NCBI GenBank assembly: GCA_017309275.1
Contig: JAFKLT010000044.1
Span: 24,654-88,653, forward strand
Length of the DNA stretch: 64,000 bases
DNA from: Sphingomonadales bacterium
GTDB lineage: Bacteria; Pseudomonadota; Alphaproteobacteria; Sphingomonadales; Sphingomonadaceae
Reading direction: 5' to 3'
Shown: positions 1 to 64,000 of the stretch, piece after piece
Layout of the letters: each line of letters opens with the position of its first letter
How positions within the stretch are numbered: position 1 is the first letter of the stretch
Notes under the pieces: generated by a model
The model's input: only the letters and a program-made list of their open reading frames with translations
The model's database searches: none
Told to the model about the DNA's origin: nothing
Position numbers and translations under genes: made by a program

Positions 1-549
1 CTCCGCGACCCCGGGCACCGTGCGCATCTGCGGGCGGATGACCCAGTCGGTCATCGTCCGCAGATCCTCGGCATTATAGGGCGTCCCGTCAGGCTTCTTC
101 GCGCCGGGCTTGGCCTCGACCGAGAACATGAAGATCTCGCCGAGCCCCGTCGAAATCGGTCCCATTTCGGGCTCGCTTCCGTCGGGGAGCTGCGCTTTCG
201 CCGCCTGTATGCGCTCGTTCACCTGCTGGCGGGCGAAGTAGATGTCGGTGCCGTCCTTGAAAACCACCGTCACCTGGCTCAGCCCGTACCGCGAGATCGA
301 CCGCGTGTAGGAGAGGTTGGGGATACCGGCGATCGCGGTCTCGATCGGGAAGGTGATGCGTTGTTCGGCCTCGAGCGGCGAATAGCCTTCGGCCTCGGTG
401 TTGATCTGCACCTGGACGTTGGTGATGTCGGGAACGGCATCGATCGGCAGCTTTGTCGCGCTCCAAGCACCCACCGCGCAGAGCAGCGCGACGAAGGCGA
501 GGATGAGCCACCTTTGGCGGATCGAAAATCCTATGATTCGGGCTAACAT
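1..549 (-). CDS. czcA: HME-RND metal efflux pump CzcA, N-terminal part (runs off window)
   Basis: Reading the minus strand from the ATG at 549 gives 183 open codons to the window edge. The protein starts MLARIIGFSIRQRWL, then a first transmembrane helix and the family hallmark KLPIDAVPDITNVQVQ, followed by the porter-domain start with SISRYGLSQVTVVF. This is the inner-membrane proton-driven pump of a CzcCBA-type divalent cation efflux system. A strong GGGAGGA ribosome site lies upstream and the gap to czcB is 16 nt, so it is the third gene of a C-B-A operon. The proton-relay region lies outside the window, so substrate class cannot be read here. Confidence 0.93.
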   Translation of the reverse strand, partial: MLARIIGFSIRQRWLILAFVALLCAVGAWSATKLPIDAVPDITNVQVQINTEAEGYSPLEAEQRITFPIETAIAGIPNLSYTRSISRYGLSQVTVVFKDGTDIYFARQQVNERIQAAKAQLPDGSEPEMGPISTGLGEIFMFSVEAKPGAKKPDGTPYNAEDLRTMTDWVIRPQMRTVPGVAE

Positions 550-565
550 TGTCCAATCCTCCCGA

Positions 566-1807
566 TCAATGGTCGTGGCTCGCGCCGGACTTTTCGATGT
601 CCGCGCGGATCAGGAAACTGCCCTTGGTGACGTAGCTCGTGCCCGGGTTGATACCGGAGAGAACCTCGGTCCATTCGGGCGACGAGCGGCCGAGCTTGAG
701 CATCCGGACCTCATAGTCCTGCCCGAAATTGGCATAGACCACCTTGAAGTCGCGGAAGGGCTGGATCGCCTCGGTGCGCACGGCGAGCGGCACGCTTGCC
801 GTATTGACCATGACCCGGCCGCGGAGCGCCATGCCCGGACGGAGCGCGCCGCTCCGGTTCGGGATGGTGGCGCGCATCAGCGCGGTTCCCGCCTCGGTAT
901 TGCCGTCGGGCAGATATTGACCGAGCGTGGTCGCGGCGATGCTGGTGCCGTCCTGCGTCTCGACCGTCACCTTCATCCCCGGGCGGATCAGCGAGAGATC
1001 GCGCGGGAAGATGTTGAACACCACTGTCGTCTGGCTGGGATCGGTGATCACATAGAGGGCGCGGTCGCCCGTGACGTCGCCCGGGTTCGCATTGCGTTCG
1101 GCAACCACGCCGCTCACCGTCGCCCGCACCGGATAGACCTGCAGGCTTTCGCTCGATTCGACGCGAGCGAGCAGGTCGCCGCGGCGGACATAATCGCCGA
1201 CCGCCTTGGTGACCGACACCACGCGGCCGGGGAACTGGCCGCGGATTTCGGAGCGCGCCGTCGGCGAAAGCTCGACCGTCCCGAACAGTTCGCGCATGTC
1301 GCCAACCGTCGCCGGACCGACGACCGCGGTTTCGACGCCGCCCGCCTTGGCGGCTTCGGCGGTGATCCGCGTGCGCCCCTCGGGGCTCGCATATTTCCAG
1401 ACGTGGCGCTTGCCGTCGGCGACGGCGACCACCTGGACATCAAAGCTGTGCGGCTCGGTCACGACCCCTTGGCCCGCCAGATATTTGCCCTGCGGCTGGA
1501 AAGCGAAGCGATCGACCTGCCCGCCGAGGCGGGTGAGCGTCATTTCGAGCTGGACTGACTTGGGATCGAGCGGCTTGCCGCCCCGCGACGGATAGACGCG
1601 GAAATGCGGATCGGTGCCATCTTCGAAGATCGTGACCTCGACCGCGAAGTCGCCGTCGGTCAGGAGGCGGCCGCCGTTTGGACCCTCAGCGGGCTCGTCG
1701 CCCTTCGCTTCGCCCTTTTCGGCTTCCTTGGCTCCCTCGCCGCAGGCCGAGAGGGGCAGGACGAGAAACAGCGCCGCTGCGGCGGCGCGTACAGATAGTT
1801 TGTTCAT
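566..1807 (-). CDS. czcB: RND periplasmic adaptor CzcB (lipoprotein)
   Basis: A 413-residue membrane fusion protein linking the CzcA pump to the CzcC outer-membrane channel. The start MNKLSVRA at 1807 is preferred over an upstream in-frame start because it gives a clean lipoprotein signal with lipobox LSAC near residue 21 and overlaps the czcC stop as ATGA. A metal-binding-type N-terminal domain (about residues 60-150) is followed by the lipoyl/barrel-sandwich segment (FPGRVVSVTKAVGDYVRRGDLLARVES) and a beta-barrel domain. The C-terminus ends HDH. Translational coupling to czcC and the short gap to czcA indicate one operon. Confidence 0.93.
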   Translation of the reverse strand: MNKLSVRAAAAALFLVLPLSACGEGAKEAEKGEAKGDEPAEGPNGGRLLTDGDFAVEVTIFEDGTDPHFRVYPSRGGKPLDPKSVQLEMTLTRLGGQVDRFAFQPQGKYLAGQGVVTEPHSFDVQVVAVADGKRHVWKYASPEGRTRITAEAAKAGGVETAVVGPATVGDMRELFGTVELSPTARSEIRGQFPGRVVSVTKAVGDYVRRGDLLARVESSESLQVYPVRATVSGVVAERNANPGDVTGDRALYVITDPSQTTVVFNIFPRDLSLIRPGMKVTVETQDGTSIAATTLGQYLPDGNTEAGTALMRATIPNRSGALRPGMALRGRVMVNTASVPLAVRTEAIQPFRDFKVVYANFGQDYEVRMLKLGRSSPEWTEVLSGINPGTSYVTKGSFLIRADIEKSGASHDH

Positions 1808-3039
1808 GGATTTGTCTCCGCAAGGTTGGCGGTGTCGAACCGGCCGGTGAGGCGATCGATTTCCGCGAGCAGGTCGCGGTAGTTCGTCATGGCCTCGGCC
1901 CATTGGCCCTGGATCTGGATGATGACGTCGGCGGCGTCCTGGACGTCGCTGAAGCGGAAGCCGCCGCGCCCATAGCCTTCGCGCACCTGAGCGAGCGTCT
2001 TCACCGCTTTCGGATAGACGTCGTTCATGATGCCCTCGGCGCGGACGCGCGCCGCATCGGCATCGGCCCGCAGCGAAGCCAGCCGCCGCAACCGGTCGAG
2101 CCGGTTCGCTTCTGACTGAAATTCGAGCTGTTGCCGTTCGGCCTGCGCCCGCGCGATATTGCCCTGGTTGCGGTCGAAGCGCCCGATCGGGATCGAAATC
2201 CCGCCGACGAGCGCGACGTCGTTCGTATCACGGAGGAAGCGCGTGCCTCCCGAGACCGTGACATCCTGTACGGCGCGGCTTTTCTCGACCACGACCCTTG
2301 CCCGGGCCTGGTCGACGGCGGCATCGAACACCGCGGCATCGGCCTCGGCGAGCGCCGGATCGCGCGGGTCGGGCTTCTCGATGCCTTCGGCGACCGTCAG
2401 ATTTTCGACCGTACCGCCCCAGAAGGAGACGAGCAGCGCGCGCGCCGACTGGCGTTTCGCCACCGCCTCTTTCAGGGCAAGCTCGGCCTCGGTGATACGG
2501 GCATCCGCGCGCGTCTCGACGAAGAGCGGATCCTTGTACCCGCGCACGCGGCGGACGGCTTCGGACCGCATTTCCTTCTCGAGCTTGACGCGGTCCTCAC
2601 CGATCCAGACGAGCTGCTCGGCGATCTGCACGTCGATATAGGCGCGCTGCACTTGCTGCGCGATGTCGAGCCGCACGACCCGCCATTGCGCTTCGGCCAG
2701 CACGACGCCGCGCTCGGCATAAGCCATGCGCGCCTCTCGCTTGCCGCCCCGTTCGAGCGGCTGCGCATAGGTGACGGTCAGCTCCGACTGCCGGAACAGG
2801 CCATAGCCTCCGGTTCCGGCGGCGTTTTCCATGTCGACGGACACGGTCGGATTGGGCCGGACCCGGGCCTGCAACTGGTCGGCGCGCGCGGCGTCGACCC
2901 CCGCTTCGCCCGCTCTAAGCTCGGGGGAAGCGGCAATGGCCCGCCCGACCGCCTGGTCGAGCGTTAGCGGCTGAGCCCAAAGGGACTCCGCCAGCAGCGC
3001 AGCCCCGGCCAACAGGGCGGCGCGCATATGGATATGCAT
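1804..3039 (-). CDS. czcC: Outer-membrane efflux channel CzcC (TolC family)
   Basis: A 411-residue outer-membrane factor with a cleavable signal peptide (MRAALLAGAALLAESLWA) and two TolC-type repeats. Recognisable parts are LTLDQAVGRAIAASPELRAGEAG, the PNPTVSVDMENAAGTG segment typical of CzcC, and the second-half repeat SIPIGRFDRNQGNIARAQAE. Two in-frame starts lie close together (MHIHMRAAL), and either is possible. It overlaps czcB by 4 nt. The protein forms the exit duct of the tripartite Co/Zn/Cd-type pump. Alternative sub-specificities such as Ni or Ag/Cu cannot be excluded from the channel alone. Confidence 0.92.
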   Translation of the reverse strand: MHIHMRAALLAGAALLAESLWAQPLTLDQAVGRAIAASPELRAGEAGVDAARADQLQARVRPNPTVSVDMENAAGTGGYGLFRQSELTVTYAQPLERGGKREARMAYAERGVVLAEAQWRVVRLDIAQQVQRAYIDVQIAEQLVWIGEDRVKLEKEMRSEAVRRVRGYKDPLFVETRADARITEAELALKEAVAKRQSARALLVSFWGGTVENLTVAEGIEKPDPRDPALAEADAAVFDAAVDQARARVVVEKSRAVQDVTVSGGTRFLRDTNDVALVGGISIPIGRFDRNQGNIARAQAERQQLEFQSEANRLDRLRRLASLRADADAARVRAEGIMNDVYPKAVKTLAQVREGYGRGGFRFSDVQDAADVIIQIQGQWAEAMTNYRDLLAEIDRLTGRFDTANLAETNP

Positions 3040-3103
3040 AAATTCTCACTCCTGAACGAGACGACTGAGCGCAGGCCGGAAAGGGCCGCGCGGCAGGCGT
3101 GGT

Positions 3104-3442
3104 TCAGGCGAGGGGAGGGTTCAGGGGTGGCGCGAGGGCGCGCGAAGCAAGGCGCGTCGCGGGCCGGGTATAGTGGAGACCGCCCGAAAAACAGCGCAGG
3201 TCGCCATGACCCGAAAGCGCCTGGTCCGGCGCCACCGGGCAATTATGGTGACTGCCGTGGAGATCCGCATCCTGCTGGCCGCCCGAGGCGTCGCCGCCCT
3301 GGATATGGCCAGGTTCGTCGATCAGAAGATGGTGGGCGTCGCCCGCATGATGGGTGAGCGCAGCGTCCGCCGGCGCAGCAACGTGCAGCCCGCTGAGCAG
3401 CAGGACAATCACGAGCAGCAGGCGGAGAGGAGCGCCGGACAT
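3104..3442 (-). CDS. Small secreted His-rich protein of the czc operon
   Basis: A 112-residue protein starting MSGAPLRLLLVIVLLLSG with a clear Sec signal peptide ending near AAPADA, followed by a His-rich mature part (THHAGDAHHLLID, GSHHNCP). I do not recognise a named family. It sits between the broken DUF3703 gene and czcC, in the same direction with short gaps, so it is probably co-transcribed. The composition and position suggest a periplasmic metal-binding or sensing role, which is inference. A similar-sized His/Cys-containing secreted protein heads the divergent czc operon at 4314. Confidence 0.65.
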   Translation of the reverse strand: MSGAPLRLLLVIVLLLSGLHVAAPADAALTHHAGDAHHLLIDEPGHIQGGDASGGQQDADLHGSHHNCPVAPDQALSGHGDLRCFSGGLHYTRPATRLASRALAPPLNPPLA

Positions 3443-3486
3443 GGGCGCGCCCCTATCAGCGAACGGTCCGAACCGAAACCCCAAAA

Positions 3487-3900
3487 TCAGGACGGGTCCG
3501 ATTGCGGCGCTTTCGAAAGAGCCTGCCGCGCCTCTTCAATGCGAAGCGCAAGCGCACCTGGGACCGGCATGGGCCGAAAGGCGCTCACGCTCGCGCGGCC
3601 GCTGTTGCCCGCTGGAAGGCGGCCGGTCAGCGACCCCAGCGGAACGAGGAGGAGCCGCAGCGCCTGCCCGGCACCCTCCCGCCAGTTTCGCTGCGCGATC
3701 GCATAGCCCAGCATATGCCAATGCGATGCGAGGTGCGGAAGCATATAGGGCTGGCTCAGAATATGCTCCCATTCCAGCGCGCGCCACGCGGCCGCTTAAT
3801 CGCCGAGTCGTCTTGCGTCTCGAAAAGCGGCCATTTGCTCGGTCAACAGCGGCGCGGCCGCGGACCATGGCAGGACATCGGACGTCGGATTGGTCGACAT
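3487..3900 (-). pseudogene. DUF3703 protein, interrupted by an in-frame stop
   Basis: Translation from the ATG at 3900 gives MSTNPTSDVLPWSAAAPLL and continues as a typical DUF3703 protein, a short family found beside metal-efflux genes. It is interrupted by TAA at 3796-3798 after RRLGD. The same frame resumes AAAWRALEWEHILSQPYML and runs to the stop at 3487, giving the full family length of about 137 residues. An ATG at 3744 could restart an 85-residue C-terminal fragment. The stop lies beside a GCGGCCGC string. The function of DUF3703 is unknown. The gene is the first of the left czc operon, directly downstream of the MerR-type operator. Confidence 0.75.
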
Positions 3901-3934
3901 TTCGGCTCCCCTCTTCCTCGCGATCCCCTTTTGC

Positions 3935-3955
3935 ACCCTGTAGTAGATACAGGGT
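3935..3955 (-). promoter_or_regulatory. MerR-family (CadR/PbrR-type) operator
   Basis: A perfect 8-5-8 dyad, ACCCTGTA-N5-TACAGGGT, closely matches the known operators of CadR, PbrR and ZntR, which read ACYCTATAG..-type half-sites. On the minus strand a TTGACC -35 element (3953-3958) overlaps the upstream arm, and the dyad would sit in the 19-20 bp spacer, the geometry MerR activators need. It would control the leftward DUF3703-czcCBA transcript. No merR gene is adjacent. Confidence 0.8.
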
Positions 3956-4202
3956 CAAGCCCTCCGGTTGCGGCGCGAAACGGAGCCCGGAATTGCTCCA
4001 ACCGCAACGGCGCGCCTGCGCATTGCCTTGCAGATGACAGCGGGCCTTGAAGCGTAATGAGACTATATCGGCACGATTGCGAATAGAATGGGATATTAAA
4101 ATCGTCAAATTCTTCTTTTACTGGTTCCGGTAGTTCGAAGAGTTATTGATGCATCGCAGGGATTGTTGGAACTGTATGTCGATCATCACTTATGCCACTG
4201 AC

Positions 4203-4225
4203 GCCATGTAACACTATTACAGGGT
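4203..4225. promoter_or_regulatory. Degenerate second MerR-type dyad
   Basis: The sequence GCCATGTAA-CACTA-TTACAGGGT is an inverted repeat with 7 of 9 matching positions. Its right arm is identical to the half-site at 3948-3955 (TACAGGGT). It lies about 90 bases upstream of the first gene of the rightward czc operon. It could be a second, weaker operator for the same regulator; this is inference from sequence similarity. Confidence 0.4.
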
Positions 4226-4313
4226 CCGTTCGAGCCCTTTGGTGGATGAGCCGAAGTCGATTGACAATCTTCTTCTTTCCTTTCGGTCGTCTCGATGCTA
4301 GGGGGCGGTTCCA

Positions 4314-4676
4314 ATGCGGCGGATGATCCTCCTTTTCTTGACCCTTCTCCTTGCATCCGGGACGGTTGTCGGGTCGCTCGCGCATGCCACCGAAGATCGT
4401 GCGGAGAAGACATCTCTGATCGCCGCGCTGGACGCGGGCTGCCTCTCCGAACAGGCAACCGAGCTCGCCGAAAGCGACAAGGAGAAATCCTCGTCGGGCG
4501 AGCAGCAGAAATTCCCGTCCGCACCGCATGGCTGTCACGGCCATCATTCGGGCGTACCCGCCGAAGCGCTGATCGCTTCGACCGAAGAGCCGTGCAGCCA
4601 GTCGCACGCGCGCATCCTGGCGGCCGCCTTGCCGCCGGTCGCCTATATCGGGACATTCCGCCCTCCAATCGCCTGA
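4314..4676 (+). CDS. Small secreted Cys/His-containing protein heading the right czc operon
   Basis: A 120-residue protein with a signal peptide (MRRMILLFLTLLLASGTVVG, cleavage near SLAHA) and a mature region with Cys and His residues (APHGCHGHHSG, EEPCSQSHARI). It has no family I can name. It lies 65 bases upstream of czcC in the same direction, mirroring the His-rich gene of the left operon. A periplasmic metal-binding or regulatory accessory role is plausible but not shown. Confidence 0.6.
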   Translation: MRRMILLFLTLLLASGTVVGSLAHATEDRAEKTSLIAALDAGCLSEQATELAESDKEKSSSGEQQKFPSAPHGCHGHHSGVPAEALIASTEEPCSQSHARILAAALPPVAYIGTFRPPIA

Positions 4677-4741
4677 CGCTCTAGGTCTGTGCGCCCTTTT
4701 CGTGCGCGCCTCTCCCTGGAAACGTCAGGAGTCTCATTTTC

Positions 4742-6049
4742 ATGAAATCCATAGTTGTCGCCGCGGCTCTCGCGGCGCTCGTTGCAGGCGCAAATGCCGC
4801 GCCCGCCGCTGCCCAGTCGGCAGGGGCGGAGCTGGTCGGCCCGCCTTCATCCACCGGCGAGGCGGTCCGCACCGGCCCGCTTCCCGCCCGATTGTCCCTT
4901 GCCCAGGCGATGGAGGAAGCCGACGCGCGTTCGCCGCGCGTGGTTGCCGCCGCCGCCGAAGTGGAGGCCGCGCGCGGTCGCCAGCGCCAGGCGGGCTATC
5001 GCTACAATCCGACGCTCAATGTCGATGTCGAGAATTTCGCGGGCACCGGACCCTATTCGGGGCTAAACGGCCTCGAAACGACGGTCTCGGTCAATCAGCG
5101 GCTCGACATCGGGGGCCGGCGCCGCGCGCGCATGACGCTCGCCGATGCCGAGTTTCTCGCGGCCCAGTACCGGCTCGAGATTGCCCGCGCCGACCTGGCC
5201 TTCGAGGTCCGGAACCAGTTCGCGACCGCGCTCGCCGCGCGCGACGGCCTCACGCTCGCCCGCGAGAATGAAGCCCGCGCGCGTGAACTCGTCCGCGTCG
5301 CCCAAGCCATGGTCGACACCGGCAACGAGCCGCCGCTCCGCGCCTTCCGCGCGAATGCGGCGCTCGTCCAGGCAACGGCCGAGCTCCGAACCGCAGAGGC
5401 CGAGGAAAGGACCGCCCGCCGTTCGCTGGCAGCACTCCTCGGAAGCTCGGTTCCGCCTGCCGAGCTGATCGAAGGCGATTTGTGGGTTGCACCGGTCACG
5501 GTGGACTCGCTGGCAACGCTCGATGTCCGCCTCGCGGAAACCGAGAAGCTGATCGCCGAGGCACGGCTCCAGGGGCAGCGCGCCGACGGGCGTCTCGATC
5601 CGTCGGTCGGCTTCGGTGTCCGGCAGCTTCGCGATACCGGCGACCGGGCGCTCATCGCCAATGTCTCGGTCCCGCTCCCCGTCTTCGACCGCAACCGCGG
5701 CAATATCTCGGCTGCCAAGTCCGATGTCGCCGCCGCGATCGCCCGGCGCGAGAATGCCGTGGTCAATGCCGAGGCGGAAATCGCCAATGCACAGGCCGAA
5801 CTCGAAGCCGCCGAGGCGCGCCTTGCGGCGCTCGAAGGCAGCGGCATCGAGCAGGCCCGCGAGGGCGTGCGGCTTGCCGAGCTCAGCTACCGCGCCGGCA
5901 AGTCGACGCTCGTCGAGCTGATCGACGCGCAGCAGGCCTATGCCGCGACCCAGGCCGAGCTGATCGCAGCCCGGCAGGCCCGCGCCGAAGCCCGAGCGAT
6001 CCTTTCCCGCCAGGCCGCGGCCGACGGCGACGCGGATCACCAGCCATGA
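4742..6049 (+). CDS. czcC: Outer-membrane efflux channel CzcC, second system
   Basis: A 435-residue TolC-family outer-membrane factor with an Ala-rich signal peptide (MKSIVVAAALAALVAGANAAPAAAQ). It has the same landmarks as the paralogue at 1804: RLSLAQAMEEADARSPRV, NPTLNVDVENFAGTGPYSG, and the second repeat VSVPLPVFDRNRGNISAAKSD. A long Ala/Glu-rich helical hairpin (about residues 335-385) forms the channel. It is followed after 109 bases by czcB and czcA on the same strand, so this is a complete C-B-A set for divalent metal export. Confidence 0.93.
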   Translation: MKSIVVAAALAALVAGANAAPAAAQSAGAELVGPPSSTGEAVRTGPLPARLSLAQAMEEADARSPRVVAAAAEVEAARGRQRQAGYRYNPTLNVDVENFAGTGPYSGLNGLETTVSVNQRLDIGGRRRARMTLADAEFLAAQYRLEIARADLAFEVRNQFATALAARDGLTLARENEARARELVRVAQAMVDTGNEPPLRAFRANAALVQATAELRTAEAEERTARRSLAALLGSSVPPAELIEGDLWVAPVTVDSLATLDVRLAETEKLIAEARLQGQRADGRLDPSVGFGVRQLRDTGDRALIANVSVPLPVFDRNRGNISAAKSDVAAAIARRENAVVNAEAEIANAQAELEAAEARLAALEGSGIEQAREGVRLAELSYRAGKSTLVELIDAQQAYAATQAELIAARQARAEARAILSRQAAADGDADHQP

Positions 6050-6158
6050 TCGCGCCGGTCCCATCAAGCAGCGGGGCCGAACGCCCCGCCATTCACATCA
6101 GTCAACAGGGGGGCGCTGCCGGTCGGCGCGCGAACCGCATCAACAGCGGAGACAGAAT

Positions 6159-7328
6159 ATGATCACCAAGGACAAGCGCCTTCTCGGCACTGTCGCGGGC
6201 GCCATGGCGCTCGCCGCCGTCACGGGCTTCGGCGTCGCGCGCTGTACCGCCGATCCGGCGCCCGCCCCGGCGGCCGAAGGCGGCGAGGAAGCGGCGAGTG
6301 AAGCCTTGCCCAGCAGCCTCGTCATCTCGCCCGAGAAGATCCAGGCGGCGGAGATCAGCGTCGAGACGATCAACGCGGGCGGACTCGGCTCCGAAATCAT
6401 CTCGCAGGCGACCGTCACCGCCGCGCCGAGCGGCGAGGCAATCGTCACGGCACGCGCGGGCGGCGCGGTGACCCGGCTGTTCAAGCGGCTCGGCGATCCG
6501 GTTCGCGCCGGCGAGACGATCGCAATCGTCCAGAGCCGCGACGCCGCGCAGATCGCGGCAGAACGGGTCGCGGCCGATGCACGCTCGACGCTCGCGCAGA
6601 AGAATCTCCAGCGCGAGAAGACCTTGCTCGACCAGCGCGTGTCGGCGCGCGTGGATTATGAGCGGGCGCAGGCCGAAGCGGCAGCCGCCGCGGCGGAGGC
6701 GCAGCGCGCCCGCGCCGCAGCGAATGCAGCGCAGGTAACGCGCGACGGCAGCAGCGTGGTCGTCGCGAGCCCGATCTCGGGGCGCATTACCGCCGAAAGC
6801 GCCAGCCTCGGCGCCTTCGTCCAGCCCGAGACCGAATTGTTCCGCGTCGCCGATCCCTCGCAGGTCCAGATCGAGGCTGCCGTCGGTCCCGCCGACGCGC
6901 AGCGCCTGAGCTCGGGGGACCGGGCGATCATCGAACTGCCCGACGGCCGGACGATCGACGCGCGCGTGCGCGCCGTGACCCCGGGCCTCTCCGGCGACAC
7001 GCGGTCGGCGACCGCCGTCCTCGATGTGCCGGGGTCGCTCCAGCCGGGCCTCGCGGTCCGGGTGCGTTTGCTGCCGAGCCGGGGCGGCGAGACGGGCGGT
7101 CCCGCCCGGATCGTGATCGCGGACGAGGCGCTGCAGACGCTCGAAGGCCGCGACGTGGTCTTCGTGCGGACGAACAATGGCTTCCGCGCCCAGCAGGTCA
7201 CCGTCGGCCAGCGCAGCGCCGGCCGGGTCGAGATCCTGTCGGGGCTGAAGCCCGGCCAGATCGTCGCGACCAAGAACGCATTCCTGCTCAAGGCCGAACT
7301 CGGCAAGGGCGCGGGCGAGGAGGAATAG
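6159..7328 (+). CDS. czcB: RND periplasmic adaptor CzcB, second system
   Basis: A 389-residue membrane fusion protein anchored by one N-terminal segment (LLGTVAGAMALAAVTGFGVA). The barrel-sandwich half-motifs are ARAGGAVTRLFKRLGDPVRAGETIA and the returning VVASPISGRITAESASLGAFVQPETE. Between them lies an Ala/Gln-rich alpha hairpin of about 80 residues. The C-terminal domain ends with ILSGLKPGQIVATKNAFLLKAELGKG, typical for CzcB. It lacks the extra N-terminal metal-binding domain of the left-operon CzcB, so the two systems are not recent duplicates. Only 3 nt separate its stop from czcA. Confidence 0.93.
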   Translation: MITKDKRLLGTVAGAMALAAVTGFGVARCTADPAPAPAAEGGEEAASEALPSSLVISPEKIQAAEISVETINAGGLGSEIISQATVTAAPSGEAIVTARAGGAVTRLFKRLGDPVRAGETIAIVQSRDAAQIAAERVAADARSTLAQKNLQREKTLLDQRVSARVDYERAQAEAAAAAAEAQRARAAANAAQVTRDGSSVVVASPISGRITAESASLGAFVQPETELFRVADPSQVQIEAAVGPADAQRLSSGDRAIIELPDGRTIDARVRAVTPGLSGDTRSATAVLDVPGSLQPGLAVRVRLLPSRGGETGGPARIVIADEALQTLEGRDVVFVRTNNGFRAQQVTVGQRSAGRVEILSGLKPGQIVATKNAFLLKAELGKGAGEEE

Positions 7329-7331
7329 ACC

Positions 7332-10300
7332 GTGATCGCAAAACTGATGGCGCTATCCGTCCGGCAACGCTGGGCGGTGCTCTTCCTCTTCCTCGCCATC
7401 GCGGGCCTCGGCGTCTGGCAGCTCACCAAGCTTCCGATCGACGCGGTCCCCGATATCACCAACAAACAGGTCCAGATCAACACGATCGACCCGCGTCTGT
7501 CGCCGGTCGAAATCGAGAAGCTGGTTACCTATCCGATCGAAATCTCGCTGGCAGGCATTCCGGGGCTCGAGACGACACGCTCGATCTCGCGCAACGGCTT
7601 CAGCCAGGTGACGGCGATCTTCACCGACGACACCGATCTCTATTTCGCACGCCAGCAAGTGGGCGAACGCCTGCTCCAGGCGGGCGAAAATCTGCCGGAC
7701 GGGGTGCAGCCGCAGATCGGGCCGGTGACGACAGGTCTCGGCGAGGTCGTCATGTACACCGTCGGTTACAAGAACCCCGACGGCAAAGGGGCCAAGAAGG
7801 TCGCCGGGCAACCCGGCTGGCAGCCCGACGGCAGCTATCTGACCCCCGAAGGCGATATGCTCACCGATGAGATTGCCAAGGCCGGCTATCTGCGCACGGT
7901 CCAGGACTGGATCGTGAGCCCGCAATTGAAATCGGTCGGCGGCGTTGCCGGCGTCGACTCGATCGGCGGCTATGCCAAGACCTTCGTCGTCGAGCCCGAC
8001 CCGACCCGCCTCACCAGCTACGGCATTTCCTACAGCGAACTCGGTGAAGCCCTCGAACGCGCCAATCTCGCAGTCGGCGCCAACTATTACAACCGGGCCG
8101 GCGAGGCCTATCTCGTGCGCGTCGATGCACGCGTCCGCTCGGTCGACGAAATCCGCAACGCCGTCGTCGCGACGCGCGGCGGGGTTCCCGTGACTGTGGG
8201 TCAGCTCGCCAATGTGAGGATCGGCGGCGACCTTCGCACCGGTGCGGGCAGCATGAACGGCAAGGAGGCGGTGATCGGCACCGTGCTCATGCTGATCGGG
8301 CAGAACAGCCGCACCGTGGCAGAGGATGTATCGGCGAAGATCGCGCAGGTGTCGAAGACCCTGCCGCCGGGCGTCGAGGTCAAGGTGGTGCTCGACCGCG
8401 CCAAGCTGGTGAACGCTACGGTCGGCACGGTCGAGAAGAACCTCACCGAAGGCGCGCTGCTCGTGGCGGCCGCGCTCTTCTTCCTGCTCGGAAACTGGCG
8501 TGCGGCAATCATCGCGGTGCTCGTCATCCCCTTCTCCTTCCTGATGATGGCGATGGGCATGAACGCGTTCCGGGTGCCCGGTAACCTGATGAGCCTCGGC
8601 GCGCTCGACTTCGGTCTGATCGTCGACGGGGCGGTGATCATCATCGAAAACTGCCTGGCGAGATTGGCGCACAGGCAGGAGCATGAAGGGAGATTGCTCA
8701 ACCTTCGCGAGCGTCTCGAAGAGACGATGCGTGCAAGCCAGGAGATGATCAAACCGACCGTCTTCGGGCAGGCGATCATCCTGCTCGCCTTTGCGCCGCT
8801 GCTGATGTTCACGGGCGTCGAGGGCAAGACCTTCTCGCCGATGGCCATCACCATCATGCTCGCGCTCGTCGCCGCCTTCATCCTTGCCATCACGCTGGTC
8901 CCCGCGCTCGTCGCGCTGATGATCCGCGGCAAGGTGGCCGAGAAGGAAGTATGGGCCATCCGCAAGTCCAAGGAACGCTATCTGCCTCTGCTCGACAAGG
9001 CGATCGCGAAACCCTGGACCTTCATCGCGGGCGGCTTTGCCTTCTTCCTGCTCGCGATCCCGGCGTTCGGTCTCCTGGGCTCGGAGTTCATCCCGCAGCT
9101 CGACGAGAAGAATATGGCGCTCGCCTCGACGCGCGTGCCGTCGGTCAGCCTCGAACAGTCGCTCACCATGCAGCGCAACGTCGAGGCCGCGATCACCAAG
9201 CTGCCCGAAGTCGAGCTGATGTTCTCGAAGACGGGTACGGCCGAGGTGGCGACCGATCCGATGCCGCCGAACATCTCCGACGGTTTCGTCATCCTGAAGC
9301 CGCAGGACCAGTGGCCGGCGGGTGTCGACAGCAAGGCCGACGTCGTCGAGCGGATCGAGAAAGCCGCCGGCGGCGAGCTCGGCCAGATGTTCGAGGTCAG
9401 TCAGCCGATCCAGCTCCGCTTCAACGAGCTGATCGCCGGTGTCCGCGGCGACGTGGCTATCAAGCTTTACGGGGACGACCTCGACAAGATGTCGCTCGCC
9501 GCAAACGAGATGGTGCGCGTGCTCCAGGGCATTCCGGGTGCGGGCAGCGTCAAGGCCGACCAGGTTGGCGGCGCTCCGACGCTCGACGTGAAGCTCGATC
9601 GCAACGCGATCGCGCGCTACGGGCTCTCGGTGCAGGAGGTTGCCGACACGGTGTCGGCGGCGCTCGGCGGCCGCGAATCGGGTCTGCTTTACGAAGGCGA
9701 CCGGCGCTTCGACATCACGGTTCGCGTTCCCGACGCGACCCGCGTCAATCTCGACGACATCCGCGCACTGCCTGTGCTGCTGCCGTCCGAGGGCGGCAAT
9801 CGCGGACAGATCCCGCTCGCACAGGTGGCACAGATCCGGCTGACCGAAGGGCTCAACCAGATCAGCCGCGAAAATGGCAAGCGGCGCGTTGTCGTGCAGG
9901 TGAACCTCGAAGGCCGCGACGCGGGCTCCTTCGTGGCCGAGGCGCAGGCGAAGATTGCCAATGTGAAGCTTCCGGCAGGCTATTACCTCGAATGGGGTGG
10001 TCAGTTCGAAAGCCTTCAGGCGGCGTCGAAGCGGCTCTCGATCGTGGTGCCGCTCTGCTTCGCTGCCATCTTCATCCTGCTCTACATGGCGCTCGGCACC
10101 TTCGGGCGCGCGACCGCCGTGTTCCTTGCGGTGCCGCTCGGCCTCGCGGGCGGGGTGTTCACCCTCGCGCTGACGGGCATCAACTTCTCGGTGTCGGCGG
10201 CGGTGGGCTTCATCTGCCTTGCCGGCGTCGCGGTCCTCAACGGTCTCGTCGTCATGACGGCGATACGCGAGCGGCTCGAGGATGGAACGCCTCTCGTCGA

Positions 10301-10574
10301 GGCGATCCGCGAGGGCATGACCGAGAAGATGCGTGCGGTGATCATGACCGGCTTCGTGCCCGCGATCGGCTTCGTGCCGATGGCGCTCGCGACCGGGACG
10401 GGTGCCGAGGTGCAGAAGCCGCTCGCGACGACCGTCATCGGCGGTCTCATCGCGGCGACGATCCTGACGCTTCTGGTTCTTCCCGCCATCGCCAAGGTGG
10501 TGCTCGGATCGAACTGGCAGCCCGGCTTCATGAAACGCAAGTCCGAACCGGCCGAAGCGCCGGTCACGGAATAG
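7332..10574 (+). CDS. czcA: HME-RND metal efflux pump CzcA, complete
   Basis: A 1080-residue heavy-metal efflux RND pump starting at GTG 7332. It begins with the family motif KLPIDAVPDITNKQVQINT. The fourth transmembrane helix carries the divalent-metal proton relay D426-x5-D432-x6-E439 in LDFGLIVDGAVIIIEN, matching the D-D-E pattern of CzcA of Cupriavidus rather than the monovalent CusA type. Two periplasmic loops and twelve transmembrane segments fit the expected length. It works in the inner membrane with the preceding CzcB and CzcC to expel Zn, Co or Cd from the periplasm. The DUF190 gene follows after 9 nt. Confidence 0.95.
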   Translation: MIAKLMALSVRQRWAVLFLFLAIAGLGVWQLTKLPIDAVPDITNKQVQINTIDPRLSPVEIEKLVTYPIEISLAGIPGLETTRSISRNGFSQVTAIFTDDTDLYFARQQVGERLLQAGENLPDGVQPQIGPVTTGLGEVVMYTVGYKNPDGKGAKKVAGQPGWQPDGSYLTPEGDMLTDEIAKAGYLRTVQDWIVSPQLKSVGGVAGVDSIGGYAKTFVVEPDPTRLTSYGISYSELGEALERANLAVGANYYNRAGEAYLVRVDARVRSVDEIRNAVVATRGGVPVTVGQLANVRIGGDLRTGAGSMNGKEAVIGTVLMLIGQNSRTVAEDVSAKIAQVSKTLPPGVEVKVVLDRAKLVNATVGTVEKNLTEGALLVAAALFFLLGNWRAAIIAVLVIPFSFLMMAMGMNAFRVPGNLMSLGALDFGLIVDGAVIIIENCLARLAHRQEHEGRLLNLRERLEETMRASQEMIKPTVFGQAIILLAFAPLLMFTGVEGKTFSPMAITIMLALVAAFILAITLVPALVALMIRGKVAEKEVWAIRKSKERYLPLLDKAIAKPWTFIAGGFAFFLLAIPAFGLLGSEFIPQLDEKNMALASTRVPSVSLEQSLTMQRNVEAAITKLPEVELMFSKTGTAEVATDPMPPNISDGFVILKPQDQWPAGVDSKADVVERIEKAAGGELGQMFEVSQPIQLRFNELIAGVRGDVAIKLYGDDLDKMSLAANEMVRVLQGIPGAGSVKADQVGGAPTLDVKLDRNAIARYGLSVQEVADTVSAALGGRESGLLYEGDRRFDITVRVPDATRVNLDDIRALPVLLPSEGGNRGQIPLAQVAQIRLTEGLNQISRENGKRRVVVQVNLEGRDAGSFVAEAQAKIANVKLPAGYYLEWGGQFESLQAASKRLSIVVPLCFAAIFILLYMALGTFGRATAVFLAVPLGLAGGVFTLALTGINFSVSAAVGFICLAGVAVLNGLVVMTAIRERLEDGTPLVEAIREGMTEKMRAVIMTGFVPAIGFVPMALATGTGAEVQKPLATTVIGGLIAATILTLLVLPAIAKVVLGSNWQPGFMKRKSEPAEAPVTE

Positions 10575-10583
10575 GAGAGGAAC

Positions 10584-10928
10584 ATGCAAAAAGCATCCAA
10601 GCTCTTGCGCGTCTACACCGACGAATCTGCCTTTTTCGGTGACCAGCGCGTCTTCGAGTTCATTTCCGAACTCGCCCGCCAGCAAAAGCTGGCGGGGGTA
10701 ACCGTCCTTGAAGCGGTTCTCGGTTTCGGCCGCTCGGCGCATCTTCACCGCAAGCATGCGCTGGAGAATGACCGGGCGGTCGTGATCGAGATCATCGACG
10801 ACGAGCAGAAGCTGCGCGACTTCGCGGCGCAGCTCGCCGAAATACCGGACATCGGGCTCATCACGCTCGAAGCGGTGGATATCCTCGGCGGGAAATCCGC
10901 CGCGGAGTCCCCTGATGTCCAGAGCTGA
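10584..10928 (+). CDS. DUF190 (PII-like) protein
   Basis: A 114-residue protein of the DUF190 family, whose members have a ferredoxin-like fold similar to PII signal proteins. Typical features are LLRVYTDESAFFGDQRVFEFISELARQQKLAGVTV and the GFG segment near residue 47, then VVIEIIDDEQKLRDF. A GAGAGGAAC ribosome site precedes it and czcA ends 9 nt upstream, so it is in the same operon. DUF190 proteins often accompany metal exporters or fluoride channels, and a regulatory role is presumed rather than shown. Confidence 0.85.
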   Translation: MQKASKLLRVYTDESAFFGDQRVFEFISELARQQKLAGVTVLEAVLGFGRSAHLHRKHALENDRAVVIEIIDDEQKLRDFAAQLAEIPDIGLITLEAVDILGGKSAAESPDVQS

Positions 10929-11009
10929 CCGGCACCTTGCCGGTCTACACCGCGGCGCAGGTCCCCGGCCTGCGTCGCGGACCAGCTTGCGCGAGCGAGG
11001 GGGCAGCCG

Positions 11010-11480
11010 ATGTTCTCGGTAGGTACCTCGCTCCGCTTGCCGGTCCCGATCGGGCGTGTCTGGCGCCTGCTCGTCGATATCGAGCGATACGGCGACTGGC
11101 ATCCGACGCTCCGCTTCACCGATCGTCCCGGTGATGAAGAGCGGCTCGACTATGTCTATTCGCCGCGCGGGGCGCGTGGACCCGAACTGTCGGCCGAGGG
11201 CCGGATCACCGGTCTCGACTGGCTTTCGGGTTTCTCATGGCGGACCGGTATGCGCGGTCTGCTCGTCATCGAGGAGAGTTACCGGCTCGAAAAGCTCGGT
11301 CAGGGCGTCGAGGTCACACACCGGCTCGACTGCCGCGGCGTCTTCTCCTGGCTCGGCTATCCCTTTCTGCGCCGCGCCTGCTCGGTGTTCCTGCGCCGCT
11401 CGAACGCGGCGCTCGAAAAGCATTTCCGCCGCACGACCGTCCAGTCGCGTTATGCGCGGCCGAGCGGACGGCGCGCATGA
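11010..11480 (+). CDS. SRPBCC (START-like) family protein, copy 1
   Basis: A 156-residue polyketide cyclase/dehydrase-like protein with the helix-grip START-like fold. The N-terminal strand-helix start (LRLPVPIGRVWRLLVDIERYGDWHPTL) is diagnostic, and the C-terminal helix follows RGVFSWLGYPFLRRACSVFL. Ligand and function are unknown. It lies between the czcA-DUF190 pair and a metal P-type ATPase. A second SRPBCC gene of similar architecture lies just after the ATPase at 14270, and the two share the pattern CRG-F-WL near the C-terminus. Confidence 0.75.
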   Translation: MFSVGTSLRLPVPIGRVWRLLVDIERYGDWHPTLRFTDRPGDEERLDYVYSPRGARGPELSAEGRITGLDWLSGFSWRTGMRGLLVIEESYRLEKLGQGVEVTHRLDCRGVFSWLGYPFLRRACSVFLRRSNAALEKHFRRTTVQSRYARPSGRRA

Positions 11481-11670
11481 TTTTGAGTTCGAAACCTGGC
11501 CGTCGGAGGCCCCTCTCATTCGCCCCCCTCACCACGGGCAGGGGTCTCCGGCGGTCAGGGAGGTGCGGGAGCCGGGTCGCATCCCGAGAAGGTTCCCGCA
11601 CCTCATCCTGCCGTGCGTTTAACATGCGCCCGGACCGCAATGCCGATCGCCAAGTGAAAAGGATCGCATC

Positions 11671-14211
11671 ATGAGTGACCAGTTGCGGCTCGATATTCCG
11701 CTACTCCTCCCCGAAGTCGCCGATACCGCCGACCGCTGCGTCGCGCGCCTGATGAGCGAACTCGAAGGACGCGAAGGCGTCGACAAGGTCCATGTGGTCC
11801 GGTCGAGCGACGCTTCGCCGCCGCAGCTCTGCATCCATTACCGTCCGGACATTCTCCCGCTCGAACGCGTGCGGCAGCTCGCGCGAAGCGCCGGCGCGGA
11901 GCTCACCGGCCAATATCAGCATCTCTTCTGGGACGATCTCGAGGGCGTCGGCCACGCGCGGCGCGCGCGGACGATCGGCCTTCGGCTTCGCGAAATGCCG
12001 GGCGTGATCGAAGCCGAAGTCGGCGCGGCGGGGACGCTGCGCGCCGAGTTCCAGCGCTCGGAAACCTCCATCGAAGCGATCAGAAAGGTATTGTCGGATA
12101 TGGGCGTCACCCGGAAATCGGCTGCCGTCGCCGCGGCTGTCCCGGCACAAGCTGGACATGTGCATGGTGACGATGGTCATGATCATGGCCCCGATCACAC
12201 CCACGGACCCGACCATAAGCATGGCCATACGGGGCCGGACGATCATGATCATGGTCATGACCATGGCGGGATATTCGGCGAACGCACCGAGCTGATTTTC
12301 GCCCTCCTTTGCGGTCTCGTCCTCGGCATCGGTTTCGCGATCGAGAAGTTCGAGGTCGCTCCCGGGTGGGTGAGCTTCGGCCTCTATCTTGCTGCCTATG
12401 GTTTCGGCGGCTGGTTCACCGTCCGTGAAGCGATCGAGAATCTGAAGCTCAAGCGCTTCGAGATCGACACGCTGATGCTCGTCGCCGCAGCCGGCGCGGC
12501 AGCGCTGGGCGCTTGGGCCGAAGGCGCGCTGCTTCTCTTCCTCTTCAGCTTGGGCCATGCGCTAGAACATTATGCCATGGGCCGCGCCAAGCGCGCGATC
12601 GAGGCGCTCGCCGAACTGGCGCCTCAGACCGCCGTGGTGAAGAACGACGACGGCAGCACGCGCGAAGTGGCGGTCGAGCTTCTGCAGATCGGCGACACGG
12701 TCGTGGTCAAGCCCAACGAGCGGCTCCCGGCTGACGGTTTTGTCGTCGCTGGGCGAACGGCAGTAGATCAGGCGCCCGTGACGGGAGAAAGCGTTCCCGT
12801 CGACAAAGAGCCTGTGCCGAGCCGCTCAATCGCCGCAGCAAGTCCCGATGCTATCGATTCAAAAAATCGGGTCTTCGCGGGTACGATCAACGGCTATGGG
12901 GTTATCCACGTTGCAGTGACACGGCTTGCCGGCGACTCTGCTCTCGCCAAAGTCGTTCAGATGGTAAGTGAAGCCGAAACGCAAAAGTCTCCGACCCAGC
13001 GATTCACCGACCGCTTCGAAAGGATTTTTGTTCCCAGCGTGCTCGCGTTGGTTTTTCTACTGCTCTTTTCCTGGGTCATTATAGACGAACCATTTCGCGA
13101 CAGCTTCTATCGGGCAATGGCGGTCTTGGTTGCCGCTAGTCCCTGCGCGCTCGCAATAGCCACGCCGAGTGCTGTCCTTTCAGGGGTAGCCCGCGCCGCC
13201 CGTGGCGGTGTGCTCGTAAAGGGAGGTGGGCCGCTCGAAAGCCTCGGTTCGCTCACTGCACTGGCATTTGACAAGACCGGCACGCTTACGGAGGGGGAGC
13301 CACGGATTGTGTCCGTAATCCCTTCAGTCGATGTAACGGGCGACGAACTATTACGGGTTGCAATTTCGGTTGAACAGCTGAGCGATCATCCGCTGGCTCG
13401 CGCCATAGCTCGTGATGGCCGAGAACTGCTGGCTTCCGGGAATATTCCGGAAGCGCAGGATTTTAGAAGCCGCACTGGTGAGGGTGTCTCCGCGACCGTT
13501 GACGGCGAAGACGTGCTGATCGGGAAATCCGAGATGTTCGGGCGTAATGGTACGCCCCCCCTAGGTCCCGAACTCCTAGCAGAGATTGAGCGCTTGCGCT
13601 TGAACGGTCGGACCACAATGGCCGTTCGGAAGGGGACGCGCGACCTTGGGGTGATCGGACTAATGGACCAGCCCCGAAAATCAGCGCCTTCCACGATCTC
13701 TAAACTACGACACCTCGGGATTCGCCGCATGATCATGGTTTCGGGCGACAACCAGCAGGTCGCGGAGGCTGTCGCTGGTGAAGTCGGTATCGACGAGGCA
13801 TGGGGCGACCTCATGCCTGATCAGAAAGTTGACGCCATACGCGATCTGAAGGCCAGGCAACCTGTAGCGATGGTCGGCGATGGCGTCAACGATGCTCCCG
13901 CTATGGCAAATGCTACCGTCGGCATCGCTATGGGGGCGGCTGGATCAGATGTCGCTCTTGAAGCCGCCGACGTCGCTTTGATGGCAGACGATCTCGCGCA
14001 TCTGCCCTTCGCGATCGGTCTTAGTCGCCAGACGCGGCGGATCATTCGCCAGAATCTGGTCGTGAGCCTCGGCGTGGTTGTTGTCCTCGTGCCGGCGACG
14101 ATCTTCGGGCTCGGTATCGGTCCCGCAGTCGCGGCGCATGAAGGTTCGACGCTCGTTGTTGTCGCCAACGCGCTGCGCCTGCTCGCCTATCGCGACCGCG
14201 TCGCGGACTGA
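11671..14211 (+). CDS. P1B-4 type heavy-metal ATPase with His/Asp-rich linker
   Basis: An 846-residue metal-transporting P-type ATPase. The transmembrane metal site is S490-P-C492 rather than CPC, and the last membrane region carries H823-EGST. SPC plus HEG(S/G)T is the signature of the P1B-4 subclass (CoaT/CtpD-like, exporting Co, Zn, Cd or Fe). Other landmarks are the phosphorylation site D534 in DKTGT, the SDHP nucleotide-domain motif, and GDGVND at 736. The N-terminus has two HMA-like folds without CxxC, then a His/Asp-rich stretch (residues about 163-200). By eye, base composition drops between about 12790 and 13990, suggesting a mosaic gene. Confidence 0.92.
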   Translation: MSDQLRLDIPLLLPEVADTADRCVARLMSELEGREGVDKVHVVRSSDASPPQLCIHYRPDILPLERVRQLARSAGAELTGQYQHLFWDDLEGVGHARRARTIGLRLREMPGVIEAEVGAAGTLRAEFQRSETSIEAIRKVLSDMGVTRKSAAVAAAVPAQAGHVHGDDGHDHGPDHTHGPDHKHGHTGPDDHDHGHDHGGIFGERTELIFALLCGLVLGIGFAIEKFEVAPGWVSFGLYLAAYGFGGWFTVREAIENLKLKRFEIDTLMLVAAAGAAALGAWAEGALLLFLFSLGHALEHYAMGRAKRAIEALAELAPQTAVVKNDDGSTREVAVELLQIGDTVVVKPNERLPADGFVVAGRTAVDQAPVTGESVPVDKEPVPSRSIAAASPDAIDSKNRVFAGTINGYGVIHVAVTRLAGDSALAKVVQMVSEAETQKSPTQRFTDRFERIFVPSVLALVFLLLFSWVIIDEPFRDSFYRAMAVLVAASPCALAIATPSAVLSGVARAARGGVLVKGGGPLESLGSLTALAFDKTGTLTEGEPRIVSVIPSVDVTGDELLRVAISVEQLSDHPLARAIARDGRELLASGNIPEAQDFRSRTGEGVSATVDGEDVLIGKSEMFGRNGTPPLGPELLAEIERLRLNGRTTMAVRKGTRDLGVIGLMDQPRKSAPSTISKLRHLGIRRMIMVSGDNQQVAEAVAGEVGIDEAWGDLMPDQKVDAIRDLKARQPVAMVGDGVNDAPAMANATVGIAMGAAGSDVALEAADVALMADDLAHLPFAIGLSRQTRRIIRQNLVVSLGVVVVLVPATIFGLGIGPAVAAHEGSTLVVVANALRLLAYRDRVAD

Positions 14212-14269
14212 GCGGTGACCAGGTCGCCGACGGCCCGGACCGCGCGTGCGAAGGAGGAAAGGAGACGTG

Positions 14270-14755
14270 ATGGAGTTCGAGCGGGAGCATGATCTCCCCT
14301 ATAGTCCGGAGCAGATATGGGCGGTTCTCGGCGACTTCGAGAACCACCGGATCTGGAATCCCTATGTCCGCATCGAGCGTTTGACCGAGGACCCGATCGC
14401 GATCCGCTATTCGATGCGAATGGATCCCCACAAGCCCAAGTTTCTCGAGGTTCCCGCTGCGGTAACGTCAGCGCGCCCCGGGGAAGAACTGATACTCGAC
14501 GTGAAGCCTAGCTTCATCCTCCAGTTCGAGGAAAGCTACATCCTGACGCCGACGGCAAGCGGGACGAAGTTCGTCCACCGCTACCGCTGCCGCGGGCCCT
14601 TTGCCTGGCTCCGGCTTCCCGGCATCAAGACCAGCTTCCAGAGAATGATCGGGTCGATCGACGGCATCCTGCTCAGCTATCTCAAGTCCAAGTATAGCAA
14701 GCCGCAATCGCCGCCCCGGCGAACCAAACCGAAGTTCAGAGGTGGCCGGCGATGA
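14270..14755 (+). CDS. SRPBCC (START-like) family protein, copy 2
   Basis: A 161-residue SRPBCC protein beginning MEFEREHDLPYSPEQIWAVLGDFENHRIWNPY. The ATG at 14270 is chosen over an upstream in-frame start at 14246 because AAGGAGGAAAGGAG lies directly before it. It is paralogous to the copy at 11010 (shared RWR/IWxVL-D-E---WNP start and CRGPFAWL---). The C-terminal tail is very basic (KSKYSKPQSPPRRTKPKFRGGRR). Its stop overlaps the DsbB start by 4 nt, so it is translated together with the disulfide-bond genes. Its ligand is unknown. Confidence 0.75.
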   Translation: MEFEREHDLPYSPEQIWAVLGDFENHRIWNPYVRIERLTEDPIAIRYSMRMDPHKPKFLEVPAAVTSARPGEELILDVKPSFILQFEESYILTPTASGTKFVHRYRCRGPFAWLRLPGIKTSFQRMIGSIDGILLSYLKSKYSKPQSPPRRTKPKFRGGRR

Positions 14756-15186
14756 CGAGCTTTCCGCTTCTCGCTCCGCACAAATGGCGTCCGCTCGGCG
14801 CGGCCTGGACGATTGCCCTCTTGTCGAGCCTCGCCGTCCTCTTCGTCGGCGAGGTCATGGGTCAGGCACCGTGCGATCTCTGCTGGTTTCAGCGCGCCTT
14901 CATGTTCCCGCTCGCGATCATTCTCGGCATCGCCGCGTTCAAGTCGGACCGCGCCGTCATTCCTTACGGGCTGGCGCTGGCCGCGGGAGGCAGCCTCGTC
15001 GCCCTCTATCATAGCCTGCTCTATGCCGGCGTCATTCCGGCCCCGATCGTCCCCTGCACCGGCGGTCCCTCCTGCTCGGGCGAGAGCATGGCGATCGGAG
15101 GCGTGCCGCTGCCCCTCCTGTCGCTCACCGCTTTCGCGATCATCCTTATCCTCTTGCTCAACTTCCAAAGGAGACTGAAATCATGA
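14752..15186 (+). CDS. dsbB: DsbB/BdbC-like disulfide oxidoreductase
   Basis: A 144-residue four-helix membrane protein of the DsbB family. The first Cys pair is in APCDLCWFQRAFMFPLA and the second pair is in VPCTGGPSCSGES, matching the quinone-reactive and DsbA-reactive pairs. It reoxidises a periplasmic thiol oxidase, here the DsbA-like protein encoded immediately downstream with a 4-nt overlap. In this context it may serve folding of envelope metal-resistance proteins, which is inference from position. Confidence 0.9.
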   Translation: MTSFPLLAPHKWRPLGAAWTIALLSSLAVLFVGEVMGQAPCDLCWFQRAFMFPLAIILGIAAFKSDRAVIPYGLALAAGGSLVALYHSLLYAGVIPAPIVPCTGGPSCSGESMAIGGVPLPLLSLTAFAIILILLLNFQRRLKS

Positions 15187-15827
15187 ACAGACGTATCGGA
15201 GTGGTGGCCACGCTTGTCGTTTCGGCACTCGCCTTCACCGGCGGCGCGATGCTCTACAGCGGAACCGCCGAGGGCGAACCCACGAAGAAGGTCGTGGCGG
15301 GGCCCGTCGACAGCCTCATTCGCCCGCACTCGCCGATCATCGGCCCCAAGAATGCCCCGGTCACGATCGTCGAATTCTTCGACCCGTCGTGCGAGGCCTG
15401 CCGCGCCTTCTATCCGACGGTGAAGGGCATCGTCGCCAAATATCCCAAGGATGTGCGTCTTGTGATGCGCTACCTGCCGCTGCACCCCGGCTCGGCCGAG
15501 GCGATCGTGATCCTCGAAGCCGCGCGCGTGCAGGGCAAGCTTGTGCCGGTGACGGCGGCGCTGCTCGAGGCGCAGCCCGACTGGCATGACGGGAAGATGG
15601 ACGGCGCCTGGGCCGCGGCCGAGAAGGCCGGCCTCAATGTCGCGAAAGCGCGCGCGATGCCGACCGCCGATGCGATGTCCTGGATGGAACAGGACATTGC
15701 CGACGCGCGCGCGGTCGGCGTCAAGGGCACCCCGACATTTTTTGTCAATGGCGAGATGCTCGTCCAGCCCAGCCCCGAACAGGTCGAGGCCCGAGTCCAG
15801 GCCGCCGTCGCGGCAAAGGGCAAATGA
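15183..15827 (+). CDS. DsbA/BdbD-like periplasmic thiol oxidase
   Basis: A 214-residue thioredoxin-fold protein with an N-terminal signal/anchor (MNRRIGVVATLVVSALAFTGGAML). The active site is C-E-A-C in VEFFDPSCEACRAFYPTVKG, and the cis-Pro loop is VKGTPTFFVNG. It forms disulfides in exported proteins and is recycled by the upstream DsbB-like protein, with which it is translationally coupled (ATGA-type overlap). A strong hairpin terminator follows 6 nt after the stop, closing the operon. It resembles the BdbD/DSBA-like group more than classical E. coli DsbA (CPHC). Confidence 0.9.
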   Translation: MNRRIGVVATLVVSALAFTGGAMLYSGTAEGEPTKKVVAGPVDSLIRPHSPIIGPKNAPVTIVEFFDPSCEACRAFYPTVKGIVAKYPKDVRLVMRYLPLHPGSAEAIVILEAARVQGKLVPVTAALLEAQPDWHDGKMDGAWAAAEKAGLNVAKARAMPTADAMSWMEQDIADARAVGVKGTPTFFVNGEMLVQPSPEQVEARVQAAVAAKGK

Positions 15828-15832
15828 GGGCC

Positions 15833-15867
15833 GCACCCGCCCCGCTTCGTCCACGCGGGGCGGGTGC
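15833..15867 (+). terminator. Strong hairpin terminator after the dsbB-dsbA pair
   Basis: A perfect 13-bp stem (GCACCCGCCCCGC paired with GCGGGGCGGGTGC) with a 9-nt loop begins 6 nt after the DsbA-like stop codon. There is no T-run, so it may end transcription with Rho help or stabilise the 3' end. Confidence 0.7.
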
Positions 15868-16017
15868 CCACCATCCGTCGCGACGCTGTCTCTCCCGCCA
15901 TCGGCCTGTCGCATGGACACGCCGGGTCACCGGCCGATCGGCGGCGGTGGAGGAAATATTCACAGCGCATTCAAGCATGAAGGGGGATTTTGACCGCCAC
16001 GAAAAGGAGAGACTGAC

Positions 16018-16323
16018 ATGCGAAAACTGATGACGATCGCGGCTGCGATGCTCGCCTTCGCGGTCCCCGGAACGGCGCTTGCCCAGCATCATGGCGATCG
16101 CGGCGGATATAGCCGCGGCCATGATGCGCCGCGTGGCCACGACCGCGACTATCGTTCGAACCGGCACGACCAGCCCTATTATGGCAATGACCGGGGCTAT
16201 CGCGGCTACGACCCCTATTATCGCGGATACGATCGCCGCTACGAACGCCGCGACCGCTACGAGCGGCGCTATCAGAAGCGCCGGATGCACCACCACCATC
16301 GCGGGCGTCACTGGCGCGGGTGA
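16018..16323 (+). CDS. Small secreted Tyr/Arg/His-rich protein
   Basis: A 101-residue protein with a signal peptide (MRKLMTIAAAMLAFAVPGTALA, cleavage before QHHGD) and a low-complexity mature region made almost only of Arg, Tyr, Asp, Gly and His (RGYDPYYRGYDRRYERRDRYERR, then MHHHH). An AAAGGAGAG ribosome site precedes the ATG. Similar basic, Tyr-rich periplasmic proteins are common in sphingomonads, but I do not recognise a defined function. The His cluster and its place after the metal operon suggest metal binding, as a guess. Confidence 0.6.
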   Translation: MRKLMTIAAAMLAFAVPGTALAQHHGDRGGYSRGHDAPRGHDRDYRSNRHDQPYYGNDRGYRGYDPYYRGYDRRYERRDRYERRYQKRRMHHHHRGRHWRG

Positions 16324-16388
16324 GCCGGCAGGGACGTTGGCGCCGGGATAGTGCTCGTCTAGGAAGGGCCGCTTCTATGGGGGGATAG

Positions 16389-16805
16389 ATGATGCGGCAC
16401 CGATCCGAGACATGGCTTGCCTGGTTTTCGCTTTTCGCGACGACGATCCATTTCACCCTCGAAACCTGGTATCATATGGTCTGGGGGCAACCGCTTCAGG
16501 CGTTGCTCGTCGACTATATCAGCGTGGCGCTGATGATTTTCGGGGCCGTGACATCGCTCCGCATCAGGCCGCGTAGTGCGGCCGGCCTGCTGGCCGCCGC
16601 CTGGACCTACAATCTCGGCTTCGGGTGGCGGAGCGCCTTTGGCAGACTGGAGGCGCTGGAGCGCGGCGCGGCGCCGGTCAACGGCGAGGCGTCCTTCGTT
16701 CTCCCGATCGTCGCGGCCTCGCTCATGATCGTGGCAATCGTGATGGTCTGGGCGCTCTTTCTCGCCTGGCGGCAGGCATTGAGCCCTTCACCGGCGAACG
16801 GCTGA
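16389..16805 (+). CDS. Small four-helix membrane protein
   Basis: A 138-residue protein with about four hydrophobic helices: WLAWFSLFATTIHFTLETWYH, ALLVDYISVALMIFGAVTSL, SAAGLLAAAWTYNLGFGW, and IVAASLMIVAIVMVWALFLAW. The His residue between charged ends of helix 1 and the aromatic pattern are conserved-looking, but no family comes to mind. It is the last rightward gene of the metal region. The next gene, a methyltransferase, converges on it. Confidence 0.6.
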   Translation: MMRHRSETWLAWFSLFATTIHFTLETWYHMVWGQPLQALLVDYISVALMIFGAVTSLRIRPRSAAGLLAAAWTYNLGFGWRSAFGRLEALERGAAPVNGEASFVLPIVAASLMIVAIVMVWALFLAWRQALSPSPANG

Positions 16806-16831
16806 CGGCGGGCGAGACACCCGGCTGGTCG

Positions 16832-17500
16832 CTATCGCCGCGCGCGGTAGATCGAAATCGAGCCGGTCGGCGTGGGAATGATCCTTACCTCTTCGACCGC
16901 CTGGAAGCCCGCGTCCGCGAGGATTTCCGGCACGCAGCCCTTGGCGTTGGGCTCGGTATATTCGAACCCGTCGAGCAGCTGAATCTGGCGAAACAGCATG
17001 CGCATCAGGAGCGAGCGCTGCTCGCCATAGTCGGCGATGAAGAGGGTACCGCCGGGCTTCAGGAGCCTGAACATCTGCGCGGCGATCGCTTGCTTGACCT
17101 CCATCGAACACTGGTGGAGGACGAGGCTCGAGACGATCTTGTCGCATTGCTGGAGCGCGTCGATGGCGTCGAGTTCGTCGCCCATCGCCTCGAACCATCG
17201 GATATCAGCGCCCGCTGCGTCCGCCTTGGCGCGCGCGATCTCGAGCACCGCCGGGTCCGGGTCGACCGCGAGCATAACGCTCGCAGGCGCCGCTTCTTTC
17301 AGCGCGATGGCAAGCGTTCCCGTTCCGCATCCGATATCGACAACCCGCTCGCCGGCTTGGGCAGCGACGAGGCGGACGAGGTCGCCGCGCCAGCGTTTCT
17401 CCCGCGTCATGAGCGCGATGGCGGCATCATAACGGTCGAGCGATCCGCTTTTTCCGAGCGCCGGGACGAAGTCTCTGTTCTTGTCGGTCATCCCGTTCAT
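16832..17500 (-). CDS. Class I SAM-dependent methyltransferase
   Basis: A 222-residue methyltransferase with the Rossmann SAM-binding motif I VVDIGCGTGTLAIALKEAAP, the acidic residue at the end of strand 2 (AVDPDPAVLEIARAKA), motif II-like IRWFEAMGDELD and the post-motif LKPGGTLFIADYGEQR. It resembles the UbiE/Methyltransf_25 group of small-molecule enzymes. The substrate cannot be told from sequence. It lies 37 bases downstream of the AraC-type regulator on the same strand and may be under its control or in its operon. Confidence 0.85.
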   Translation of the reverse strand: MNGMTDKNRDFVPALGKSGSLDRYDAAIALMTREKRWRGDLVRLVAAQAGERVVDIGCGTGTLAIALKEAAPASVMLAVDPDPAVLEIARAKADAAGADIRWFEAMGDELDAIDALQQCDKIVSSLVLHQCSMEVKQAIAAQMFRLLKPGGTLFIADYGEQRSLLMRMLFRQIQLLDGFEYTEPNAKGCVPEILADAGFQAVEEVRIIPTPTGSISIYRARR

Positions 17501-17537
17501 CTAGCGGCGCGGCGGCCCGCGCGCTTGAACGCAGGGG

Positions 17538-18227
17538 CTATGGCGCGAAGAGCAGATCGCTCGCGCGAATTCCGAACATCGCTTTGATCGTGCGCGCGAA
17601 ATGGGCGCTGTCGGCGAAGCCCGCCGCATGCGCGGCGGCCGTCACATTGTCCTGACCCTGAAGCGAGTCGAAGGCGATGATCAGGCGGCGCCAAAGAACA
17701 TAGCGCTGGAAGGGCATTCCGAACTCGGATGCGAAGAGATGCCGGAAGCGACCGAGGGAGAGCCCGCTCACCTGCGCCGCATCGGCAAGCTGCACCGGCC
17801 CTTCCTTCATCCGTTGGTCAATCGATGCCATGGCGCCGGCAATGCGCGGATCGATCGCTCCCTTCGCTCCCTTCTTGAGCCACCGTTCCCAGAAGGTCGA
17901 TTGATCGTGTCTTCCCACGACGATCGGCTCCGCCCCTTTCAGCCTGGCTCTCAGCTCGTCGGGCGGGCCGAAGGCGACGGTCGGTTCGATAAACCAGAGA
18001 TCGGCGTCCCGCGCCGGCAGCAAGCGGTGGGCAGCGTCGGGTTCGATCAATAGGCATTGGCCCTCGATCTGCCTGCCCTCAGCATCGACCGCGGCGATGG
18101 GCTCCTCTGAGAAGATCGCCTGAGCAGCGAAATGGCGATGCAAAACTGCATCGCCGACCGATCCCGACCAGCGCGCATAATAGCTTTCGAGGCGAAGCTG
18201 CCCCTTCCAGTCGGACGTGTCGCGCAT
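17538..18227 (-). CDS. AraC family transcriptional regulator
   Basis: A 229-residue regulator starting MRDTSDWKGQLRLESYYARW at 18227. A longer in-frame reading to 18401 is rejected because its extra 58 residues are low-complexity and overlap the leader of the divergent gene. The N-terminal part is a short cupin-like sensor (LLIEPDAAHRLLP). The C-terminal 100 residues are a double helix-turn-helix of AraC type (LADAAQVSGLSLGRFRHLFASEFGMPFQRYVLWRRL, then VTAAAHAAGFADSAHFARTIKAMFG). The likely target is the downstream methyltransferase or itself. Confidence 0.85.
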   Translation of the reverse strand: MRDTSDWKGQLRLESYYARWSGSVGDAVLHRHFAAQAIFSEEPIAAVDAEGRQIEGQCLLIEPDAAHRLLPARDADLWFIEPTVAFGPPDELRARLKGAEPIVVGRHDQSTFWERWLKKGAKGAIDPRIAGAMASIDQRMKEGPVQLADAAQVSGLSLGRFRHLFASEFGMPFQRYVLWRRLIIAFDSLQGQDNVTAAAHAAGFADSAHFARTIKAMFGIRASDLLFAP

Positions 18228-18316
18228 CGGGTTGCGATAGCAGCAAGCGGGCTCGGCCGTCACCTGCCTCCGTGGCGGGCTGTTCCGCCGCGAAGCGCGG
18301 CCCCCTTCGGCGGCCG

Positions 18317-18369
18317 CAGAGGGAGAGGAGAGAGGGGCCAGGTGACGGGTTGAAACCGGGAGAGAGTCT
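18317..18369 (+). promoter_or_regulatory. Structured leader motif, copy A (upstream of DUF932 gene)
   Basis: The leader contains CAGAGGGAGAGG, then after 14 nt TGACGGGTTGAAA-CCGGGAGAGAGTCT, ending 25 nt before the ATG. The same two blocks with the same spacing recur before the ParB-like gene (copy B). A small hairpin GGTT/AACC is possible in the core, and in copy B the equivalent pairs are GGCT/AGCC, a compensatory change. It is probably a transcribed regulatory element or protein-binding site of the mobile backbone. Confidence 0.6.
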
Positions 18370-18394
18370 TCCGGACCCGTCGCGGAGACACGCC

Positions 18395-19588
18395 ATGACA
18401 CTTCTACCCAGCACCCTCGCCCGCGATTCGTCCCCGGGCTACAAGGTCGATATCTCGCGCGGCCAGCGCATCGGCCGCGTCTCGTCCGAATGGTTCTCCC
18501 GGCCCGACGACGAGCGCTACCTGTCGCTCTCCGACCTTTATGATGCAGTGCGCGCGCGGGCCGAGACCGCGACTGCGCGGACTGTCGAAACCCGCGCCAT
18601 TCGCGTCATCGCCGCGCCCGAAGAACCCGAGCGGCTGAGCCTGCTCCTTCCCGACCGCGAAGCGCCGGTTGCACCCACGCACTGGTCTTTCGGGCAAATG
18701 TGCAGTCTCGTCGGGGCGCCGTCGGCCTATCTGCGCCAGCTTCCCGCCGCGTTGGCGGGCATCAACATGCAGCACGGTCTGCTCGCGCATCGCGGGGAAT
18801 TGGTGAAGACGCTCGAGACCGGCAACGGACGTACCGAGTTGCGCGCCGTGACCGGCCCCGATTATGGCCGCATCTGGGATCATGAGCTTGTCGCCGCTGT
18901 GATGAAGATAGCGGGCAATGGCACCGGCGACACGCGGTGGAAGGTGCCGGGGCTCCTCGACTGGTCGACGATGCGCCACAATCCCTTCGTCGAGGTCACG
19001 AAGGATACGACGACGCTCTACGCCAGCGACCGCGACGTCTTCCTCTTCCTTGTCGACGATGCCAATCCGATCGAGGCTGGCCGCCTGCCCAACGGCGATC
19101 CCGATCTCTTCTTCCGGGGCTTCTACTGCTGGAACAGCGAGGTCGGGTCGAAAGCCCTCGGCATGGCGACCTTCTATCTCCGCGCCGTCTGCATGAACCG
19201 GAACATATGGGGCGCCGAGGGCTTCGAGGAGATCAGCATCCGGCACAGCAAGTTCGCGGCTGGTCGCTTCGCGCAGGAAGCGGCGCCCGCGCTCGAACGC
19301 TTCGCCTCTTCCTCGCCGGTTTCCTTCATGAACGGCATCAAGGCCGCTCGCGCGGCGATCGTCGCGCGCGATGATGATGATCGGCAGACCTTCCTGCGCA
19401 AACGCGGCTTCTCGAAGGGTGAGAGCGAGCGGATCATCCGGAGCGTGCTGCAGGAAGAGGGGCACCCGCCCGCATCGATCTTTGACTTCGTGCAGGGGAT
19501 CACCGCGCTGGCCCGCGAGCGTCCGCATCAGGACGGACGCCTCGAGCTGGAGGCCAAGGGTGCCAAGCTTCTGGCCTCGGTCCACTGA
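18395..19588 (+). CDS. DUF932 protein of plasmid/ICE backbone
   Basis: A 397-residue DUF932 (DUF945/YubP-like) protein, a family of unknown function typical of conjugative plasmids, ICEs and phages. Typical segments are THWSFGQMCSLVGAPSAYLRQLP, LRAVTGPDYGRIWDHELV, and the central DVFLFLVDDANPI followed by FFRGFYCWNSEVGSKALGMATFYLRAVCMNRN. The start MTLLPSTLARD at 18395 is chosen because the family begins near there and the upstream in-frame extension covers the structured leader. It is the first of four backbone genes on this strand (DUF932, ParB-like, Toprim, DUF2493). Confidence 0.85.
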   Translation: MTLLPSTLARDSSPGYKVDISRGQRIGRVSSEWFSRPDDERYLSLSDLYDAVRARAETATARTVETRAIRVIAAPEEPERLSLLLPDREAPVAPTHWSFGQMCSLVGAPSAYLRQLPAALAGINMQHGLLAHRGELVKTLETGNGRTELRAVTGPDYGRIWDHELVAAVMKIAGNGTGDTRWKVPGLLDWSTMRHNPFVEVTKDTTTLYASDRDVFLFLVDDANPIEAGRLPNGDPDLFFRGFYCWNSEVGSKALGMATFYLRAVCMNRNIWGAEGFEEISIRHSKFAAGRFAQEAAPALERFASSSPVSFMNGIKAARAAIVARDDDDRQTFLRKRGFSKGESERIIRSVLQEEGHPPASIFDFVQGITALARERPHQDGRLELEAKGAKLLASVH

Positions 19589-19627
19589 GCAAATCTCACG
19601 GTCGCCGCCGGCGTGGTCCTTTCCCTT

Positions 19628-19682
19628 CAGAGGGAGAGGGCTGCGCCGGAGCCATGACGGGCTGAGAGCCGGGAGAGAGTCT
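19628..19682 (+). promoter_or_regulatory. Structured leader motif, copy B (upstream of ParB-like gene)
   Basis: This repeats the leader of the DUF932 gene: CAGAGGGAGAGG, then after 15 nt TGACGGGCTGAGAG-CCGGGAGAGAGTCT, ending 27 nt before the ATG. The spacers between the blocks are not conserved in sequence, only in length. The conserved hairpin arms GGCT/AGCC covary with copy A. Confidence 0.6.
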
Positions 19683-19709
19683 CGCGGCGGCCTGTCATGG
19701 AGAAGCATC

Positions 19710-21827
19710 ATGACGAAACAGGCAAAAATCACCCTCAGCGGCGCGCGGGAAATCCCCTTCAGCGCGCTCGTGCTGAGCCAGGCCAATGTGCGGCGCGTGA
19801 AGGCCGGGGTGTCGATCGACAGCCTTGCGGCGGACATCGCGCGGCGCGGCCTCCTCCAGAGCCTGACCGTTCGAGCGCAGCGCGACGAGGCGGGCCAGGA
19901 AACCGGGCGCTTCGAAGTCCCGGCGGGCGGTCGCCGCTTCCGCGCGCTACAGATGCTGGTGAAACAGCGGCGCCTGGCGAAGACCGAGCCTGTGCCCTGC
20001 ATCGTCCGCGAGGATGATGCCGTGTCGGCCGAAGAGGATTCGCTCGCCGAGAATGTCCATCGCGAACCGCTGCATCCGCTTGACCAGTTCCGGTCGATGC
20101 AGAAGCTCGTCGAACAGGGCACCGACGTCGAAACGATCGCGGCGACCTTCATGGTCACGCCGGCGGTCGTGAAGCAGCGCCTCAAGCTCGCGGAGGTCTC
20201 GCCCAAGCTCCACGACATCTACGCCGATGACGGCATGACGCTCGAACAGCTCATGGCCTTTTCGGTGTCGAGCGATCACGCGCGGCAGGAACAGGTCTGG
20301 GATATGCTCGCCTCGAGCCACACGCAGCAGCCTTGGTATATCCGCGCGCGGCTGACCGAGGACAAGGTACGGGCATCGGACAAGCGCGTCCTGTTCGTCA
20401 CGCTCGACGCCTATCGCGAGGCAGGCGGACATATTCTTCGCGATCTCTTCGAAAGCGATGACGGCGGCTGGCTCGAGGACGTCGCGCTGCTCGACCGGCT
20501 GCAGGCCGAGAAGTTCGAAGCCGAGGTGGCGCGTATCGCGGCGGAAGGCTGGAAGTGGATCGAGACCGCGGTCGACTTCCCTTATGGCCACACCTTCGGC
20601 CACCGCCCGCTCGATGGCGTGGCGGCCGAGACGAGCGCCGACGATGAGGCGCGGATCGAAGCGCTGCGCGAGGAAGCCGACCGGCTCGAAGACGAATGGG
20701 CGGGCACCGAGGACATCCCCGATGAAATCAGTGCCCGGATCGATGCGATCGACGAGGAGATCGCGCCGCTCGTCTCGAAGCCGCTGATCTACGACCCGGA
20801 GGAAGTGGCGATCGCCGGCACTTTTGTCAGCATCGATGTCGACGGGTCGCTGCATATCGAACGCGGCTTCGTTCGTCCCGAGGACGAGCCGCAAGAGCCC
20901 GTCGACGAGGAAGCTGCGGGCGGCGAGGAAGCGGTCGGCGGAGCGGTCGGCGACGAAATGCAGGAAGATGCGGTCGGCGCGACATCTCCGGAGGAAGGCG
21001 GCACCGTCGAGGCCGAAGATCCGGACGATCTTGTCCGCCCGCTTCCCGACAAGCTCGTGACCGACCTCACCGCGCACCGTACCCTCGCGCTGCGCGACGC
21101 GTTGGCCGCAAGCCCGCTCGTGGCGTTTGCGGCGATGCTCCATGCCATCGTGCTCGAATGCTTTTACACCTATGCCTCCTCGGCAAGCTGCGTCGGTATC
21201 GCGCTGCGCAACCATTCGATGGTCGGCTATGATGCGGCGCTCAACGACACACCGTCCGCGCGGGCCATTCGCGAGCGCCACGAAGGCTGGTCCGAGCGGC
21301 TTCCCGATGCGACCGCCGATCTGTGGGACGTGCTTGCCGGTCTCGACGCTGATGATCAGGCGGCACTGTTCGCGCATTGCGTCTCCTTCGGCGTCAATGC
21401 GGTGTGGGAGCCGGCGACCCGCTATAATGAAGGCCGGGTGTCGGCCCGCGCGGTGGCGAGCCGGATCGAGCATTCGCACATCCTCGCGCGGGCGTCGGGC
21501 CTCGACATGGTCCAGGCGGGCTGGGTTGCCACCACGGCCAATTACCTCGGCCGGGTGACCAAGCCGGGGATCCTCGATGCGGTCGAAGAGGCTTGCGGAG
21601 CCGAAGCGGCCGCGAGGATTGCGGGACTGAAGAAGCCCGAGATGGCCAGCGCCGCCGAGGACCTGCTCAAGGGCACCGGCTGGCTTGCACATCCGCTGCG
21701 CACCCCCGTCATCGACGAGCCCGACGGTGATGGGGAGCTGGCTGCGGCCAATGACGATGGCCCTGCAATCGAAGCGGGCCATGACGAGCTGGGCGACGAC
21801 GACATCGACGCGATCGCCGCCGAATAA
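19710..21827 (+). CDS. Large ParB/RepB/Spo0J-like plasmid protein
   Basis: A 705-residue protein with an N-terminal ParB/Sulfiredoxin-like domain (about residues 10-110: IPFSALVLSQANVRRVKAGVSIDSLAADIARRGLLQSL, then GGRRFRALQ and the ENVHREPLHPLDQF box) and a helix-turn-helix segment near residue 145 (TIAATFMVTPAVVKQRLKLAEVS). The long C-terminal half has an acidic linker (residues about 390-440) and an unknown alpha-helical domain. It is twice the size of partition ParB and has no ParA partner, as is usual for this backbone group. Start MTKQAKITL at 19710 follows the structured leader. A role in DNA binding or regulation of the element is likely. Confidence 0.85.
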   Translation: MTKQAKITLSGAREIPFSALVLSQANVRRVKAGVSIDSLAADIARRGLLQSLTVRAQRDEAGQETGRFEVPAGGRRFRALQMLVKQRRLAKTEPVPCIVREDDAVSAEEDSLAENVHREPLHPLDQFRSMQKLVEQGTDVETIAATFMVTPAVVKQRLKLAEVSPKLHDIYADDGMTLEQLMAFSVSSDHARQEQVWDMLASSHTQQPWYIRARLTEDKVRASDKRVLFVTLDAYREAGGHILRDLFESDDGGWLEDVALLDRLQAEKFEAEVARIAAEGWKWIETAVDFPYGHTFGHRPLDGVAAETSADDEARIEALREEADRLEDEWAGTEDIPDEISARIDAIDEEIAPLVSKPLIYDPEEVAIAGTFVSIDVDGSLHIERGFVRPEDEPQEPVDEEAAGGEEAVGGAVGDEMQEDAVGATSPEEGGTVEAEDPDDLVRPLPDKLVTDLTAHRTLALRDALAASPLVAFAAMLHAIVLECFYTYASSASCVGIALRNHSMVGYDAALNDTPSARAIRERHEGWSERLPDATADLWDVLAGLDADDQAALFAHCVSFGVNAVWEPATRYNEGRVSARAVASRIEHSHILARASGLDMVQAGWVATTANYLGRVTKPGILDAVEEACGAEAAARIAGLKKPEMASAAEDLLKGTGWLAHPLRTPVIDEPDGDGELAAANDDGPAIEAGHDELGDDDIDAIAAE

Positions 21828-21845
21828 CGCCACCGACCATCGTTC

Positions 21846-21881
21846 GGGGAGTTCGGCGCTGTGCCGGGCTCCCCATTTTTT
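21846..21881 (+). terminator. Intrinsic terminator after the ParB-like gene
   Basis: GGGGAG...CTCCCC encloses a second inner pairing CGGC/GCCG and is followed by A and six T residues. It begins 19 nt after the stop of the ParB-like gene. Confidence 0.8.
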
Positions 21882-22015
21882 CGCTGGCCCTTGAAATCAG
21901 GACGCTCCGCTCGAACATCGGAGGTGTCCGCCAGGGGCTGCCAGACCGCCGCGTGCCTTCCTGACCCGTTCCTCCGGGCAGGATCGCACGCAGCCTGTCT
22001 TCTGAAGGAGGCCCC

Positions 22016-23050
22016 ATGTCGAGTCCTGCAGCCGAGGTCGCGCGACGCCTCGCCGACGATGCCGAGGCGGTATGCCGCCGATATCTCTCCCATGGACGCC
22101 GCGAGGGACATAATTGGATGGTCGGTGACGTCCGTAATTCGCCGGGCCGCAGCCTTTACGTTCGCCTTTCTGGCACCGCCGACGGTCTTCGGTCCGCTGG
22201 CAAATGGACCGATGCCGCCAGCGGCGATCATGGCGATCTTCTCGATGTCATCGCCGCGAGCTGCGGCCATACATCCTTCCGCGACACGCTCGACGAGGCG
22301 CGCCTCTTTCTGAGCCTGCCTGCGGTCATGCCCGGCGACCGAAACCCGGCTCCGCGTAAAGCACCGCGTGGCACCCCCGAGGCCGCCCGCAGGCTATGGG
22401 CCGGATCGAAGCCGCTCAGCGGCACCCTTGCCCGCGCCTATCTGTCTGCCCGCGCGATCGGCGACCTTCGCGATGCCGAGTGGCTTCGTTTCCATCCCCA
22501 TTGCTTCTATCATCCATCCGAGGACGACGCCCCCGATGTCCGCCGGGCCTGGCCCGCCCTGATCGCGGCGGTCACCGACGAGACGGGAAATGTCACCGGG
22601 GTCCATCGCACCTGGCTTGACGTCGCCGCCTGCGACAAGGCGCCGGTTGCCTATCCGCGGCGCGCCATGGGCCAATTGCTTGGTCATGGTGTTCGGTTCG
22701 GCGCGTCGGCTGCGGTCATGGCGGCGGGCGAAGGCATCGAAACCATCCTGTCCTTGCGGCAGATCACCCCGGCCTTGCCGATGATCGCCGCCCTTTCGGC
22801 AGCCCATCTAGGAGCGCTGAACTTTCCCAGCGGCCTGAAGTGCCTGTATGTCGCGCGCGACGACGACCCGGCGGGTGCGGCCGCCTTTGCGACGCTTTGC
22901 GACCGAGCCCCGCCGCTCGGCATCGAAGTCATCGGGCTCGAAGCGGATCGGGGCGACTTCAACGCCGATCTCATGACACTCGGCCGGCAGCGGATGATCG
23001 GCTCGCTTCGATCCCAGCTCCGGACTGCTGACCTTTCACTCCTGCTCTGA
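22016..23050 (+). CDS. Toprim-domain protein of plasmid/ICE backbone (DUF7146-like)
   Basis: A 344-residue primase-like protein. The N-terminal part has the WTDAASGDHGDLLDVI segment seen in DUF7146/virulence-associated-E-like helicase-primase relatives, but no obvious Cys4 zinc finger. The C-terminal third is a Toprim domain with VMAAGEGIETILSLRQITP (catalytic Glu) and LYVARDDDPAGAAAF (Asp-rich metal site). Toprim proteins of this type accompany DUF932, ParB-like and DUF2493 genes in alphaproteobacterial mobile elements. A GAAGGAGGCCCC ribosome site sits before the ATG. Confidence 0.85.
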   Translation: MSSPAAEVARRLADDAEAVCRRYLSHGRREGHNWMVGDVRNSPGRSLYVRLSGTADGLRSAGKWTDAASGDHGDLLDVIAASCGHTSFRDTLDEARLFLSLPAVMPGDRNPAPRKAPRGTPEAARRLWAGSKPLSGTLARAYLSARAIGDLRDAEWLRFHPHCFYHPSEDDAPDVRRAWPALIAAVTDETGNVTGVHRTWLDVAACDKAPVAYPRRAMGQLLGHGVRFGASAAVMAAGEGIETILSLRQITPALPMIAALSAAHLGALNFPSGLKCLYVARDDDPAGAAAFATLCDRAPPLGIEVIGLEADRGDFNADLMTLGRQRMIGSLRSQLRTADLSLLL

Positions 23051-23367
23051 CGGCTCAGCATCGGCCGGAAGGAAGGCGGGTGAGGGAAGGACCGGCGCTG
23101 ATGCAGCACCACCGGGTGGCCGCGCTCCGGCCTTCGCAAGAGGGCGACTGCGGCGAGCCGCACCGGGCCCGCAATGGCGGGCGGGCGGCTATTTTCCGCA
23201 GGGGCGCGGGGCGCCCCTTTGCATCGCGAAACAAAATAGCCTTCGCCCGCCATCCTCCGCCTTCGGCTTCGGCCGCGGCCTGGGCCACGGTGCAGTTCGG
23301 TACGGCGCGCCGCGAGTGGTCGCCGCGAAGGCCGCGCGAGCGCGGCAAAACCCGACTGGAGACGATC
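23051..23367. other. Intergenic region with large inverted repeat
   Basis: No gene is seen in these 317 bases. The stretch holds several GC-rich hairpins, the strongest being the inverted repeat 23174-23253 described separately. The rest is compositionally ordinary. Confidence 0.6.
23174..23253. repeat. Imperfect inverted repeat with nested hairpin
   Basis: The arms are 23174-23195 and 23233-23253. They pair over ATGGCGGGCG and GGCTATTTT with a 3/2-nt internal loop. The 37-nt loop contains a second stem, GGGGCG-cgggg-CGCCCC. It lies 115 bases upstream of the DUF2493 gene and could be an RNA structure or a protein-binding site. The AT-rich TATTTT end is unusual in this GC-rich sequence. Confidence 0.65.
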
Positions 23368-24300
23368 ATGTTGAGCCCCACCGAACCCGCCGACGATCCT
23401 GCCGACGCCGGCGCCACCCATCTCCTCCTTCAGGAGATGCAGCTCTTTGGACATCGCCCCTTCGAAGACGAACCCGACCCGCGCCCGCTGCCCGATGCCC
23501 GCCTGGCGGCCGGCGCTGTCGCTGATATCTTCGATGCGCTGGCCGGCTGTCTCGACGATACGCGGATAGAGCCCGATCTCGAAGAGCTCCTCTGGAACGT
23601 CGTCAACCTCTTCCACCGCGCGGGGGAGCGGGTCGAACGCAGCCTCGACGACAATGAACAGGCGCAGCGCCGGGCCCAGCGCGAACAGGACGGCAGCGAG
23701 ATCCGGTCGGTCGAGCTCGAACGCCTCGTGCAGCAGGGGATCAGCCTGATCGAACGGCGCGACGCGATGGAATTCTTCCGCGAGAGCGCCGCCGAACAAT
23801 TTCGGACCCATTGCCGCAAGGCCTGGTCACCGCGCGCCGGATCGCGCGCGCAGCACCGGTCGATGACTGCGGCCATGATCGATAGCCGCGACTTCCTCGA
23901 CGCGCGGTTGCGCCAGAAAGCGGCTGCACTTCTTCCCGAGGGCACGCGCATCCTGTTCACCGGCGGCGCCGATGTCGACGATCATAGGGCGATCTGGGAT
24001 GCTCTCGACCGCGCACGCGACCGCCATCCCGATATGATCCTGCTCCATGGGGCGACGCCGACAGGGGCCGAGCGCATCGCCGCCTGCTGGGCCGAAACCC
24101 GCAAAGTGACGCAGGTGGCCTTCCGGCCCGACTGGAGCCGCCATGGCAAGTCCGCGCCGTTCAAGCGCAACGACCGGATGCTCGAAGCGCTGCCGGTCGG
24201 GGTCATCATCTTCCCCGGCACCGGCATTCAGGACAATCTCGCCGACAAGGCTGCGAAGATCGGCCTTCCAGTCTGGGATTTTCGCAAGCGCGGCCGATGA
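23368..24300 (+). CDS. DUF2493 protein of plasmid/ICE backbone
   Basis: A 310-residue protein with the C-terminal DUF2493 domain, a Rossmann-like SLOG/YpsA-related fold (about residues 185-305: RILFTGGADVDDHRAIWDALDRARDRHPDMILLHGATPTGAERIAACWAE, then FKRNDRMLEALPVGVIIFPGTG). The GATPTGAER loop resembles the nucleotide-ligand site of SLOG proteins. The start MLSPTEPADDP at 23368 is chosen because the longer frame covers the inverted repeat. It is the last of the four backbone genes. SLOG domains bind nucleotides or nucleic acids, but the role here is unknown. Confidence 0.85.
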   Translation: MLSPTEPADDPADAGATHLLLQEMQLFGHRPFEDEPDPRPLPDARLAAGAVADIFDALAGCLDDTRIEPDLEELLWNVVNLFHRAGERVERSLDDNEQAQRRAQREQDGSEIRSVELERLVQQGISLIERRDAMEFFRESAAEQFRTHCRKAWSPRAGSRAQHRSMTAAMIDSRDFLDARLRQKAAALLPEGTRILFTGGADVDDHRAIWDALDRARDRHPDMILLHGATPTGAERIAACWAETRKVTQVAFRPDWSRHGKSAPFKRNDRMLEALPVGVIIFPGTGIQDNLADKAAKIGLPVWDFRKRGR

Positions 24301-24358
24301 TGGCAGTCGGGGCATTCGGAGGCTTTCGGCAAAATGGCCCCAATCTGGTTCTATCTCC

Positions 24359-24381
24359 CGAATATATTTGAAATATATTCG
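24359..24381. repeat. AT-rich perfect palindrome upstream of luxR
   Basis: CGAATATATTT-G-AAATATATTCG is a perfect 11-1-11 inverted repeat in an otherwise GC-rich region. It is 163 bases upstream of the LuxR start. It does not match a canonical lux box. A related shorter dyad, ATATTC-GGA-GAATAT, lies at the 3' end of the GntR gene. It is a candidate binding site for a regulator. Confidence 0.6.
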
Positions 24382-24543
24382 TAACATCCGCAAATTTGCA
24401 TCATTGTAGATCGCTATGACCAGCGGCGATCACCCGTCGCCGGCGGGACGGCCCATTGAGAGGGCCCCGCTCGCAGGCCATGACGAGGAGCAGGGACGGT
24501 CGGCCGGCTTGGCGACGACTGCCGTCTGCTGCCATGGGTCGCA

Positions 24544-25287
24544 ATGCCGACGATGGACGCTGCGCATGCTTTTGCGCTCGACGTCACGCGGGTGAAGGAT
24601 GCGGCGGGTCTGGCCGATCTGCTGGCGGAAGCGTGTGCGCGCATGGGCTGTTCCTGGTTCGCGCTGAGCCATCACGTCGACTTCCTCGCCGCGCCGGACA
24701 GGGGCGTTCGCGTCCACAACTATCCCGAGGACTGGGCGCGCTGGTTCGACGAGCGCGGCCTTGGACTCACCGATCCGGTGCATCGTGCCAGCCACCGCAG
24801 CCTCGAAGGTTTCTTCTGGCGCAACATGAAGCCGCTTTCGGGCGAACGCCCTGAGGACGAACTGGTTCTCAGCGAGGCGCAGCGGCACGGGATCGGTGAC
24901 GGGCTTACCATACCGGCGCACATCCCGGGCGAGGCGCATGGCTCGGTGTCCTTCGCCTGGACGCCTGGGATCGCCGCCAATGATATGGCGCTGCTCTTTG
25001 CTAGAATGATCGGTGGGCCGGCCTTCGAAGCCGCGCGCCTGCTCGCCAATCCCGAACTCGCGCAGGTCGGGCCGCGGCTGACGGACCGCCAGCGCGAATG
25101 CCTGATCCTGTCGGCCAAGGGGAACAGCGCTCCGAAGGTCGGACGGATCCTCGATCTCAGTCCCGACACGGTTCGCGAGCATCTTCGCAACGCGCGGCAG
25201 CGTTACGACGCGAATGGCGGGATCACGCTGACGGTGCGCGCGCTTTATGCCGGCGACCTCAGCTACGAGGATATCGCCAAGCGCTGA
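24544..25287 (+). CDS. luxR: LuxR family quorum-sensing regulator
   Basis: A 247-residue regulator. The N-terminal two thirds is an autoinducer-binding domain (FALSHHVDF, the NYPEDWARWFDERGLGLTDPVH signature with conserved Trp, Tyr and Asp residues, and PAHIPGEAHGSVSFAW). The C-terminus is a LuxR helix-turn-helix (LTDRQRECLILSAKGNSAPKVGRILDLSPDTVREHLRNARQRY). It should bind an acyl-homoserine lactone made by the LuxI encoded 91 bases downstream on the same strand. Confidence 0.92.
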   Translation: MPTMDAAHAFALDVTRVKDAAGLADLLAEACARMGCSWFALSHHVDFLAAPDRGVRVHNYPEDWARWFDERGLGLTDPVHRASHRSLEGFFWRNMKPLSGERPEDELVLSEAQRHGIGDGLTIPAHIPGEAHGSVSFAWTPGIAANDMALLFARMIGGPAFEAARLLANPELAQVGPRLTDRQRECLILSAKGNSAPKVGRILDLSPDTVREHLRNARQRYDANGGITLTVRALYAGDLSYEDIAKR

Positions 25288-25378
25288 ACTTTTTTCGCCG
25301 ACACCCCCCGATCGTGCTATGGTGGAGCGGCAAAAAGCCGTTCAATTGGATGGTCTCTTTCGAAAAGGAGACACATCC

Positions 25379-25996
25379 ATGCTTTCGGTAATCGACCATT
25401 CCAACCGCGCGAACGAGCATCAATTGCTTCGCGCGATGTTCGAGGCGCGCAAGCGCGTCTTCATCGATCTTCTGAAATGGGACCTGCCGGTGCTCGCCGA
25501 CCGGTTCGAGATCGATCATTTCGACGATCCCCACGCGACCTATCTGATCGTCGGCGACCAAGACGGCGGGCATCTCGCTTCGGCGCGCCTCCTTCCCACC
25601 ACGCGCCCGGCTCTTCTCGATGGTCTCTTCCCCGGCCTCGTTAACGGCATCCCGCCGTCCGGTCCCGACATCTTCGAAATCACCCGCTTCTGCCTGTCGC
25701 CGGGGATCGGTGCGCGCCAGCGCCGCACCGCGCGCGACACGCTTCTTGTCGGGCTGGTCGATTATGCGCTCGCCAACGGCATCCGCTCTTACACCGGTGT
25801 CGCCGAGCTCGACTGGTTCGCGCAGATCCGGACCTTCGGCTGGGACTGCACGGCGCTCGGCGAACCCGGCATTTACGACGGCCGCGCGCTGACCTCGCTG
25901 CGGATCGAGATCGACGCCGACACCCCCGCAAGGCTCAAGGCGGCGGGGATTGTTTCGGGCAGCGCCGCGACACCGGTCGCGGCCGACGCAGCGTGA
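25379..25996 (+). CDS. luxI: Acyl-homoserine-lactone synthase (LuxI family)
   Basis: A 205-residue LuxI-type synthase that joins S-adenosylmethionine to an acyl carrier protein-borne acyl chain. The conserved core is present: ARKRVFIDLLKWDLP with R and F/W, then DRFEIDHFDDPHATYLIV (the conserved Asp pair), and SARLLPTTRPALL with the conserved Arg. The C-terminal acyl-pocket half follows FEITRFCLSPG. Start MLSVIDHSNRANEHQLL at 25379 fits the family, and GAAAAGGAGAC precedes it. Acyl-chain length cannot be read from sequence. Confidence 0.93.
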   Translation: MLSVIDHSNRANEHQLLRAMFEARKRVFIDLLKWDLPVLADRFEIDHFDDPHATYLIVGDQDGGHLASARLLPTTRPALLDGLFPGLVNGIPPSGPDIFEITRFCLSPGIGARQRRTARDTLLVGLVDYALANGIRSYTGVAELDWFAQIRTFGWDCTALGEPGIYDGRALTSLRIEIDADTPARLKAAGIVSGSAATPVAADAA

Positions 25997-26009
25997 AAGG
26001 AGCGGGGCC

Positions 26010-26921
26010 ATGATCACCAATATCGCTCCAGTCGATAGCCATCAGCCACCCTCTGCTCCGATGCGGGCGCTCAAGGAAGACGGCTATGCGATCGTCCGCA
26101 ACGCCGTTCCCGCCGAGTTGATCGCGGCGATCGATCGCGACCTCGATCCGCGCTACGCCGCGACGCCCTTTTGCGAGGGCGGCTTCTATGGCGAGCGCAC
26201 CAAGCGCTTCGGCCGCCTGCTCATCCGCTCGCCGCACGTCGGCGCGCTCGTCATGAACCCGGCGATCCTCGCTCTCGCCGAGGCCGCGCTCGGCGACTGG
26301 TGCGAGCGTATTCAGCTAAATCTCGCCCAGGCGATCGAGCTGCATCCGGGAGCGCTTCCGCAGTTCCCGCATCGCGATCAAGATATGTGGCAGGGCACGC
26401 TCGGAGAAGTCGAGTATCTCGTGAACGTGATGTGGCCGCTGACGCCCTTCACCACCGAGAATGGCGCCACGATCATCTGGCCGAAAAGCCATGGGCTCGA
26501 GGCGCTCGTCGAGGAGCCGGCGGAAGAGCCCATTGTTGCCGAGACCGTGCCGGGCGATGCCATCATCTTCCTGGGTTCGACGCTGCACGGCGCTGGCGGC
26601 AATTGCAGCCCGTCGGTTCGGCGCGGGATCATCATCAGCTACTGCCTCGGCTGGCTGAAACCCTATGAGAACCAGTGGCTCGCCTATCCGCCGGACGTCG
26701 CGAAGGACTTTCCACCCGAGCTGGCGGCCTTGACCGGTTATGTCCAGCATCGCCCAAATCTCGGCAACTTCGAGGGTCAGTGTCCCTCGATCCTATTCCG
26801 CGGCTATCCCCCTGACCCGATCGCCGCCGTGGATGCGCTCCGGCCCGATCAGCAGGCGCTTCTTGCCGACTATATCGGCGACCGACGATCGGCGGGCGGA
26901 GACGGGACGCTCGCGGCATGA
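26010..26921 (+). CDS. Phytanoyl-CoA dioxygenase (PhyH) family protein
   Basis: A 303-residue 2-oxoglutarate/Fe(II) dioxygenase of the PhyH family. Likely iron ligands are the H-x-D in FPHRDQDMWQG and the distal His in STLHGAGGN, with Arg in SVRRGIII as the oxoglutarate partner. PhyH genes beside luxI are known from several Sphingomonadaceae. Position 13 bases after luxI with a good GAAAGGAG site indicates the same transcript. It may modify the acyl-homoserine lactone or another metabolite, but the substrate is unknown. The start at 26010 excludes an upstream extension that overlaps luxI. Confidence 0.88.
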   Translation: MITNIAPVDSHQPPSAPMRALKEDGYAIVRNAVPAELIAAIDRDLDPRYAATPFCEGGFYGERTKRFGRLLIRSPHVGALVMNPAILALAEAALGDWCERIQLNLAQAIELHPGALPQFPHRDQDMWQGTLGEVEYLVNVMWPLTPFTTENGATIIWPKSHGLEALVEEPAEEPIVAETVPGDAIIFLGSTLHGAGGNCSPSVRRGIIISYCLGWLKPYENQWLAYPPDVAKDFPPELAALTGYVQHRPNLGNFEGQCPSILFRGYPPDPIAAVDALRPDQQALLADYIGDRRSAGGDGTLAA

Positions 26922-27556
26922 GCCCGGGCACCACGATGGAGCGGGTCTATCTGGACCTCAAGGCGCGTATCCTGTCGGGCACCTATCCGCCCGGTACGCG
27001 CCTAGAGGCGGCGCAGCTCGCAAAGTCGCTGGCGGCCAGCGCTACCCCGGTTCGCGACGCCCTGTATCGCCTGTCGGGCGAGCGGATTATAGAGAGCTGG
27101 CACCAGGAGGGGTTTCGGCAGCCCCTCCTCAATGAGGCGGACTTGGTCGAACTCTATTGGTGGACCGGCGCTCTCCTTTCGCTGGCGCTGAAAGGGAGGA
27201 CGCCGAGGCCCGATTTGCCCGGTGGTCTAATCTCGCTCGCGAATCACCAGGCCTATCCCGAGGGACTCGATGGCCTCTTCCGGACCATTGCAATCGGCAG
27301 CAGCAATGGCGAACTTCGCGCTTCCATCATCAATTGTGTCGAGCGAAGCATGACATTCCGCACATTGGAGGCTCGTGTCGACGGGTCCGCCAATGATGCG
27401 CTCACCGCGATGGCGGACGATTACCGGTTCGGCCGATGGAGCGCTTTGCGCAGCAAAATCACGCGCTTCCATCGCCGCCGCGCCTCCTATGCCGGCCGTG
27501 TCGCGGCCGAGATCCGGCGGCGGTCCGAGCCGCTGGATAATATTCGGAGAATATGA
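26918..27556 (+). CDS. GntR family transcriptional regulator
   Basis: A 212-residue GntR regulator. The N-terminal winged helix is typical (MERVYLDLKARILSGTYPPGTRLEAAQLAKSLAASATPVRDALYRLSGERIIES). The C-terminal effector part is alpha-helical and FCD-like but short and without the clear metal-binding His set. Its start overlaps the PhyH stop by 4 nt (ATGA), so it is coupled to the quorum-sensing operon. Only 80 bases separate it from the lasso precursor gene, making that gene a likely target. Confidence 0.88.
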   Translation: MSPGTTMERVYLDLKARILSGTYPPGTRLEAAQLAKSLAASATPVRDALYRLSGERIIESWHQEGFRQPLLNEADLVELYWWTGALLSLALKGRTPRPDLPGGLISLANHQAYPEGLDGLFRTIAIGSSNGELRASIINCVERSMTFRTLEARVDGSANDALTAMADDYRFGRWSALRSKITRFHRRRASYAGRVAAEIRRRSEPLDNIRRI

Positions 27557-27636
27557 GTCGTATTTAATTCTTATACGGCGCGGCCTCCCTAGCTTTGAAG
27601 GGGCCGCAATTCCGCGGCATCATGGAGGAAACGATC

Positions 27637-27759
27637 ATGGATCGCGAAACCAACGACCTCGTCGAGCTCGGCAGCGTCAGCGCAGACACCCTCGGCGATT
27701 TCGGCCCCCCGGTCGAAATCGGCGGGAAGGACCTGCAGAACGGCATCAGCCTCGACTGA
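27637..27759 (+). CDS. Lasso peptide precursor (A protein)
   Basis: A 40-residue precursor too short for usual ORF calling, preceded by GGAGG 8 bases before the ATG. The leader MDRETNDLVELGSVSADTL (19 residues) has the family's LVELGSVS pattern and the required Thr two residues before cleavage. The core of 21 residues starts with Gly: ring GDFGPPVE, then tail IGGKDLQNGISLD. Gly1 amine and Glu8 side chain would form an 8-residue macrolactam ring. The next two genes encode the matching maturation enzymes. The tail lacks very bulky aromatic plug residues, so Lys, Leu, Gln or Asn would have to lock the thread. Mass and topology are predictions. Confidence 0.88.
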   Translation: MDRETNDLVELGSVSADTLGDFGPPVEIGGKDLQNGISLD

Positions 27760-27814
27760 GCCGATCGTTCGGGTGTCGGCGCGACCCGCCGGCACCCGGA
27801 TACGGTATGATGCG

Positions 27815-28465
27815 ATGAGCTGGAAACTCGCGCCCGGCGTGGGCTTTTGCACCGTTGGCCCGGATATGATCTTTCTCGATCTCCGGCGCGACCGCTACTT
27901 CCTTATGACCGATGTCCGGCGCGCGGCATTCGATCGGCTCCTCGCCGGCGAGCCCAATGACAGCGATGCTATGACGCTGCTCGTCGACACCGGCCTGTTC
28001 GTGCGCAGCGATTTGGGGTTTCGCATCGAGGCGCCCGCATTCGACGTTCCGGCAGACGATCTCAGCCGCCCGGACTCCAGGCGGAGCGGCCTTCGATCGA
28101 TCTTCGGCGCCTGGTGCGCATTGGCTTGGGCGGCGCGGGCGCTGAAGCCCGACCGGCTACCTTCGACCATAGAGCAACTGCTCCGCGACAAGCTGCTTCT
28201 GGACAGAAGCGGGCAAGAGAGTGAACTGCGAGCGTTGGGGACGGCATTCGCCCGCGCGCGGACCTTCGTTCCGATTGCGCCGCGGTGCCTTGTCGATTCG
28301 CTCGCCCTATACCGGATGGCCCTGCGCAGGAGCCTCGCGCCAACGCTGGTCTTCGGAGTGCGCACCAATCCCTTCGCGGCGCATTGCTGGCTCCAGTCGG
28401 GCGCATGTGTCCTGACGGGAACGGCGGAGGAAGCCCGAAACTATCAGCCGATTCTGGTCGTATGA
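27815..28465 (+). CDS. Lasso peptide leader peptidase with fused recognition domain (B protein)
   Basis: A 216-residue B protein. Residues 1-75 are a PqqD-like RRE (B1) that binds the leader (KLAPGVGFCTVGPDMIFLDLRRDRYFLMTD). Residues 120-216 are the transglutaminase-like cysteine protease B2, with C158 in APRCLVDSLALYRMALRR and H190 in VRTNPFAAHCWLQ. The usual catalytic Asp after the VL- strand is not obvious here (VLTGTAEE). It cleaves the leader after Thr-Leu. The stop overlaps the cyclase start (ATGA). The gene order A-B-C differs from the A-C-B order common in proteobacterial lasso loci. Confidence 0.87.
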   Translation: MSWKLAPGVGFCTVGPDMIFLDLRRDRYFLMTDVRRAAFDRLLAGEPNDSDAMTLLVDTGLFVRSDLGFRIEAPAFDVPADDLSRPDSRRSGLRSIFGAWCALAWAARALKPDRLPSTIEQLLRDKLLLDRSGQESELRALGTAFARARTFVPIAPRCLVDSLALYRMALRRSLAPTLVFGVRTNPFAAHCWLQSGACVLTGTAEEARNYQPILVV

Positions 28466-30154
28466 TGCGGCGCGCTATCCTCGGGTTTCTGGGCGGCGAC
28501 CCTTTGGCGACAGATCTTGCGTTGGCAGCCGGTAGGCATGGTCTGAGTTCGTTGGACCCGCTCGTTCCAAACCTGGCGCTTTTCGCAGGTAAAGGCATCG
28601 GTATCGCGCTCCGCGATCCGGGACGCCTGGTTCTCGGGGATTGCTTCGAGGATTCCGCCTCGACCGCTTGGGGCAATTATCTCGAGTTGATGGCGGACCA
28701 GGCCGAAGGCCTGACGATCAGCCGGGCTCCGATCACCGGGATGCCGTTATACTGGCTGGAGGCGGCGGGAGGAGTTCTGCTCTTCTCGCACCTCGAGCTG
28801 ATTGAAGGCCTGGACGTAGCGCTCTCGGTCGATGAGGAATATCTTCGTTACCTCCTGTCATTCAGCAACTTTCGCACGGCGAGAACTGGGCTGTCGGGGG
28901 CCCAGGAGCTTCTGCCGGGAACGGCGCTCATCCTTGGCCGCGGCATTCCGGCAACTGAGACGTTCTGGTCGCCATGGCCGCATGCGCGAGGTCGCGTGGG
29001 CGAAAGTGATGCCCCCATGCTTCTTGAGCAACGCATTCGCGCATGCGTTACTGCTTGGGCCAACAGTCGCGACAGCATCGTTGTCGAGTTGTCCGGCGGC
29101 CTCGACAGCTCGATCGTCGCCGCGGCGTTGGCGCAGGGCGGACACACCTTTTCCGCCGCGACGATCGCGACTGCCAGCCCCGATGGCGACGAACGACGCT
29201 TTGCTCGCGCCGTCGCCAAAAGCTGCGGCATCGACCTCGTCGAATATGTGCATGGCGACGCTGTGCTCGACCTCACCGCAGGCCCCGCGTTCCTGGCACC
29301 GCGCCCGGCAACCTATGGCGTCCTCGCGGGGATCGACGCGGCTCTCGGTTCCGCGACCAATGAGATGTCGGGGGGGCAGCATCTTTACCGGGATCGGTGG
29401 AGACAATGTCTTCGCGATCAATCGGTCGATCATGCCGGCGCTCGACGCGTTGCTCTCGCTCGGTCCGCGCCCGCGCAGCCTTGCCGCTCTCGGCGACTGC
29501 GCTCGCCTCTGCAATGCAACCGTCTGGAGGGCCGCACGGGCCGTCTGGCGGCAATGGCGCGCCGGACGAGATGCCGATTGGCCTCGCGACGATGGCTATT
29601 GCGTGCGGACCATGCTCCCCGATGAGCCGTTGGCGCGCCCATGGGACGAGGTCGTGGATGACCTTCCTGTCGGCAAGATCCGTCACGTCCAATCCATCCT
29701 GCGCATTGGCGACTTTCTGGATCGTCCCGGGCGCTGGTACGGACGCGATGTCGTCGCGCCGCTGTTGTCGCAGCCGCTGGTCGAGCTTTGTCTCGCGATT
29801 CCGTCTTGGGCTTGGGTCGCCGGCGGCCGCGATCGGGCGGTCGCCCGTGCGGCCTTTGCAGACCATCTCCCCGGCATCGTCGCCTGGCGCCGCAACAAGG
29901 GACGGCTCGAGACGATGTGCGCCGAAGCGTTCCTGGCGCAGCGCCGCGCCCTTGCGCGGATATTGCTGGAGGGTCGGCTCGCACGCGAGGGTCTGATCGA
30001 TCGGGACAGGGTTGAAGCCTATCTGGCGCGCGAGCGGATCGAGGGCGACTATGACTATTTCCGCTTGCTCGAACTCGCCGATATCGAGCTTTGGATAGTA
30101 TCGGTCGCCGGCTTGGGCGCCGGGAAGTTCAGGCCGGTCCAACGCGCATATTGA
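28462..30154 (+). pseudogene. Lasso macrolactam synthetase (C protein), frameshifted
   Basis: An asparagine-synthetase-like cyclase that adenylates the ring Glu and closes the lactam. The N-terminal glutaminase-like domain lacks the nucleophilic Cys2, as in known C proteins (start MMRRAILGFLGGDPL). The ATP-binding loop is S211-GGLDSS. The frame breaks in a G7 run at 29370-29376 (about residue 302). Without one G, EMSGG continues into SIFTGIGGDNVFAINR and on to the stop at 30154, restoring about 563 residues. As written, translation stops at 29625. The cause may be sequencing error, mutation or slippage. The 3' end overlaps the convergent isopeptidase by 100 bases. Confidence 0.85.
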
Positions 30155-32025
30155 TCTGCCTTGGCAGGATCGGGATCGATGTAGCCCTGCAGCCAGAAGC
30201 GGAACCAGTCGAGGTTGCGCTGGTACACAGCAAGCTTCTGTCTCGGCTCGGCCTTGATGTGCGGGGCGAAGGGAAAGACGTGGAGTTCACCCTTTCCGCT
30301 CGCGGAGAGGCGGGCCTGCAGCTCGGGCGAAAGTCGGGCCTCCTGCTCCGGGAGCTGCATCAGCACGACGGCGGTGATCTTGTCGACCTGGAGCGAGGGC
30401 GAGCGCCGCTTCCAATCGGCTGCATCGATGTCGGGCGCGCCGAGACCCCATTGAGTCTCGAGATTCTGGCGGAAGAAATCGCGTCCGATGCCGGCGTTGA
30501 ACCAGTAATAGGCGGGCTCGGCCTGCACCGACGCGATCGAGACCGCACTCAGAAGCTTGCTGTGGGTCGCTGTCCACATCGCAACCTCGCTGCCGAAACT
30601 GAGACCGCCCATCCCGACGCGGCCGGGGTCGACAAGCCCGCGGCGATCCAGCTCCGCTACAGCAGCGCGCACCGCTGCGAGGCCCAGCTCATAACGGGCT
30701 TCGGCTTTCGCCCCGCCCGATGGCAGCTGGTTGATGCAAAGCGCGGCAATCCCGCTGGCGGCCAAGGCGCGAAGTGGCCACTCATTGCCGAGCCCGCCGC
30801 GAAGGTAACCGGCGCAGCGATAGTAAGTGATGAAAAGCGGCAGCCGTCCGGGGAACTTCGGGCGGACGAGCCAACCCGACGCACGGCTGCCGCCCACCTG
30901 CCACTCGATCGCCTCGGTGAGAAGATCGTCGTGGTCAGGAAGGTCGTTGGGTCGGTCGAGGACGAGGGTCCCGCTGCCATCCAGCGCAATTCGCTGCAGT
31001 TGTGGAGGCATGGCGGCGCTCTCGGCTACGCAGAAGGCCGCCGTTTGCGACGCCGCACATGGCGCCATCTCACCGCCGCCGCTCAAAAGGCCTGGGCTGG
31101 CCGCGAGGCGCGTCAGGCCGGTCGCCTTACCCCAGAGAAAAACGCTCTGACGAACTTTCCGGTCGCGCGTCGTCACCACGAAACGTCCATCGCCGACTGC
31201 CATTCCCTTCCAGATTTTTGGCGCGTCGGGATCGCCGCAGGGTGCTTCCACAGCGCAGATGCCGGCTTGCGACGCGGCCGCGCGAAAAGGCTCGGGAAGC
31301 GGTTGCGGCGATGGTCGGAGAAGCTCCGCCTCGATAGCGTGGGCGGGTCGCTCTCTCGCCGTAGTCGGATCCCGACGAACAATCTGTCGCGGCAATCGGT
31401 CGAGGAGCGCCTCCCGATCGAACCAGTCGCCATTGAGACGCTGGCTTGCGGGTCGGCCCGCGATCATTGCCCCTCGATAAAGCGTCTGCGCGAGATCGAC
31501 CCGTCCATCGGCCAAAATGCCGCTGTCCCGCTCATTCTCTTCGGCCCGCGCGATCGCGGCACGCGAGGGCCCGAGTTCGAATATGATGCCGCCATCGGGG
31601 GCGACTGCAAAGCGTTCGATATCGGCGTCGCGAACGATCAATGGTGCGAGGGCGCCGCTGGGGCGGCCTTCCCATAGTCCCGTGGCGCCGTCCACCCGCG
31701 CGCGGAAATAGAAGCGGTCGCTTTCCGGCGACCAGGCGGCTGAGCCCGCCTCGACGATCCCGGTTCCATTCCAGCTCGCATGGCCGCCATCGCCGATCCT
31801 CCGTGGCGGTGTGGCTCCATCGGTGCCGACGAGATACCAGGCGGTCTCAATCTGTCCGCTCATGGTCGACGGGCGCTCGCGGCGGTAGAGCAGCCAGCGC
31901 CCGTCGGGAGAGACCGCGAGCCCAGAAAAGTCGGTCATCTCTACGAGCTCGCGGGGACTTGTCTGGGCGGCGGCCGGCGAAGCCGCCGCAAGGAAAACCG
32001 CCGCCCAGACCGCTTGTCTCACCAC
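30055..32025 (-). CDS. Lasso peptide isopeptidase (prolyl-oligopeptidase fold)
   Basis: A 656-residue secreted or periplasmic serine hydrolase with signal peptide MVRQAVWAAVFLAAASPAAA, an N-terminal beta-propeller and a C-terminal alpha/beta-hydrolase domain. The nucleophile is S476 in GGLSFGSEVAMW, the His is H589 in FAPHIKAEPRQKLAVYQRNLDWF, and a Glu near 560 (PEQEARLS) is in the position of the catalytic acid of AtxE2-type enzymes. This His segment is characteristic of lasso isopeptidases, which cut the macrolactam bond. It overlaps the TonB receptor gene by 7 nt and faces the lasso ABC genes, matching astexin-type loci. Confidence 0.88.
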   Translation of the reverse strand: MVRQAVWAAVFLAAASPAAAQTSPRELVEMTDFSGLAVSPDGRWLLYRRERPSTMSGQIETAWYLVGTDGATPPRRIGDGGHASWNGTGIVEAGSAAWSPESDRFYFRARVDGATGLWEGRPSGALAPLIVRDADIERFAVAPDGGIIFELGPSRAAIARAEENERDSGILADGRVDLAQTLYRGAMIAGRPASQRLNGDWFDREALLDRLPRQIVRRDPTTARERPAHAIEAELLRPSPQPLPEPFRAAASQAGICAVEAPCGDPDAPKIWKGMAVGDGRFVVTTRDRKVRQSVFLWGKATGLTRLAASPGLLSGGGEMAPCAASQTAAFCVAESAAMPPQLQRIALDGSGTLVLDRPNDLPDHDDLLTEAIEWQVGGSRASGWLVRPKFPGRLPLFITYYRCAGYLRGGLGNEWPLRALAASGIAALCINQLPSGGAKAEARYELGLAAVRAAVAELDRRGLVDPGRVGMGGLSFGSEVAMWTATHSKLLSAVSIASVQAEPAYYWFNAGIGRDFFRQNLETQWGLGAPDIDAADWKRRSPSLQVDKITAVVLMQLPEQEARLSPELQARLSASGKGELHVFPFAPHIKAEPRQKLAVYQRNLDWFRFWLQGYIDPDPAKADQYARWTGLNFPAPKPATDTIQSSISASSSKRK

Positions 32026-34949
32026 CGGATCGTGGCCTGCAGCGAGATGGTGCGTCCGAGCGGATTCGCCTTTTCGGGGTCATAGGCGAGCGCCGATGTA
32101 TTGGTCCGGTTGTTCACATAGGGCGGATCGCGATCGAACAGATTGAGGATGCTCAGCCCCAGTTGCAGGCCGCGTTCATTGTCATCACCGCCGAAGCGTT
32201 GGGCGAGGCTGAGGTCGAACGTTGTCCAGGACGATACGCGCTCCGGGACCGCGGGGATCTGGTTGAGATAGCCGCCGACATAGTTGGCGAAGAGGGTCGC
32301 CGCAAAACCTCCGCGCGACCAGCCGGCGCGTCCGCGCAGCCGCCACTTCGCCGGATTTGCGAATGTGCCCACGACGTCCACCGCCGGCGTGCCCGGCGTA
32401 AGCTGCCGATTGATCCGGAAGATGTGGCTTCCCGACAGACCAAGGTCAATCTGGCCGCCGGCGAGTTCCGTTGCGTAGCCAAGATCGAAATCGAGCCCGG
32501 TCTGGCGCATGGCGGACAGGTTGCGGACCTGACCGTCGAGAATGGCATCGACATCGCCCGGCGCGAGGCCAAGCGGATTGGTGAAGGTCGGGAACGAGAA
32601 ATAATAAGCGAGAAGTTCGGCCGACGGATTCTCGGTTACCACGCCGCCGAACAGGTCGCGGCGGGACAGGAAGCGAAGATAATCCTCGCTGACCGAGCCG
32701 ATACGGTCGCGATAGTCGACATCATAATAGGTGACCGACGCTTTAAGCCCGCGGATCGACGGGGGCGCGACGTCGAGGCCGACCGTCCAGGTGGTAGCTT
32801 TCTCCGGCTTGATGCCGGGACCGTAGCCGAAGAGCCCGATGACGTTGGCGGTGCCTGTCGGCGAGCTCGGGTCGGGTACGCGCAGCGTCGTATAGTTCGA
32901 GACAGCCGGGCCAATCAGTTCGTCGAACGCAGGTGCGCGGAACGAGGTCCCGTAGCTGCCGCGCACAGCAATGCCGGGGAGCGCTTCCCAGCGGAGCCCG
33001 AGCGTCGGGTTGGTCGTGCGCCCGACGTCGCTATAGTCCTCGATCCGGCCTGCAAGCGAAAGGTCGAGCCGCTCGATGCCGGCAACGCTGTTGTCGGGAC
33101 CAAAGAGCGGCACGAGAATCTCGGCATATGCGGAGCGTACGTGGCGCGGCCCCGGCAGCCCGGTGAGCGCGGTAGTGCTGGGCGTCGCACGGCTCAGGTC
33201 GTTGACCGTGAAATTCTCATAGCGTTCGCGGCGGTACTCGGCGCCGAAGGCGACCCGGATGTCGCCGCCGGGCAGGCGAATGAGCGAACCATCGACGCGA
33301 AGCGCCGCGGACCAGCTTTCATAATCGTCGCGCGATCCGATGCTTCCGCGAATGGCCGCTATGGTCGCGGGATTGTTCGCGGTTCCGTTACCGAAAACAT
33401 TGAATGCCGTCGCGCGGTTGGTGTCCGCGATCGCCGCCGCAAGGCGCGCGCGGTTCGGAATGTTGATACTGTCGCTCCGGCTCTTCTGGCGCCCATAGGC
33501 GCCGCCAAGCTGGATCCGCCACGCGCCGATCGCCTGCTCGAGGCTGGCCGAACTGCTGATGCCTCGCACCCGTCCCGTGTCGATGGGCGCGCCGAGATCA
33601 TTCGCGAAATTATAGTTCACGCTGACTTGTTGCCGCGTCCCGATAGGATCGACGTAGAAGGGGTTGGTCACCGGCACCCGCACGATGCTGAGATACTGGT
33701 TGAGCGCAACTTTCCGATAGTCGCGCTGCGCAGCGAGCGTGCTTGCCCGGAACGTGAGGCTGTCCGTAAGGTCGAACTCGAGCGCGGCATAGGCGCTGTG
33801 GATGCGCTGGCGAGGAAGGAGATCGCTCGCCGCGCGGCGGTCTCCCGGATTGCGAGTTCCAGCGACGAGCTGGCCCGGAGTCAGCGCCGTCCCGTTCTGC
33901 CCGGCCGGAATCGCGAAGGTCTGCCCATTAGCCGCGGTGATCGTCCCCGGCACGGCGAACAGCGAGCGGTAGTCCGGCCCACCGAATGGACGCAGGTCTT
34001 CGGTCGCAAAATCCCGGTCTGCTGCGGCAAGCGCGTCCCGTTGGCTGAACTGGTAGGCGAGCACGAGATGGCCGCGGTCCCATTTTCGTCCGAATAGCTG
34101 GCCGATCTGGACTTCGCCCATATCCCCATCAGCGGTGCCGACCCGAAAGAGGGTTTCGGCTCCCTCGAACTGGTTCCTCAGCCGGATGTTCACGACGCCG
34201 GCGACAGCATCGGCTCCGTAGATCGCCGAGGCGCCATCGGTCAGGATCTCGACCCGGTCGATCGCGCCTAGCGGGATCAGCGATACGTCGGCGAATACGC
34301 CTCCTAGCCCGCCGAGGGCGGGCCTGCTGCCGTCGATCAGAACAAGGGTCGAGGATGGGCCCAGTCCGCGCAGGTTGACGCTCGAACCATAGGTGCCGTC
34401 GGTTCCCGCGCCGTTTCGAGTGGTCGCTCCGAGGGTCGTCTCGTTAGGTCCGCCCGCAAAGGATTGCGGGAGCGCTTGAAGAAGCTGCTGCACCGATCCC
34501 GTGCCGCTCTTCTCGATATCGGCGCGACCAAGCGTGACGACTGGCGATCCCACCGGTCCGGCGCCGCGAATGCGCGTGCCGGTCACAACGATCGCTTCGT
34601 TGACCCCGTCAGTCGATCCCGCCTCCGCCGCATCGCCGTTTCCCGCGCGCAGCACCCACGCGCCTTCCACCAGTTCAATGGTCAAGCCTGTGCCGGAAAG
34701 GAGGCGGGAAAGGGCGGCGTCGGGAGAGAGGCGCCCGCGGACACGGTTGCTGCGTCGGCCTTCGAGCAGGCTCGAAGCCGCGATGACCTCGCGGCCGGAA
34801 ATGTCCGAATATTTGCGAAGTGCGTCGCTAAGGCGCTGGGCCTCGATATTGTATGTCAGCTCGCCCGTCTGCGCGCACGCGCTGGGTGCATAGAGTGCGG
34901 TCGCCGATACGCCCGAAGCCAGAACGGCCGCGAAAAATTTCATCGTCAT
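32019..34949 (-). CDS. TonB-dependent receptor with N-terminal STN signalling domain
   Basis: A 976-residue outer-membrane transporter. After the signal peptide comes a secretin/TonB short N-terminal (STN) domain (about residues 30-105: LTYNIEAQRLSDALRKYSDISGREVIAAS), used to signal to a FecR-type anti-sigma factor. The plug domain follows (EAIVVTGTRIRG, VNLRGLGPSSTLVLIDGSRP, VEILTDGASAIYGADAVAGVVNI), then a beta-barrel ending ISLQATIRW. It lies between fecR and the isopeptidase, so its likely ligand is the lasso peptide made by the facing genes. That ligand is inferred from context. Confidence 0.92.
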   Translation of the reverse strand: MTMKFFAAVLASGVSATALYAPSACAQTGELTYNIEAQRLSDALRKYSDISGREVIAASSLLEGRRSNRVRGRLSPDAALSRLLSGTGLTIELVEGAWVLRAGNGDAAEAGSTDGVNEAIVVTGTRIRGAGPVGSPVVTLGRADIEKSGTGSVQQLLQALPQSFAGGPNETTLGATTRNGAGTDGTYGSSVNLRGLGPSSTLVLIDGSRPALGGLGGVFADVSLIPLGAIDRVEILTDGASAIYGADAVAGVVNIRLRNQFEGAETLFRVGTADGDMGEVQIGQLFGRKWDRGHLVLAYQFSQRDALAAADRDFATEDLRPFGGPDYRSLFAVPGTITAANGQTFAIPAGQNGTALTPGQLVAGTRNPGDRRAASDLLPRQRIHSAYAALEFDLTDSLTFRASTLAAQRDYRKVALNQYLSIVRVPVTNPFYVDPIGTRQQVSVNYNFANDLGAPIDTGRVRGISSSASLEQAIGAWRIQLGGAYGRQKSRSDSINIPNRARLAAAIADTNRATAFNVFGNGTANNPATIAAIRGSIGSRDDYESWSAALRVDGSLIRLPGGDIRVAFGAEYRRERYENFTVNDLSRATPSTTALTGLPGPRHVRSAYAEILVPLFGPDNSVAGIERLDLSLAGRIEDYSDVGRTTNPTLGLRWEALPGIAVRGSYGTSFRAPAFDELIGPAVSNYTTLRVPDPSSPTGTANVIGLFGYGPGIKPEKATTWTVGLDVAPPSIRGLKASVTYYDVDYRDRIGSVSEDYLRFLSRRDLFGGVVTENPSAELLAYYFSFPTFTNPLGLAPGDVDAILDGQVRNLSAMRQTGLDFDLGYATELAGGQIDLGLSGSHIFRINRQLTPGTPAVDVVGTFANPAKWRLRGRAGWSRGGFAATLFANYVGGYLNQIPAVPERVSSWTTFDLSLAQRFGGDDNERGLQLGLSILNLFDRDPPYVNNRTNTSALAYDPEKANPLGRTISLQATIRW

Positions 34950-35036
34950 TCGTCCCTCCCGTGCGGCCGATTTTGGCCGTCTGAAGGGAAAAAATGACGG
35001 GTGCTCCGAACACCCTATGGGTTTTTCTTGGGTGCC

Positions 35037-35957
35037 CTACTCGGATTTCGCGCCCAGAATTGGTCCGTTCGCACCGAACTCGACCTTGAGATCGAGCGCG
35101 GCGCCGAGCTTCAGTGCAAGTTTCCGGGCATCGGTCATGTCGAAGCGCCCCGTCACCTGCAGCGATGCCAACGCCGGATCGGCCAAGCTGATCTTGACGC
35201 CATTCTCGCGGCCCGCGCGGTCGAGAATCGCACCAAGCGGGAGATTGTCGGCCCACAGCGATTTGGCCGGGGCGTTCGCCTCCTCGCTCTTGATCGGCTG
35301 GGGACCGGTCGACCTGACCTCGGCGCGTTCGCCGGGACGGAGGCGAAGTGCCTTTCCGCCTTCGAGGCGCCGCACTTCGACCGAGCCTTCGACCAGCGCG
35401 ATGCGCGGAACATCCGCGCGGAGATCGACCTCGAAGATGGTGCCGAGCGCGCGCGTGACCGAATCTCCCGCCTCGACGAGGAAGGGACGCGACGCGTCGT
35501 GTGCGACCTCGAACCTGGCGCGGCCGTCATGCAGAATGACGCGGCGTTCGCCGTCCGAGAAGCGCGTCTCGATGCGGGCGCCGTCCATCAGCGTCACGCG
35601 CGTCCCATCGGCGAGCTGGCTCTCGCCTTGCGCCGAATTGGTGGCGATGATCGGCTGATCGCTGTCGCGACCGAGCAGATACCATGCGAACCCGACCGCG
35701 ATCACCGCGGCGAGTATCGTCGCGAATGCCCATCGCCGCCCGCCGGGTTCTCGCTCCCGGGCATCGGCCCGCACATCGGAGGCGATCCGTGCAGTCGACA
35801 TGTCTCCCGCCCAAGTCCAATTGTCGCGCGCTTCGTCATAGGCCTTGGCATTGTCCGGCTTCGCCAGCCACTCGTCGAACGCTTCCCGGTGCAGCTCGGC
35901 ATCGGGGCCCATCATCTTGTCGAGCCAGGCGGTGGCTTCGCTCTCGGCGCGGCTCAC
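35037..35957 (-). CDS. FecR family anti-sigma / sigma regulator
   Basis: A 306-residue FecR protein. The cytoplasmic N-terminal part binds the sigma factor (EATAWLDKMMGPDAELHREAFDEWLAKPDNAKAYDEA), one membrane helix follows (WAFATILAAVIAVGFAWYLL), and the periplasmic FecR domain carries SQLADGTRVTLMDGARIETRFSDGERRVIL and FLVEAGDSVTRALGTIFEVDL. A C-terminal STN-like segment lies near residues 245-300. Its GTG start overlaps the sigma-factor stop (GTGA). With the STN receptor downstream it forms a complete surface-signalling relay. Confidence 0.92.
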   Translation of the reverse strand: MSRAESEATAWLDKMMGPDAELHREAFDEWLAKPDNAKAYDEARDNWTWAGDMSTARIASDVRADAREREPGGRRWAFATILAAVIAVGFAWYLLGRDSDQPIIATNSAQGESQLADGTRVTLMDGARIETRFSDGERRVILHDGRARFEVAHDASRPFLVEAGDSVTRALGTIFEVDLRADVPRIALVEGSVEVRRLEGGKALRLRPGERAEVRSTGPQPIKSEEANAPAKSLWADNLPLGAILDRAGRENGVKISLADPALASLQVTGRFDMTDARKLALKLGAALDLKVEFGANGPILGAKSE

Positions 35958-36532
35958 TGCTTACCCCGCGCGCGTTTGATGGCCGCAAGGGCTTTGGTCA
36001 TGTGGCTTTCGACCGTCTTCACGCTGATTCCCTTGATTCGAGCGATCTCGGGATAGCGTAGTCCTTCGAAGCGATGCATCAGGAAAATCTCGCGCGTGAG
36101 CGGAGATAGCCTCGAAATGGCTCTTTCTGCCCGGCGCAGGACGTCGCGCGCCTCGAGCGCGGCGTGCGGGTCGCTTGATCCCGCATGTTCATCGCTGAAG
36201 CTGTCGTGCTGTGACCGGTGACGGCGCCCGTCGGCGCGACCATATTCGGCGAGCAGCATCCGGGCGCTCTTCACGAGATAGGCGCCGGGGCCTTCGACCA
36301 GCGCAGCGAGGCCGCCGCGCGCACTCGCAAAGCGGCTGAAGACTTCCTGCACAAGGTCGCCGACATCCTGGGTCGGCGCACGGCTCTTGAAGAAGCGGAT
36401 TATTTGCGGCCGGTGTTCGGAGTAGATCGCCTCGATGCGCGCCGAGCGCCCGACCCGCTCCCAATCCTCTGGCGGCAAGGGATCGCCGCCGGCAACACCG
36501 GGTCGCTCGCTGTCCTTGTCCTCGAAGTCCAT
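35954..36532 (-). CDS. ECF sigma factor (FecI-like)
   Basis: A 192-residue sigma-70 family factor. Region 2 is RIEAIYSEHRPQIIRFFKSRAPTQDVGDLVQEVFSRF and region 4 is ISRLSPLTREIFLMHRFEGLRYPEIARIKGISVKTVESHMTKALAAI. The ATG at 36532 is preferred to an upstream TTG at 36598, which would add 22 poorly conserved residues. It should direct transcription of the fecR-receptor-isopeptidase operon, and possibly the lasso genes, when the receptor senses its ligand. Confidence 0.9.
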   Translation of the reverse strand: MDFEDKDSERPGVAGGDPLPPEDWERVGRSARIEAIYSEHRPQIIRFFKSRAPTQDVGDLVQEVFSRFASARGGLAALVEGPGAYLVKSARMLLAEYGRADGRRHRSQHDSFSDEHAGSSDPHAALEARDVLRRAERAISRLSPLTREIFLMHRFEGLRYPEIARIKGISVKTVESHMTKALAAIKRARGKQ

Positions 36533-36832
36533 ACCTGCCGCCTTCCCGTTCGGGACAAAGGCGGCAAGCCGGGCGTTGAGAACTTGCTTAGCGAACAAGC
36601 GCCGCCGCCTTTAGCCCGAGGGCTTGGACATGCGCAGCGGCCACCCGGCAGGATGGAATAGGAAAACTAAGCTAAGCAGGTTCTCACGCCTGGCACCGTG
36701 CGCCTTGCCCGATGCACTTCAAAGCATAGCCTTGCCGCTGCGGCATGCAAGCCGACTGCACCGAGATAGATCCAGATCGAGTCTATTCTCCGGAAACGAC
36801 GGCAGAAGAGCTTCGGTGCTGCCGGGCGTCGA

Positions 36833-37645
36833 CTATTTCGTTTCGGCGGTTTCGCCAGAGGCTTTTGCAAGCGCGACCCGCTCACGCCGGCGCCGCGCCC
36901 AAATATTGAGCCCTTCTACCCCGGCCGAAAATGCCATGGCGGTGTAGATATAGCCTTTGGGCACCTTTGCTCCGAAGCCGTCGGCGATCAGAACGACGCC
37001 GATCATCAGCAGGAAGCCGAGTGCCAGCATCACGACGGTCGGATTGTCGCGGATGAAGTTGGCGAGGGGGTCGGCCGCGAGCAGCATGACGAGGACCGCC
37101 GAGATCACCGCGATCACCATGATCGGCAGATGTTCGGTCATGCCGACAGCGGTCAGGATCGAATCCACCGAGAAGACGAGATCGAGCAGCAGGATCTGGA
37201 CGATCGCCGATCCGAAGGTTAGCGCCTTCTTGCCCGCATTGAAGACATCGTCGTTCGGGTTGGGGTCGACATTGTGGTGGATTTCCGAGGTCGCCTTCCA
37301 GATCAGGAAGAGGCCACCCGCGATCAGGATGATGTCGCGCCAGGAAAAGGCGGTCTCGAAGCTCGGTTTTCCATAGGCATCCGGCGCGCCCTGCAAGCCG
37401 AAGTCGACGACGATGGCGGTCAGCCCGACGAGCCAGGCAATGACCGACAGCAGGGCGAGGCGCATGACCAGCGCGAGCGAGATGCCGATGCGCCTCGCCT
37501 TCTGGCGCTGGGCTTCGGGCAATTTGTTTGAGATGATCGAGATGAAGATGAGATTGTCGATCCCGAGAACGATCTCCATCACCACGAGCGTCAGCAGTGC
37601 TGCCCAGACCGCGGGATCTTGAAACAGGGTGACCAAGCCTTCCAT
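36833..37645 (-). CDS. TerC family integral membrane protein
   Basis: A 270-residue TerC/Alx-type membrane protein with about seven helices. The acidic membrane motifs are [16 protein letters not shown] and the repeat [17 protein letters not shown], whose Asp residues are believed to bind metal ions. Relatives export manganese or take part in tellurite resistance. It stands alone, with about 300 bases to the sigma-factor gene. A connection to the metal region at the window start is possible but unproven. Confidence 0.9.
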
Positions 37646-37860
37646 GTCGAACGCCCTTCCTCAGCGATGCTGCCACTGAACCGGTCGCGCGAAGGTGCAG
37701 ATCGATGGGAACGCAGACAATTGCACCGAGCGTCGCTCGATGCGGTCCGACATCACGGCCGTCGCTGTACGACCGTCAGAGGGGCCCGGCCCGCGCTTCG
37801 CGATTTACGGCAAAACCGTCCTTCTCACAAGGGCTTCGCGGCGGGTCGCCGGTCCTTGGC

Positions 37861-38793
37861 TCAATGGTGATAGAGCGGGAATTGCCGGGAAGTGACGGGG
37901 CACTCGCACGGGGCGAGCACCGATATCGCGCGCGGTAAAACACGGAAATGCGCCGGTGTCGCGGTGACGATCTCGCCGTCGGTGTTCACTGGCATCGGCC
38001 GCCGCGTCTCGATATCGAACTCGACGCATTTGGCGGTTCGCACTTCCTTCCACGCCCCATGCGTGCCGGACCGGAAGGCGCGAAGCATGAGGGCGAGCTT
38101 CCAGAGGTTTTTGACCTCGAGACTATAAAGATCGAGCGTGCCGTCATCGATCGCGGCATTTTCCTCGACGACATTGCCTCCGCCATAAAGGCGCCCGTTG
38201 CCGATCGCGACCTGGTACGTGCTGACGGTCCTCGACTCGCCCTTCTCGCGGATCCTCGCCCGGAACCGCTGGGCAGCCAGGATGACCCGCAGCGCGGCGA
38301 CGGCATAGCCGAGGCGGCCGAACCTCTTCTTGATCGCCGGATCGAGCTTCTGCGCAAGTTCGCTGCTGATCCCGATGCTCGCGACATTGAAGAAGGCATG
38401 GCCATTGACCGTGCCGACATCGATCCGCCGGCTGTGACCCTCGACAATGACGTCGGCCGCCGCCGCGAAATCGAGCGGGATCGACAGGGTGCGCGCCAGG
38501 TCATTCGCGGTTCCGGCGGGAATGATTCCTAGCGGCAGGCCGCTCTCGATCACCGCGGGCGCAGCGGATGAGATCGAACCGTCGCCGCCGCACACGACAA
38601 TGATATCGGCGGTCTGATGCAGGCGTGTCACGTCGCGTGCGATTTCGGGCAAGCTCTCGAACGGCTCGACCGTCACCAGCAGGCCGCCGGCAGCGAGGCG
38701 CTCGCGAACGGGAACCAGGGCCTGCTCGCCCTGCCGCGCCTTTGCATTGTGCAGCACGAGGGCGCGCGTACCTTTTGGCCACGGCATCGACAC
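37861..38793 (-). CDS. Diacylglycerol/lipid kinase family protein
   Basis: A 310-residue DAGK catalytic-domain protein of the YegS/BmrU/DgkB type. The ATP site is VVCGGDGSISSAA and the second motif is LPLGIIPAGTANDLARTL. The substrate-side segment is NVASIGISSELA and the C-terminal lobe has YGGGNVVEENAAIDDGTLDLY. It phosphorylates diacylglycerol or a related lipid at the membrane. No operon partners are apparent. Confidence 0.9.
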   Translation of the reverse strand: MSMPWPKGTRALVLHNAKARQGEQALVPVRERLAAGGLLVTVEPFESLPEIARDVTRLHQTADIIVVCGGDGSISSAAPAVIESGLPLGIIPAGTANDLARTLSIPLDFAAAADVIVEGHSRRIDVGTVNGHAFFNVASIGISSELAQKLDPAIKKRFGRLGYAVAALRVILAAQRFRARIREKGESRTVSTYQVAIGNGRLYGGGNVVEENAAIDDGTLDLYSLEVKNLWKLALMLRAFRSGTHGAWKEVRTAKCVEFDIETRRPMPVNTDGEIVTATPAHFRVLPRAISVLAPCECPVTSRQFPLYHH

Positions 38794-39156
38794 GATCCTG
38801 TTCAGCAGAGTTGCGACCGTCGAGCGCGTGCCTTCAGAAGGACCACGTCCGATAGAGCAGGCCTATATATCGCCGCGACGAGCCCGGGAAGCATCCGTAT
38901 CGATGCAGCCCCTTTTTCGGCTTCGTCATATCCTTGGCGCGATCGCTCTCCCTGATCGCTCTTCCATTGTCGAAGTTCGACCGGTCCCACCCAAGAGCGC
39001 TCCGCCAATCTGGTCGGCGGCGTCGCCCGCGCAAGCGAGGCATAGCCTCACTCCTCCGCTGCGCTTCGGCCCTTCGGGTGCGCAAGCGCCTCAAGCCGCC
39101 GACCCGCCTGGCTGCACGCCCGGGATGGTCCCGGGCAAATCAGCAGGAGTATCGAC
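38794..39156. other. Intergenic region before the DUF736 gene
   Basis: No gene is supported in these 363 bases, although a spurious frame runs through them into the MNT-HEPN gene. The right part has small hairpins such as GAGGC-ata-GCCTC near 39038 and the perfect stem at 39118-39136. Confidence 0.6.
39118..39136 (+). repeat. Perfect hairpin in the DUF736 leader
   Basis: GCCCGGGA-TGG-TCCCGGGC forms an 8-bp stem with a 3-nt loop, ending 20 bases before the DUF736 ATG and 6 bases before its AGCAGGAG ribosome site. It could be an RNA structure limiting translation or an attenuator. Confidence 0.55.
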
Positions 39157-39480
39157 ATGGCGAGCATCGGCATCGTCAGCGGCAGCATCGAGAAGGGCTT
39201 TGTGGGCCAGCTCATCACGCTGTCGATCAAGGCACCGATCGAGATACGCCCCAACCGCGGCAAGGCGAGCGATGTGCAGCCCGACTATCGCGTTTGGTCC
39301 GACGGCGTCGAGATCGGTGCCGGCTGGATCCGCGTCGCCGAGCAATCGGGGCGACCCTATGTCTCCCTCTCGCTCGCGACCCCCGAGTTCGGGCCGCGGC
39401 GCATCTACGCCAATCTCGGGCGGGCCGCTGGGCAGGATCGCGACGATGTGTTCGCGATTATCTGGACACCCGCCGACTGA
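39157..39480 (+). CDS. DUF736 protein of mobile-element backbone
   Basis: A 107-residue DUF736 protein, a short family common on alphaproteobacterial plasmids and ICEs. Typical features are the GSIEKGFVGQLITLSIKAPIEIRPN start, PDYRVWSDGVEIGAGW and YVSLSLATPEFGPRRIYANLGRA. Function is unknown. It is normally found together with the DUF932, ParB-like, Toprim and DUF2493 genes. Here it is 15 kb away from them, across the quorum-sensing and lasso region, and stands at the edge of the defence genes. Confidence 0.9.
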   Translation: MASIGIVSGSIEKGFVGQLITLSIKAPIEIRPNRGKASDVQPDYRVWSDGVEIGAGWIRVAEQSGRPYVSLSLATPEFGPRRIYANLGRAAGQDRDDVFAIIWTPAD

Positions 39481-39563
39481 CCGGCAGCCATCTTGCGGCA
39501 TCCTTGCGCATCGGAACAATCTTCCGGGTGCAAGGGTGCCGCCACCTTGTTAGGGTGACCTCA

Positions 39564-40493
39564 ATGCAGAGCAGCCTCGAACATCTTCCCCCGCACAAGC
39601 AACGCGAGATCGAGCGCGTCGTCGAGATCATCTTCGAGGAATTCGAGGACGCGCTGGCGCTCGCGACGCAGGACTGGAAGCGCAAGGGCCGGATTTCCAA
39701 GATCATCCTCTACGGCAGCTATGCACGGGGTGGCTGGGTTGACGAGCCGCACACGGCGAAGGGCTATCAGTCGGACTATGACCTGCTGATCATCGTCAAC
39801 GACAAGCGGCTGACCGATCGGGCGGACTATTGGTCGAAGCTCGACGATCGGCTCATTCGCGAATTGTCGGTGACGAAGAGGCTGAGGACGCCAGTGAACT
39901 TCATCGTTCACAGTCTCGACGAGGTGAATTCCGGGCTTACGCAGGGGCGCTATTTCTTCATCGACGTCGCTCGTGACGGGATCGCGCTGTACGAGGCCGA
40001 TGGCCGGGAGCTTGCCGAGCCCAAGCCTATGACGCCGCATGCGGCGCTTGAGATGGCGCAGGAATATTTTGACGAGTGGTACTCTGGCGCGACGGAATTC
40101 ATCGACGGCTACAAGTTTTACCTCGATCGAAGGAGCTTCAAGAAGGCGGCATTCCTCCTTCATCAGGCTGTTGAGAGCTACTATCACTGTGTTTTGCTTG
40201 TCGGAACGCTGCACACACCGCACATCCATAATCTCGCCTTCCTGCGCACGCAGGCTGAACGGATTGACGCGCGCCTGTTCGAGGCATGGCCTCGAGAGGT
40301 GAAGGCCGATCGGTCTCGCTTCGAGAAATTGAAGGAAGCGTACATCAAGGCGCGCTACTCGAAGCACTACAGCATTTCAGCGGAAGAGCTTGAATGGCTC
40401 GGTGCGCGCGTAGAGCGGCTCGCGGAGATCGTTGATGGAATCTGCCGCGATCGTATCGCCGAGCTTGAGGCGACGGCGCGCCGGGCAGGCTGA
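39564..40493 (+). CDS. MNT nucleotidyltransferase - HEPN fusion protein
   Basis: A 309-residue two-domain protein. Residues about 35-110 are a minimal nucleotidyltransferase with LYGSYARGGW followed by the Asp pair of SDYDLLIIV. The C-terminal half is a HEPN domain (KKAAFLLHQAVESYYHCVLLVGT, then KARYSKHYSISAEELEWL, with an R-Y and His at the RNase-type motif). In known systems MNT modifies and silences a HEPN RNase toxin, usually as separate genes. Here they are fused. The ATG at 39564 is chosen since the upstream extension covers DUF736 and noncoding DNA. It is the first gene of the probable defence island. Confidence 0.85.
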   Translation: MQSSLEHLPPHKQREIERVVEIIFEEFEDALALATQDWKRKGRISKIILYGSYARGGWVDEPHTAKGYQSDYDLLIIVNDKRLTDRADYWSKLDDRLIRELSVTKRLRTPVNFIVHSLDEVNSGLTQGRYFFIDVARDGIALYEADGRELAEPKPMTPHAALEMAQEYFDEWYSGATEFIDGYKFYLDRRSFKKAAFLLHQAVESYYHCVLLVGTLHTPHIHNLAFLRTQAERIDARLFEAWPREVKADRSRFEKLKEAYIKARYSKHYSISAEELEWLGARVERLAEIVDGICRDRIAELEATARRAG

Positions 40494-40522
40494 TCTTGCT
40501 CCTCAAAGTTGCGCGATGCGCA

Positions 40523-41398
40523 TCAGGTCGGTCGGTGATCTTCTTCGGTACTGTTCGCTAGCTGATTTAGCTCCTCCTCCCCAGCGACGTGTTTGTACCA
40601 GTCGTTGTCAAACTGCGTGGCGCTGACCTTGATAGTCTCCACGCGATATGGGGCGCAGCTGATCACATCGACCGCTGATGGGTCGAACACCGCAATATTG
40701 TAACCCTCGTCGTCACCGAACTGGCTCTTGTACGCGATTGCATCATAGCCTTGCGCGCGGAAGAGCTCCGCTAGAATTTGGGTAGGAACATAGTCGGCTG
40801 AATCGTCCGACAGGGTGACAGGTCGTGAGAACGCGTTGTCGATATCGGTCCAAACGGCGCTCTTCTTCTCCGGCGCTGATATCGGCGTGGTTCCCATAAT
40901 CTGGCCCATGTTTAGACCGCCGAGTGAACTTTGTCCGTGGCCGAGCGACAGATCCAGCGTCCTGAGATCGCGCAGGATTCTGCACTTTGCCACAGAGACT
41001 TCTGCGCCGACCCAAGGTCGAACTTCTGAAATGGCTGTCTCCGCGGTGCTCCCGAGGTAGAGGACCGGGATGCCCGCGGGGTTGGCTCGACCCTCTTTCG
41101 CGCGGCGTTCCAGTGGCTTCATCCGCTTTGCACCGAAACCTGAAGTATACTCGCCGATCCAGTTTCCTTGTTCGTCGTGCTGGTCGAAGACCTCGACCCC
41201 TTGCTGCGCACGAAACAGAATGCGGCCGGTGGGCAGTGTCTGATCACGCTGTTCGATCGTTGCGATGACTGTTGCCAGAAAGGCTTGGATCGCGGGGTCC
41301 CAAACGTACCGGCTCGAATGACGCACTCGATCCGCATAGGTGTCGTAACTGCGCCAAGATGCAAACTCCTTGGCGTCGGGATTGTCGAGTTCCATCAC
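40523..41398 (-). CDS. RES-domain protein (NAD-degrading toxin-like)
   Basis: A 291-residue protein with a RES domain. The three hallmark parts are Arg in GRILFRAQQG, Glu in PVLYLGSTAETAISEVRPW, and Ser in TQILAELFRAQGYDAIAYKSQFG. RES enzymes are NAD+ phosphorylases related to ADP-ribosyltransferases and act as toxins. The N-terminal 55 residues and C-terminal tail extend beyond the short RES toxins of RES-Xre pairs. No Xre antitoxin is adjacent; instead the start overlaps the stop of an HNH-type gene (ATGA), so the two are made together. Confidence 0.82.
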   Translation of the reverse strand: MMELDNPDAKEFASWRSYDTYADRVRHSSRYVWDPAIQAFLATVIATIEQRDQTLPTGRILFRAQQGVEVFDQHDEQGNWIGEYTSGFGAKRMKPLERRAKEGRANPAGIPVLYLGSTAETAISEVRPWVGAEVSVAKCRILRDLRTLDLSLGHGQSSLGGLNMGQIMGTTPISAPEKKSAVWTDIDNAFSRPVTLSDDSADYVPTQILAELFRAQGYDAIAYKSQFGDDEGYNIAVFDPSAVDVISCAPYRVETIKVSATQFDNDWYKHVAGEEELNQLANSTEEDHRPT

Positions 41399-42090
41399 TG
41401 GCTCCGATGCGGGGCGGATTTGGCCCTTTGCCGCCGCTCGGCGAGATAGGCAGCCGCCTTACCGCTTTCAACGAAATCAAACGCACTGATCTTTGCATCC
41501 AGTAGCGTCGGATGATCGACCTTTCCACGCGCCTCGTCGAGGTGAAACCGAAACTGACCAGGGGCTGTCGAAACGATTACGATCGCAATGTCGTTACGTC
41601 GGATGGACAGGCTTCCGTCGCTGTTAGCCTGCCATTTGCTGGAACCTACGAAGCGCTTTCTTCGATCGAGAAAGTTCAGGAAATCGGCATGGCTCTCAGT
41701 TCCTACGGTGCCCTCGGTGAGATCATCGCAACATTTTTCGCCAACGACCATCGCCCACCATTTAGGATGGAAGACCATGTGGGCGTAGCGCAGCGCCTGA
41801 CCACATTGCTCGCATTCGCCATCTAAGCCGCCGAGATCGTCATGCCCGATAAGGACCCAGTCCTTCGATGGCTGGATGACGCCATGCTCCTTTGCGTGGC
41901 ATCCTTTGCAAAGAACTTCACAGTCCTCGTAGGGATATTCCCAGGGGAGGCGTCCCGCGACATAATTGCGATGATGGACTTGAAGCACGACCTCGTCGCC
42001 GGAGCGAAGGCAGTGGGCACATACTCCACCATGCAGCCTGATCTGCTCTGCACGATAGGCTGCCCATTCTTTATGCCGGTATAAGTTCAT
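41395..42090 (-). CDS. HNH-type nuclease with second zinc-ribbon-like domain
   Basis: A 231-residue protein. The N-terminal 70 residues are a compact HNH fold: CAHCLRSGDEVVLQVHHRNYVAGRLPWEYPYEDCEVLCKGCHAKEHG, with the CxxC, HH, N and C-x2-CH metal and active-site residues. The second part has ECEQCGQALRYAHMVFH...GEKCCDDLT, a ribbon-like Cys/His set, then about 90 residues of unknown fold. ATG 42090 is preferred to an upstream TTG. It is translationally coupled to the RES gene downstream, and a joint defence or toxin-antitoxin role is inferred. Confidence 0.8.
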   Translation of the reverse strand: MNLYRHKEWAAYRAEQIRLHGGVCAHCLRSGDEVVLQVHHRNYVAGRLPWEYPYEDCEVLCKGCHAKEHGVIQPSKDWVLIGHDDLGGLDGECEQCGQALRYAHMVFHPKWWAMVVGEKCCDDLTEGTVGTESHADFLNFLDRRKRFVGSSKWQANSDGSLSIRRNDIAIVIVSTAPGQFRFHLDEARGKVDHPTLLDAKISAFDFVESGKAAAYLAERRQRAKSAPHRSQ

Positions 42091-42138
42091 CTCGCCCCAG
42101 ATCGCTCTGTCCAATACCTTAGCATATTGGAGCGGGTA

Positions 42139-42375
42139 TTACTTCCTGCCGCGAAAGCGTTCGAAACGGGCTTTGCCCGCCGCTGTTTCGACGGCGACGT
42201 TGGCATTGCTGCATTCATCCCCGCCCATATCGCCCGCCTTACAGCGTTTGACGATGTCGCGTGCCTCTTCGAGATTGGCCTCGAAATATTGAACGCTTCG
42301 CGGTTCGGGCGGCGCGCATGCTGTCAGGGTCGCGAGGCCGGCGATCGCCAGCATCTTCACATTGATCATCGTCAC
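42139..42375 (-). CDS. EexN-like small lipoprotein
   Basis: A 78-residue lipoprotein with lipobox LTAC near residue 20 and a short mature part: EARDIVKRCKAGDMGGDECSNANVAVETA. This C-x5-6-GDEC-NA pattern is that of the EexN/TrbK-like family linked to conjugative entry exclusion. It supports a conjugative origin for this segment, though such lipoproteins also occur alone. Confidence 0.72.
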   Translation of the reverse strand: MTMINVKMLAIAGLATLTACAPPEPRSVQYFEANLEEARDIVKRCKAGDMGGDECSNANVAVETAAGKARFERFRGRK

Positions 42376-42532
42376 CTCCAGTGGCCGATCTTAGCGCCAG
42401 AGTGTCCGGAACTGCAGCGGCGCGCTGGCAGATAGAACCAGATTGGGGCTATTCTCTTGTGTGGCGACTTTGCCGCCGGCCTCGCGGCGCAATATGGGGT
42501 GCAGTAGCCTTGCGAGGATTGCCTAGGGGGAA

Positions 42533-43168
42533 ATGATGTCGAATTTGAGCGCCGCTCTGCCTGCCTCGATTGCATCGAAGGAGACAACTTCTGCCCTCGC
42601 GACGATCGGCGACGCTGCCCTCGACGCCGCTATTTCTTCGGGCGCGTTGGACGGCGTGCCCATTCTTGGCGCGGCGACCGGAATTTGGCGGGCGCACAAG
42701 GAGGTCGGGCAGCAATTATTCATGCGGAAGGTCGTTCGTTTTCTTCGCGAAACCAATCAAACAGCCGATCAAGACCGGATCGATTTCGTGGACCGTCTGA
42801 AGGCTGACGGAAAGACGGAGGAATTTGGAGAAGCGATCCTTCTTATCCTCGATCGGCTCGATGACACGGTAAAGCCTGGCATTCTCGGGCGGCTCGTCGC
42901 GGCCCATATTCGCGGCGATCTGGATTATGATAAGATGATGCGCCTGACGTCGATTGTGTCGCGCTGTTATGCCGAAGATCTCGAATTGCTGCGTAACTTC
43001 AGCAATGGCGTTCAGCGCGAGAAGACGCCGATCGCCGAAAGCCTGTTCGCGGCAGGCCTCTTGTCCAACGGGGGCATGGATGGCGGGAATTTTTCGGACC
43101 CGCTTTCGGGCGGAATCATCTTCAATCTTAATGAGTATGGCGACTTGCTCAAGCGTTTCGGGCTTTAG
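42533..43168 (+). CDS. Uncharacterised protein upstream of AbiE-like pair
   Basis: A 211-residue protein I do not recognise. It has a small-residue-rich N-terminal segment (ALDAAISSGALDGVPILGAATGIW) that could contact a membrane, a charged helical middle (VVRFLRETNQTADQDRIDFVDRLK, EEFGEAILLILDRLDDTVKPGILGRLVAAHIRGDLD), and a C-terminus ending NEYGDLLKRFGL. A GGGGGAAATGATG start context is good. It sits among defence genes, 135 bases before the AbiE-like pair, with reduced GC content around it. Confidence 0.6.
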   Translation: MMSNLSAALPASIASKETTSALATIGDAALDAAISSGALDGVPILGAATGIWRAHKEVGQQLFMRKVVRFLRETNQTADQDRIDFVDRLKADGKTEEFGEAILLILDRLDDTVKPGILGRLVAAHIRGDLDYDKMMRLTSIVSRCYAEDLELLRNFSNGVQREKTPIAESLFAAGLLSNGGMDGGNFSDPLSGGIIFNLNEYGDLLKRFGL

Positions 43169-43214
43169 GCCCAAATCGGAAAATCCGGCGGAAAGCGCCC
43201 GATCGAGATTTTTT

Positions 43215-43282
43215 CACTTTTTTAGTGCAAATTTTCTGCGCAGCAAATATCAGCGTTTTTCCGAATATTCACTTTTATGGTG
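43215..43282 (+). promoter_or_regulatory. Direct repeat of a CAC-N7-GTG dyad before the AbiEi-like gene
   Basis: CACTTTTTTAGTG at 43215-43227 and CACTTTTATGGTG at 43270-43282 are near-identical dyads 55 bases apart, both with AT-rich flanks (TTTT or TATT before, A/T-rich after). They lie directly before the ATG at 43303. AbiEi antitoxins repress their own promoters by binding paired repeats, so these are likely operators. Confidence 0.6.
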
Positions 43283-43302
43283 ATTTTTGCTGGACACAAA
43301 AT

Positions 43303-44400
43303 ATGGCCGAATTTGAAAATTCCGGGCGAGAATTGCTCGATGCGCTTCTCGATGCGCTTTTGGCGCTGCCGCAGTCGCACGCGCAGATCGAGCGATATGA
43401 GGTCGAAATCGGACCTCGCGGCCAAGCCGATGCGCTGATCGGTGCCTTTATCAACCGCCAGCCGTTGCTCCTGCTTGTCGAAATCAAGGCGCAGCTCTTT
43501 CCGCGCGATGTCCGCGAAGCAATCTGGCAACTTCGGAATAATCAGGCCCATCTCAGCAATTCCGGGAACGACCGGGAAATCATTCCCTTTTTTGTCGCCC
43601 GTGCCATCTCGCCGGGCGCTCGAGAAATCTTTCGGGAAGAGCGCGTCGGATATTTCGACCTCGGAGGCTCGCTTTATATTCCGGGCAAAAAGGCATTTAT
43701 ATTTCTCGATAAACCGGCTCCGAAAAAAGGGACGAAGAAATTCGATTCCATTTTTCAGGGGCAAAAAGCGCGCGCACTCCATGAAATTTATGAGAGGCGG
43801 CAGGACTGGCTGGGCGTGAAGGATCTCGCCGATGCGAGCGGCGTATCGCCCGCTACGGCTTCCGAAACCCTCACGGAGCTCGAACGGCGCGAGTGGGTCG
43901 ATGTGCAGGGCGCGGGTCCGTCGAAACAGCGTCGATTGCGCGCCGCACGGCCCCTTCTCGAGGCTTGGACCAGCTATGCGAGCGATCAGAAGGCGCCGAC
44001 GGTGCGGCGTTACTATGTCCCGAAAGGGAGTGACGCACTGGCGCTGGCGCTGCGCCTTGATCAGGCGTGCGACGAGGCGAAAGCCGCCTATGCGGTCACC
44101 GGCGAGGTAGCCGCTCAAATCTATGCCCCCTATCTTTCTTCCATCTCGCAGCTCCGTTGCCGGATCGAGCCCGGGCAGAAGCTGATCGAGGCGCTGCTCA
44201 ATCTCGACGCCCGGCCCGTGGCGGAGGGGTGGAATCTCGGTATCATCGAGGCGAAGAGCCGGCGCGATGTCGCGGTCGGCCAACGGATCGATGGCGTCTG
44301 CTATGCGCCGCCGCTGCAGGTCTATCTCGACCTGCTCCAGGCGTCCGGCCGTTCCCGTGAAATGGCGATGCACCTCCGTAGCGAATGTCTGGACAAATAA
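43303..44400 (+). CDS. AbiEi-like antitoxin with nuclease-like N-terminal domain
   Basis: A 365-residue protein. Residues 25-110 look like a PD-(D/E)XK core: D43 in GQADALIG, then E60-x-K62 in LLLLVEIKAQ, followed by VREAIWQLRNN. Residues about 160-210 are a winged helix (WLGVKDLADASGVSPATASETLTELERREWVDVQG), as in AbiEi-type antitoxins and transcription regulators. Its stop overlaps the start of a nucleotidyltransferase gene (TAATG). The arrangement is that of an AbiE type IV toxin-antitoxin pair. The N-terminal extension is unusual and could bind rather than cut DNA. Confidence 0.75.
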   Translation: MAEFENSGRELLDALLDALLALPQSHAQIERYEVEIGPRGQADALIGAFINRQPLLLLVEIKAQLFPRDVREAIWQLRNNQAHLSNSGNDREIIPFFVARAISPGAREIFREERVGYFDLGGSLYIPGKKAFIFLDKPAPKKGTKKFDSIFQGQKARALHEIYERRQDWLGVKDLADASGVSPATASETLTELERREWVDVQGAGPSKQRRLRAARPLLEAWTSYASDQKAPTVRRYYVPKGSDALALALRLDQACDEAKAAYAVTGEVAAQIYAPYLSSISQLRCRIEPGQKLIEALLNLDARPVAEGWNLGIIEAKSRRDVAVGQRIDGVCYAPPLQVYLDLLQASGRSREMAMHLRSECLDK

Positions 44401-45308
44401 TGCCCAAACCACAGACGATCAGCGGCTATGAGGACATGGTCACCGACGCGTGCGAGCGCGTGCTGGTCACCCTCTTGCGCGGGCTCGGACCATGGAAGGA
44501 TTCGGTCTTTCTCGTCGGCGGACTCGCGCCGCGCTATCTTGTGACCGCCCGGCCGCCGAAGGTCCCGAAACATGCGGGTACGGGTGACGTCGACATCGTC
44601 GTCGATGTCGGAATCCTCACGACCACCGAAGCCTACAGCACGCTAGAAGAAAATCTGAAGGCGATGAACTTCGAGCGCGCCGAGAATGACAAGGGTGCGA
44701 AGCAATCCTGGCGGTGGCGCGCCGAGATCGAGGACGGCACGACGATGATCCTCGAGTTTCTGGCGGACTCGCCGGAACTTGGAGGCGGCAAGGTCAAGGA
44801 ACTGCCTTCGGACGGAAATGTCTCGGCGTTGAACATCCCCCACGCTTCCATGGTGTTCGACCATCACGGGACTGTCGAAATCACGGCGGACCTGCTGAAC
44901 GGTAAGGGCCGTGCCACCGAGGTCGTGCGCTACGCTGATATCGTCACCTTCACCTGTCTCAAGGCCTTTGCTTTCGATCAGAGGTTCGAGCGCAAGGATG
45001 CGCACGACCTGATCTACTGCATCGAAAATCTGGAAGGTGGCGTTGGCGCGGCGCAATCCGCCTTTGCGGCAGCACTGACCGGCCCGCATGCCGACGCCAT
45101 ACGCGAGGCTCTTACCCGCTTGGCGGTTCGCTTCCGCGATCCCAATCCCGACGAGAGCTATTTGCGCGACGGTCCCGTCGCCGTGGCAAGTTTCGAAGAC
45201 GACGAAGCCGATGTCTCGGCCGACCCCGATCTGCTGAACGCCCGGATCTTGCGGCAGCGACATGCCGCGGAAATTATGGCCGACTTCCTCAGGGTCTTCG
45301 AAATCTGA
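44400..45308 (+). CDS. AbiEii-like nucleotidyltransferase toxin
   Basis: A 302-residue protein of the nucleotidyltransferase AbiEii/AbiGii group. The catalytic segment is VFLVGGLAPRYL followed by GTGDVDIVVDVG, with the Asp pair D-x-D. Later parts include LKAFAFDQRFERKDAHDLIYCIEN, a region similar to family members. It is coupled to the AbiEi-like gene by the overlapping TAATG. A start at 44385 is also possible. Toxins of this family add nucleotides to tRNA or otherwise block growth; the pair may act in phage defence. Confidence 0.78.
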   Translation: MPKPQTISGYEDMVTDACERVLVTLLRGLGPWKDSVFLVGGLAPRYLVTARPPKVPKHAGTGDVDIVVDVGILTTTEAYSTLEENLKAMNFERAENDKGAKQSWRWRAEIEDGTTMILEFLADSPELGGGKVKELPSDGNVSALNIPHASMVFDHHGTVEITADLLNGKGRATEVVRYADIVTFTCLKAFAFDQRFERKDAHDLIYCIENLEGGVGAAQSAFAAALTGPHADAIREALTRLAVRFRDPNPDESYLRDGPVAVASFEDDEADVSADPDLLNARILRQRHAAEIMADFLRVFEI

Positions 45309-45360
45309 TGACGAAGGCTTTGATCGCAGTCATGTTCCAGCGCATTCCAGGAGCTTGACT

Positions 45361-46077
45361 GTGAACAGAGCGATCATAGTCGGCGCGAGTTCGGGGATCG
45401 GCCGAGAGCTGGCGATGCTGCTCTCGCGTCATGGCTACTCGGTTGGCGTCACCGGTCGGCGCCGCGACCTGCTCGCCGATCTCGCTGGCAATTCTTCCGG
45501 TTCGATAATCTACGAGGCATTCGACGTGGCCGACACGAACGCGATGCAACGCGGGCTCGCCGCTTTGATCGAGCGGCTTGGCGGGCTCGACTTACTGGTG
45601 ATCAGTGCCGGGGTCGGCCACATAAATGCCGATCTTGGCTGGGAGGCGGAACGCGAGACGATCACGGTGAACGTGGAGGGGTTCGCGGCCGCGGCCAATA
45701 TCGGCATGCAGGACTTCCTCGCTCAAGGCACGGGGCATCTGGTTGCCATTTCGTCGATCGCGGCATTACGCGGCGGCGGCGACGCGCCAGCCTACAACGC
45801 GTCTAAGGCCTTCGTTTCCAATTATATGGAAGGGTTACGCCACAACGTTGCCCGCCGCGGCTTGCCGATTGCAACGACCGACGTGCGGCCCGGCTTCGTC
45901 AACACCGCGATGGCGAAGGGCGATGGACTCTTCTGGGTTGCGTCGCCTGAAAAGGCAGCAAAGCAGATTTACGGCGCCATTTGCGCCCGCAAATCTCATG
46001 CCTATGTCACCAAACGCTGGAGGCTCGTCGCGGCCCTGATGAAATTTCTGCCGAACTCCATCTACGACCGCCTCTAG
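45361..46077 (+). CDS. Short-chain dehydrogenase/reductase
   Basis: A 238-residue SDR starting at GTG 45361. The cofactor motif is IIVGASSGIGRELA, the acidic residue region DVADT follows, NAG is replaced by SAGVG, and the active site is S in AISSIAALRGG with Y-x3-K in YNASKAF. The substrate is unknown. It lies 52 bases after the AbiEii-like gene in the same direction and converges on the large STAND-like gene. It may be cargo unrelated to defence. Confidence 0.88.
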   Translation: MNRAIIVGASSGIGRELAMLLSRHGYSVGVTGRRRDLLADLAGNSSGSIIYEAFDVADTNAMQRGLAALIERLGGLDLLVISAGVGHINADLGWEAERETITVNVEGFAAAANIGMQDFLAQGTGHLVAISSIAALRGGGDAPAYNASKAFVSNYMEGLRHNVARRGLPIATTDVRPGFVNTAMAKGDGLFWVASPEKAAKQIYGAICARKSHAYVTKRWRLVAALMKFLPNSIYDRL

Positions 46078-46087
46078 CCGCTCGCGA

Positions 46088-49024
46088 TCACCGCCCGTGG
46101 CAGATTTTGAATTTCTTGCCAGAACCGCAGGGACATTTTTCGTTGCGGCCGACCTTTTTCCTCGGCTCAACCTCCCTGGGGGCACCGCGACGCTGATCGA
46201 ACAGCGCCTGCAAAGGGGCAGGAATCACAACCTGTCGCTGCGGGGGACCGCCTTTGCGCCGAACCTCGCGAATAATGGCCTTCTGCTCCTGGAATGCCGT
46301 GCGATGGTTCGGATCCATCGCATCCTCGAACGGCAGCAGCCGCTCGACCTCGTTCGCCGCCGCATCATGGTCGCCGCAGTACGCAAGAACCACCGCATAT
46401 AGAGCGCGAGCTTCGAGAACGGGCCCCGCGAGGCCCGCGCCTTGCAAGATGGGGAAGATGTTCCGTTCGAAAGCCTCGCGGGCGCTTATGAAGTCGTTCA
46501 CCCAGACCAGCTCTTCGACAAGATCGAGACCAACCCGGACGAATGACTGGTAGGATTGCGACAGTTCGTAGAACTTCATCGCATGGATGCGTGCGAGAGT
46601 AGATCGCTGGCTCTTCCGGCCCAAGGCCTGCGCGAAAAGATCGTGACTGTCTGCAAGGTGCTTCAGCCGATCGGTGAGATCTTCGTCTTTGGGAAGAAGC
46701 TCCCGAATTTGGGGGGCGTTCCGTCCCACCACATCGTCGGGCCTGATCCCGAACTCCCGATAATATTCGTCGATGAGGGCGAGTGCCTCACTTACAGCTG
46801 TATCGTTGTCGCCAAGCTTGAACAGGGCAAGAGCGCGATTGTAGCGAAACACGCGCAGATGTTCGGGCTGGTCGGGAAGTCGATCCGCAACTTGGTCAAG
46901 CATGGCCCGGACGCCACCGATGTCGCCGAGCTCGGACAAAAGCAACATCCGCTTCATGCCCCAAGCCATCCATTCCTCGTCGCCGAGCTCGTTCGCCCTC
47001 AGCAGCGATTCCATCTCGTCGACCCGCTCCCGGCCGGCCTCATAATCTCCCTCGCGCAGATCATTGAAGACGAGGCCGTCGAGCGCCCACAGCCTTGTCT
47101 CGGCATCCCCGTTCGGATCGGCAGCGATCGTCAGCAGATAGGGTTCGATTTCCGGCCAGACCCCGAGTTCGTGGAACAATTCGTCGGTGGCAAACTGCAC
47201 CAATATTCTCGCCTGACCGAGAAGCCCGAACAGACGGATGAGCAGTCCTAACTTCGCGAGGCTCCAGTTGGTCCGGATCGAGCCTATGATGACGCGCTGC
47301 AGCGAGCCCAAGGCTTTCTGCTCGAAATCCCGCCCCTTTGCCGAGACGTCCGCCTTGCCGAGAACCCTCACCGCGTCGTGAATTTTTAAGCCGCTATTCC
47401 CGAACAATTCCAGCGCACCCGTTGCGGGAAGCGCGCGCAACCGGGCCGTGGCCGCTTTTGCGTCGATGTCGCACGCCGCTTGAAGCAAGGCACTGGCTTC
47501 GTCCCTCGAGAGCGCGACATCGGCGAGGCTCAGGACCGCGATCGTTTCTCTATCGATCGGCGGTAAGCCTTCGAACGCGCGCCTCAGGATAATCTCTTGA
47601 GCCGTCTCGACGATATTGGTCTGCTGCTCGATATCCGCGCAAAAGGCCCGAATATCGCCGCCATATTCGCGCGCTGCGATCGTCGCCGCATTGAGCACAT
47701 AAAATGGCAGGCCTCCGGTAATTCTGGATAGCCGTTCGCAATCGCCGAAATCGGCACGGCAACCAGCATCTCGAACTGCCGCCGCGATAGTGTCTTCGTC
47801 CCAGCCGTTCAGAGTCTCGGCGTGAATGCCCAGTCCTGCCTCGAGTTCGGCGATGTGCCGACCGGGTTGGCTCAGCAGGACAAATCGGAGATTGGGGGCC
47901 CGTGCTACCAGCGCCTCTATATCGGCCGCGGGAATGCGGTGACTGTTATCGATGACGACAGCCGCGTGAAGACCGTCTTCGCCGAGCTTGATGCTCAGCG
48001 CGCTCACCATGTCCAATCCGCTCGCGCCCGGCAGAAGAATTTCGCCGAGCTTGTCGTTGGAGCGTCCGAACATCTTCGCCGCCACTTCGCGCGCTACTGC
48101 TGACGCGAGCGCGGGGCCCGGCGTGTCCCCGACGTCGAGATAGGTGACCGGGAGCGGAGCATGGACTGCGGCCTCGGCCATCCAGGCGGTTTTCCCCGAG
48201 CCCGAAAGTCCCGCTATGATGCGGACGGGCTGGTCAGTAAGCAGGGCGGGCTCGTCGACCTGGGCGCGATACACCGGGGGCGGGGTCGGGAGCTGCTGCA
48301 TCTGCACCACGAGCTGCTCGAACAGGTCCGGCAATTCCTCGCGGGAAAAACTGTGGTCCTCGCGCGGAGGCGTGCCAGCGGATGCGAGCATGACCATGGC
48401 GGCCAGCTTCCAGGTCAGCGTCTCCGGCCTGAGCAACCCGAATGGCAGCTGCGCCGCGAGATCCGAGCAATATGCAGCCATACCGGCAACGCTGTCCGCA
48501 GGTCGAGGCAGGCATTTGTCGGAAGGCTCGGGACCGCCTGGCCAATGCAGCTCGACATCGTCAGGCCAGTCATCCGCGGCAATCTTCTTGAGCAGGGCTG
48601 GCGACGGAAGCGCATTCGTCGCGATCACGAACCTCGCGCCCCCAGCGCGCAGGCCGTTCTGATGCTCCGCACGTATCTCCTCGAAACGCTCGAGCGCTCC
48701 TGAAATATCACTCGGATTGAGGACGTCCTGCCGTGTTTTGACCTGCGCATAGACACGGGCATCCGGAAGCTGGACTTCGATGTCTTCGTCCCGCTCGACG
48801 ATGATATGTCCGGCTCCCGCCTTTCCCGCGAGGAGAAGGCACGCTGCCGCGTAAAGATGCTGGTAGAGGAAACCCCTGTGTACGGCCTCGATCCGGATGA
48901 GCTGGCGCTCGTCGAGAACGAGGAATTCGTCGACCGGCGGCTGTGTGCGTTCTGCCGCATCCTCCGCGCGGTCATAGGCCGCATTGCGACTGGAATTGTC
49001 TTCAGGATCTCCTGACGCGGTCAT
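46088..49024 (-). CDS. Putative STAND defence ATPase: nuclease - NTPase - helical repeats - SEC-C
   Basis: A 978-residue multidomain protein. Residues about 45-130 resemble a Cap4/DUF4297-type PD-(D/E)XK nuclease (GFLYQHLYAAACLLL, RDEDIEV, VYAQVKT). An NTPase follows with P-loop GLSGSGKT near 272 and Walker B HAAVVIDN, then a winged-helix-like region. The C-terminal 400 residues are TPR-like helical repeats (RYNRALALFKLGDNDTA). The last 22 residues are a SEC-C zinc motif, KVGRNEKCPCGSGKKFKICH. This order is like Avs/STAND phage sensors. ATG 49024 is chosen because it overlaps the stop of the upstream secreted-protein gene (ATGA). Confidence 0.8.
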   Translation of the reverse strand: MTASGDPEDNSSRNAAYDRAEDAAERTQPPVDEFLVLDERQLIRIEAVHRGFLYQHLYAAACLLLAGKAGAGHIIVERDEDIEVQLPDARVYAQVKTRQDVLNPSDISGALERFEEIRAEHQNGLRAGGARFVIATNALPSPALLKKIAADDWPDDVELHWPGGPEPSDKCLPRPADSVAGMAAYCSDLAAQLPFGLLRPETLTWKLAAMVMLASAGTPPREDHSFSREELPDLFEQLVVQMQQLPTPPPVYRAQVDEPALLTDQPVRIIAGLSGSGKTAWMAEAAVHAPLPVTYLDVGDTPGPALASAVAREVAAKMFGRSNDKLGEILLPGASGLDMVSALSIKLGEDGLHAAVVIDNSHRIPAADIEALVARAPNLRFVLLSQPGRHIAELEAGLGIHAETLNGWDEDTIAAAVRDAGCRADFGDCERLSRITGGLPFYVLNAATIAAREYGGDIRAFCADIEQQTNIVETAQEIILRRAFEGLPPIDRETIAVLSLADVALSRDEASALLQAACDIDAKAATARLRALPATGALELFGNSGLKIHDAVRVLGKADVSAKGRDFEQKALGSLQRVIIGSIRTNWSLAKLGLLIRLFGLLGQARILVQFATDELFHELGVWPEIEPYLLTIAADPNGDAETRLWALDGLVFNDLREGDYEAGRERVDEMESLLRANELGDEEWMAWGMKRMLLLSELGDIGGVRAMLDQVADRLPDQPEHLRVFRYNRALALFKLGDNDTAVSEALALIDEYYREFGIRPDDVVGRNAPQIRELLPKDEDLTDRLKHLADSHDLFAQALGRKSQRSTLARIHAMKFYELSQSYQSFVRVGLDLVEELVWVNDFISAREAFERNIFPILQGAGLAGPVLEARALYAVVLAYCGDHDAAANEVERLLPFEDAMDPNHRTAFQEQKAIIREVRRKGGPPQRQVVIPAPLQALFDQRRGAPREVEPRKKVGRNEKCPCGSGKKFKICHGR

Positions 49025-49806
49025 CGTGTCGTGAAGGCTGCGACGACCTTGTTCGTCCCGTCCATGAGCAGGCCGCACTGAATGTCGGCGACCAGAACCG
49101 TCGAATTCACCGTGATATCGGTCGGATTGCTGATCGTCGTCTTGCCATAGGGGTAGGTGGCGCGAACGACATTAGGGAGCTTCGGCACGACAACAAAGGC
49201 AATCCTGGCTTGGGGTTTGAAGGCTTGCGCTTCGGCGACGCTCATCGGGACGGTCCCGATGATCCCACCCTTGTTGGCGATGAAAAGCTCTTCGCCGTAG
49301 CGCGCCGGTTCACCCTCGAAGATCGCCTTCTCGGTCCGGGCAATCTTGCTGATGGTGGCCTTTGCCCCGAAGCCATTCTGCGCGGAATAGGTGCCGGTCG
49401 TGACCTCGCTGCTCGAAATCGTCACGTCGAGGTTGCTGAGGGTGCTGGCTTTGGGGCTTTCGACCTTGGCGTAATAGAAGGTGTCCCACGCGCTGAAGTT
49501 CGTATTGTCGAACAGATAGGACTTCACCTCGAAGGCTCCGATATCGGCATTATAGGCCAGATATTCCGCGCCTTCGATCTTCTTCGAGATGATGAGGGGG
49601 CCGGAGCCGCCCGCTGCTGCAAGCCGGGCGCGGTATGCATCGCTGGTCTCGAATTCGTCCTTCGGCGCGACGGGCTTGATGGACGCGATAGCCTGATCGA
49701 AGGTCTGCGGCTGCACTGTCGTGCCCGTGTAGGCTGTGCAGCCCGATTGCGCCTGCGCCATTTGCGGTGTGCAAAATAAAGCTGCAGTGAGGATGATCTT
49801 CTTCAT
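49021..49806 (-). CDS. Secreted protein of unknown function coupled to the STAND gene
   Basis: A 261-residue protein with a Sec signal peptide (MKKIILTAALFCTPQMAQA, mature start QSGC). The mature part has a PKDEFETSDAYRARLAA segment also seen in uncharacterised periplasmic proteins, and otherwise looks beta-rich with no catalytic motif I can see. Its stop overlaps the start of the STAND-like gene, so both come from one message. Whether an exported protein works with a cytoplasmic sensor, or the coupling is incidental, is not clear. Confidence 0.75.
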   Translation of the reverse strand: MKKIILTAALFCTPQMAQAQSGCTAYTGTTVQPQTFDQAIASIKPVAPKDEFETSDAYRARLAAAGGSGPLIISKKIEGAEYLAYNADIGAFEVKSYLFDNTNFSAWDTFYYAKVESPKASTLSNLDVTISSSEVTTGTYSAQNGFGAKATISKIARTEKAIFEGEPARYGEELFIANKGGIIGTVPMSVAEAQAFKPQARIAFVVVPKLPNVVRATYPYGKTTISNPTDITVNSTVLVADIQCGLLMDGTNKVVAAFTTR

Positions 49807-49940
49807 TGGCCCCCGCCCTTGTCTCTGCTCGTTACATCGCTTTCTTTAGCAGAGAGCAGGCCGTCCAAAAGACGACAATTGAAAAATCTAAACCATGGCG
49901 GGGCTATTTCATCCCGGCGGGCCCGGACTGACTGCAGCTG

Positions 49941-50627
49941 TCATCCAGGTTGGGGCTTGATTTCGAAACCGACGATGCTTTCATCACGGGACCATGCTTC
50001 ATCGAGTGCTTCCGCCCGTTCCTCGCTGTAGCCATCGACGATCGCATGGTATGCGCGCGTCGCTCCTTCGACACGATGGTCAACAGTTATGGTGCGCATT
50101 TCATTCTGAGCGAGAAACGCGCTGAATTGATTGCGCGTGACGGCAGCATCCCGGCGATAATTGGCCGTGATATGCGCGATGCGGCGTTGTGGTGCGTGTC
50201 TTTCAGTGAAGGAAACAGCAGCAAGAACGAACAGCGTTGCGATCGCGCCGAACATGGCGAGCTCGTAAAAGCCGACCCCGAAGAGCATACCCAGGGTCGA
50301 TGTCGTCCAGAGCGACGCGGCGGTCGTCAGGCCGCGCACATTGAAGCCTTCACGAAAAATCACGCCGCCGCAGAGAAAACCGATACCCGTAAGGATACCG
50401 TGCGCCATGCGGACGGGATCGATACGGATCACCTCCTTGGGTGTTTCGGTGAGCCAGGCCATCTGGTGAACCGCGGCGAGCATCAGCAGGCAGCAAGATA
50501 GAGCCACGAGAATATGGGTGCGAAGGCCGGCGGGGCTCGCCCGATATTCGCGCTCGGCTCCGATGATGGTGCCAGTCACGACCGCCCCGACGATCGGCCA
50601 CAAAAGCTGTGGATTGAAAAGCTCCAT
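49941..50627 (-). CDS. MgtC/SapB family membrane protein
   Basis: A 228-residue MgtC/SapB protein. Membrane helices carry the family signature GAVVTGTIIGAEREYRASPAGLRTHILVALSCCLLML and RMAHGILTGIGFLCGGVIFREGFNVRGLTTAASLWTTSTLGMLFG. The C-terminal soluble ACT-like domain follows (ITVDHRVEGATRAYHAIVDG). MgtC proteins help survival under low magnesium by modulating ATP synthase or transporters. Position between defence genes looks incidental. Confidence 0.9.
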   Translation of the reverse strand: MELFNPQLLWPIVGAVVTGTIIGAEREYRASPAGLRTHILVALSCCLLMLAAVHQMAWLTETPKEVIRIDPVRMAHGILTGIGFLCGGVIFREGFNVRGLTTAASLWTTSTLGMLFGVGFYELAMFGAIATLFVLAAVSFTERHAPQRRIAHITANYRRDAAVTRNQFSAFLAQNEMRTITVDHRVEGATRAYHAIVDGYSEERAEALDEAWSRDESIVGFEIKPQPG

Positions 50628-50756
50628 ATCCTCTCCTCTGCGGCGCCCTTTTTGAACGACGGAAGCTTGGAAAGGATGCGCATCTGCAATCCAGCGGCGG
50701 TGATCGCGGACGGCGACCAGAGCGATGGGTGGCGACCGCCCTTGCGATCCGGCAGA

Positions 50757-53429
50757 CTAAGCGACCCCGTAGATTGCGGCGCGCCGCTTAAAGGCTTCCG
50801 CCGATCCTTCGAGGATGTCGCAGGCATATTGCCGCGTGTCGGGATGATCGATCGAGCCGCTCGATACGATCCGGCCATTGTCATCCTGCGCCTTGAGCAC
50901 GATGATTTGTTCAGCATCTCCCAAGACCGCGATGTTCGCATTATGGGTTACGATGATCACCTGACGCCTCTCTTTTGCCCGGCGAAGGACGGGAACAAGC
51001 GTCTGATAGATGAACTCACTGTCGAGATGATCTTCGGGCTGATCAATGATCAGGGGGCGGTTTGATTCCGCTGAAAGCATGAGGGCAAGCAAGACCGACT
51101 GCTTCTGTCCGAGGCTGAGCCGGCTGAAATCCCGGATCATCGGCTGCGGCCTGCCTGCCATGGTCTTGGCAACGATCAGCTGAGGCTTGTCGCTAACCTC
51201 GACTGCCTGAAGTTTGTACATGACCTCTGGAGGAGATAGGTTGTCGATGATGGATTGTGCATCGGCGTCAGAAAAAACCGTTGATCCATCTTTTTCCTTC
51301 ACGCCCTTGATCGTCGCCTTGTCCTTCTTCAGCACGGCTTGCACCAACACGGGCAACGACAAGGTCTCGATCAGCAGTTCCGCCCTCGGAACGCGTGACG
51401 TCCGCCAGCTCATCGCTTCGCTGATGACGGAGCAACCTGACGGCGAATATGCGCTGTGAAGAAACTTCAGCGACACGCTGAGATCGGTGAGGACAGCTTT
51501 GAGCGTGGTGCTCGCCTTGACACCGTAGGCGCTTCGCTTTGTGGCAATCCGTTGTCTGATTTCCCAGCGCTTCTTCACGAGGTCAGCGCGTTCTTTACGC
51601 GCTTTGTCGAGCGCGGGCTCCCAGGTCTTCAGCTTCCTGAGGCGCTCGGTCAGCTTGGCCTCATCGGTGGACAGGCTATTGATGAAGACAATATCGAGGC
51701 GGACGCCACTCTGCTCGAGCGCTTCTCGCTTTTGATCGATTTGGGCCTTGGCTGTCGCTTCCTTGACCCGCCACGCGGCCAATTCACGCTCCATCACCGT
51801 GCCCAGTGCCTTGGCTGCGTCCTGAAGATCTGTTTCTGCGGCCACGACCTTCGACTTGAACGCCGACGCCTGGGTCGCGATCGCCTGATACTCGTCCCCG
51901 CCAATGGTGAGGTCGGCAGGGTCGACAGACGTCTCGATACTCTCGATACACTCCCGCAGTGCCTCGTTCGAGGTCAGACCGAGAAGCTCGTCGAGGTCGC
52001 GGCGAAGCGACGAGCGTACCTCCTTCTCCTTCTCGAGTTTGCGGATGAGGGCGATTACCTCCTTGCCCTTTTGCGCTTCGAGTGCCGCTAATTGGGACTT
52101 CTTATATTTGAGATCGCGGTCCACCCCAGGAATGAGGGCGACATATTCGGCAGCCTTTTTGAGCTCGGTTTCGGAATCGAGAAGCGCCTGCCGAACTTCC
52201 CTCTCCTCCTTGAGATCTGCCGAAACCCCGATGAACCGATCGAGAAAGCTCAGCAATCCGGCCGGATCGGCAGTGGCATTCTGGCTGATCGTCGCGGCCT
52301 CGCTCTGCGCATAGCACTCGACAGCGAAATGGGGCAGCAATGCCTCCGGGTCATCAGGGTCCTCGACGCTAGAATCGCGCCTGCGCTGCATCTTTATCGT
52401 CTGGCCCGACTGATCATTCACGACGAGATCGATGAGGTCCGGCCACACCTCGGAGTCTACCACATCGCCGGCGCCGGAGTGACCCGTCAGACAACGAATG
52501 GCTTCGAAAGTCGTCGATTTCCCTGTGCCGCGCCCTCCGATGATGCAGTTCAGGTTCGGACTGAAATGTACGCCTTGATCACTGAGGAAGCCGCCGTGCA
52601 TCGCCAAGGCCCGCACCATGGGTATCCGTGCCGGCACATCTTCTTCAATTCGCACACGAGCATCACTGTCTTGCAGCGCAAGCCGCAATGCGTCGAAGGT
52701 GACCTCCTGCATCTTGTATCGGGTGACCTTGCGGTCGCCAGCGGCATTCCGGCCTAAGGCATTGAGCGTGTGCGAGTCCGAATTGAGTAATCGCGCCAGA
52801 AATTGCGACTTTCCGAGGCCGAGGGCTTCTATCCGTTGGCGGCCCAAGGTCTTTCGATCACCATCCGGATCAAGGTCGGAATAGGAGATGTCGCTATCGG
52901 CTCGCTTCAGTTCGATTCCGAGCAGCGCCGCATGGCAAATTATGTCCTTCTTGTGGGGCGGATTTCCCGGAATCTCGGTCTCGAGGCCTTTCCCGCCGTC
53001 AACATGTGCGAGGATGGCAAAGCCTCCTCCTTGTTTCACAAGGTCAAGAATATCTACGACGCCATTGGAGCATCGCGAGTTTGCGGTGTTTCGATCCGCT
53101 AGCGAGAGCTTCGCGTGAAAGCGCGTGAGCGCGTCCAATGTGCCAAAATAACAAAGGATATGACCATGGGCCGTCGATAGTTCGACGGCGGGAACGACGA
53201 GCAGGCCGGTTCCTTCCGCAGCCTCGATGGCCGGCCCTACACCCGCGATCTCGTTGTGATCGGCGATTGCGATAATGTCCAAGCCTTCCGTCCGCGCGGT
53301 CGCAACAATTGCTTCCGGAGTGGCGGTCGCGTCGCTGACATCATGTGACCCTGCGATACTGTGAATATGAAGATCGCCGCGGAAGAACCGTGCGCCATTG
53401 TCCAGCGCGAGTGCCTGATTGATATCCAT
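50757..53429 (-). CDS. PHP phosphoesterase - SMC-like ATPase (TrlF-like)
   Basis: An 890-residue fusion. The N-terminal PHP domain has H21-x-H in GDLHIHSIAG, ADHNE near 58, VPAVELS, and AHVDGG near 143. The SMC/RecN-like ATPase has P-loop GGRGTGKST near 298, a coiled-coil middle (residues about 430-640), signature RLSLGQKQSVLLALM, Walker B PLIIDQPEDHLDSEFI and the switch His in VTHNANIAV. The architecture matches the TrlF family of AAA-like ATPases. ATG 53429 is preferred since it has GGGAGGG before it and a standard PHP start. Nuclease or phosphatase action on nucleic acid is likely, and defence use is inferred. Confidence 0.88.
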   Translation of the reverse strand: MDINQALALDNGARFFRGDLHIHSIAGSHDVSDATATPEAIVATARTEGLDIIAIADHNEIAGVGPAIEAAEGTGLLVVPAVELSTAHGHILCYFGTLDALTRFHAKLSLADRNTANSRCSNGVVDILDLVKQGGGFAILAHVDGGKGLETEIPGNPPHKKDIICHAALLGIELKRADSDISYSDLDPDGDRKTLGRQRIEALGLGKSQFLARLLNSDSHTLNALGRNAAGDRKVTRYKMQEVTFDALRLALQDSDARVRIEEDVPARIPMVRALAMHGGFLSDQGVHFSPNLNCIIGGRGTGKSTTFEAIRCLTGHSGAGDVVDSEVWPDLIDLVVNDQSGQTIKMQRRRDSSVEDPDDPEALLPHFAVECYAQSEAATISQNATADPAGLLSFLDRFIGVSADLKEEREVRQALLDSETELKKAAEYVALIPGVDRDLKYKKSQLAALEAQKGKEVIALIRKLEKEKEVRSSLRRDLDELLGLTSNEALRECIESIETSVDPADLTIGGDEYQAIATQASAFKSKVVAAETDLQDAAKALGTVMERELAAWRVKEATAKAQIDQKREALEQSGVRLDIVFINSLSTDEAKLTERLRKLKTWEPALDKARKERADLVKKRWEIRQRIATKRSAYGVKASTTLKAVLTDLSVSLKFLHSAYSPSGCSVISEAMSWRTSRVPRAELLIETLSLPVLVQAVLKKDKATIKGVKEKDGSTVFSDADAQSIIDNLSPPEVMYKLQAVEVSDKPQLIVAKTMAGRPQPMIRDFSRLSLGQKQSVLLALMLSAESNRPLIIDQPEDHLDSEFIYQTLVPVLRRAKERRQVIIVTHNANIAVLGDAEQIIVLKAQDDNGRIVSSGSIDHPDTRQYACDILEGSAEAFKRRAAIYGVA

Positions 53430-53697
53430 AATGCCCTCCCGATGCCCTTGGGGCTTTATCTCTTTATAGTTCAGCACGGACATGCCGCCAGCGCGGTTCA
53501 TAAAGATTGTGGCCTTGCCGCACCACTCTAGATGCAACGCTAATTGGTCCAGATCGGCTCGCTAGTTCGTCGAGTTGTTCGATGGCGCTGAGGGGCATTG
53601 CCAAGCACTCGCGGCGCTTTCTGGGGAAACCGGGGCTGCGAGCGGAACGAACGTGTCAAGGCGTCGTTGGTCTACTCGTCCCAGAGAGGAATTTGTC

Positions 53698-53826
53698 ATG
53701 GCAAGCGCACCGCCCGACCCGCACCCCGATTCTCTGCCGACCGGCCCCGAGCAAATTCCGGAGCAGGTTCCCCTTCCCGACGACGACGGCAGGGAAAGTG
53801 TGGAAGACGTACCTGAAGCGGAATGA
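53698..53826 (+). CDS. Small acidic, proline-rich protein
   Basis: A 42-residue ORF, MASAPPDPHPDSLPTGPEQ and onward, acidic and Pro-rich, with a GAGAGGAA ribosome site 7 bases before the ATG. It is predicted to be disordered and has no family I recognise. A strong terminator hairpin lies 60 bases downstream. The composition resembles other short sphingomonad proteins at 58.2 kb. Confidence 0.5.
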   Translation: MASAPPDPHPDSLPTGPEQIPEQVPLPDDDGRESVEDVPEAE

Positions 53827-53886
53827 TCGGTGGACTGCGCGGCGGCCTGCCTGCCGCGTCGCGCTGATCTATGGAGCAGAAACGGT

Positions 53887-53916
53887 AAGCCCCGCTACAT
53901 CTCTGCAGCGGGGCTT
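53887..53916. terminator. Strong symmetrical terminator hairpin
   Basis: AAGCCCCGCT and AGCGGGGCTT form a perfect 10-bp stem with a 10-nt loop. With A at one end and T at the other it can act on both strands, ending the small plus-strand gene and the minus-strand transcript from 54938. Confidence 0.75.
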
Positions 53917-54032
53917 CCCTAGATTGCATCCGAAGATGCGATCAAATTCTGCCATTCTTTCGTCTGGACAGGTAAGTGAAACGTGCCGGGGGCGTGATGG
54001 TTCCTTCGGTATCGGGGGGGGCCGGAATATTT

Positions 54033-54938
54033 CTAGCGTCGCAGCGTGACCGCGATCGGGCAGTGGTCCGAATAATGCTTCTCACCGGGCGCATAGAGCG
54101 TTTCGGTGAACGCGGTCCGGTCAGCTGCTGCCCGGCGGTCCAGAACGATATGGTCGATGAAACTGTCGTAGCGCGGATCGCAGGCCGGCTGCAGGCCTGC
54201 GTCGGCGGGCGTCAGATCGGCGTTGGCCGGATCGCCATCGTCGATCTCGGTCCAGATCGCGTCGCCGGGAAGCGCGAGCCGCCGGTTCCAGTCGCCCAGC
54301 ACCGCGAAACGCTCGGGCCCGGCGGCAGCCGCATCGATCCAGGCTTCGAGCGCCGGAATCTGATCCTGGAATATGGGGCAGGCCTTCGCTTCGCTCCCGG
54401 AAAAGCAGCCTGACTTCAAGTGGACGCCGAGAAGGCGGATCGGTGTGCGGCCCTCGGGGCGGAGCGTGATGTCGACGCCCGAGCGAAGCTGCTCGTTGCC
54501 GCGCATGAGCGACGTCACATCGGCATGGCGATCGAATGCCATGTCCTTGCGGATCGCGAAACCGACCGCCTGGCGGATCACCGTCTGCGCGGGGAATTTG
54601 CCGCCGCAGGTCCCGCCCGGCGAACCCTTCCGCGTCTCCATGACCACGATATATTTGGCGGGATCGAAGATCCGCGCCGCCGCCGCCTCATTCTCGGCCT
54701 CCTGAAAAGCAATCACATCGACGTCGAGGCCGTCGGCGATGCGGCGCATTGCCGCATAGTCGCTATCGTCCCGTGGATTGCAGCCCATGCCATTATGTTG
54801 AGCCAGAAATTCGAGGTTCCAGCTTGCAAGCTTGAGCGGCCTCGACGGGGCGGGCTGGTTTCCGGGTGCGGATGTTGCGGGCGAGCAGGCGGCCGCCAGA
54901 AGCAGAAGCGCCGCAGCGATAAGACGGTGGGGAAGCAT
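54033..54938 (-). CDS. Endonuclease/exonuclease/phosphatase family lipoprotein
   Basis: A 301-residue exported EEP-domain protein with lipobox AAAC near residue 18. Catalytic landmarks are N in LASWNLEFL, E in VIAFQEAENEA, D-x-N in VLGDWNRRL, and the terminal YSDHCPIAVTL. Such proteins hydrolyse phosphodiesters outside the cytoplasm; the substrate may be DNA, a lipid or another ester. It is monocistronic, facing the terminator at 53887. Confidence 0.88.
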   Translation of the reverse strand: MLPHRLIAAALLLLAAACSPATSAPGNQPAPSRPLKLASWNLEFLAQHNGMGCNPRDDSDYAAMRRIADGLDVDVIAFQEAENEAAAARIFDPAKYIVVMETRKGSPGGTCGGKFPAQTVIRQAVGFAIRKDMAFDRHADVTSLMRGNEQLRSGVDITLRPEGRTPIRLLGVHLKSGCFSGSEAKACPIFQDQIPALEAWIDAAAAGPERFAVLGDWNRRLALPGDAIWTEIDDGDPANADLTPADAGLQPACDPRYDSFIDHIVLDRRAAADRTAFTETLYAPGEKHYSDHCPIAVTLRR

Positions 54939-55079
54939 GGGCTGCTAGTGCCGCACGCCGCCGCCGAGTTCAACTCGCCCGTTCGCAGCTCATGCTGCGG
55001 TGCAGATGGTGCGAGCGCACCCGCGGCGCTATAGCGCCCGCCCGGCCGGCATCCTTCCGGCCGCTTGAGGAGAAAATTC

Positions 55080-55355
55080 ATGAACCACGCCGAACTGTCC
55101 GACAGCGTCGCTGCCGCGCTCGGAGTAAGCAAGGCCGATGCAAAGAAGGCCGTCGATGCCGTCTTCGCCGCGATCACGGATGCGGCAGCGAAGGGCGAAG
55201 AGGTATCTGTCAGCGGATTTGGCAAGTTCAAGGTATCGACGTCGGCTGCGCGCGAAGGCCGCAATCCGGCGACCGGCGAGCCCATGCAGATCGCGGCGAA
55301 GAAGAAGCTCGGCTTCGGCGCCGCCAAGGCGGTCAAGGATCGCCTGAACGGCTGA
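55080..55355 (+). CDS. hup: HU family DNA-binding protein
   Basis: A 91-residue histone-like protein starting MNHAELSDSVAAALGVSKADAKKAVDAVFAAI. The DNA-intercalating arm RNPATGEPMQI is present, and the saddle motif is GEEVSVSGFGKFKV. The start at 55080 follows a TGAGGAGAAA ribosome site and excludes five upstream in-frame residues. It compacts DNA and may help recombination. A perfect hairpin terminator follows 8 bases after the stop. Confidence 0.95.
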   Translation: MNHAELSDSVAAALGVSKADAKKAVDAVFAAITDAAAKGEEVSVSGFGKFKVSTSAAREGRNPATGEPMQIAAKKKLGFGAAKAVKDRLNG

Positions 55356-55363
55356 GCCGGTAC

Positions 55364-55387
55364 GTCCCGCCGGTAATCCGGCGGGAC
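55364..55387 (+). terminator. Terminator hairpin after hup
   Basis: GTCCCGCCGG-TAAT-CCGGCGGGAC is a perfect 10-bp stem with a 4-nt loop, starting 9 bases after the HU stop codon. It is GC-rich without a T-run. Confidence 0.75.
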
Positions 55388-55746
55388 GGCCGCGCGGCCG
55401 CATGTCGAGCGCGGCATCTGATGAGCGCGCTCTGGCCTCGCAGGCTCGGTCAGGGGTCGCGCATTTGTTCTCGCCGCGCGAGCGCACTCGGCTCGCCTTC
55501 CTTGCGCGGCGGCGGCTAGCGCCTGCTGCGGGTACACGGCGCTTCGCGCCGTGCAGGCCATCGCGGGGCGATGGCCGACCCGCTGCACGCGCATCGCACG
55601 CCGCCCCGCTGCGGGCTCGCCAAGAGCGCGATTGATTGGCCCTCCGGGCAGCGCGCCGCTTTGCGGCGCGGCGGTCTCTCGGAACGGGGGACGGGGCAAC
55701 ATCGGGGCCGTTCGGGCATTGTTGGGATAGCAAAGGAGCATCCAGC
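55388..55746. other. Hairpin-rich noncoding region
   Basis: No convincing gene lies in these 359 bases. They contain two perfect 8-bp hairpins with 3-nt loops, CACGGCGC-ttc-GCGCCGTG at 55535-55553 and CGCGCCGC-ttt-GCGGCGCG at 55652-55670, and several weaker ones. The DJ-1 gene has an AAAGGAG site at its right edge. Confidence 0.55.
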
Positions 55747-56304
55747 ATGGCCGACACCCCCTTATCCGACCGCCGCATTCTCATCATGGCAACCGATGGC
55801 TTCGAGCAATCCGAGCTCGAAGTGCCGCTGAAGCGCCTCACGGCCGCGGGGGCCGAGGTCGATGTCGCCTCGATCGGCACCGAGGACATCACCGGATGGG
55901 ACGAGGACGACTGGGGCGTTGATGTCGCGGTCGATCTGAAGATATCGGAGGCGCTCGTCGACAATTATGACGCGCTCGTTCTGCCCGGCGGTCAGATCAA
56001 TCCGGACCTGCTGCGCGTCGATCCGGACGCAATCGCGCTCATCAAGGGTTTTGCGGCTGCGGGCAAACCCGTCGCGGCCATCTGCCATGCGCCATGGCTG
56101 CTCGTTGAGGCCGGGCTGGCCAGCGGTCGAAACATGACAAGTTACAAGTCGATCCGCACCGATGTCGCGAACGCCGGCGCAAAGGTGGTGGACGAAGCGG
56201 TCGTGGTCGACGGCAACATTGTCACGAGCCGCTGTCCCGACGATCTTCCGGCCTTTTGCGACGCGATCATCGACGCGGTAGCCGAGGTCGGTGCGCCCGC
56301 ATAG
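55747..56304 (+). CDS. DJ-1/PfpI family protein
   Basis: A 185-residue type-1 glutamine amidotransferase-like protein. The nucleophile elbow is AICHAPWLLVEAG, the acidic residue is in TDGFEQSELEVP, and the strand LVLPGGQINPD precedes it. It belongs to the PfpI/YhbO stress group (glyoxalase, deglycase or protease-like activities have been proposed). The start MADTPLSDRRILIMA at 55747 is preferred because the upstream frame covers hairpin-rich noncoding sequence. Confidence 0.9.
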   Translation: MADTPLSDRRILIMATDGFEQSELEVPLKRLTAAGAEVDVASIGTEDITGWDEDDWGVDVAVDLKISEALVDNYDALVLPGGQINPDLLRVDPDAIALIKGFAAAGKPVAAICHAPWLLVEAGLASGRNMTSYKSIRTDVANAGAKVVDEAVVVDGNIVTSRCPDDLPAFCDAIIDAVAEVGAPA

Positions 56305-56366
56305 TCTCGGGGTTGCGCATTGAGTGACGGCGCCGGTTGCGATGCCGTCGGTGGCTCCGAACGTTC

Positions 56367-56696
56367 TCAGCCTTGCTCGAGCGGCCACACTTCGATCACG
56401 CCATGGGCAACGGCGCACGGCGATTTCGAGACTAGCTCGATCGCTTCGTCGAGATCAGCGGCGTCGATCAATGCAAAGCCCGCGAGGGGGAGGTTGGAAG
56501 ACAGAAACGGCCCCTCCTTCGTATCCGTGCCGCGGGCATCATGGTTGCGGATCTGTACGGGGCGCCCTGCTATGCCCATGATAGCGCCGCGCGCCTTGAG
56601 CGCTTCGTCATGGGCGTGCGCCGCATCGCGCACGTCGGATGGCGTGCGATTATAGCCCGCCTCGTCGCCGTAACCGATAGTGATGAATTTGGGCAT
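56367..56696 (-). CDS. YciI-related (DGPF) family protein
   Basis: A 109-residue protein with the dimeric ferredoxin-like YCII fold. Its segments are KFITIGYGDEAGYNRT, DTKEGPFLSSNLPLAGFALIDAADLDEAIELVSKSP and the closing GVIEVWPLEQ. Members are often found with sigma factors, but none is nearby. The function is unknown. Confidence 0.85.
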   Translation of the reverse strand: MPKFITIGYGDEAGYNRTPSDVRDAAHAHDEALKARGAIMGIAGRPVQIRNHDARGTDTKEGPFLSSNLPLAGFALIDAADLDEAIELVSKSPCAVAHGVIEVWPLEQG

Positions 56697-56727
56697 CGTA
56701 TTGCCTTTCTTCTCTCTGCGCCGGTGA

Positions 56728-57561
56728 TCAAGCCTTGCGTCCTTTCGGGAGGGCGCGGGCGAAACGGTAGCTCGTCTCTTCGAACTCGAGGCGCCGGAAG
56801 AAGCCGTGCGCGCTGCGGATCTCGATGTCGCTCATCACCTCGATGGTCTCGCAGCCTGCTTTGGCGAGCAGCATGGCGGCTTCCTCGACGAGGCTGCGGC
56901 CTATGCCCTCGCGCCGGTGGCGCTCGGCGACGAAGAGGGTCGTGATCCGGCCGGACAGCGGGCGATGCAATGCGGGCACCGGGACGTAGGCCAGGCAACC
57001 GAGGACTGCCTTTTGCTCCCCGACAAGCACGCCGCCGCCCGCCTTGCGGCAGGCGGCGATCCGGGCGGCAGCTTCGCCGCGCGCCTTTCCGCGAAGGCCC
57101 AGCAGTGCGGCAATGGACGGGGCGTCCTTCTCGACTGCCGGCCGGATTCCGAGCGGCGGCGGCTCGGGCGCGCGCTTTGCTACCCGCTCCGTTCGTGACC
57201 ATGTTGGCTTCGGCTTGCTTTCCGGCGGTGTCGGCGCCGGGCGAGCGCTGCGGCGGGGCAGCGCCGCCGCCGCTTCCGGAGCGGGTGTCGCGGCGCGCGG
57301 TTTCGCCTTGATCGGTGCGGCGGGAGCGGTTGCCGATTGCTTCCATGTGTCGAGTTCGCCGCGCCGGAGAAAGGCTTCCACGTCCTCGGCGCTTGCGGTC
57401 AGTCCGTCGGTTCCGATGCCGATCACGGGCTTGCCCTTGGGGTCGGTGAGACCGAATCTCCCATAGTCGCCCGTTCCCGGCGTGCGCTTGCGCGAGGCGA
57501 CCAGTCGAAAGCCGCGGTGGACGGCGGCCTCGCGCAGCGCAGTGACGGTCGGATCGGGCAT
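56728..57561 (-). CDS. GNAT acetyltransferase with N-terminal extension
   Basis: A 277-residue protein. The first 70 residues form a small domain (LREAAVHRGFRLVASRKRTPGTGDYGRFGLTD, SAEDVEAFLRRGELDTWK). A Pro/Ala/Lys-rich linker (about residues 75-135) leads to a C-terminal GNAT domain (LGIRPAVEKDAPSIAALL, LFVAERHRREGIGRSLVEEA with the acetyl-CoA loop, GFFRRLEFEETSYRFAR). The substrate is unknown. The N-terminal module resembles a short DNA- or protein-binding unit, but I cannot name it. Confidence 0.82.
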   Translation of the reverse strand: MPDPTVTALREAAVHRGFRLVASRKRTPGTGDYGRFGLTDPKGKPVIGIGTDGLTASAEDVEAFLRRGELDTWKQSATAPAAPIKAKPRAATPAPEAAAALPRRSARPAPTPPESKPKPTWSRTERVAKRAPEPPPLGIRPAVEKDAPSIAALLGLRGKARGEAAARIAACRKAGGGVLVGEQKAVLGCLAYVPVPALHRPLSGRITTLFVAERHRREGIGRSLVEEAAMLLAKAGCETIEVMSDIEIRSAHGFFRRLEFEETSYRFARALPKGRKA

Positions 57562-57698
57562 GAGGAGAAGACTCCAGCCCGCGCCTTTTCGTTCCGGCTG
57601 CCGCGCGGATATGCGGTTCGTCGCAAAATGGGAGGCCGAGGGATAGATCGGGCGCGCGGTGCGTAACCTTGGTGAGGGGACGTGAAAGGAACACTCCC

Positions 57699-58067
57699 GT
57701 GCAAACCGATATTGCCACCGACGAAACCCAGCATCTCATCGCCTCGAACAAGGTCGAGGGCACCGCCGTCTATAGCCGCGAGGGCGAGAAGCTCGGGTCG
57801 ATATACAACTTCATGGTCGATAAGCAGTCCGGAAAGGTCGAATATGCCGTGCTCCAGTTCGGCGGCTTTCTCGGCCTCGGCAGCGACTATTATCCGCTCC
57901 CTTGGGATGTCCTGACCTATGACGTGGCCCAGGGCGGCTATGCGGTCGGCCTCGACAAGGCGGTTCTCGAAAAGGCCCCGCGCTACGCGACGAGCGAAGA
58001 GCCGGCGTTCGACCGCGACTATGGCCGACAGGTCTATGGCTATTACGGGATCAACTATCCCTTCTGA
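57699..58067 (+). CDS. PRC-barrel domain protein
   Basis: A 122-residue protein with a PRC-barrel (NKVEGTAVYSREGEKLGSIYNFMVDKQSGKVEYAVLQFGGFLGLGSDYYPLPWDVLTYD) and a short C-terminal tail. The GTG at 57699 is chosen because AAAGGAAC lies before it. PRC-barrels occur in photosynthetic reaction centres, RimM and stress-related bacterial proteins. The exact role is unknown. It starts a run of small rightward genes. Confidence 0.85.
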   Translation: MQTDIATDETQHLIASNKVEGTAVYSREGEKLGSIYNFMVDKQSGKVEYAVLQFGGFLGLGSDYYPLPWDVLTYDVAQGGYAVGLDKAVLEKAPRYATSEEPAFDRDYGRQVYGYYGINYPF

Positions 58068-58155
58068 ACATGAGGTGCGCGGCGGTGGGCGTGATGCGTC
58101 CGCCGCCTTGCCCCGGCGCTGCGTCCTGCGGCCGATACGGAGATAGGAGACGATA

Positions 58156-58473
58156 ATGAGCGATATCCACACCCGCGACGACGGCACCCAGACCGGACCC
58201 GGCGAGCAGATTCGTCCGAAAGGCGATCAGGAAAGTGGCGATCGAACGGTCCGTGATGTCCCTACCGAGAAAACGAAGAACCCCAATATCTCCACCGAGA
58301 ACCAGCCCGAGGGCGCGGCGCGTCGGCCGAGCGACACGCTCGACCGCGAACCGAAGCGCGATCCCGAAAGCGGCGGCAGCATCCCGGAGGACTATAATCC
58401 GGAAAGCGGCACGCGGGTTGGCGAGGAAGACGATACCCGCGCCGGCCGGGCGGGTGAAGGACAACCACGATAG
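58156..58473 (+). CDS. Hydrophilic, probably disordered small protein
   Basis: A 105-residue protein rich in Asp, Glu, Arg, Gly and Pro (MSDIHTRDDGTQTGPGEQ, REPKRDPESGGSIPEDYNPESGTRVGEE). It has no hydrophobic core and no known family. A GGAGA site precedes the ATG. It may be a stress-induced hydrophilin, which is a guess from composition. Confidence 0.6.
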   Translation: MSDIHTRDDGTQTGPGEQIRPKGDQESGDRTVRDVPTEKTKNPNISTENQPEGAARRPSDTLDREPKRDPESGGSIPEDYNPESGTRVGEEDDTRAGRAGEGQPR

Positions 58474-58482
58474 GACAGGATG

Positions 58483-58737
58483 ATGAGCGACGATCCCGAT
58501 ATCTGGAACCAGCGCGGTACGCTGACGCTTGGACATGACGAAAGCGGGGGCGCCGAGGTTCCGCCTCTTCCGGACGAGATCGCCGAGCCGCGCCCGCTTC
58601 GCGACATCCTTGGCCGGTTCGTCGAGGCGGCGCCTGCGGAGCGCGAGCATTTCACGCTTGTCCTTGAGAACGGCCAAGCCTTTTCAGCGGACGATATCTT
58701 CGAGCTGGTTGCCCGGCCGGATTCTCCGTTCCGATGA
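58483..58737 (+). CDS. Small uncharacterised protein
   Basis: An 84-residue acidic protein beginning MSDDPDIWNQRGTLTLGHDE, with a more ordered C-terminal half (LRDILGRFVEAAPAEREHFTLVLENGQAFSADDIFELVARPD). AGGACAG lies just before the second of two adjacent ATGs. It is 9 bases after the hydrophilic protein gene, so likely co-transcribed. The family is not recognised. Confidence 0.6.
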   Translation: MSDDPDIWNQRGTLTLGHDESGGAEVPPLPDEIAEPRPLRDILGRFVEAAPAEREHFTLVLENGQAFSADDIFELVARPDSPFR

Positions 58738-59015
58738 TCTGTCTTATCATAGGTTATAACCGACCGGCGCCGCGCTTGTTTGCTCGAAATTTATAACCGG
58801 GCGATTACAGCGCAGTAAGGAGAATTTCGGCAATTTATTGAGATTTCTTACTTTTTTGGTTCGCGACGTGCTACGCTGCCATCATTGGCTGCGGTTCCAC
58901 CCTAGATCGGCTTCTCTTGGTTCCGGCATTACCCGCAGTCCCGTTGTTACGGTCGGCCGATCGATTGAATGTCGTGAGCCTGGTAGCGCATGCTCCCGTC
59001 ACATAGGAGCACATC

Positions 59016-59300
59016 GTGCGTCCTTATCACCTGATTATATCGGGCGCTGGCGCGTCCGAGGCCCGGCGCGTGGATTTCACCGCCGAGAGCCCCGATCATG
59101 CGTTTCAGATCGCCCGCAACGAGGAAGATGGAGTTCATGTCGAACTCTGGGAAGGCGCGAAGCTGCTGGCCCGGATGACCAAGGGCGACGCCAATATCTG
59201 GCAGCTCCTCCCGGTCCGCCCCGACAATATCGTGGCGATCGAGGTCGCGGCGGCGCAGGTCCCGTCCTTGGCACCGGAAGCTCAGCGAAGTTCGGGTTGA
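59016..59300 (+). CDS. Small uncharacterised protein (GTG start)
   Basis: A 94-residue protein starting at GTG 59016 with AGGAG 5 bases before it: MRPYHLIISGAGASEARR, DFTAESPDHAFQIARNEEDGVHVELWEGAKLLARM. It looks like a small alpha/beta sensor or stress protein common in sphingomonads, but has no named function. The 278 bases before it are AT-rich for this region and contain the palindrome GGTTATAACC at 58753. Confidence 0.6.
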   Translation: MRPYHLIISGAGASEARRVDFTAESPDHAFQIARNEEDGVHVELWEGAKLLARMTKGDANIWQLLPVRPDNIVAIEVAAAQVPSLAPEAQRSSG

Positions 59301-59348
59301 ACCGCAACTTGCGGGTTCGGCCGGCGTTGCCGGTAGAAGGAGACTCAC

Positions 59349-59618
59349 TTGGCGACGGAATTCGATCGGGCGATGACTTCGCCGCTGGAGCGCGTCGCGC
59401 GCGTCCTCGCCGGCCATGCGCTGAGCCGCAACGCCGAAGGAGACATGTCCTCGGCGGGCGAGGCGGTCGATGCGCTTTGGGGCGAATATAGCGATGCCGC
59501 GCTCGCGGTCCTCAAGACTCTGCGCGAGCCGAGCGCCGCGATGCTCGCGGTGGGCGATGCGGAGGTCTGGGATCGGATGATCCACGCCGCGATCGAAGAC
59601 GAGACGATCGCCGATTAG
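59349..59618 (+). CDS. Small helical uncharacterised protein (TTG start)
   Basis: An 89-residue, predicted all-helical protein reading from TTG 59349 after a GAAGGAGA site: ATEFDRAMTSPLERVARVLAGHALSRNAEG, then WGEYSDAALAVLKTLREPSAAMLAVGD. No family is recognised. It is 48 bases after the preceding small gene, in the same direction. Its stop overlaps the convergent AlkB stop by 4 nt. Confidence 0.6.
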   Translation: MATEFDRAMTSPLERVARVLAGHALSRNAEGDMSSAGEAVDALWGEYSDAALAVLKTLREPSAAMLAVGDAEVWDRMIHAAIEDETIAD

Positions 59619-60220
59619 CTTTGGTGGAAGGCTGGCTTCAGACTTCGGAACGTGATCGACCAGCGCCGACCGGGCATCGGCGCGATGCTGTGCTCCCAGT
59701 CGTTCCTTACCTCGCCTTGCATATGATAGATCGACCGCGGCGCGAGATCGGCGCTGGCGCGATCGAACCCGCCGGCTCGCCGGCGCCGGAAGCGCATTGT
59801 GGCCGGGGCGCCGAGCGAGAGTCCGATCACATGCTCGAATACCGGCCGATCCCTGTGCCAGCCGATTCCGGCGCCGACGCCATAGTCTATCAGCAGGACC
59901 TGCTCGAGCGCGTCTGCGTCAAGCCTGGCAAATTCGGCGGCGCGGGTCCTGAACGGCTCGATCCATGCGGGGATGGCCTCGCCGCGCGCGAAGCGCCCGG
60001 TCTGGAAATCATAGGTCCAGCCGAACGAGCGCGTCAGCCTTTTGCCCTCCCATTGCTGAAACTGGAATGGCGTGAGCCCTGCCGCCTCGATCTGCCGGAT
60101 GGCTTCGGCTTCTTCGGCCGCGCCGATGATCTCGTCGGCATAGGTGAGGCCGGGAAGCAGGGCCGGGCCGAAGAGGTCGGGCTGGGGCGCGGGCGCCCCG
60201 GCGCTGGCGGCTCGGCTCAC
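59615..60220 (-). CDS. AlkB-like 2OG-Fe(II) dioxygenase
   Basis: A 201-residue AlkB-family demethylase. The substrate and iron elements are FQFQQWEGKRLTRSFGWTYDF, H-x-D in GIGWHRDRPVFEHVIGLSLG, the distal His in DWEHSIAPMPGRRWSITFR, and the Arg pair binding 2-oxoglutarate in that same segment. It repairs alkylated bases or acts on a related substrate. The GTG start overlaps the SRAP gene stop (GTGA), so the two DNA-damage genes are coupled. Confidence 0.9.
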   Translation of the reverse strand: MSRAASAGAPAPQPDLFGPALLPGLTYADEIIGAAEEAEAIRQIEAAGLTPFQFQQWEGKRLTRSFGWTYDFQTGRFARGEAIPAWIEPFRTRAAEFARLDADALEQVLLIDYGVGAGIGWHRDRPVFEHVIGLSLGAPATMRFRRRRAGGFDRASADLAPRSIYHMQGEVRNDWEHSIAPMPGRRWSITFRSLKPAFHQS

Positions 60221-60786
60221 AGGGGCAGGTCGGCCTGGGCGCGCAGCGGCTCGACGCAGAAGCTGTGCCGCGGCGGTTCCTCGAACAGCACCTCGTTCGG
60301 CAGGGTCCCGTCGAGCCAGTGCATCACGTCGCGGCGGTGGATGATGACCCCGTGGCGCGACTGATAGGGGATGATGTCAGCGCCCGCCGCTATGGTGAGG
60401 ATGCGATAGGAGAGCGGCCAGTCCGCGAGCGGCGGATCCCAGATCGCGGCGAGGTAGAAGAAATTGCCGCTGTCGAGCGTCACGCGGTAGCGGTGATCGC
60501 CCGTACCCATCCGGAAATCGGAAGCCGGGATCAGGCAGCGGCGCGCCGGGAAGGCCCGGCCCTCCGTGCGGACGAAGCGATAGTTGATACCGTCGTTGAA
60601 TCTCGGGTCGGAACCCCATACCGCCGTGACCAGTTCGGTCTTGGTCGGATCATCGGTCTTGCGCCGGACGAGCAGCCGCTCGCCGCGGTCTACGGCCTCC
60701 GGATCAAAAGGGGTTGGCGTCAGGGTCACGACTGGAACATAATGAGAACGAAGTTGAGTCGCAAGTGCCAGGGGACGGCCGCACAT
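60217..60786 (-). CDS. SRAP-domain protein (YedK/HMCES family), degenerate active site
   Basis: A 189-residue SRAP protein starting MCGRPLALATQLRSHYVP. Family members cross-link to abasic sites through Cys2, so the start is fixed. Cys2 and the conserved Asn (INYRFVRTEG) are present. The Glu normally in the CLIPADGFYEW motif is missing (CLIPASDFRMG), and the His motif PYHHR is PYQSR here. It may bind abasic DNA without full activity. It is coupled to AlkB downstream. Its start codon overlaps that of the divergent SRAP gene within GCACATGTGC. Confidence 0.88.
   Translation of the reverse strand: MCGRPLALATQLRSHYVPVVTLTPTPFDPEAVDRGERLLVRRKTDDPTKTELVTAVWGSDPRFNDGINYRFVRTEGRAFPARRCLIPASDFRMGTGDHRYRVTLDSGNFFYLAAIWDPPLADWPLSYRILTIAAGADIIPYQSRHGVIIHRRDVMHWLDGTLPNEVLFEEPPRHSFCVEPLRAQADLPL
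60735..60749 (+). promoter_or_regulatory. LexA (SOS) box
   Basis: GAAC-ATAATGA-GAAC is the alphaproteobacterial LexA direct repeat (GTTC-N7-GTTC read on the other strand). It is 35 bases before the plus-strand SRAP ATG and lies inside the coding sequence of the minus-strand SRAP gene. The related box before imuA has the same GAACATAA start. Confidence 0.75.
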
Positions 60787-61402
60787 GTGCAATGATTACA
60801 GGCTCGAGGTCGACATCGCGTCGATCGCCGAGGATTTTGACGGTCTCGAGATCAATATCGACATGCCCGAAGGCGCGCCGAACGTGCCCGCGCGCGAGGA
60901 TGTCCGCATCACCGACACGGCGCCGATCGTGAAGAGCAGCGACGGCGCGGCCGCCGGATCGCTCGTCAACCGGCGCTGGAGCTGGCCGGGGCAAGGCGGC
61001 AAGCCGGTCTATAATGTGCGATCGGAGCGCCGCGATCTCGGCATGCAGCGATGCCTCGTCCTCTGCGACGGCTTCTACGAGTTCACCGACCCCACCGACC
61101 CGGCGCAGAAGCGTTTGGACAAATGGCTGTTCACGATGAAGGATCATCGCTGGTTCTGCATGGCGGGCGTGTGGCGCGACAGCCATGTCGGCGAAGCCTT
61201 CAGCCTCCTGACCATGGATGCCGGTCCCGACGTCGCGCCCTACCACCATCGCCAGATCATCCCGCTCGCGCGCGATCAATGGGCGGCCTGGCTCGATCCG
61301 CGCGTCCCGGCCGACGAGATATTGAAATGGCTCCCCGAGGGGAGCCTCGAGGTATCGCAAGTCTATGGAAAGCCGCCCGCGCAAGGCGCCCTCGCCCTAT
61401 GA
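60785..61402 (+). CDS. SRAP-domain protein (YedK/HMCES family), intact active site
   Basis: A 205-residue SRAP protein, start fixed by Cys2 (MCNDYRLEVDIASIAEDF). The catalytic set is complete: Asn in VYNVRSERRD, Glu in CLVLCDGFYEF, and His in APYHHRQIIPL. It seals abasic sites in single-stranded DNA by a covalent cross-link. A LexA box lies 35 bases upstream and AGGGGA is 11 bases before the ATG. The stop overlaps the DUF1810 start. It is divergent from, and shares its start palindrome with, the other SRAP gene. Confidence 0.92.
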   Translation: MCNDYRLEVDIASIAEDFDGLEINIDMPEGAPNVPAREDVRITDTAPIVKSSDGAAAGSLVNRRWSWPGQGGKPVYNVRSERRDLGMQRCLVLCDGFYEFTDPTDPAQKRLDKWLFTMKDHRWFCMAGVWRDSHVGEAFSLLTMDAGPDVAPYHHRQIIPLARDQWAAWLDPRVPADEILKWLPEGSLEVSQVYGKPPAQGALAL

Positions 61403-61851
61403 CGAAGGAAGACGGGCTCGACCGGTTCGTAGAGGCGCAGGATCAAATCTATGCGCGAGCGCTCGGCGAGATTCGCCGGGGCCATAAGAGTTCGCACTGG
61501 ATGTGGTTCATTTTCCCGCAGCTTACGGGTCTGGGCCGGAGCGCGATGGCGAAGCTTTACGGTCTTGGCGGGGCCGATGAGGCGCAGGCCTATCTCGCGC
61601 ACCCGCTTCTCGGCGCGCGCTATGTCGAATGCGTCGAGGCGCTTCAGGACCTGTCCGCGAGCGATCCGGTGGCCGTCTTTGGCGAGGTGGATGCCACGAA
61701 GCTGCGCTCGTCGCTGACCTTGTTCGAGGCGATGAGCGGGCGTCCGTTGTTCGCGGCCGCGCTCATGCGCTGGTTCGGCGGCGAGCGCGATGCGCGCACA
61801 TTGGCCATGCTGACCGACGCCGGCAACATGATGCCGGAGCGGCTTTCCTAG
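61399..61851 (+). CDS. DUF1810 family protein
   Basis: A 150-residue DUF1810 (YabI/calpastatin-annotated) protein: DGLDRFVEAQDQIYARALGEIRRGHKSSHWMWFIFPQLTGLGRSAMAKLYGL, ending TLAMLTDAGN. The family's RGxKxSHWMWFIFPQ signature is complete. Function is unknown. The ATGA overlap with the SRAP gene suggests an SOS-linked operon. Confidence 0.88.
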   Translation: MTKEDGLDRFVEAQDQIYARALGEIRRGHKSSHWMWFIFPQLTGLGRSAMAKLYGLGGADEAQAYLAHPLLGARYVECVEALQDLSASDPVAVFGEVDATKLRSSLTLFEAMSGRPLFAAALMRWFGGERDARTLAMLTDAGNMMPERLS

Positions 61852-62405
61852 CCCCGCGGATTTCGGAACAGCGGCAGCATCCGGTGCAGCACTTCGTCCT
61901 TGTCGAAGAAGTGATGCTTCAGTGCGCCAAGCACATGGAGCGCGAGCACGACATAGATGGCTTTCACCATGAGCTTGTGCAGGTCGCCTAGCTCGTCGGC
62001 GAGATTGTCGTTCAGCGGCAGGGGAAGGTTGGGCGCGGGCACGGCGCCGTAGAGCGGCACTTCGGGCGCGCCGCCGGCCGACGCCGCAGCCCAGCCGAGG
62101 AGCGGCGCGCCGATCATCAGCCCATAGAAGAGGACATGGGTGGTGCGCGCGAGCAGGCGCTCCCATGCAGGCATGCCGCCCGGAAACGCCGGCCACGGAT
62201 GACCGAACCGCCACCCGAGACGGATGAGGCTGAGCGCGAGGATCGTGATGCCGACCGATTTGTGGAGCTGATAATAGCCGAGCTTTTCGCTGTCGGCGGC
62301 GTCCTCCATCCAGCCGCCGAAGGTCGCATTGGCGATGATGAGAATGGCGATCGTTCAGTGGAGGACGATCGAGACGGTCGAATAGCGGCTGTGATGTTCG
62401 CGCAT
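61848..62405 (-). pseudogene. Cytochrome b561 family protein with in-frame stop
   Basis: Read from the ATG at 62405, the product starts MREHHSRYSTVSIVLH, then TGA at 62355-62357 where the family has Trp (LHW), then continues TIAILIIANATFGGW and the rest of a four-helix b561 of about 185 residues. Haem-binding His residues are in VLH, YYQLHKSVG, THVLFYG and LHVLGALKHH. A restart at the ATG at 62309 would lose the first helix and its His. A single TGG-to-TGA change explains it, so sequencing error or a recent mutation is likely. The function is membrane electron transfer. Confidence 0.8.
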
Positions 62406-62459
62406 GATGTCCTCGGTCAGAGCCTGTTGTTCAAATGCGCGAACGATAGGCCTGTTCCG

Positions 62460-63092
62460 TCAGGCACCGGCTATGTCCTTCTTGGGGGTGAGGATGAGCG
62501 TCCGTCCTTCGACGCGCCAGGCCTCAAGTGCGGACAGGAAGTTCATGCCGAGCACGTCGGTGGTTCCCATACCGGGCGAGATGACGACTTTCAGCTTCAT
62601 CGCTTCGATCCCGCCGATCGTGAGATTGTCCACCGTCCCCGCATCGGCGCGAATGGTGCCGTTCGCCGTCTGCATCAGCAGCGGCACGAGCGTTGCGTCT
62701 GCCTTCACGCCGGCCGCCGCCGCCGTTGCCGGCGACAAGGCGGTCACGGTCGCGCCGCTGTCGACGAGCATGCGGCGCTCGGTTCCGTTGATCATGGCCT
62801 TCGCCCAGAAATGGCCGTCGCGTCCCATCGGAATGCGCACCTCGTCGCCGACGACCTCCTGACGGTCGAGCCCCAGGCTCGCGGTGATGCGCGACAGATT
62901 GGGGTCGAAGGGCGCCTGCTGAAGGATAAGGAAGATACCGAATGCGAGCAGTGCGAACGAGAAAAGCGCGCGGATCACGCGGCCGACATAAGGAATCTTG
63001 AACAGAGTGACGAGGATCAGCGCCGCGCCGACGGCGTAGATCGCGAGCGTCTGCCCGGAGAGGCCAGGCGCAAGGTCGGTGGGAATCGGCAT
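62460..63092 (-). CDS. Retropepsin-like aspartic protease (TIGR02281 family)
   Basis: A 210-residue membrane-anchored protease. Two N-terminal helices (TLAIYAVGAALILVTLF and LFSFALLAFGIFLILQ) lead to a periplasmic clan AA domain with the active-site motif MLVDSGATVTALS (D111) and the flap-side TTDVLGMNFL. Members act as homodimers. The start MPIPTDLAPG at 63092 is preferred to a long Arg-rich upstream extension that overlaps the divergent imuA. The substrate is unknown. Confidence 0.87.
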   Translation of the reverse strand: MPIPTDLAPGLSGQTLAIYAVGAALILVTLFKIPYVGRVIRALFSFALLAFGIFLILQQAPFDPNLSRITASLGLDRQEVVGDEVRIPMGRDGHFWAKAMINGTERRMLVDSGATVTALSPATAAAAGVKADATLVPLLMQTANGTIRADAGTVDNLTIGGIEAMKLKVVISPGMGTTDVLGMNFLSALEAWRVEGRTLILTPKKDIAGA

Positions 63093-63187
63093 ATATTTCC
63101 TCGGCTTTACAGGGCGGAACGTGACGCGGCGCTGAATGATCCACAGCCGCTCGTCGCAGGCGCCTTGACGGACGTTCCGTGCGGGTG

Positions 63188-63202
63188 GAACATAAAGAGA
63201 AC
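63188..63202 (+). promoter_or_regulatory. LexA (SOS) box upstream of imuA
   Basis: GAAC-ATAAAGA-GAAC matches the alphaproteobacterial LexA direct repeat. It lies 18 bases before the imuA ATG. The match to the box at 60735 extends through the shared GGAACATAA, supporting a common SOS control. Confidence 0.85.
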
Positions 63203-63220
63203 ATTCGAGTCGATACCAGC

Positions 63221-63997
63221 ATGAGCATGTTGCCCATTTCTTCGCTCCGGCCGCGTGCCGACGAGCTTGCCGCGCTTCGCGAAGCGGTCGCGCGCGTCGC
63301 CGCGTCGCGCGGTCCCGTGCTGCCGTTCGGCGTCGGCCCGCTCGATCATCTGCTCGCCGGGGGCGGTCTCGACGGCGCTGGCCTTCATGAGGTCGCGGGC
63401 GCGTCAGCGAGCTGGAGCGACGATGCCGCCGCGACGCTGTTTGCCGCCGGGATTGCCGCACGCTTCGCGGCCGCCCCCGGCGTCTCGGCGCTCTGGGCGC
63501 TGACGCGCTTCGATCTCTACGCCCCCGGACTGGAGCAGGCCGGGCTGGGCCCCGACCGGGTCCTTTATGCGCAGGGCCGGACCGACAAGGAATTGCTCGC
63601 GATGTGCGAGGATGCGCTGCGCGATGGCTCGCTTGCCTGCGTCATCGCCGAGGTAAAGGCGGCGGACCAGACGGCGACACGGCGGCTGCAGCTCGCGGCA
63701 TCCGAGGGCAACACGCCCATGCTGCTCTACCGTCGCTATCGGCGCTACGGCCAATGTCCACTCGGCGATCCGTCGCTCGCGATGACCCGCTGGCGCATTG
63801 GAACGCTGCCGTCGGGGCGCCTCGCATCACCGGGCGTCGGGCGCGGGCGCTGGTCGGTCGAGCTCGTCCGCCAGCGCGGCGGGCCGCCTTTCTCCCTCGA
63901 ACTGGAGGCGTGCGATGATCAGGGTCGCCTCGCTCTTCCTGCCGCAGCTCGCAGTCGAGCGATTGCGGCGGGCGGGGCGGCAATACACGCCGCCTGA
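63221..63997 (+). CDS. imuA: ImuA, mutasome accessory protein (RecA-like)
   Basis: A 258-residue protein of the ImuA/SulA-like group, partner of ImuB and DnaE2 in SOS mutagenesis. Typical segments are LPFGVGPLDHLLAGGGLDGAGLHEVAG and FDLYAPGLEQAGLGPDRVLYAQGRTDKELLAMCEDALRDGSLACVIAEV. There are two close starts (MSMLP); the first, at 63221, is used. The 3' end overlaps imuB by 83 nt in another frame, which is common for this pair. A LexA box lies upstream. Confidence 0.9.
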   Translation: MSMLPISSLRPRADELAALREAVARVAASRGPVLPFGVGPLDHLLAGGGLDGAGLHEVAGASASWSDDAAATLFAAGIAARFAAAPGVSALWALTRFDLYAPGLEQAGLGPDRVLYAQGRTDKELLAMCEDALRDGSLACVIAEVKAADQTATRRLQLAASEGNTPMLLYRRYRRYGQCPLGDPSLAMTRWRIGTLPSGRLASPGVGRGRWSVELVRQRGGPPFSLELEACDDQGRLALPAAARSRAIAAGGAAIHAA

Positions 63998-64000
63998 ACC
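63915..64000 (+). CDS. imuB: ImuB, Y-family polymerase-like protein (partial)
   Basis: The frame starting at ATG 63915 reads MIRVASLFLPQLAVERLRRA and onward to the window edge. RVASLFLPQLAVERLRR is the characteristic N-terminus of ImuB, an inactive Y-family polymerase relative that bridges DnaE2 and the sliding clamp. Only 28 codons are visible. Confidence 0.85.
   Translation, partial: MIRVASLFLPQLAVERLRRAGRQYTPPE

Follow-up and report, generated by a model that had tools for sequence, protein, structure and literature searches.

The benenodin/subterisin lasso peptides (NCBIfam NF033522, Pfam PF24178), among which the ring of benenodin-1 closes on Asp8, come from clusters that also encode an isopeptidase. 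The layout of such isopeptidase-type clusters is nearly constant, with gntR, the precursor gene A and the enzyme genes B and C on one side and the isopeptidase gene E, a receptor gene and a sigma/anti-sigma pair on the other, and their isopeptidases are reported to accept no lasso other than the one from the same cluster (PMC9266682). In a 2022 review the function of these peptides was described as enigmatic (PMC9266682). An adjacency of luxI and phyH in sphingomonads has been reported earlier, and a quorum-regulated phyH operon was proposed (PMC3704786, PMC4288048). The STN domains of receptors of the kind considered here bind the anti-sigma factor (PMC11637429).

We analysed a window, i.e. 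a whole stretch of DNA of 64,000 nucleotides, in which these elements occur side by side. Its lasso locus shares with the benenodin/subterisin peptides the leader motif, the Thr at position -2, Gly1, the eight-residue ring, the isopeptidase and the lack of any ABC transporter gene seen nearby, but it differs from them in a core that is new to the literature searched, in a ring predicted to close at Glu8 and in the presence of luxR-luxI-phyH upstream. As in the astexin, benenodin and sphingopyxin clusters (PMC9266682), gntR precedes A, B and C, and E, the receptor gene and the sigma/anti-sigma genes are convergent; unlike them, the cluster is joined to an AHL quorum unit. The order luxR-luxI-phyH is that of the sphingomonad luxI-phyH loci (PMC3704786, PMC4288048), but no lasso genes are named in the available parts of those sources, whereas the pair in the window continues into a lasso cluster. 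Sphingocin of Sphingomonas BPH also belongs to the benenodin family, with A-B-C and divergent E and receptor genes, but its core differs and lux genes are not mentioned for it in the available part of PMC11006600. Finally, the STN receptor, the FecR-like protein and the ECF sigma factor are those of Fec/Fox/Fpv-type cell-surface signalling, although the proposed ligand would here be a ribosomal lasso, and the genes that make this ligand are exchanged along with the specificity for it. Pyoverdine and FpvA may offer a parallel. In the literature consulted we met no account of a receptor-matched exchange of blocks linked to quorum genes, which would make it a new variation on a known cluster type.

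The lasso cluster of the window

The genes luxR, luxI, phyH and gntR lie 5' of A on the same strand, and the order luxR-luxI-phyH-gntR-A-B-C is convergent with E, the TonB-dependent receptor gene, fecR and fecI (Table 1). The luxI reading frame opens at 25247, and its start was picked from the ribosome-binding site and from relatives.

Table 1. Features of the lasso locus and its surroundings, in window coordinates
Feature	Positions	Strand	Evidence or remark
luxR-type regulator (conserved frame)	24544..25287	+	PF03472 Autoind_bind 2e-24, GerE 8e-8
luxI-type AHL synthase (conserved frame)	25379..25996	+	PF00765 4.5e-19
phyH, Fe(II)/2-oxoglutarate-type dioxygenase (conserved frame)	26010..26921	+	PF05721 4.8e-22
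gntR-type regulator (frame, at times exchanged)	26918..27556	+	PF00392 5.8e-15
Conserved short dyad GGCCGC-AATTCC-GCGGCA	27606..27623	+	just 5' of A; pairing scan, 59 loci
A, leader	27637..27693	+	19 codons, Thr at -2
A, core	27694..27756	+	predicted 8-residue ring GDFGPPVE (Gly1-Glu8), tail IGGKDLQNGISLD; stop 27757-27759
B, leader peptidase, B2-type domain in C part (exchanged block)	27815..28465	+	NF033537 2e-22, PF13471 1.6e-20
C, N-terminal piece of macrolactam synthetase, first frame (exchanged block)	28465..29370	+	PF00733 2.4e-11
C, C-terminal piece, other frame; the break is close to seven consecutive G	29384..30154	+	PF00733 1.7e-12
E, lasso isopeptidase, signal-peptide-like N terminus (exchanged block)	30055..32025	-	NF033523, 5txc, 5jrk
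TonB-dependent receptor; residues 1-101 frame, plug and barrel (118-976) exchanged block	32019..34949	-	STN, Plug, TonB_dep_Rec
Signalling (STN) domain within the receptor, at residues 56-101; exchange edge near its end	34647..34784	-	PF07660 3e-9
fecR-type anti-sigma factor / signal transducer (frame)	35037..35957	-	PF04773 1e-15
fecI-type ECF sigma factor (frame); start uncertain	35954..36598	-	PF08281 2.6e-17, TIGR02937

A sequence-only reading of this DNA had called a 40-codon gene with a good ribosome site a lasso precursor, and the present analysis bears this out. The frame of A (27637-27759, forward strand, 40 codons) has GGAGGA about 9 nt 5' of its ATG and translates into the leader MDRETNDLVELGSVSADTL and the core GDFGPPVEIGGKDLQNGISLD; the latter has 21 residues, GDFGPPVE followed by the tail. 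The precursor scores 34.4 bits against PF24178 'Subterisin' (cut-off 27 bits) and 33.2 bits, barely above the curated cut-off of 33, against NF033522 'benenodin family lasso peptide'. The translation has Thr at -2, Gly1 and Glu8 where that reading had placed them, and a Thr(-2), a Gly1 and an acid within core positions 7-9 are the marks of the lasso family. Judged from its sequence, A is a genuine precursor of the benenodin/subterisin family. For the threaded Gly1-Glu8 macrolactam, which is a prediction, the calculated monoisotopic mass is 2109.038 and the expected [M+H]+ 2110.045.

Precursor matches at E<=0.1 were found in 35 of 80 genomes of Sphingopyxis, the genus of the window, and the 21-residue core in six of the 80, the window's own counted. 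Two of these genomes (G032 and G053) match the window over the full 40 residues, the bearers of the identical precursor being Sphingopyxis sp. H115 (L050), where A-B-C is intact, and one MAG; three others (G013, G020, G051) match it in the core alone. Compared with one same-core locus (L034), the window has 15 nucleotide changes in the leader and five in the core, every one of the latter synonymous, and the B proteins share only 54% identity despite the identical core. That A might be a chance ORF is ruled out by the identical precursors in other genomes and by the synonymous core changes. The earlier description of the core as unfamiliar stands as far as the ring is concerned: GDFGPPVE had no match in the open-licence papers searched, from which two known control cores were retrieved. 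The core does, however, occur in five other genomes, and the peptide family has been described. Among 72,556 plasmid records the precursor had no match. Taken alone, the window peptide is one more member, with a new core, of an already described lasso family.

Across 13 aligned precursors T18, G20 and E27 are invariant, and so are Gly11 and Gly17 of the core, which may give shape to the loop and tail. In the 44 distinct cores obtained from 43 loci the first residue is always Gly and the last either Asp or Glu, and the ring acid is Glu8 in 41 of them and Glu9 in three from other genera; our precursor finder demanded T-x-G and an acid at core positions 7-9, so that Gly1 and the acid are there partly by construction, while the acid being Glu and the final Asp/Glu were outside its criteria. 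The tail of the window core has no aromatic residue, as had been remarked; this has a precedent in benenodin-1, which is held first at Glu14/Gln15 and subsequently by Lys17 (PMC13352647). As a guess, the steric lock of the window lasso may lie at Asp13-Gln15.

The enzymes complete the cluster with one exception. B is intact (NF033537, 79.9 against a curated 33 bits), as is E (NF033523, 474 against a curated 400 bits). E can be aligned to two isopeptidases of solved structure, AtxE2 (5txc, 4e-31) and SpI-IsoP (5jrk, 4e-15); its Ser476 is aligned to Ser in 5txc and to Ala in 5txe. Among 62 aligned E rows Ser476 is conserved in 61, His589 in all and Glu560 in 56, with Asp in its place in five, i.e. 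an AtxE2-like isopeptidase with a Ser-His-Glu/Asp triad as in isopeptidase-type clusters. C, the pieces of which were searched separately with the frame left unrepaired, is split between two frames in the window, a run of seven G lying between its N- and C-terminal pieces. The flanking B, C and isopeptidase genes had been said to make the call firm, which holds for B and E but not for C: B is whole and C is split. The two C pieces stand in one frame in 59 of the 60 relatives in which both were found, the sole exception being L099. The split may be a sequencing slip in a 121-contig draft or a true loss, and the window strain, or the assembly, may be without product. With C in a single frame in 59 of 60 relatives, we do not favour a programmed frameshift.

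The gntR gene, the TonB-dependent receptor gene and the sigma/anti-sigma pair occupy the places that are usual in isopeptidase-type clusters. By gene content, the STN receptor, FecR and the ECF sigma factor in one cluster make up a cell-surface signalling system. The sequence-only reading had named neither the break in C nor the quorum-sensing genes, the STN/FecR/FecI unit or the block exchange.

Linkage of the cluster to the quorum-sensing genes

LuxI and LuxR homologues adjoin each other and by gene content form a quorum-sensing unit. In the 80 Sphingopyxis genomes, 62 of 80 E rows were used, three second fragments of counted genes and 15 rows at 28-34% identity having been dropped; G020:C24 and G020:C5, both among the 62, appear to be the two parts of a single gene. 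There were 127 luxI rows and 120 phyH rows, with 10 weak or fragment phyH rows dropped. A same-strand luxI-phyH pair lies within 12 kb of 56 of the 62 E rows, convergent in every case, and E is mostly 3.1-3.4 kb from phyH in these linked rows. Two unlinked rows (G004, G023) have luxI at 3.1-3.2 kb and no phyH. The other four are G051:C71, with phyH at the contig edge, G020:C5, half a gene at the edge of its contig, G053, on a MAG contig that is rearranged, and G005:C99. Seen from the other side, 54 of the 118 luxI-phyH pairs in these genomes continue into a lasso cluster and 64 have no E nearby, so that the quorum unit is the older or the wider partner. PhyH as a dedicated lasso-modifying enzyme is not favoured in view of the same 64 pairs.

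Beyond the genus, a family sample of 249 genomes, in which at most four candidates per genome were scored, had E matches at 1e-60 in seven genomes, five of them outside Sphingopyxis. The order luxR-luxI-phyH-gntR-B-C against E-receptor-fecR-fecI is kept in four of these five extra-genus loci (L078-L081), not in L082. Lux genes were not found in the isopeptidase-type cluster of Sphingomonas leidyi (L069), and two Caulobacter plasmids, with E matches of 40-42% identity, carry a lasso cluster for which no lux genes are listed. Given L069, L082 and these plasmids, the quorum link is therefore not essential to isopeptidase-type clusters.

Several loci have features of their own. On both Caulobacter plasmids the lasso cluster adjoins radC, and on one there are also ParB and toprim genes. 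In the window, positions 18272-24297, 5' of luxR, hold DUF932-like, ParB, Toprim and SLOG-type genes that resemble the backbone of a plasmid or integrative element. One locus (L044, 8459-9441) has luxR-luxI-phyH-gntR, two A genes and B, with no match to C, E, the receptor, fecR or fecI within 19 kb. In a MAG contig (L031, 10897-11315) receptor residues 1-81 run into E residues 585-645, through a large deletion or a misassembly.

Non-coding elements bear on whether the lux genes control the lasso. The region upstream of A is conserved, with promoter-like and dyad elements. A dyad of the type TGCCGC-AATTCC-GCGGCA pairs in six of six positions in 22 of 59 loci (the window and 58 relatives) and in five of six in 33, in a scan that kept the best dyad per locus, so that chance pairing is possible; in one locus, with TGTCGC/GCGACA, both arms are changed. 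The dyad may be a DNA operator or an RNA hairpin. At window positions 25288-25378, 5' of luxI, a conserved CACCCCCC...TATGG and TTCAATTGG are present in most of 29 loci compared, and this block is a possible LuxR site or promoter. The CACCCCC...TATGG block found before luxI is absent upstream of A, and by eye we saw no lux-box-like copy upstream of A in the aligned regions. The lux genes might thus be mere neighbours on a shared mobile segment, without control of the lasso. A has its own conserved upstream region and lacks the luxI-type block, plasmid-type genes stand upstream of luxR, and the Caulobacter plasmids carry the cluster with no lux genes listed, all of which would fit; we nevertheless consider mere neighbourhood unlikely, though by no means negligible, in the face of a layout fixed in 56 of 62 Sphingopyxis rows and in four of five loci from other genera of the family.

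Exchange of a block within a conserved frame

A gene-by-gene comparison of 62 loci (B present in 61) identified ten relatives, in ten genomes, that share the genes of the window's flanks, the frame, and carry other cassettes between them (L041, L066, L068, L088, L089, L091-L095). Their identity to the window is 97-100% in luxR, 87-98% in luxI, 87-96% in phyH, 94-97% in fecR, 89-98% in fecI and 95-98% in receptor residues 46-101, and 84-99% in gntR with the exception of L092 and L093 (66%). In the same ten loci it is 26-50% for B, 31-54% for the C pieces, 34-54% for E and 49-68% for the plug and barrel (residues 118-976). Besides the window's own, five cassette types occur among them, including an S. 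terrae type (L066) and a G009 type (L088). By these sequence comparisons, A-B-C-E and the receptor plug and barrel are exchanged between species as one unit, while luxR-luxI-phyH, STN, fecR, fecI and usually gntR stay put, at 84-100% identity. Since the block also takes B and C along, constraints other than receptor matching could hold it together.

On the left, DNA identity drops at 27622 and 27629, just 5' of the start codon, or at 27678-27690, shortly before the core starts at 27694. In two loci the left edge lies inside gntR, at 27145, and gntR is within the exchanged part in L092 and L093. On the right, identity drops across receptor residues 84-117, the STN domain comprising residues 56-101. 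In four of the ten loci the blastn alignment sets in again at 34543-34609; in loci of milder divergence the right block continues at about 80% identity, and the edge there rests on the profile. In the available part of PMC9266682 we found no description of a block being exchanged with one edge close to where STN and plug meet.

Two groups were examined in trees (quick LG+G4, 43 rows after seven near-duplicates were dropped from 50; the tested groups were picked after identities were known). The window, L032, L041, L088, L089, L091 and L092 form one clade in the luxR+luxI+fecR and receptor 1-101 trees, and the AU test rejects that clade for E (p 3e-7), B+C (7e-64) and the plug-barrel (0.002). 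Conversely, the same-core group of the window, L032 and L034-L037, in which L036 and L037 have a near-identical core, is one clade in the E, B+C and plug-barrel trees and is rejected for the frame (p 7e-5) and receptor 1-101 (1e-9). The trees of cassette and frame modules conflict in both directions.

Rank correlations of identity in 50 complete loci (1225 pairs) reach 0.83 both for STN with fecR and for STN with luxR. The plug-barrel correlates with B at 0.71, with the two C pieces at 0.77 and 0.75, with E at 0.68 and with fecR at 0.53, and the value for E with fecR is 0.21. Once the frame is taken into account, the similarity of cores across 37 non-redundant loci has partial correlations of 0.68 with the C-terminal C piece, 0.62 with B, 0.61 with E and 0.59 with the plug-barrel, and weak ones with STN (0.22), gntR (0.19) and fecI (0.16). 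STN tracks fecR given the cassette (0.82), and given the frame its correlation with E is 0.00 (p 0.43). With the cassette accounted for, a correlation of 0.58 between plug-barrel and fecR is left; together with the small values of the core with STN, gntR and fecI, this makes the module split strong, not perfect.

The same pattern might arise without exchange if the middle genes merely evolved far faster than their flanks. Lasso biosynthesis genes do diverge fast, as the 54% identity of B in the same-core L034 illustrates. We judge this account very improbable, however, in view of sharp edges within one gene, the reciprocal tree conflict and a same-core group the flanks of which (fecR 45-47%) are more diverged than its core, E and receptor.

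A possible path from quorum to private peptide signal

Gene content, fixed layout, luxI-phyH linkage and block exchange with its edges are read directly from the loci. We infer expression control, export, binding, signalling and a role as message from this arrangement. The lasso is probably made in response to quorum, as a private ligand for the TonB-dependent receptor on the opposite strand, and the sequence patterns suggest a peptide that is a message matched to its receptor.

LuxI would produce an AHL, and LuxR bound to it would switch on luxI-phyH-gntR as well as, directly or via GntR, A-B-C. B would cleave behind Thr(-2)-Leu(-1) to remove the leader, C would join Gly1 to Glu8, and the lasso would leave the cell through an exporter encoded outside the cluster, near which no exporter was found and no ABC transporter gene was seen. 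The receptor plug and barrel would bind and import the lasso, the STN domain would signal to FecR, and FecI, once released, would switch on the receptor and E. E would then cleave the isopeptide bond, linearising the lasso and ending the signal. Species would change the message by swapping core, enzymes, E, plug and barrel together while keeping the AHL unit, STN, FecR and FecI. The exchange edges make sense on these terms: the ligand-matching parts (core, E, plug, barrel and the makers) move, and the FecR-matching STN stays. The split C may be a dead end for this path in the window.

The exchange pattern would fit equally a lasso that is a carrier, metallophore-like or for other cargo, which would be exported, loaded, re-imported by the receptor and opened by E, with a pyoverdine-like diversification guarding against cheaters. 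The receptor-FecR-FecI logic is shared with siderophore systems, release of cargo by the isopeptidase has already been proposed (PMC9266682), and insertion in the B2 gene of a sphingomonad lasso cluster accompanied loss of phenanthrene use (PMC11006600). Yet the 44 cores have no constant metal-binding set except acids, and AHL control is less expected for a nutrient carrier; we regard a carrier role as distinctly unlikely. Still less credence is given to a narrow bacteriocin that enters rivals by the matching receptor, E conferring immunity by linearising it. Bacteriocin systems often show both quorum control and a diversification matched to receptors, and the two or three clusters with different cores that can coexist in one genome would suit such a weapon. 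An entry receptor and a positive signalling unit beside the producer genes would, however, increase self-exposure, and isopeptidase-type lassos other than astexin-1 are reported to be without antimicrobial activity (PMC9266682).

Returning to the lasso as a message, at least two isopeptidase rows per genome were present in G013, G014, G018, G028, G039, G070, G071 and others, some with different cores. Several private lasso-receptor pairs, our comparisons suggest, would be able to coexist in one cell. More tentatively, as a picture that falls somewhat short of probable, Sphingopyxis may practise a two-stage communication with exchangeable pherotypes, in which an AHL leads to a lasso pheromone, a private receptor would read it through FecR/FecI, a private isopeptidase would erase it, and block swaps with crossovers near the leader/core junction and the STN end would rewire partners.

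Our results highlight block exchange as evolutionary evidence for two sets of matched parts, the lasso with its isopeptidase and the plug and barrel of its receptor, and the STN domain with FecR/FecI. Natural chimeras thereby offer a test of the ligand-receptor idea, and linkage to luxI-phyH suggests AHL as a condition under which silent clusters may switch on.
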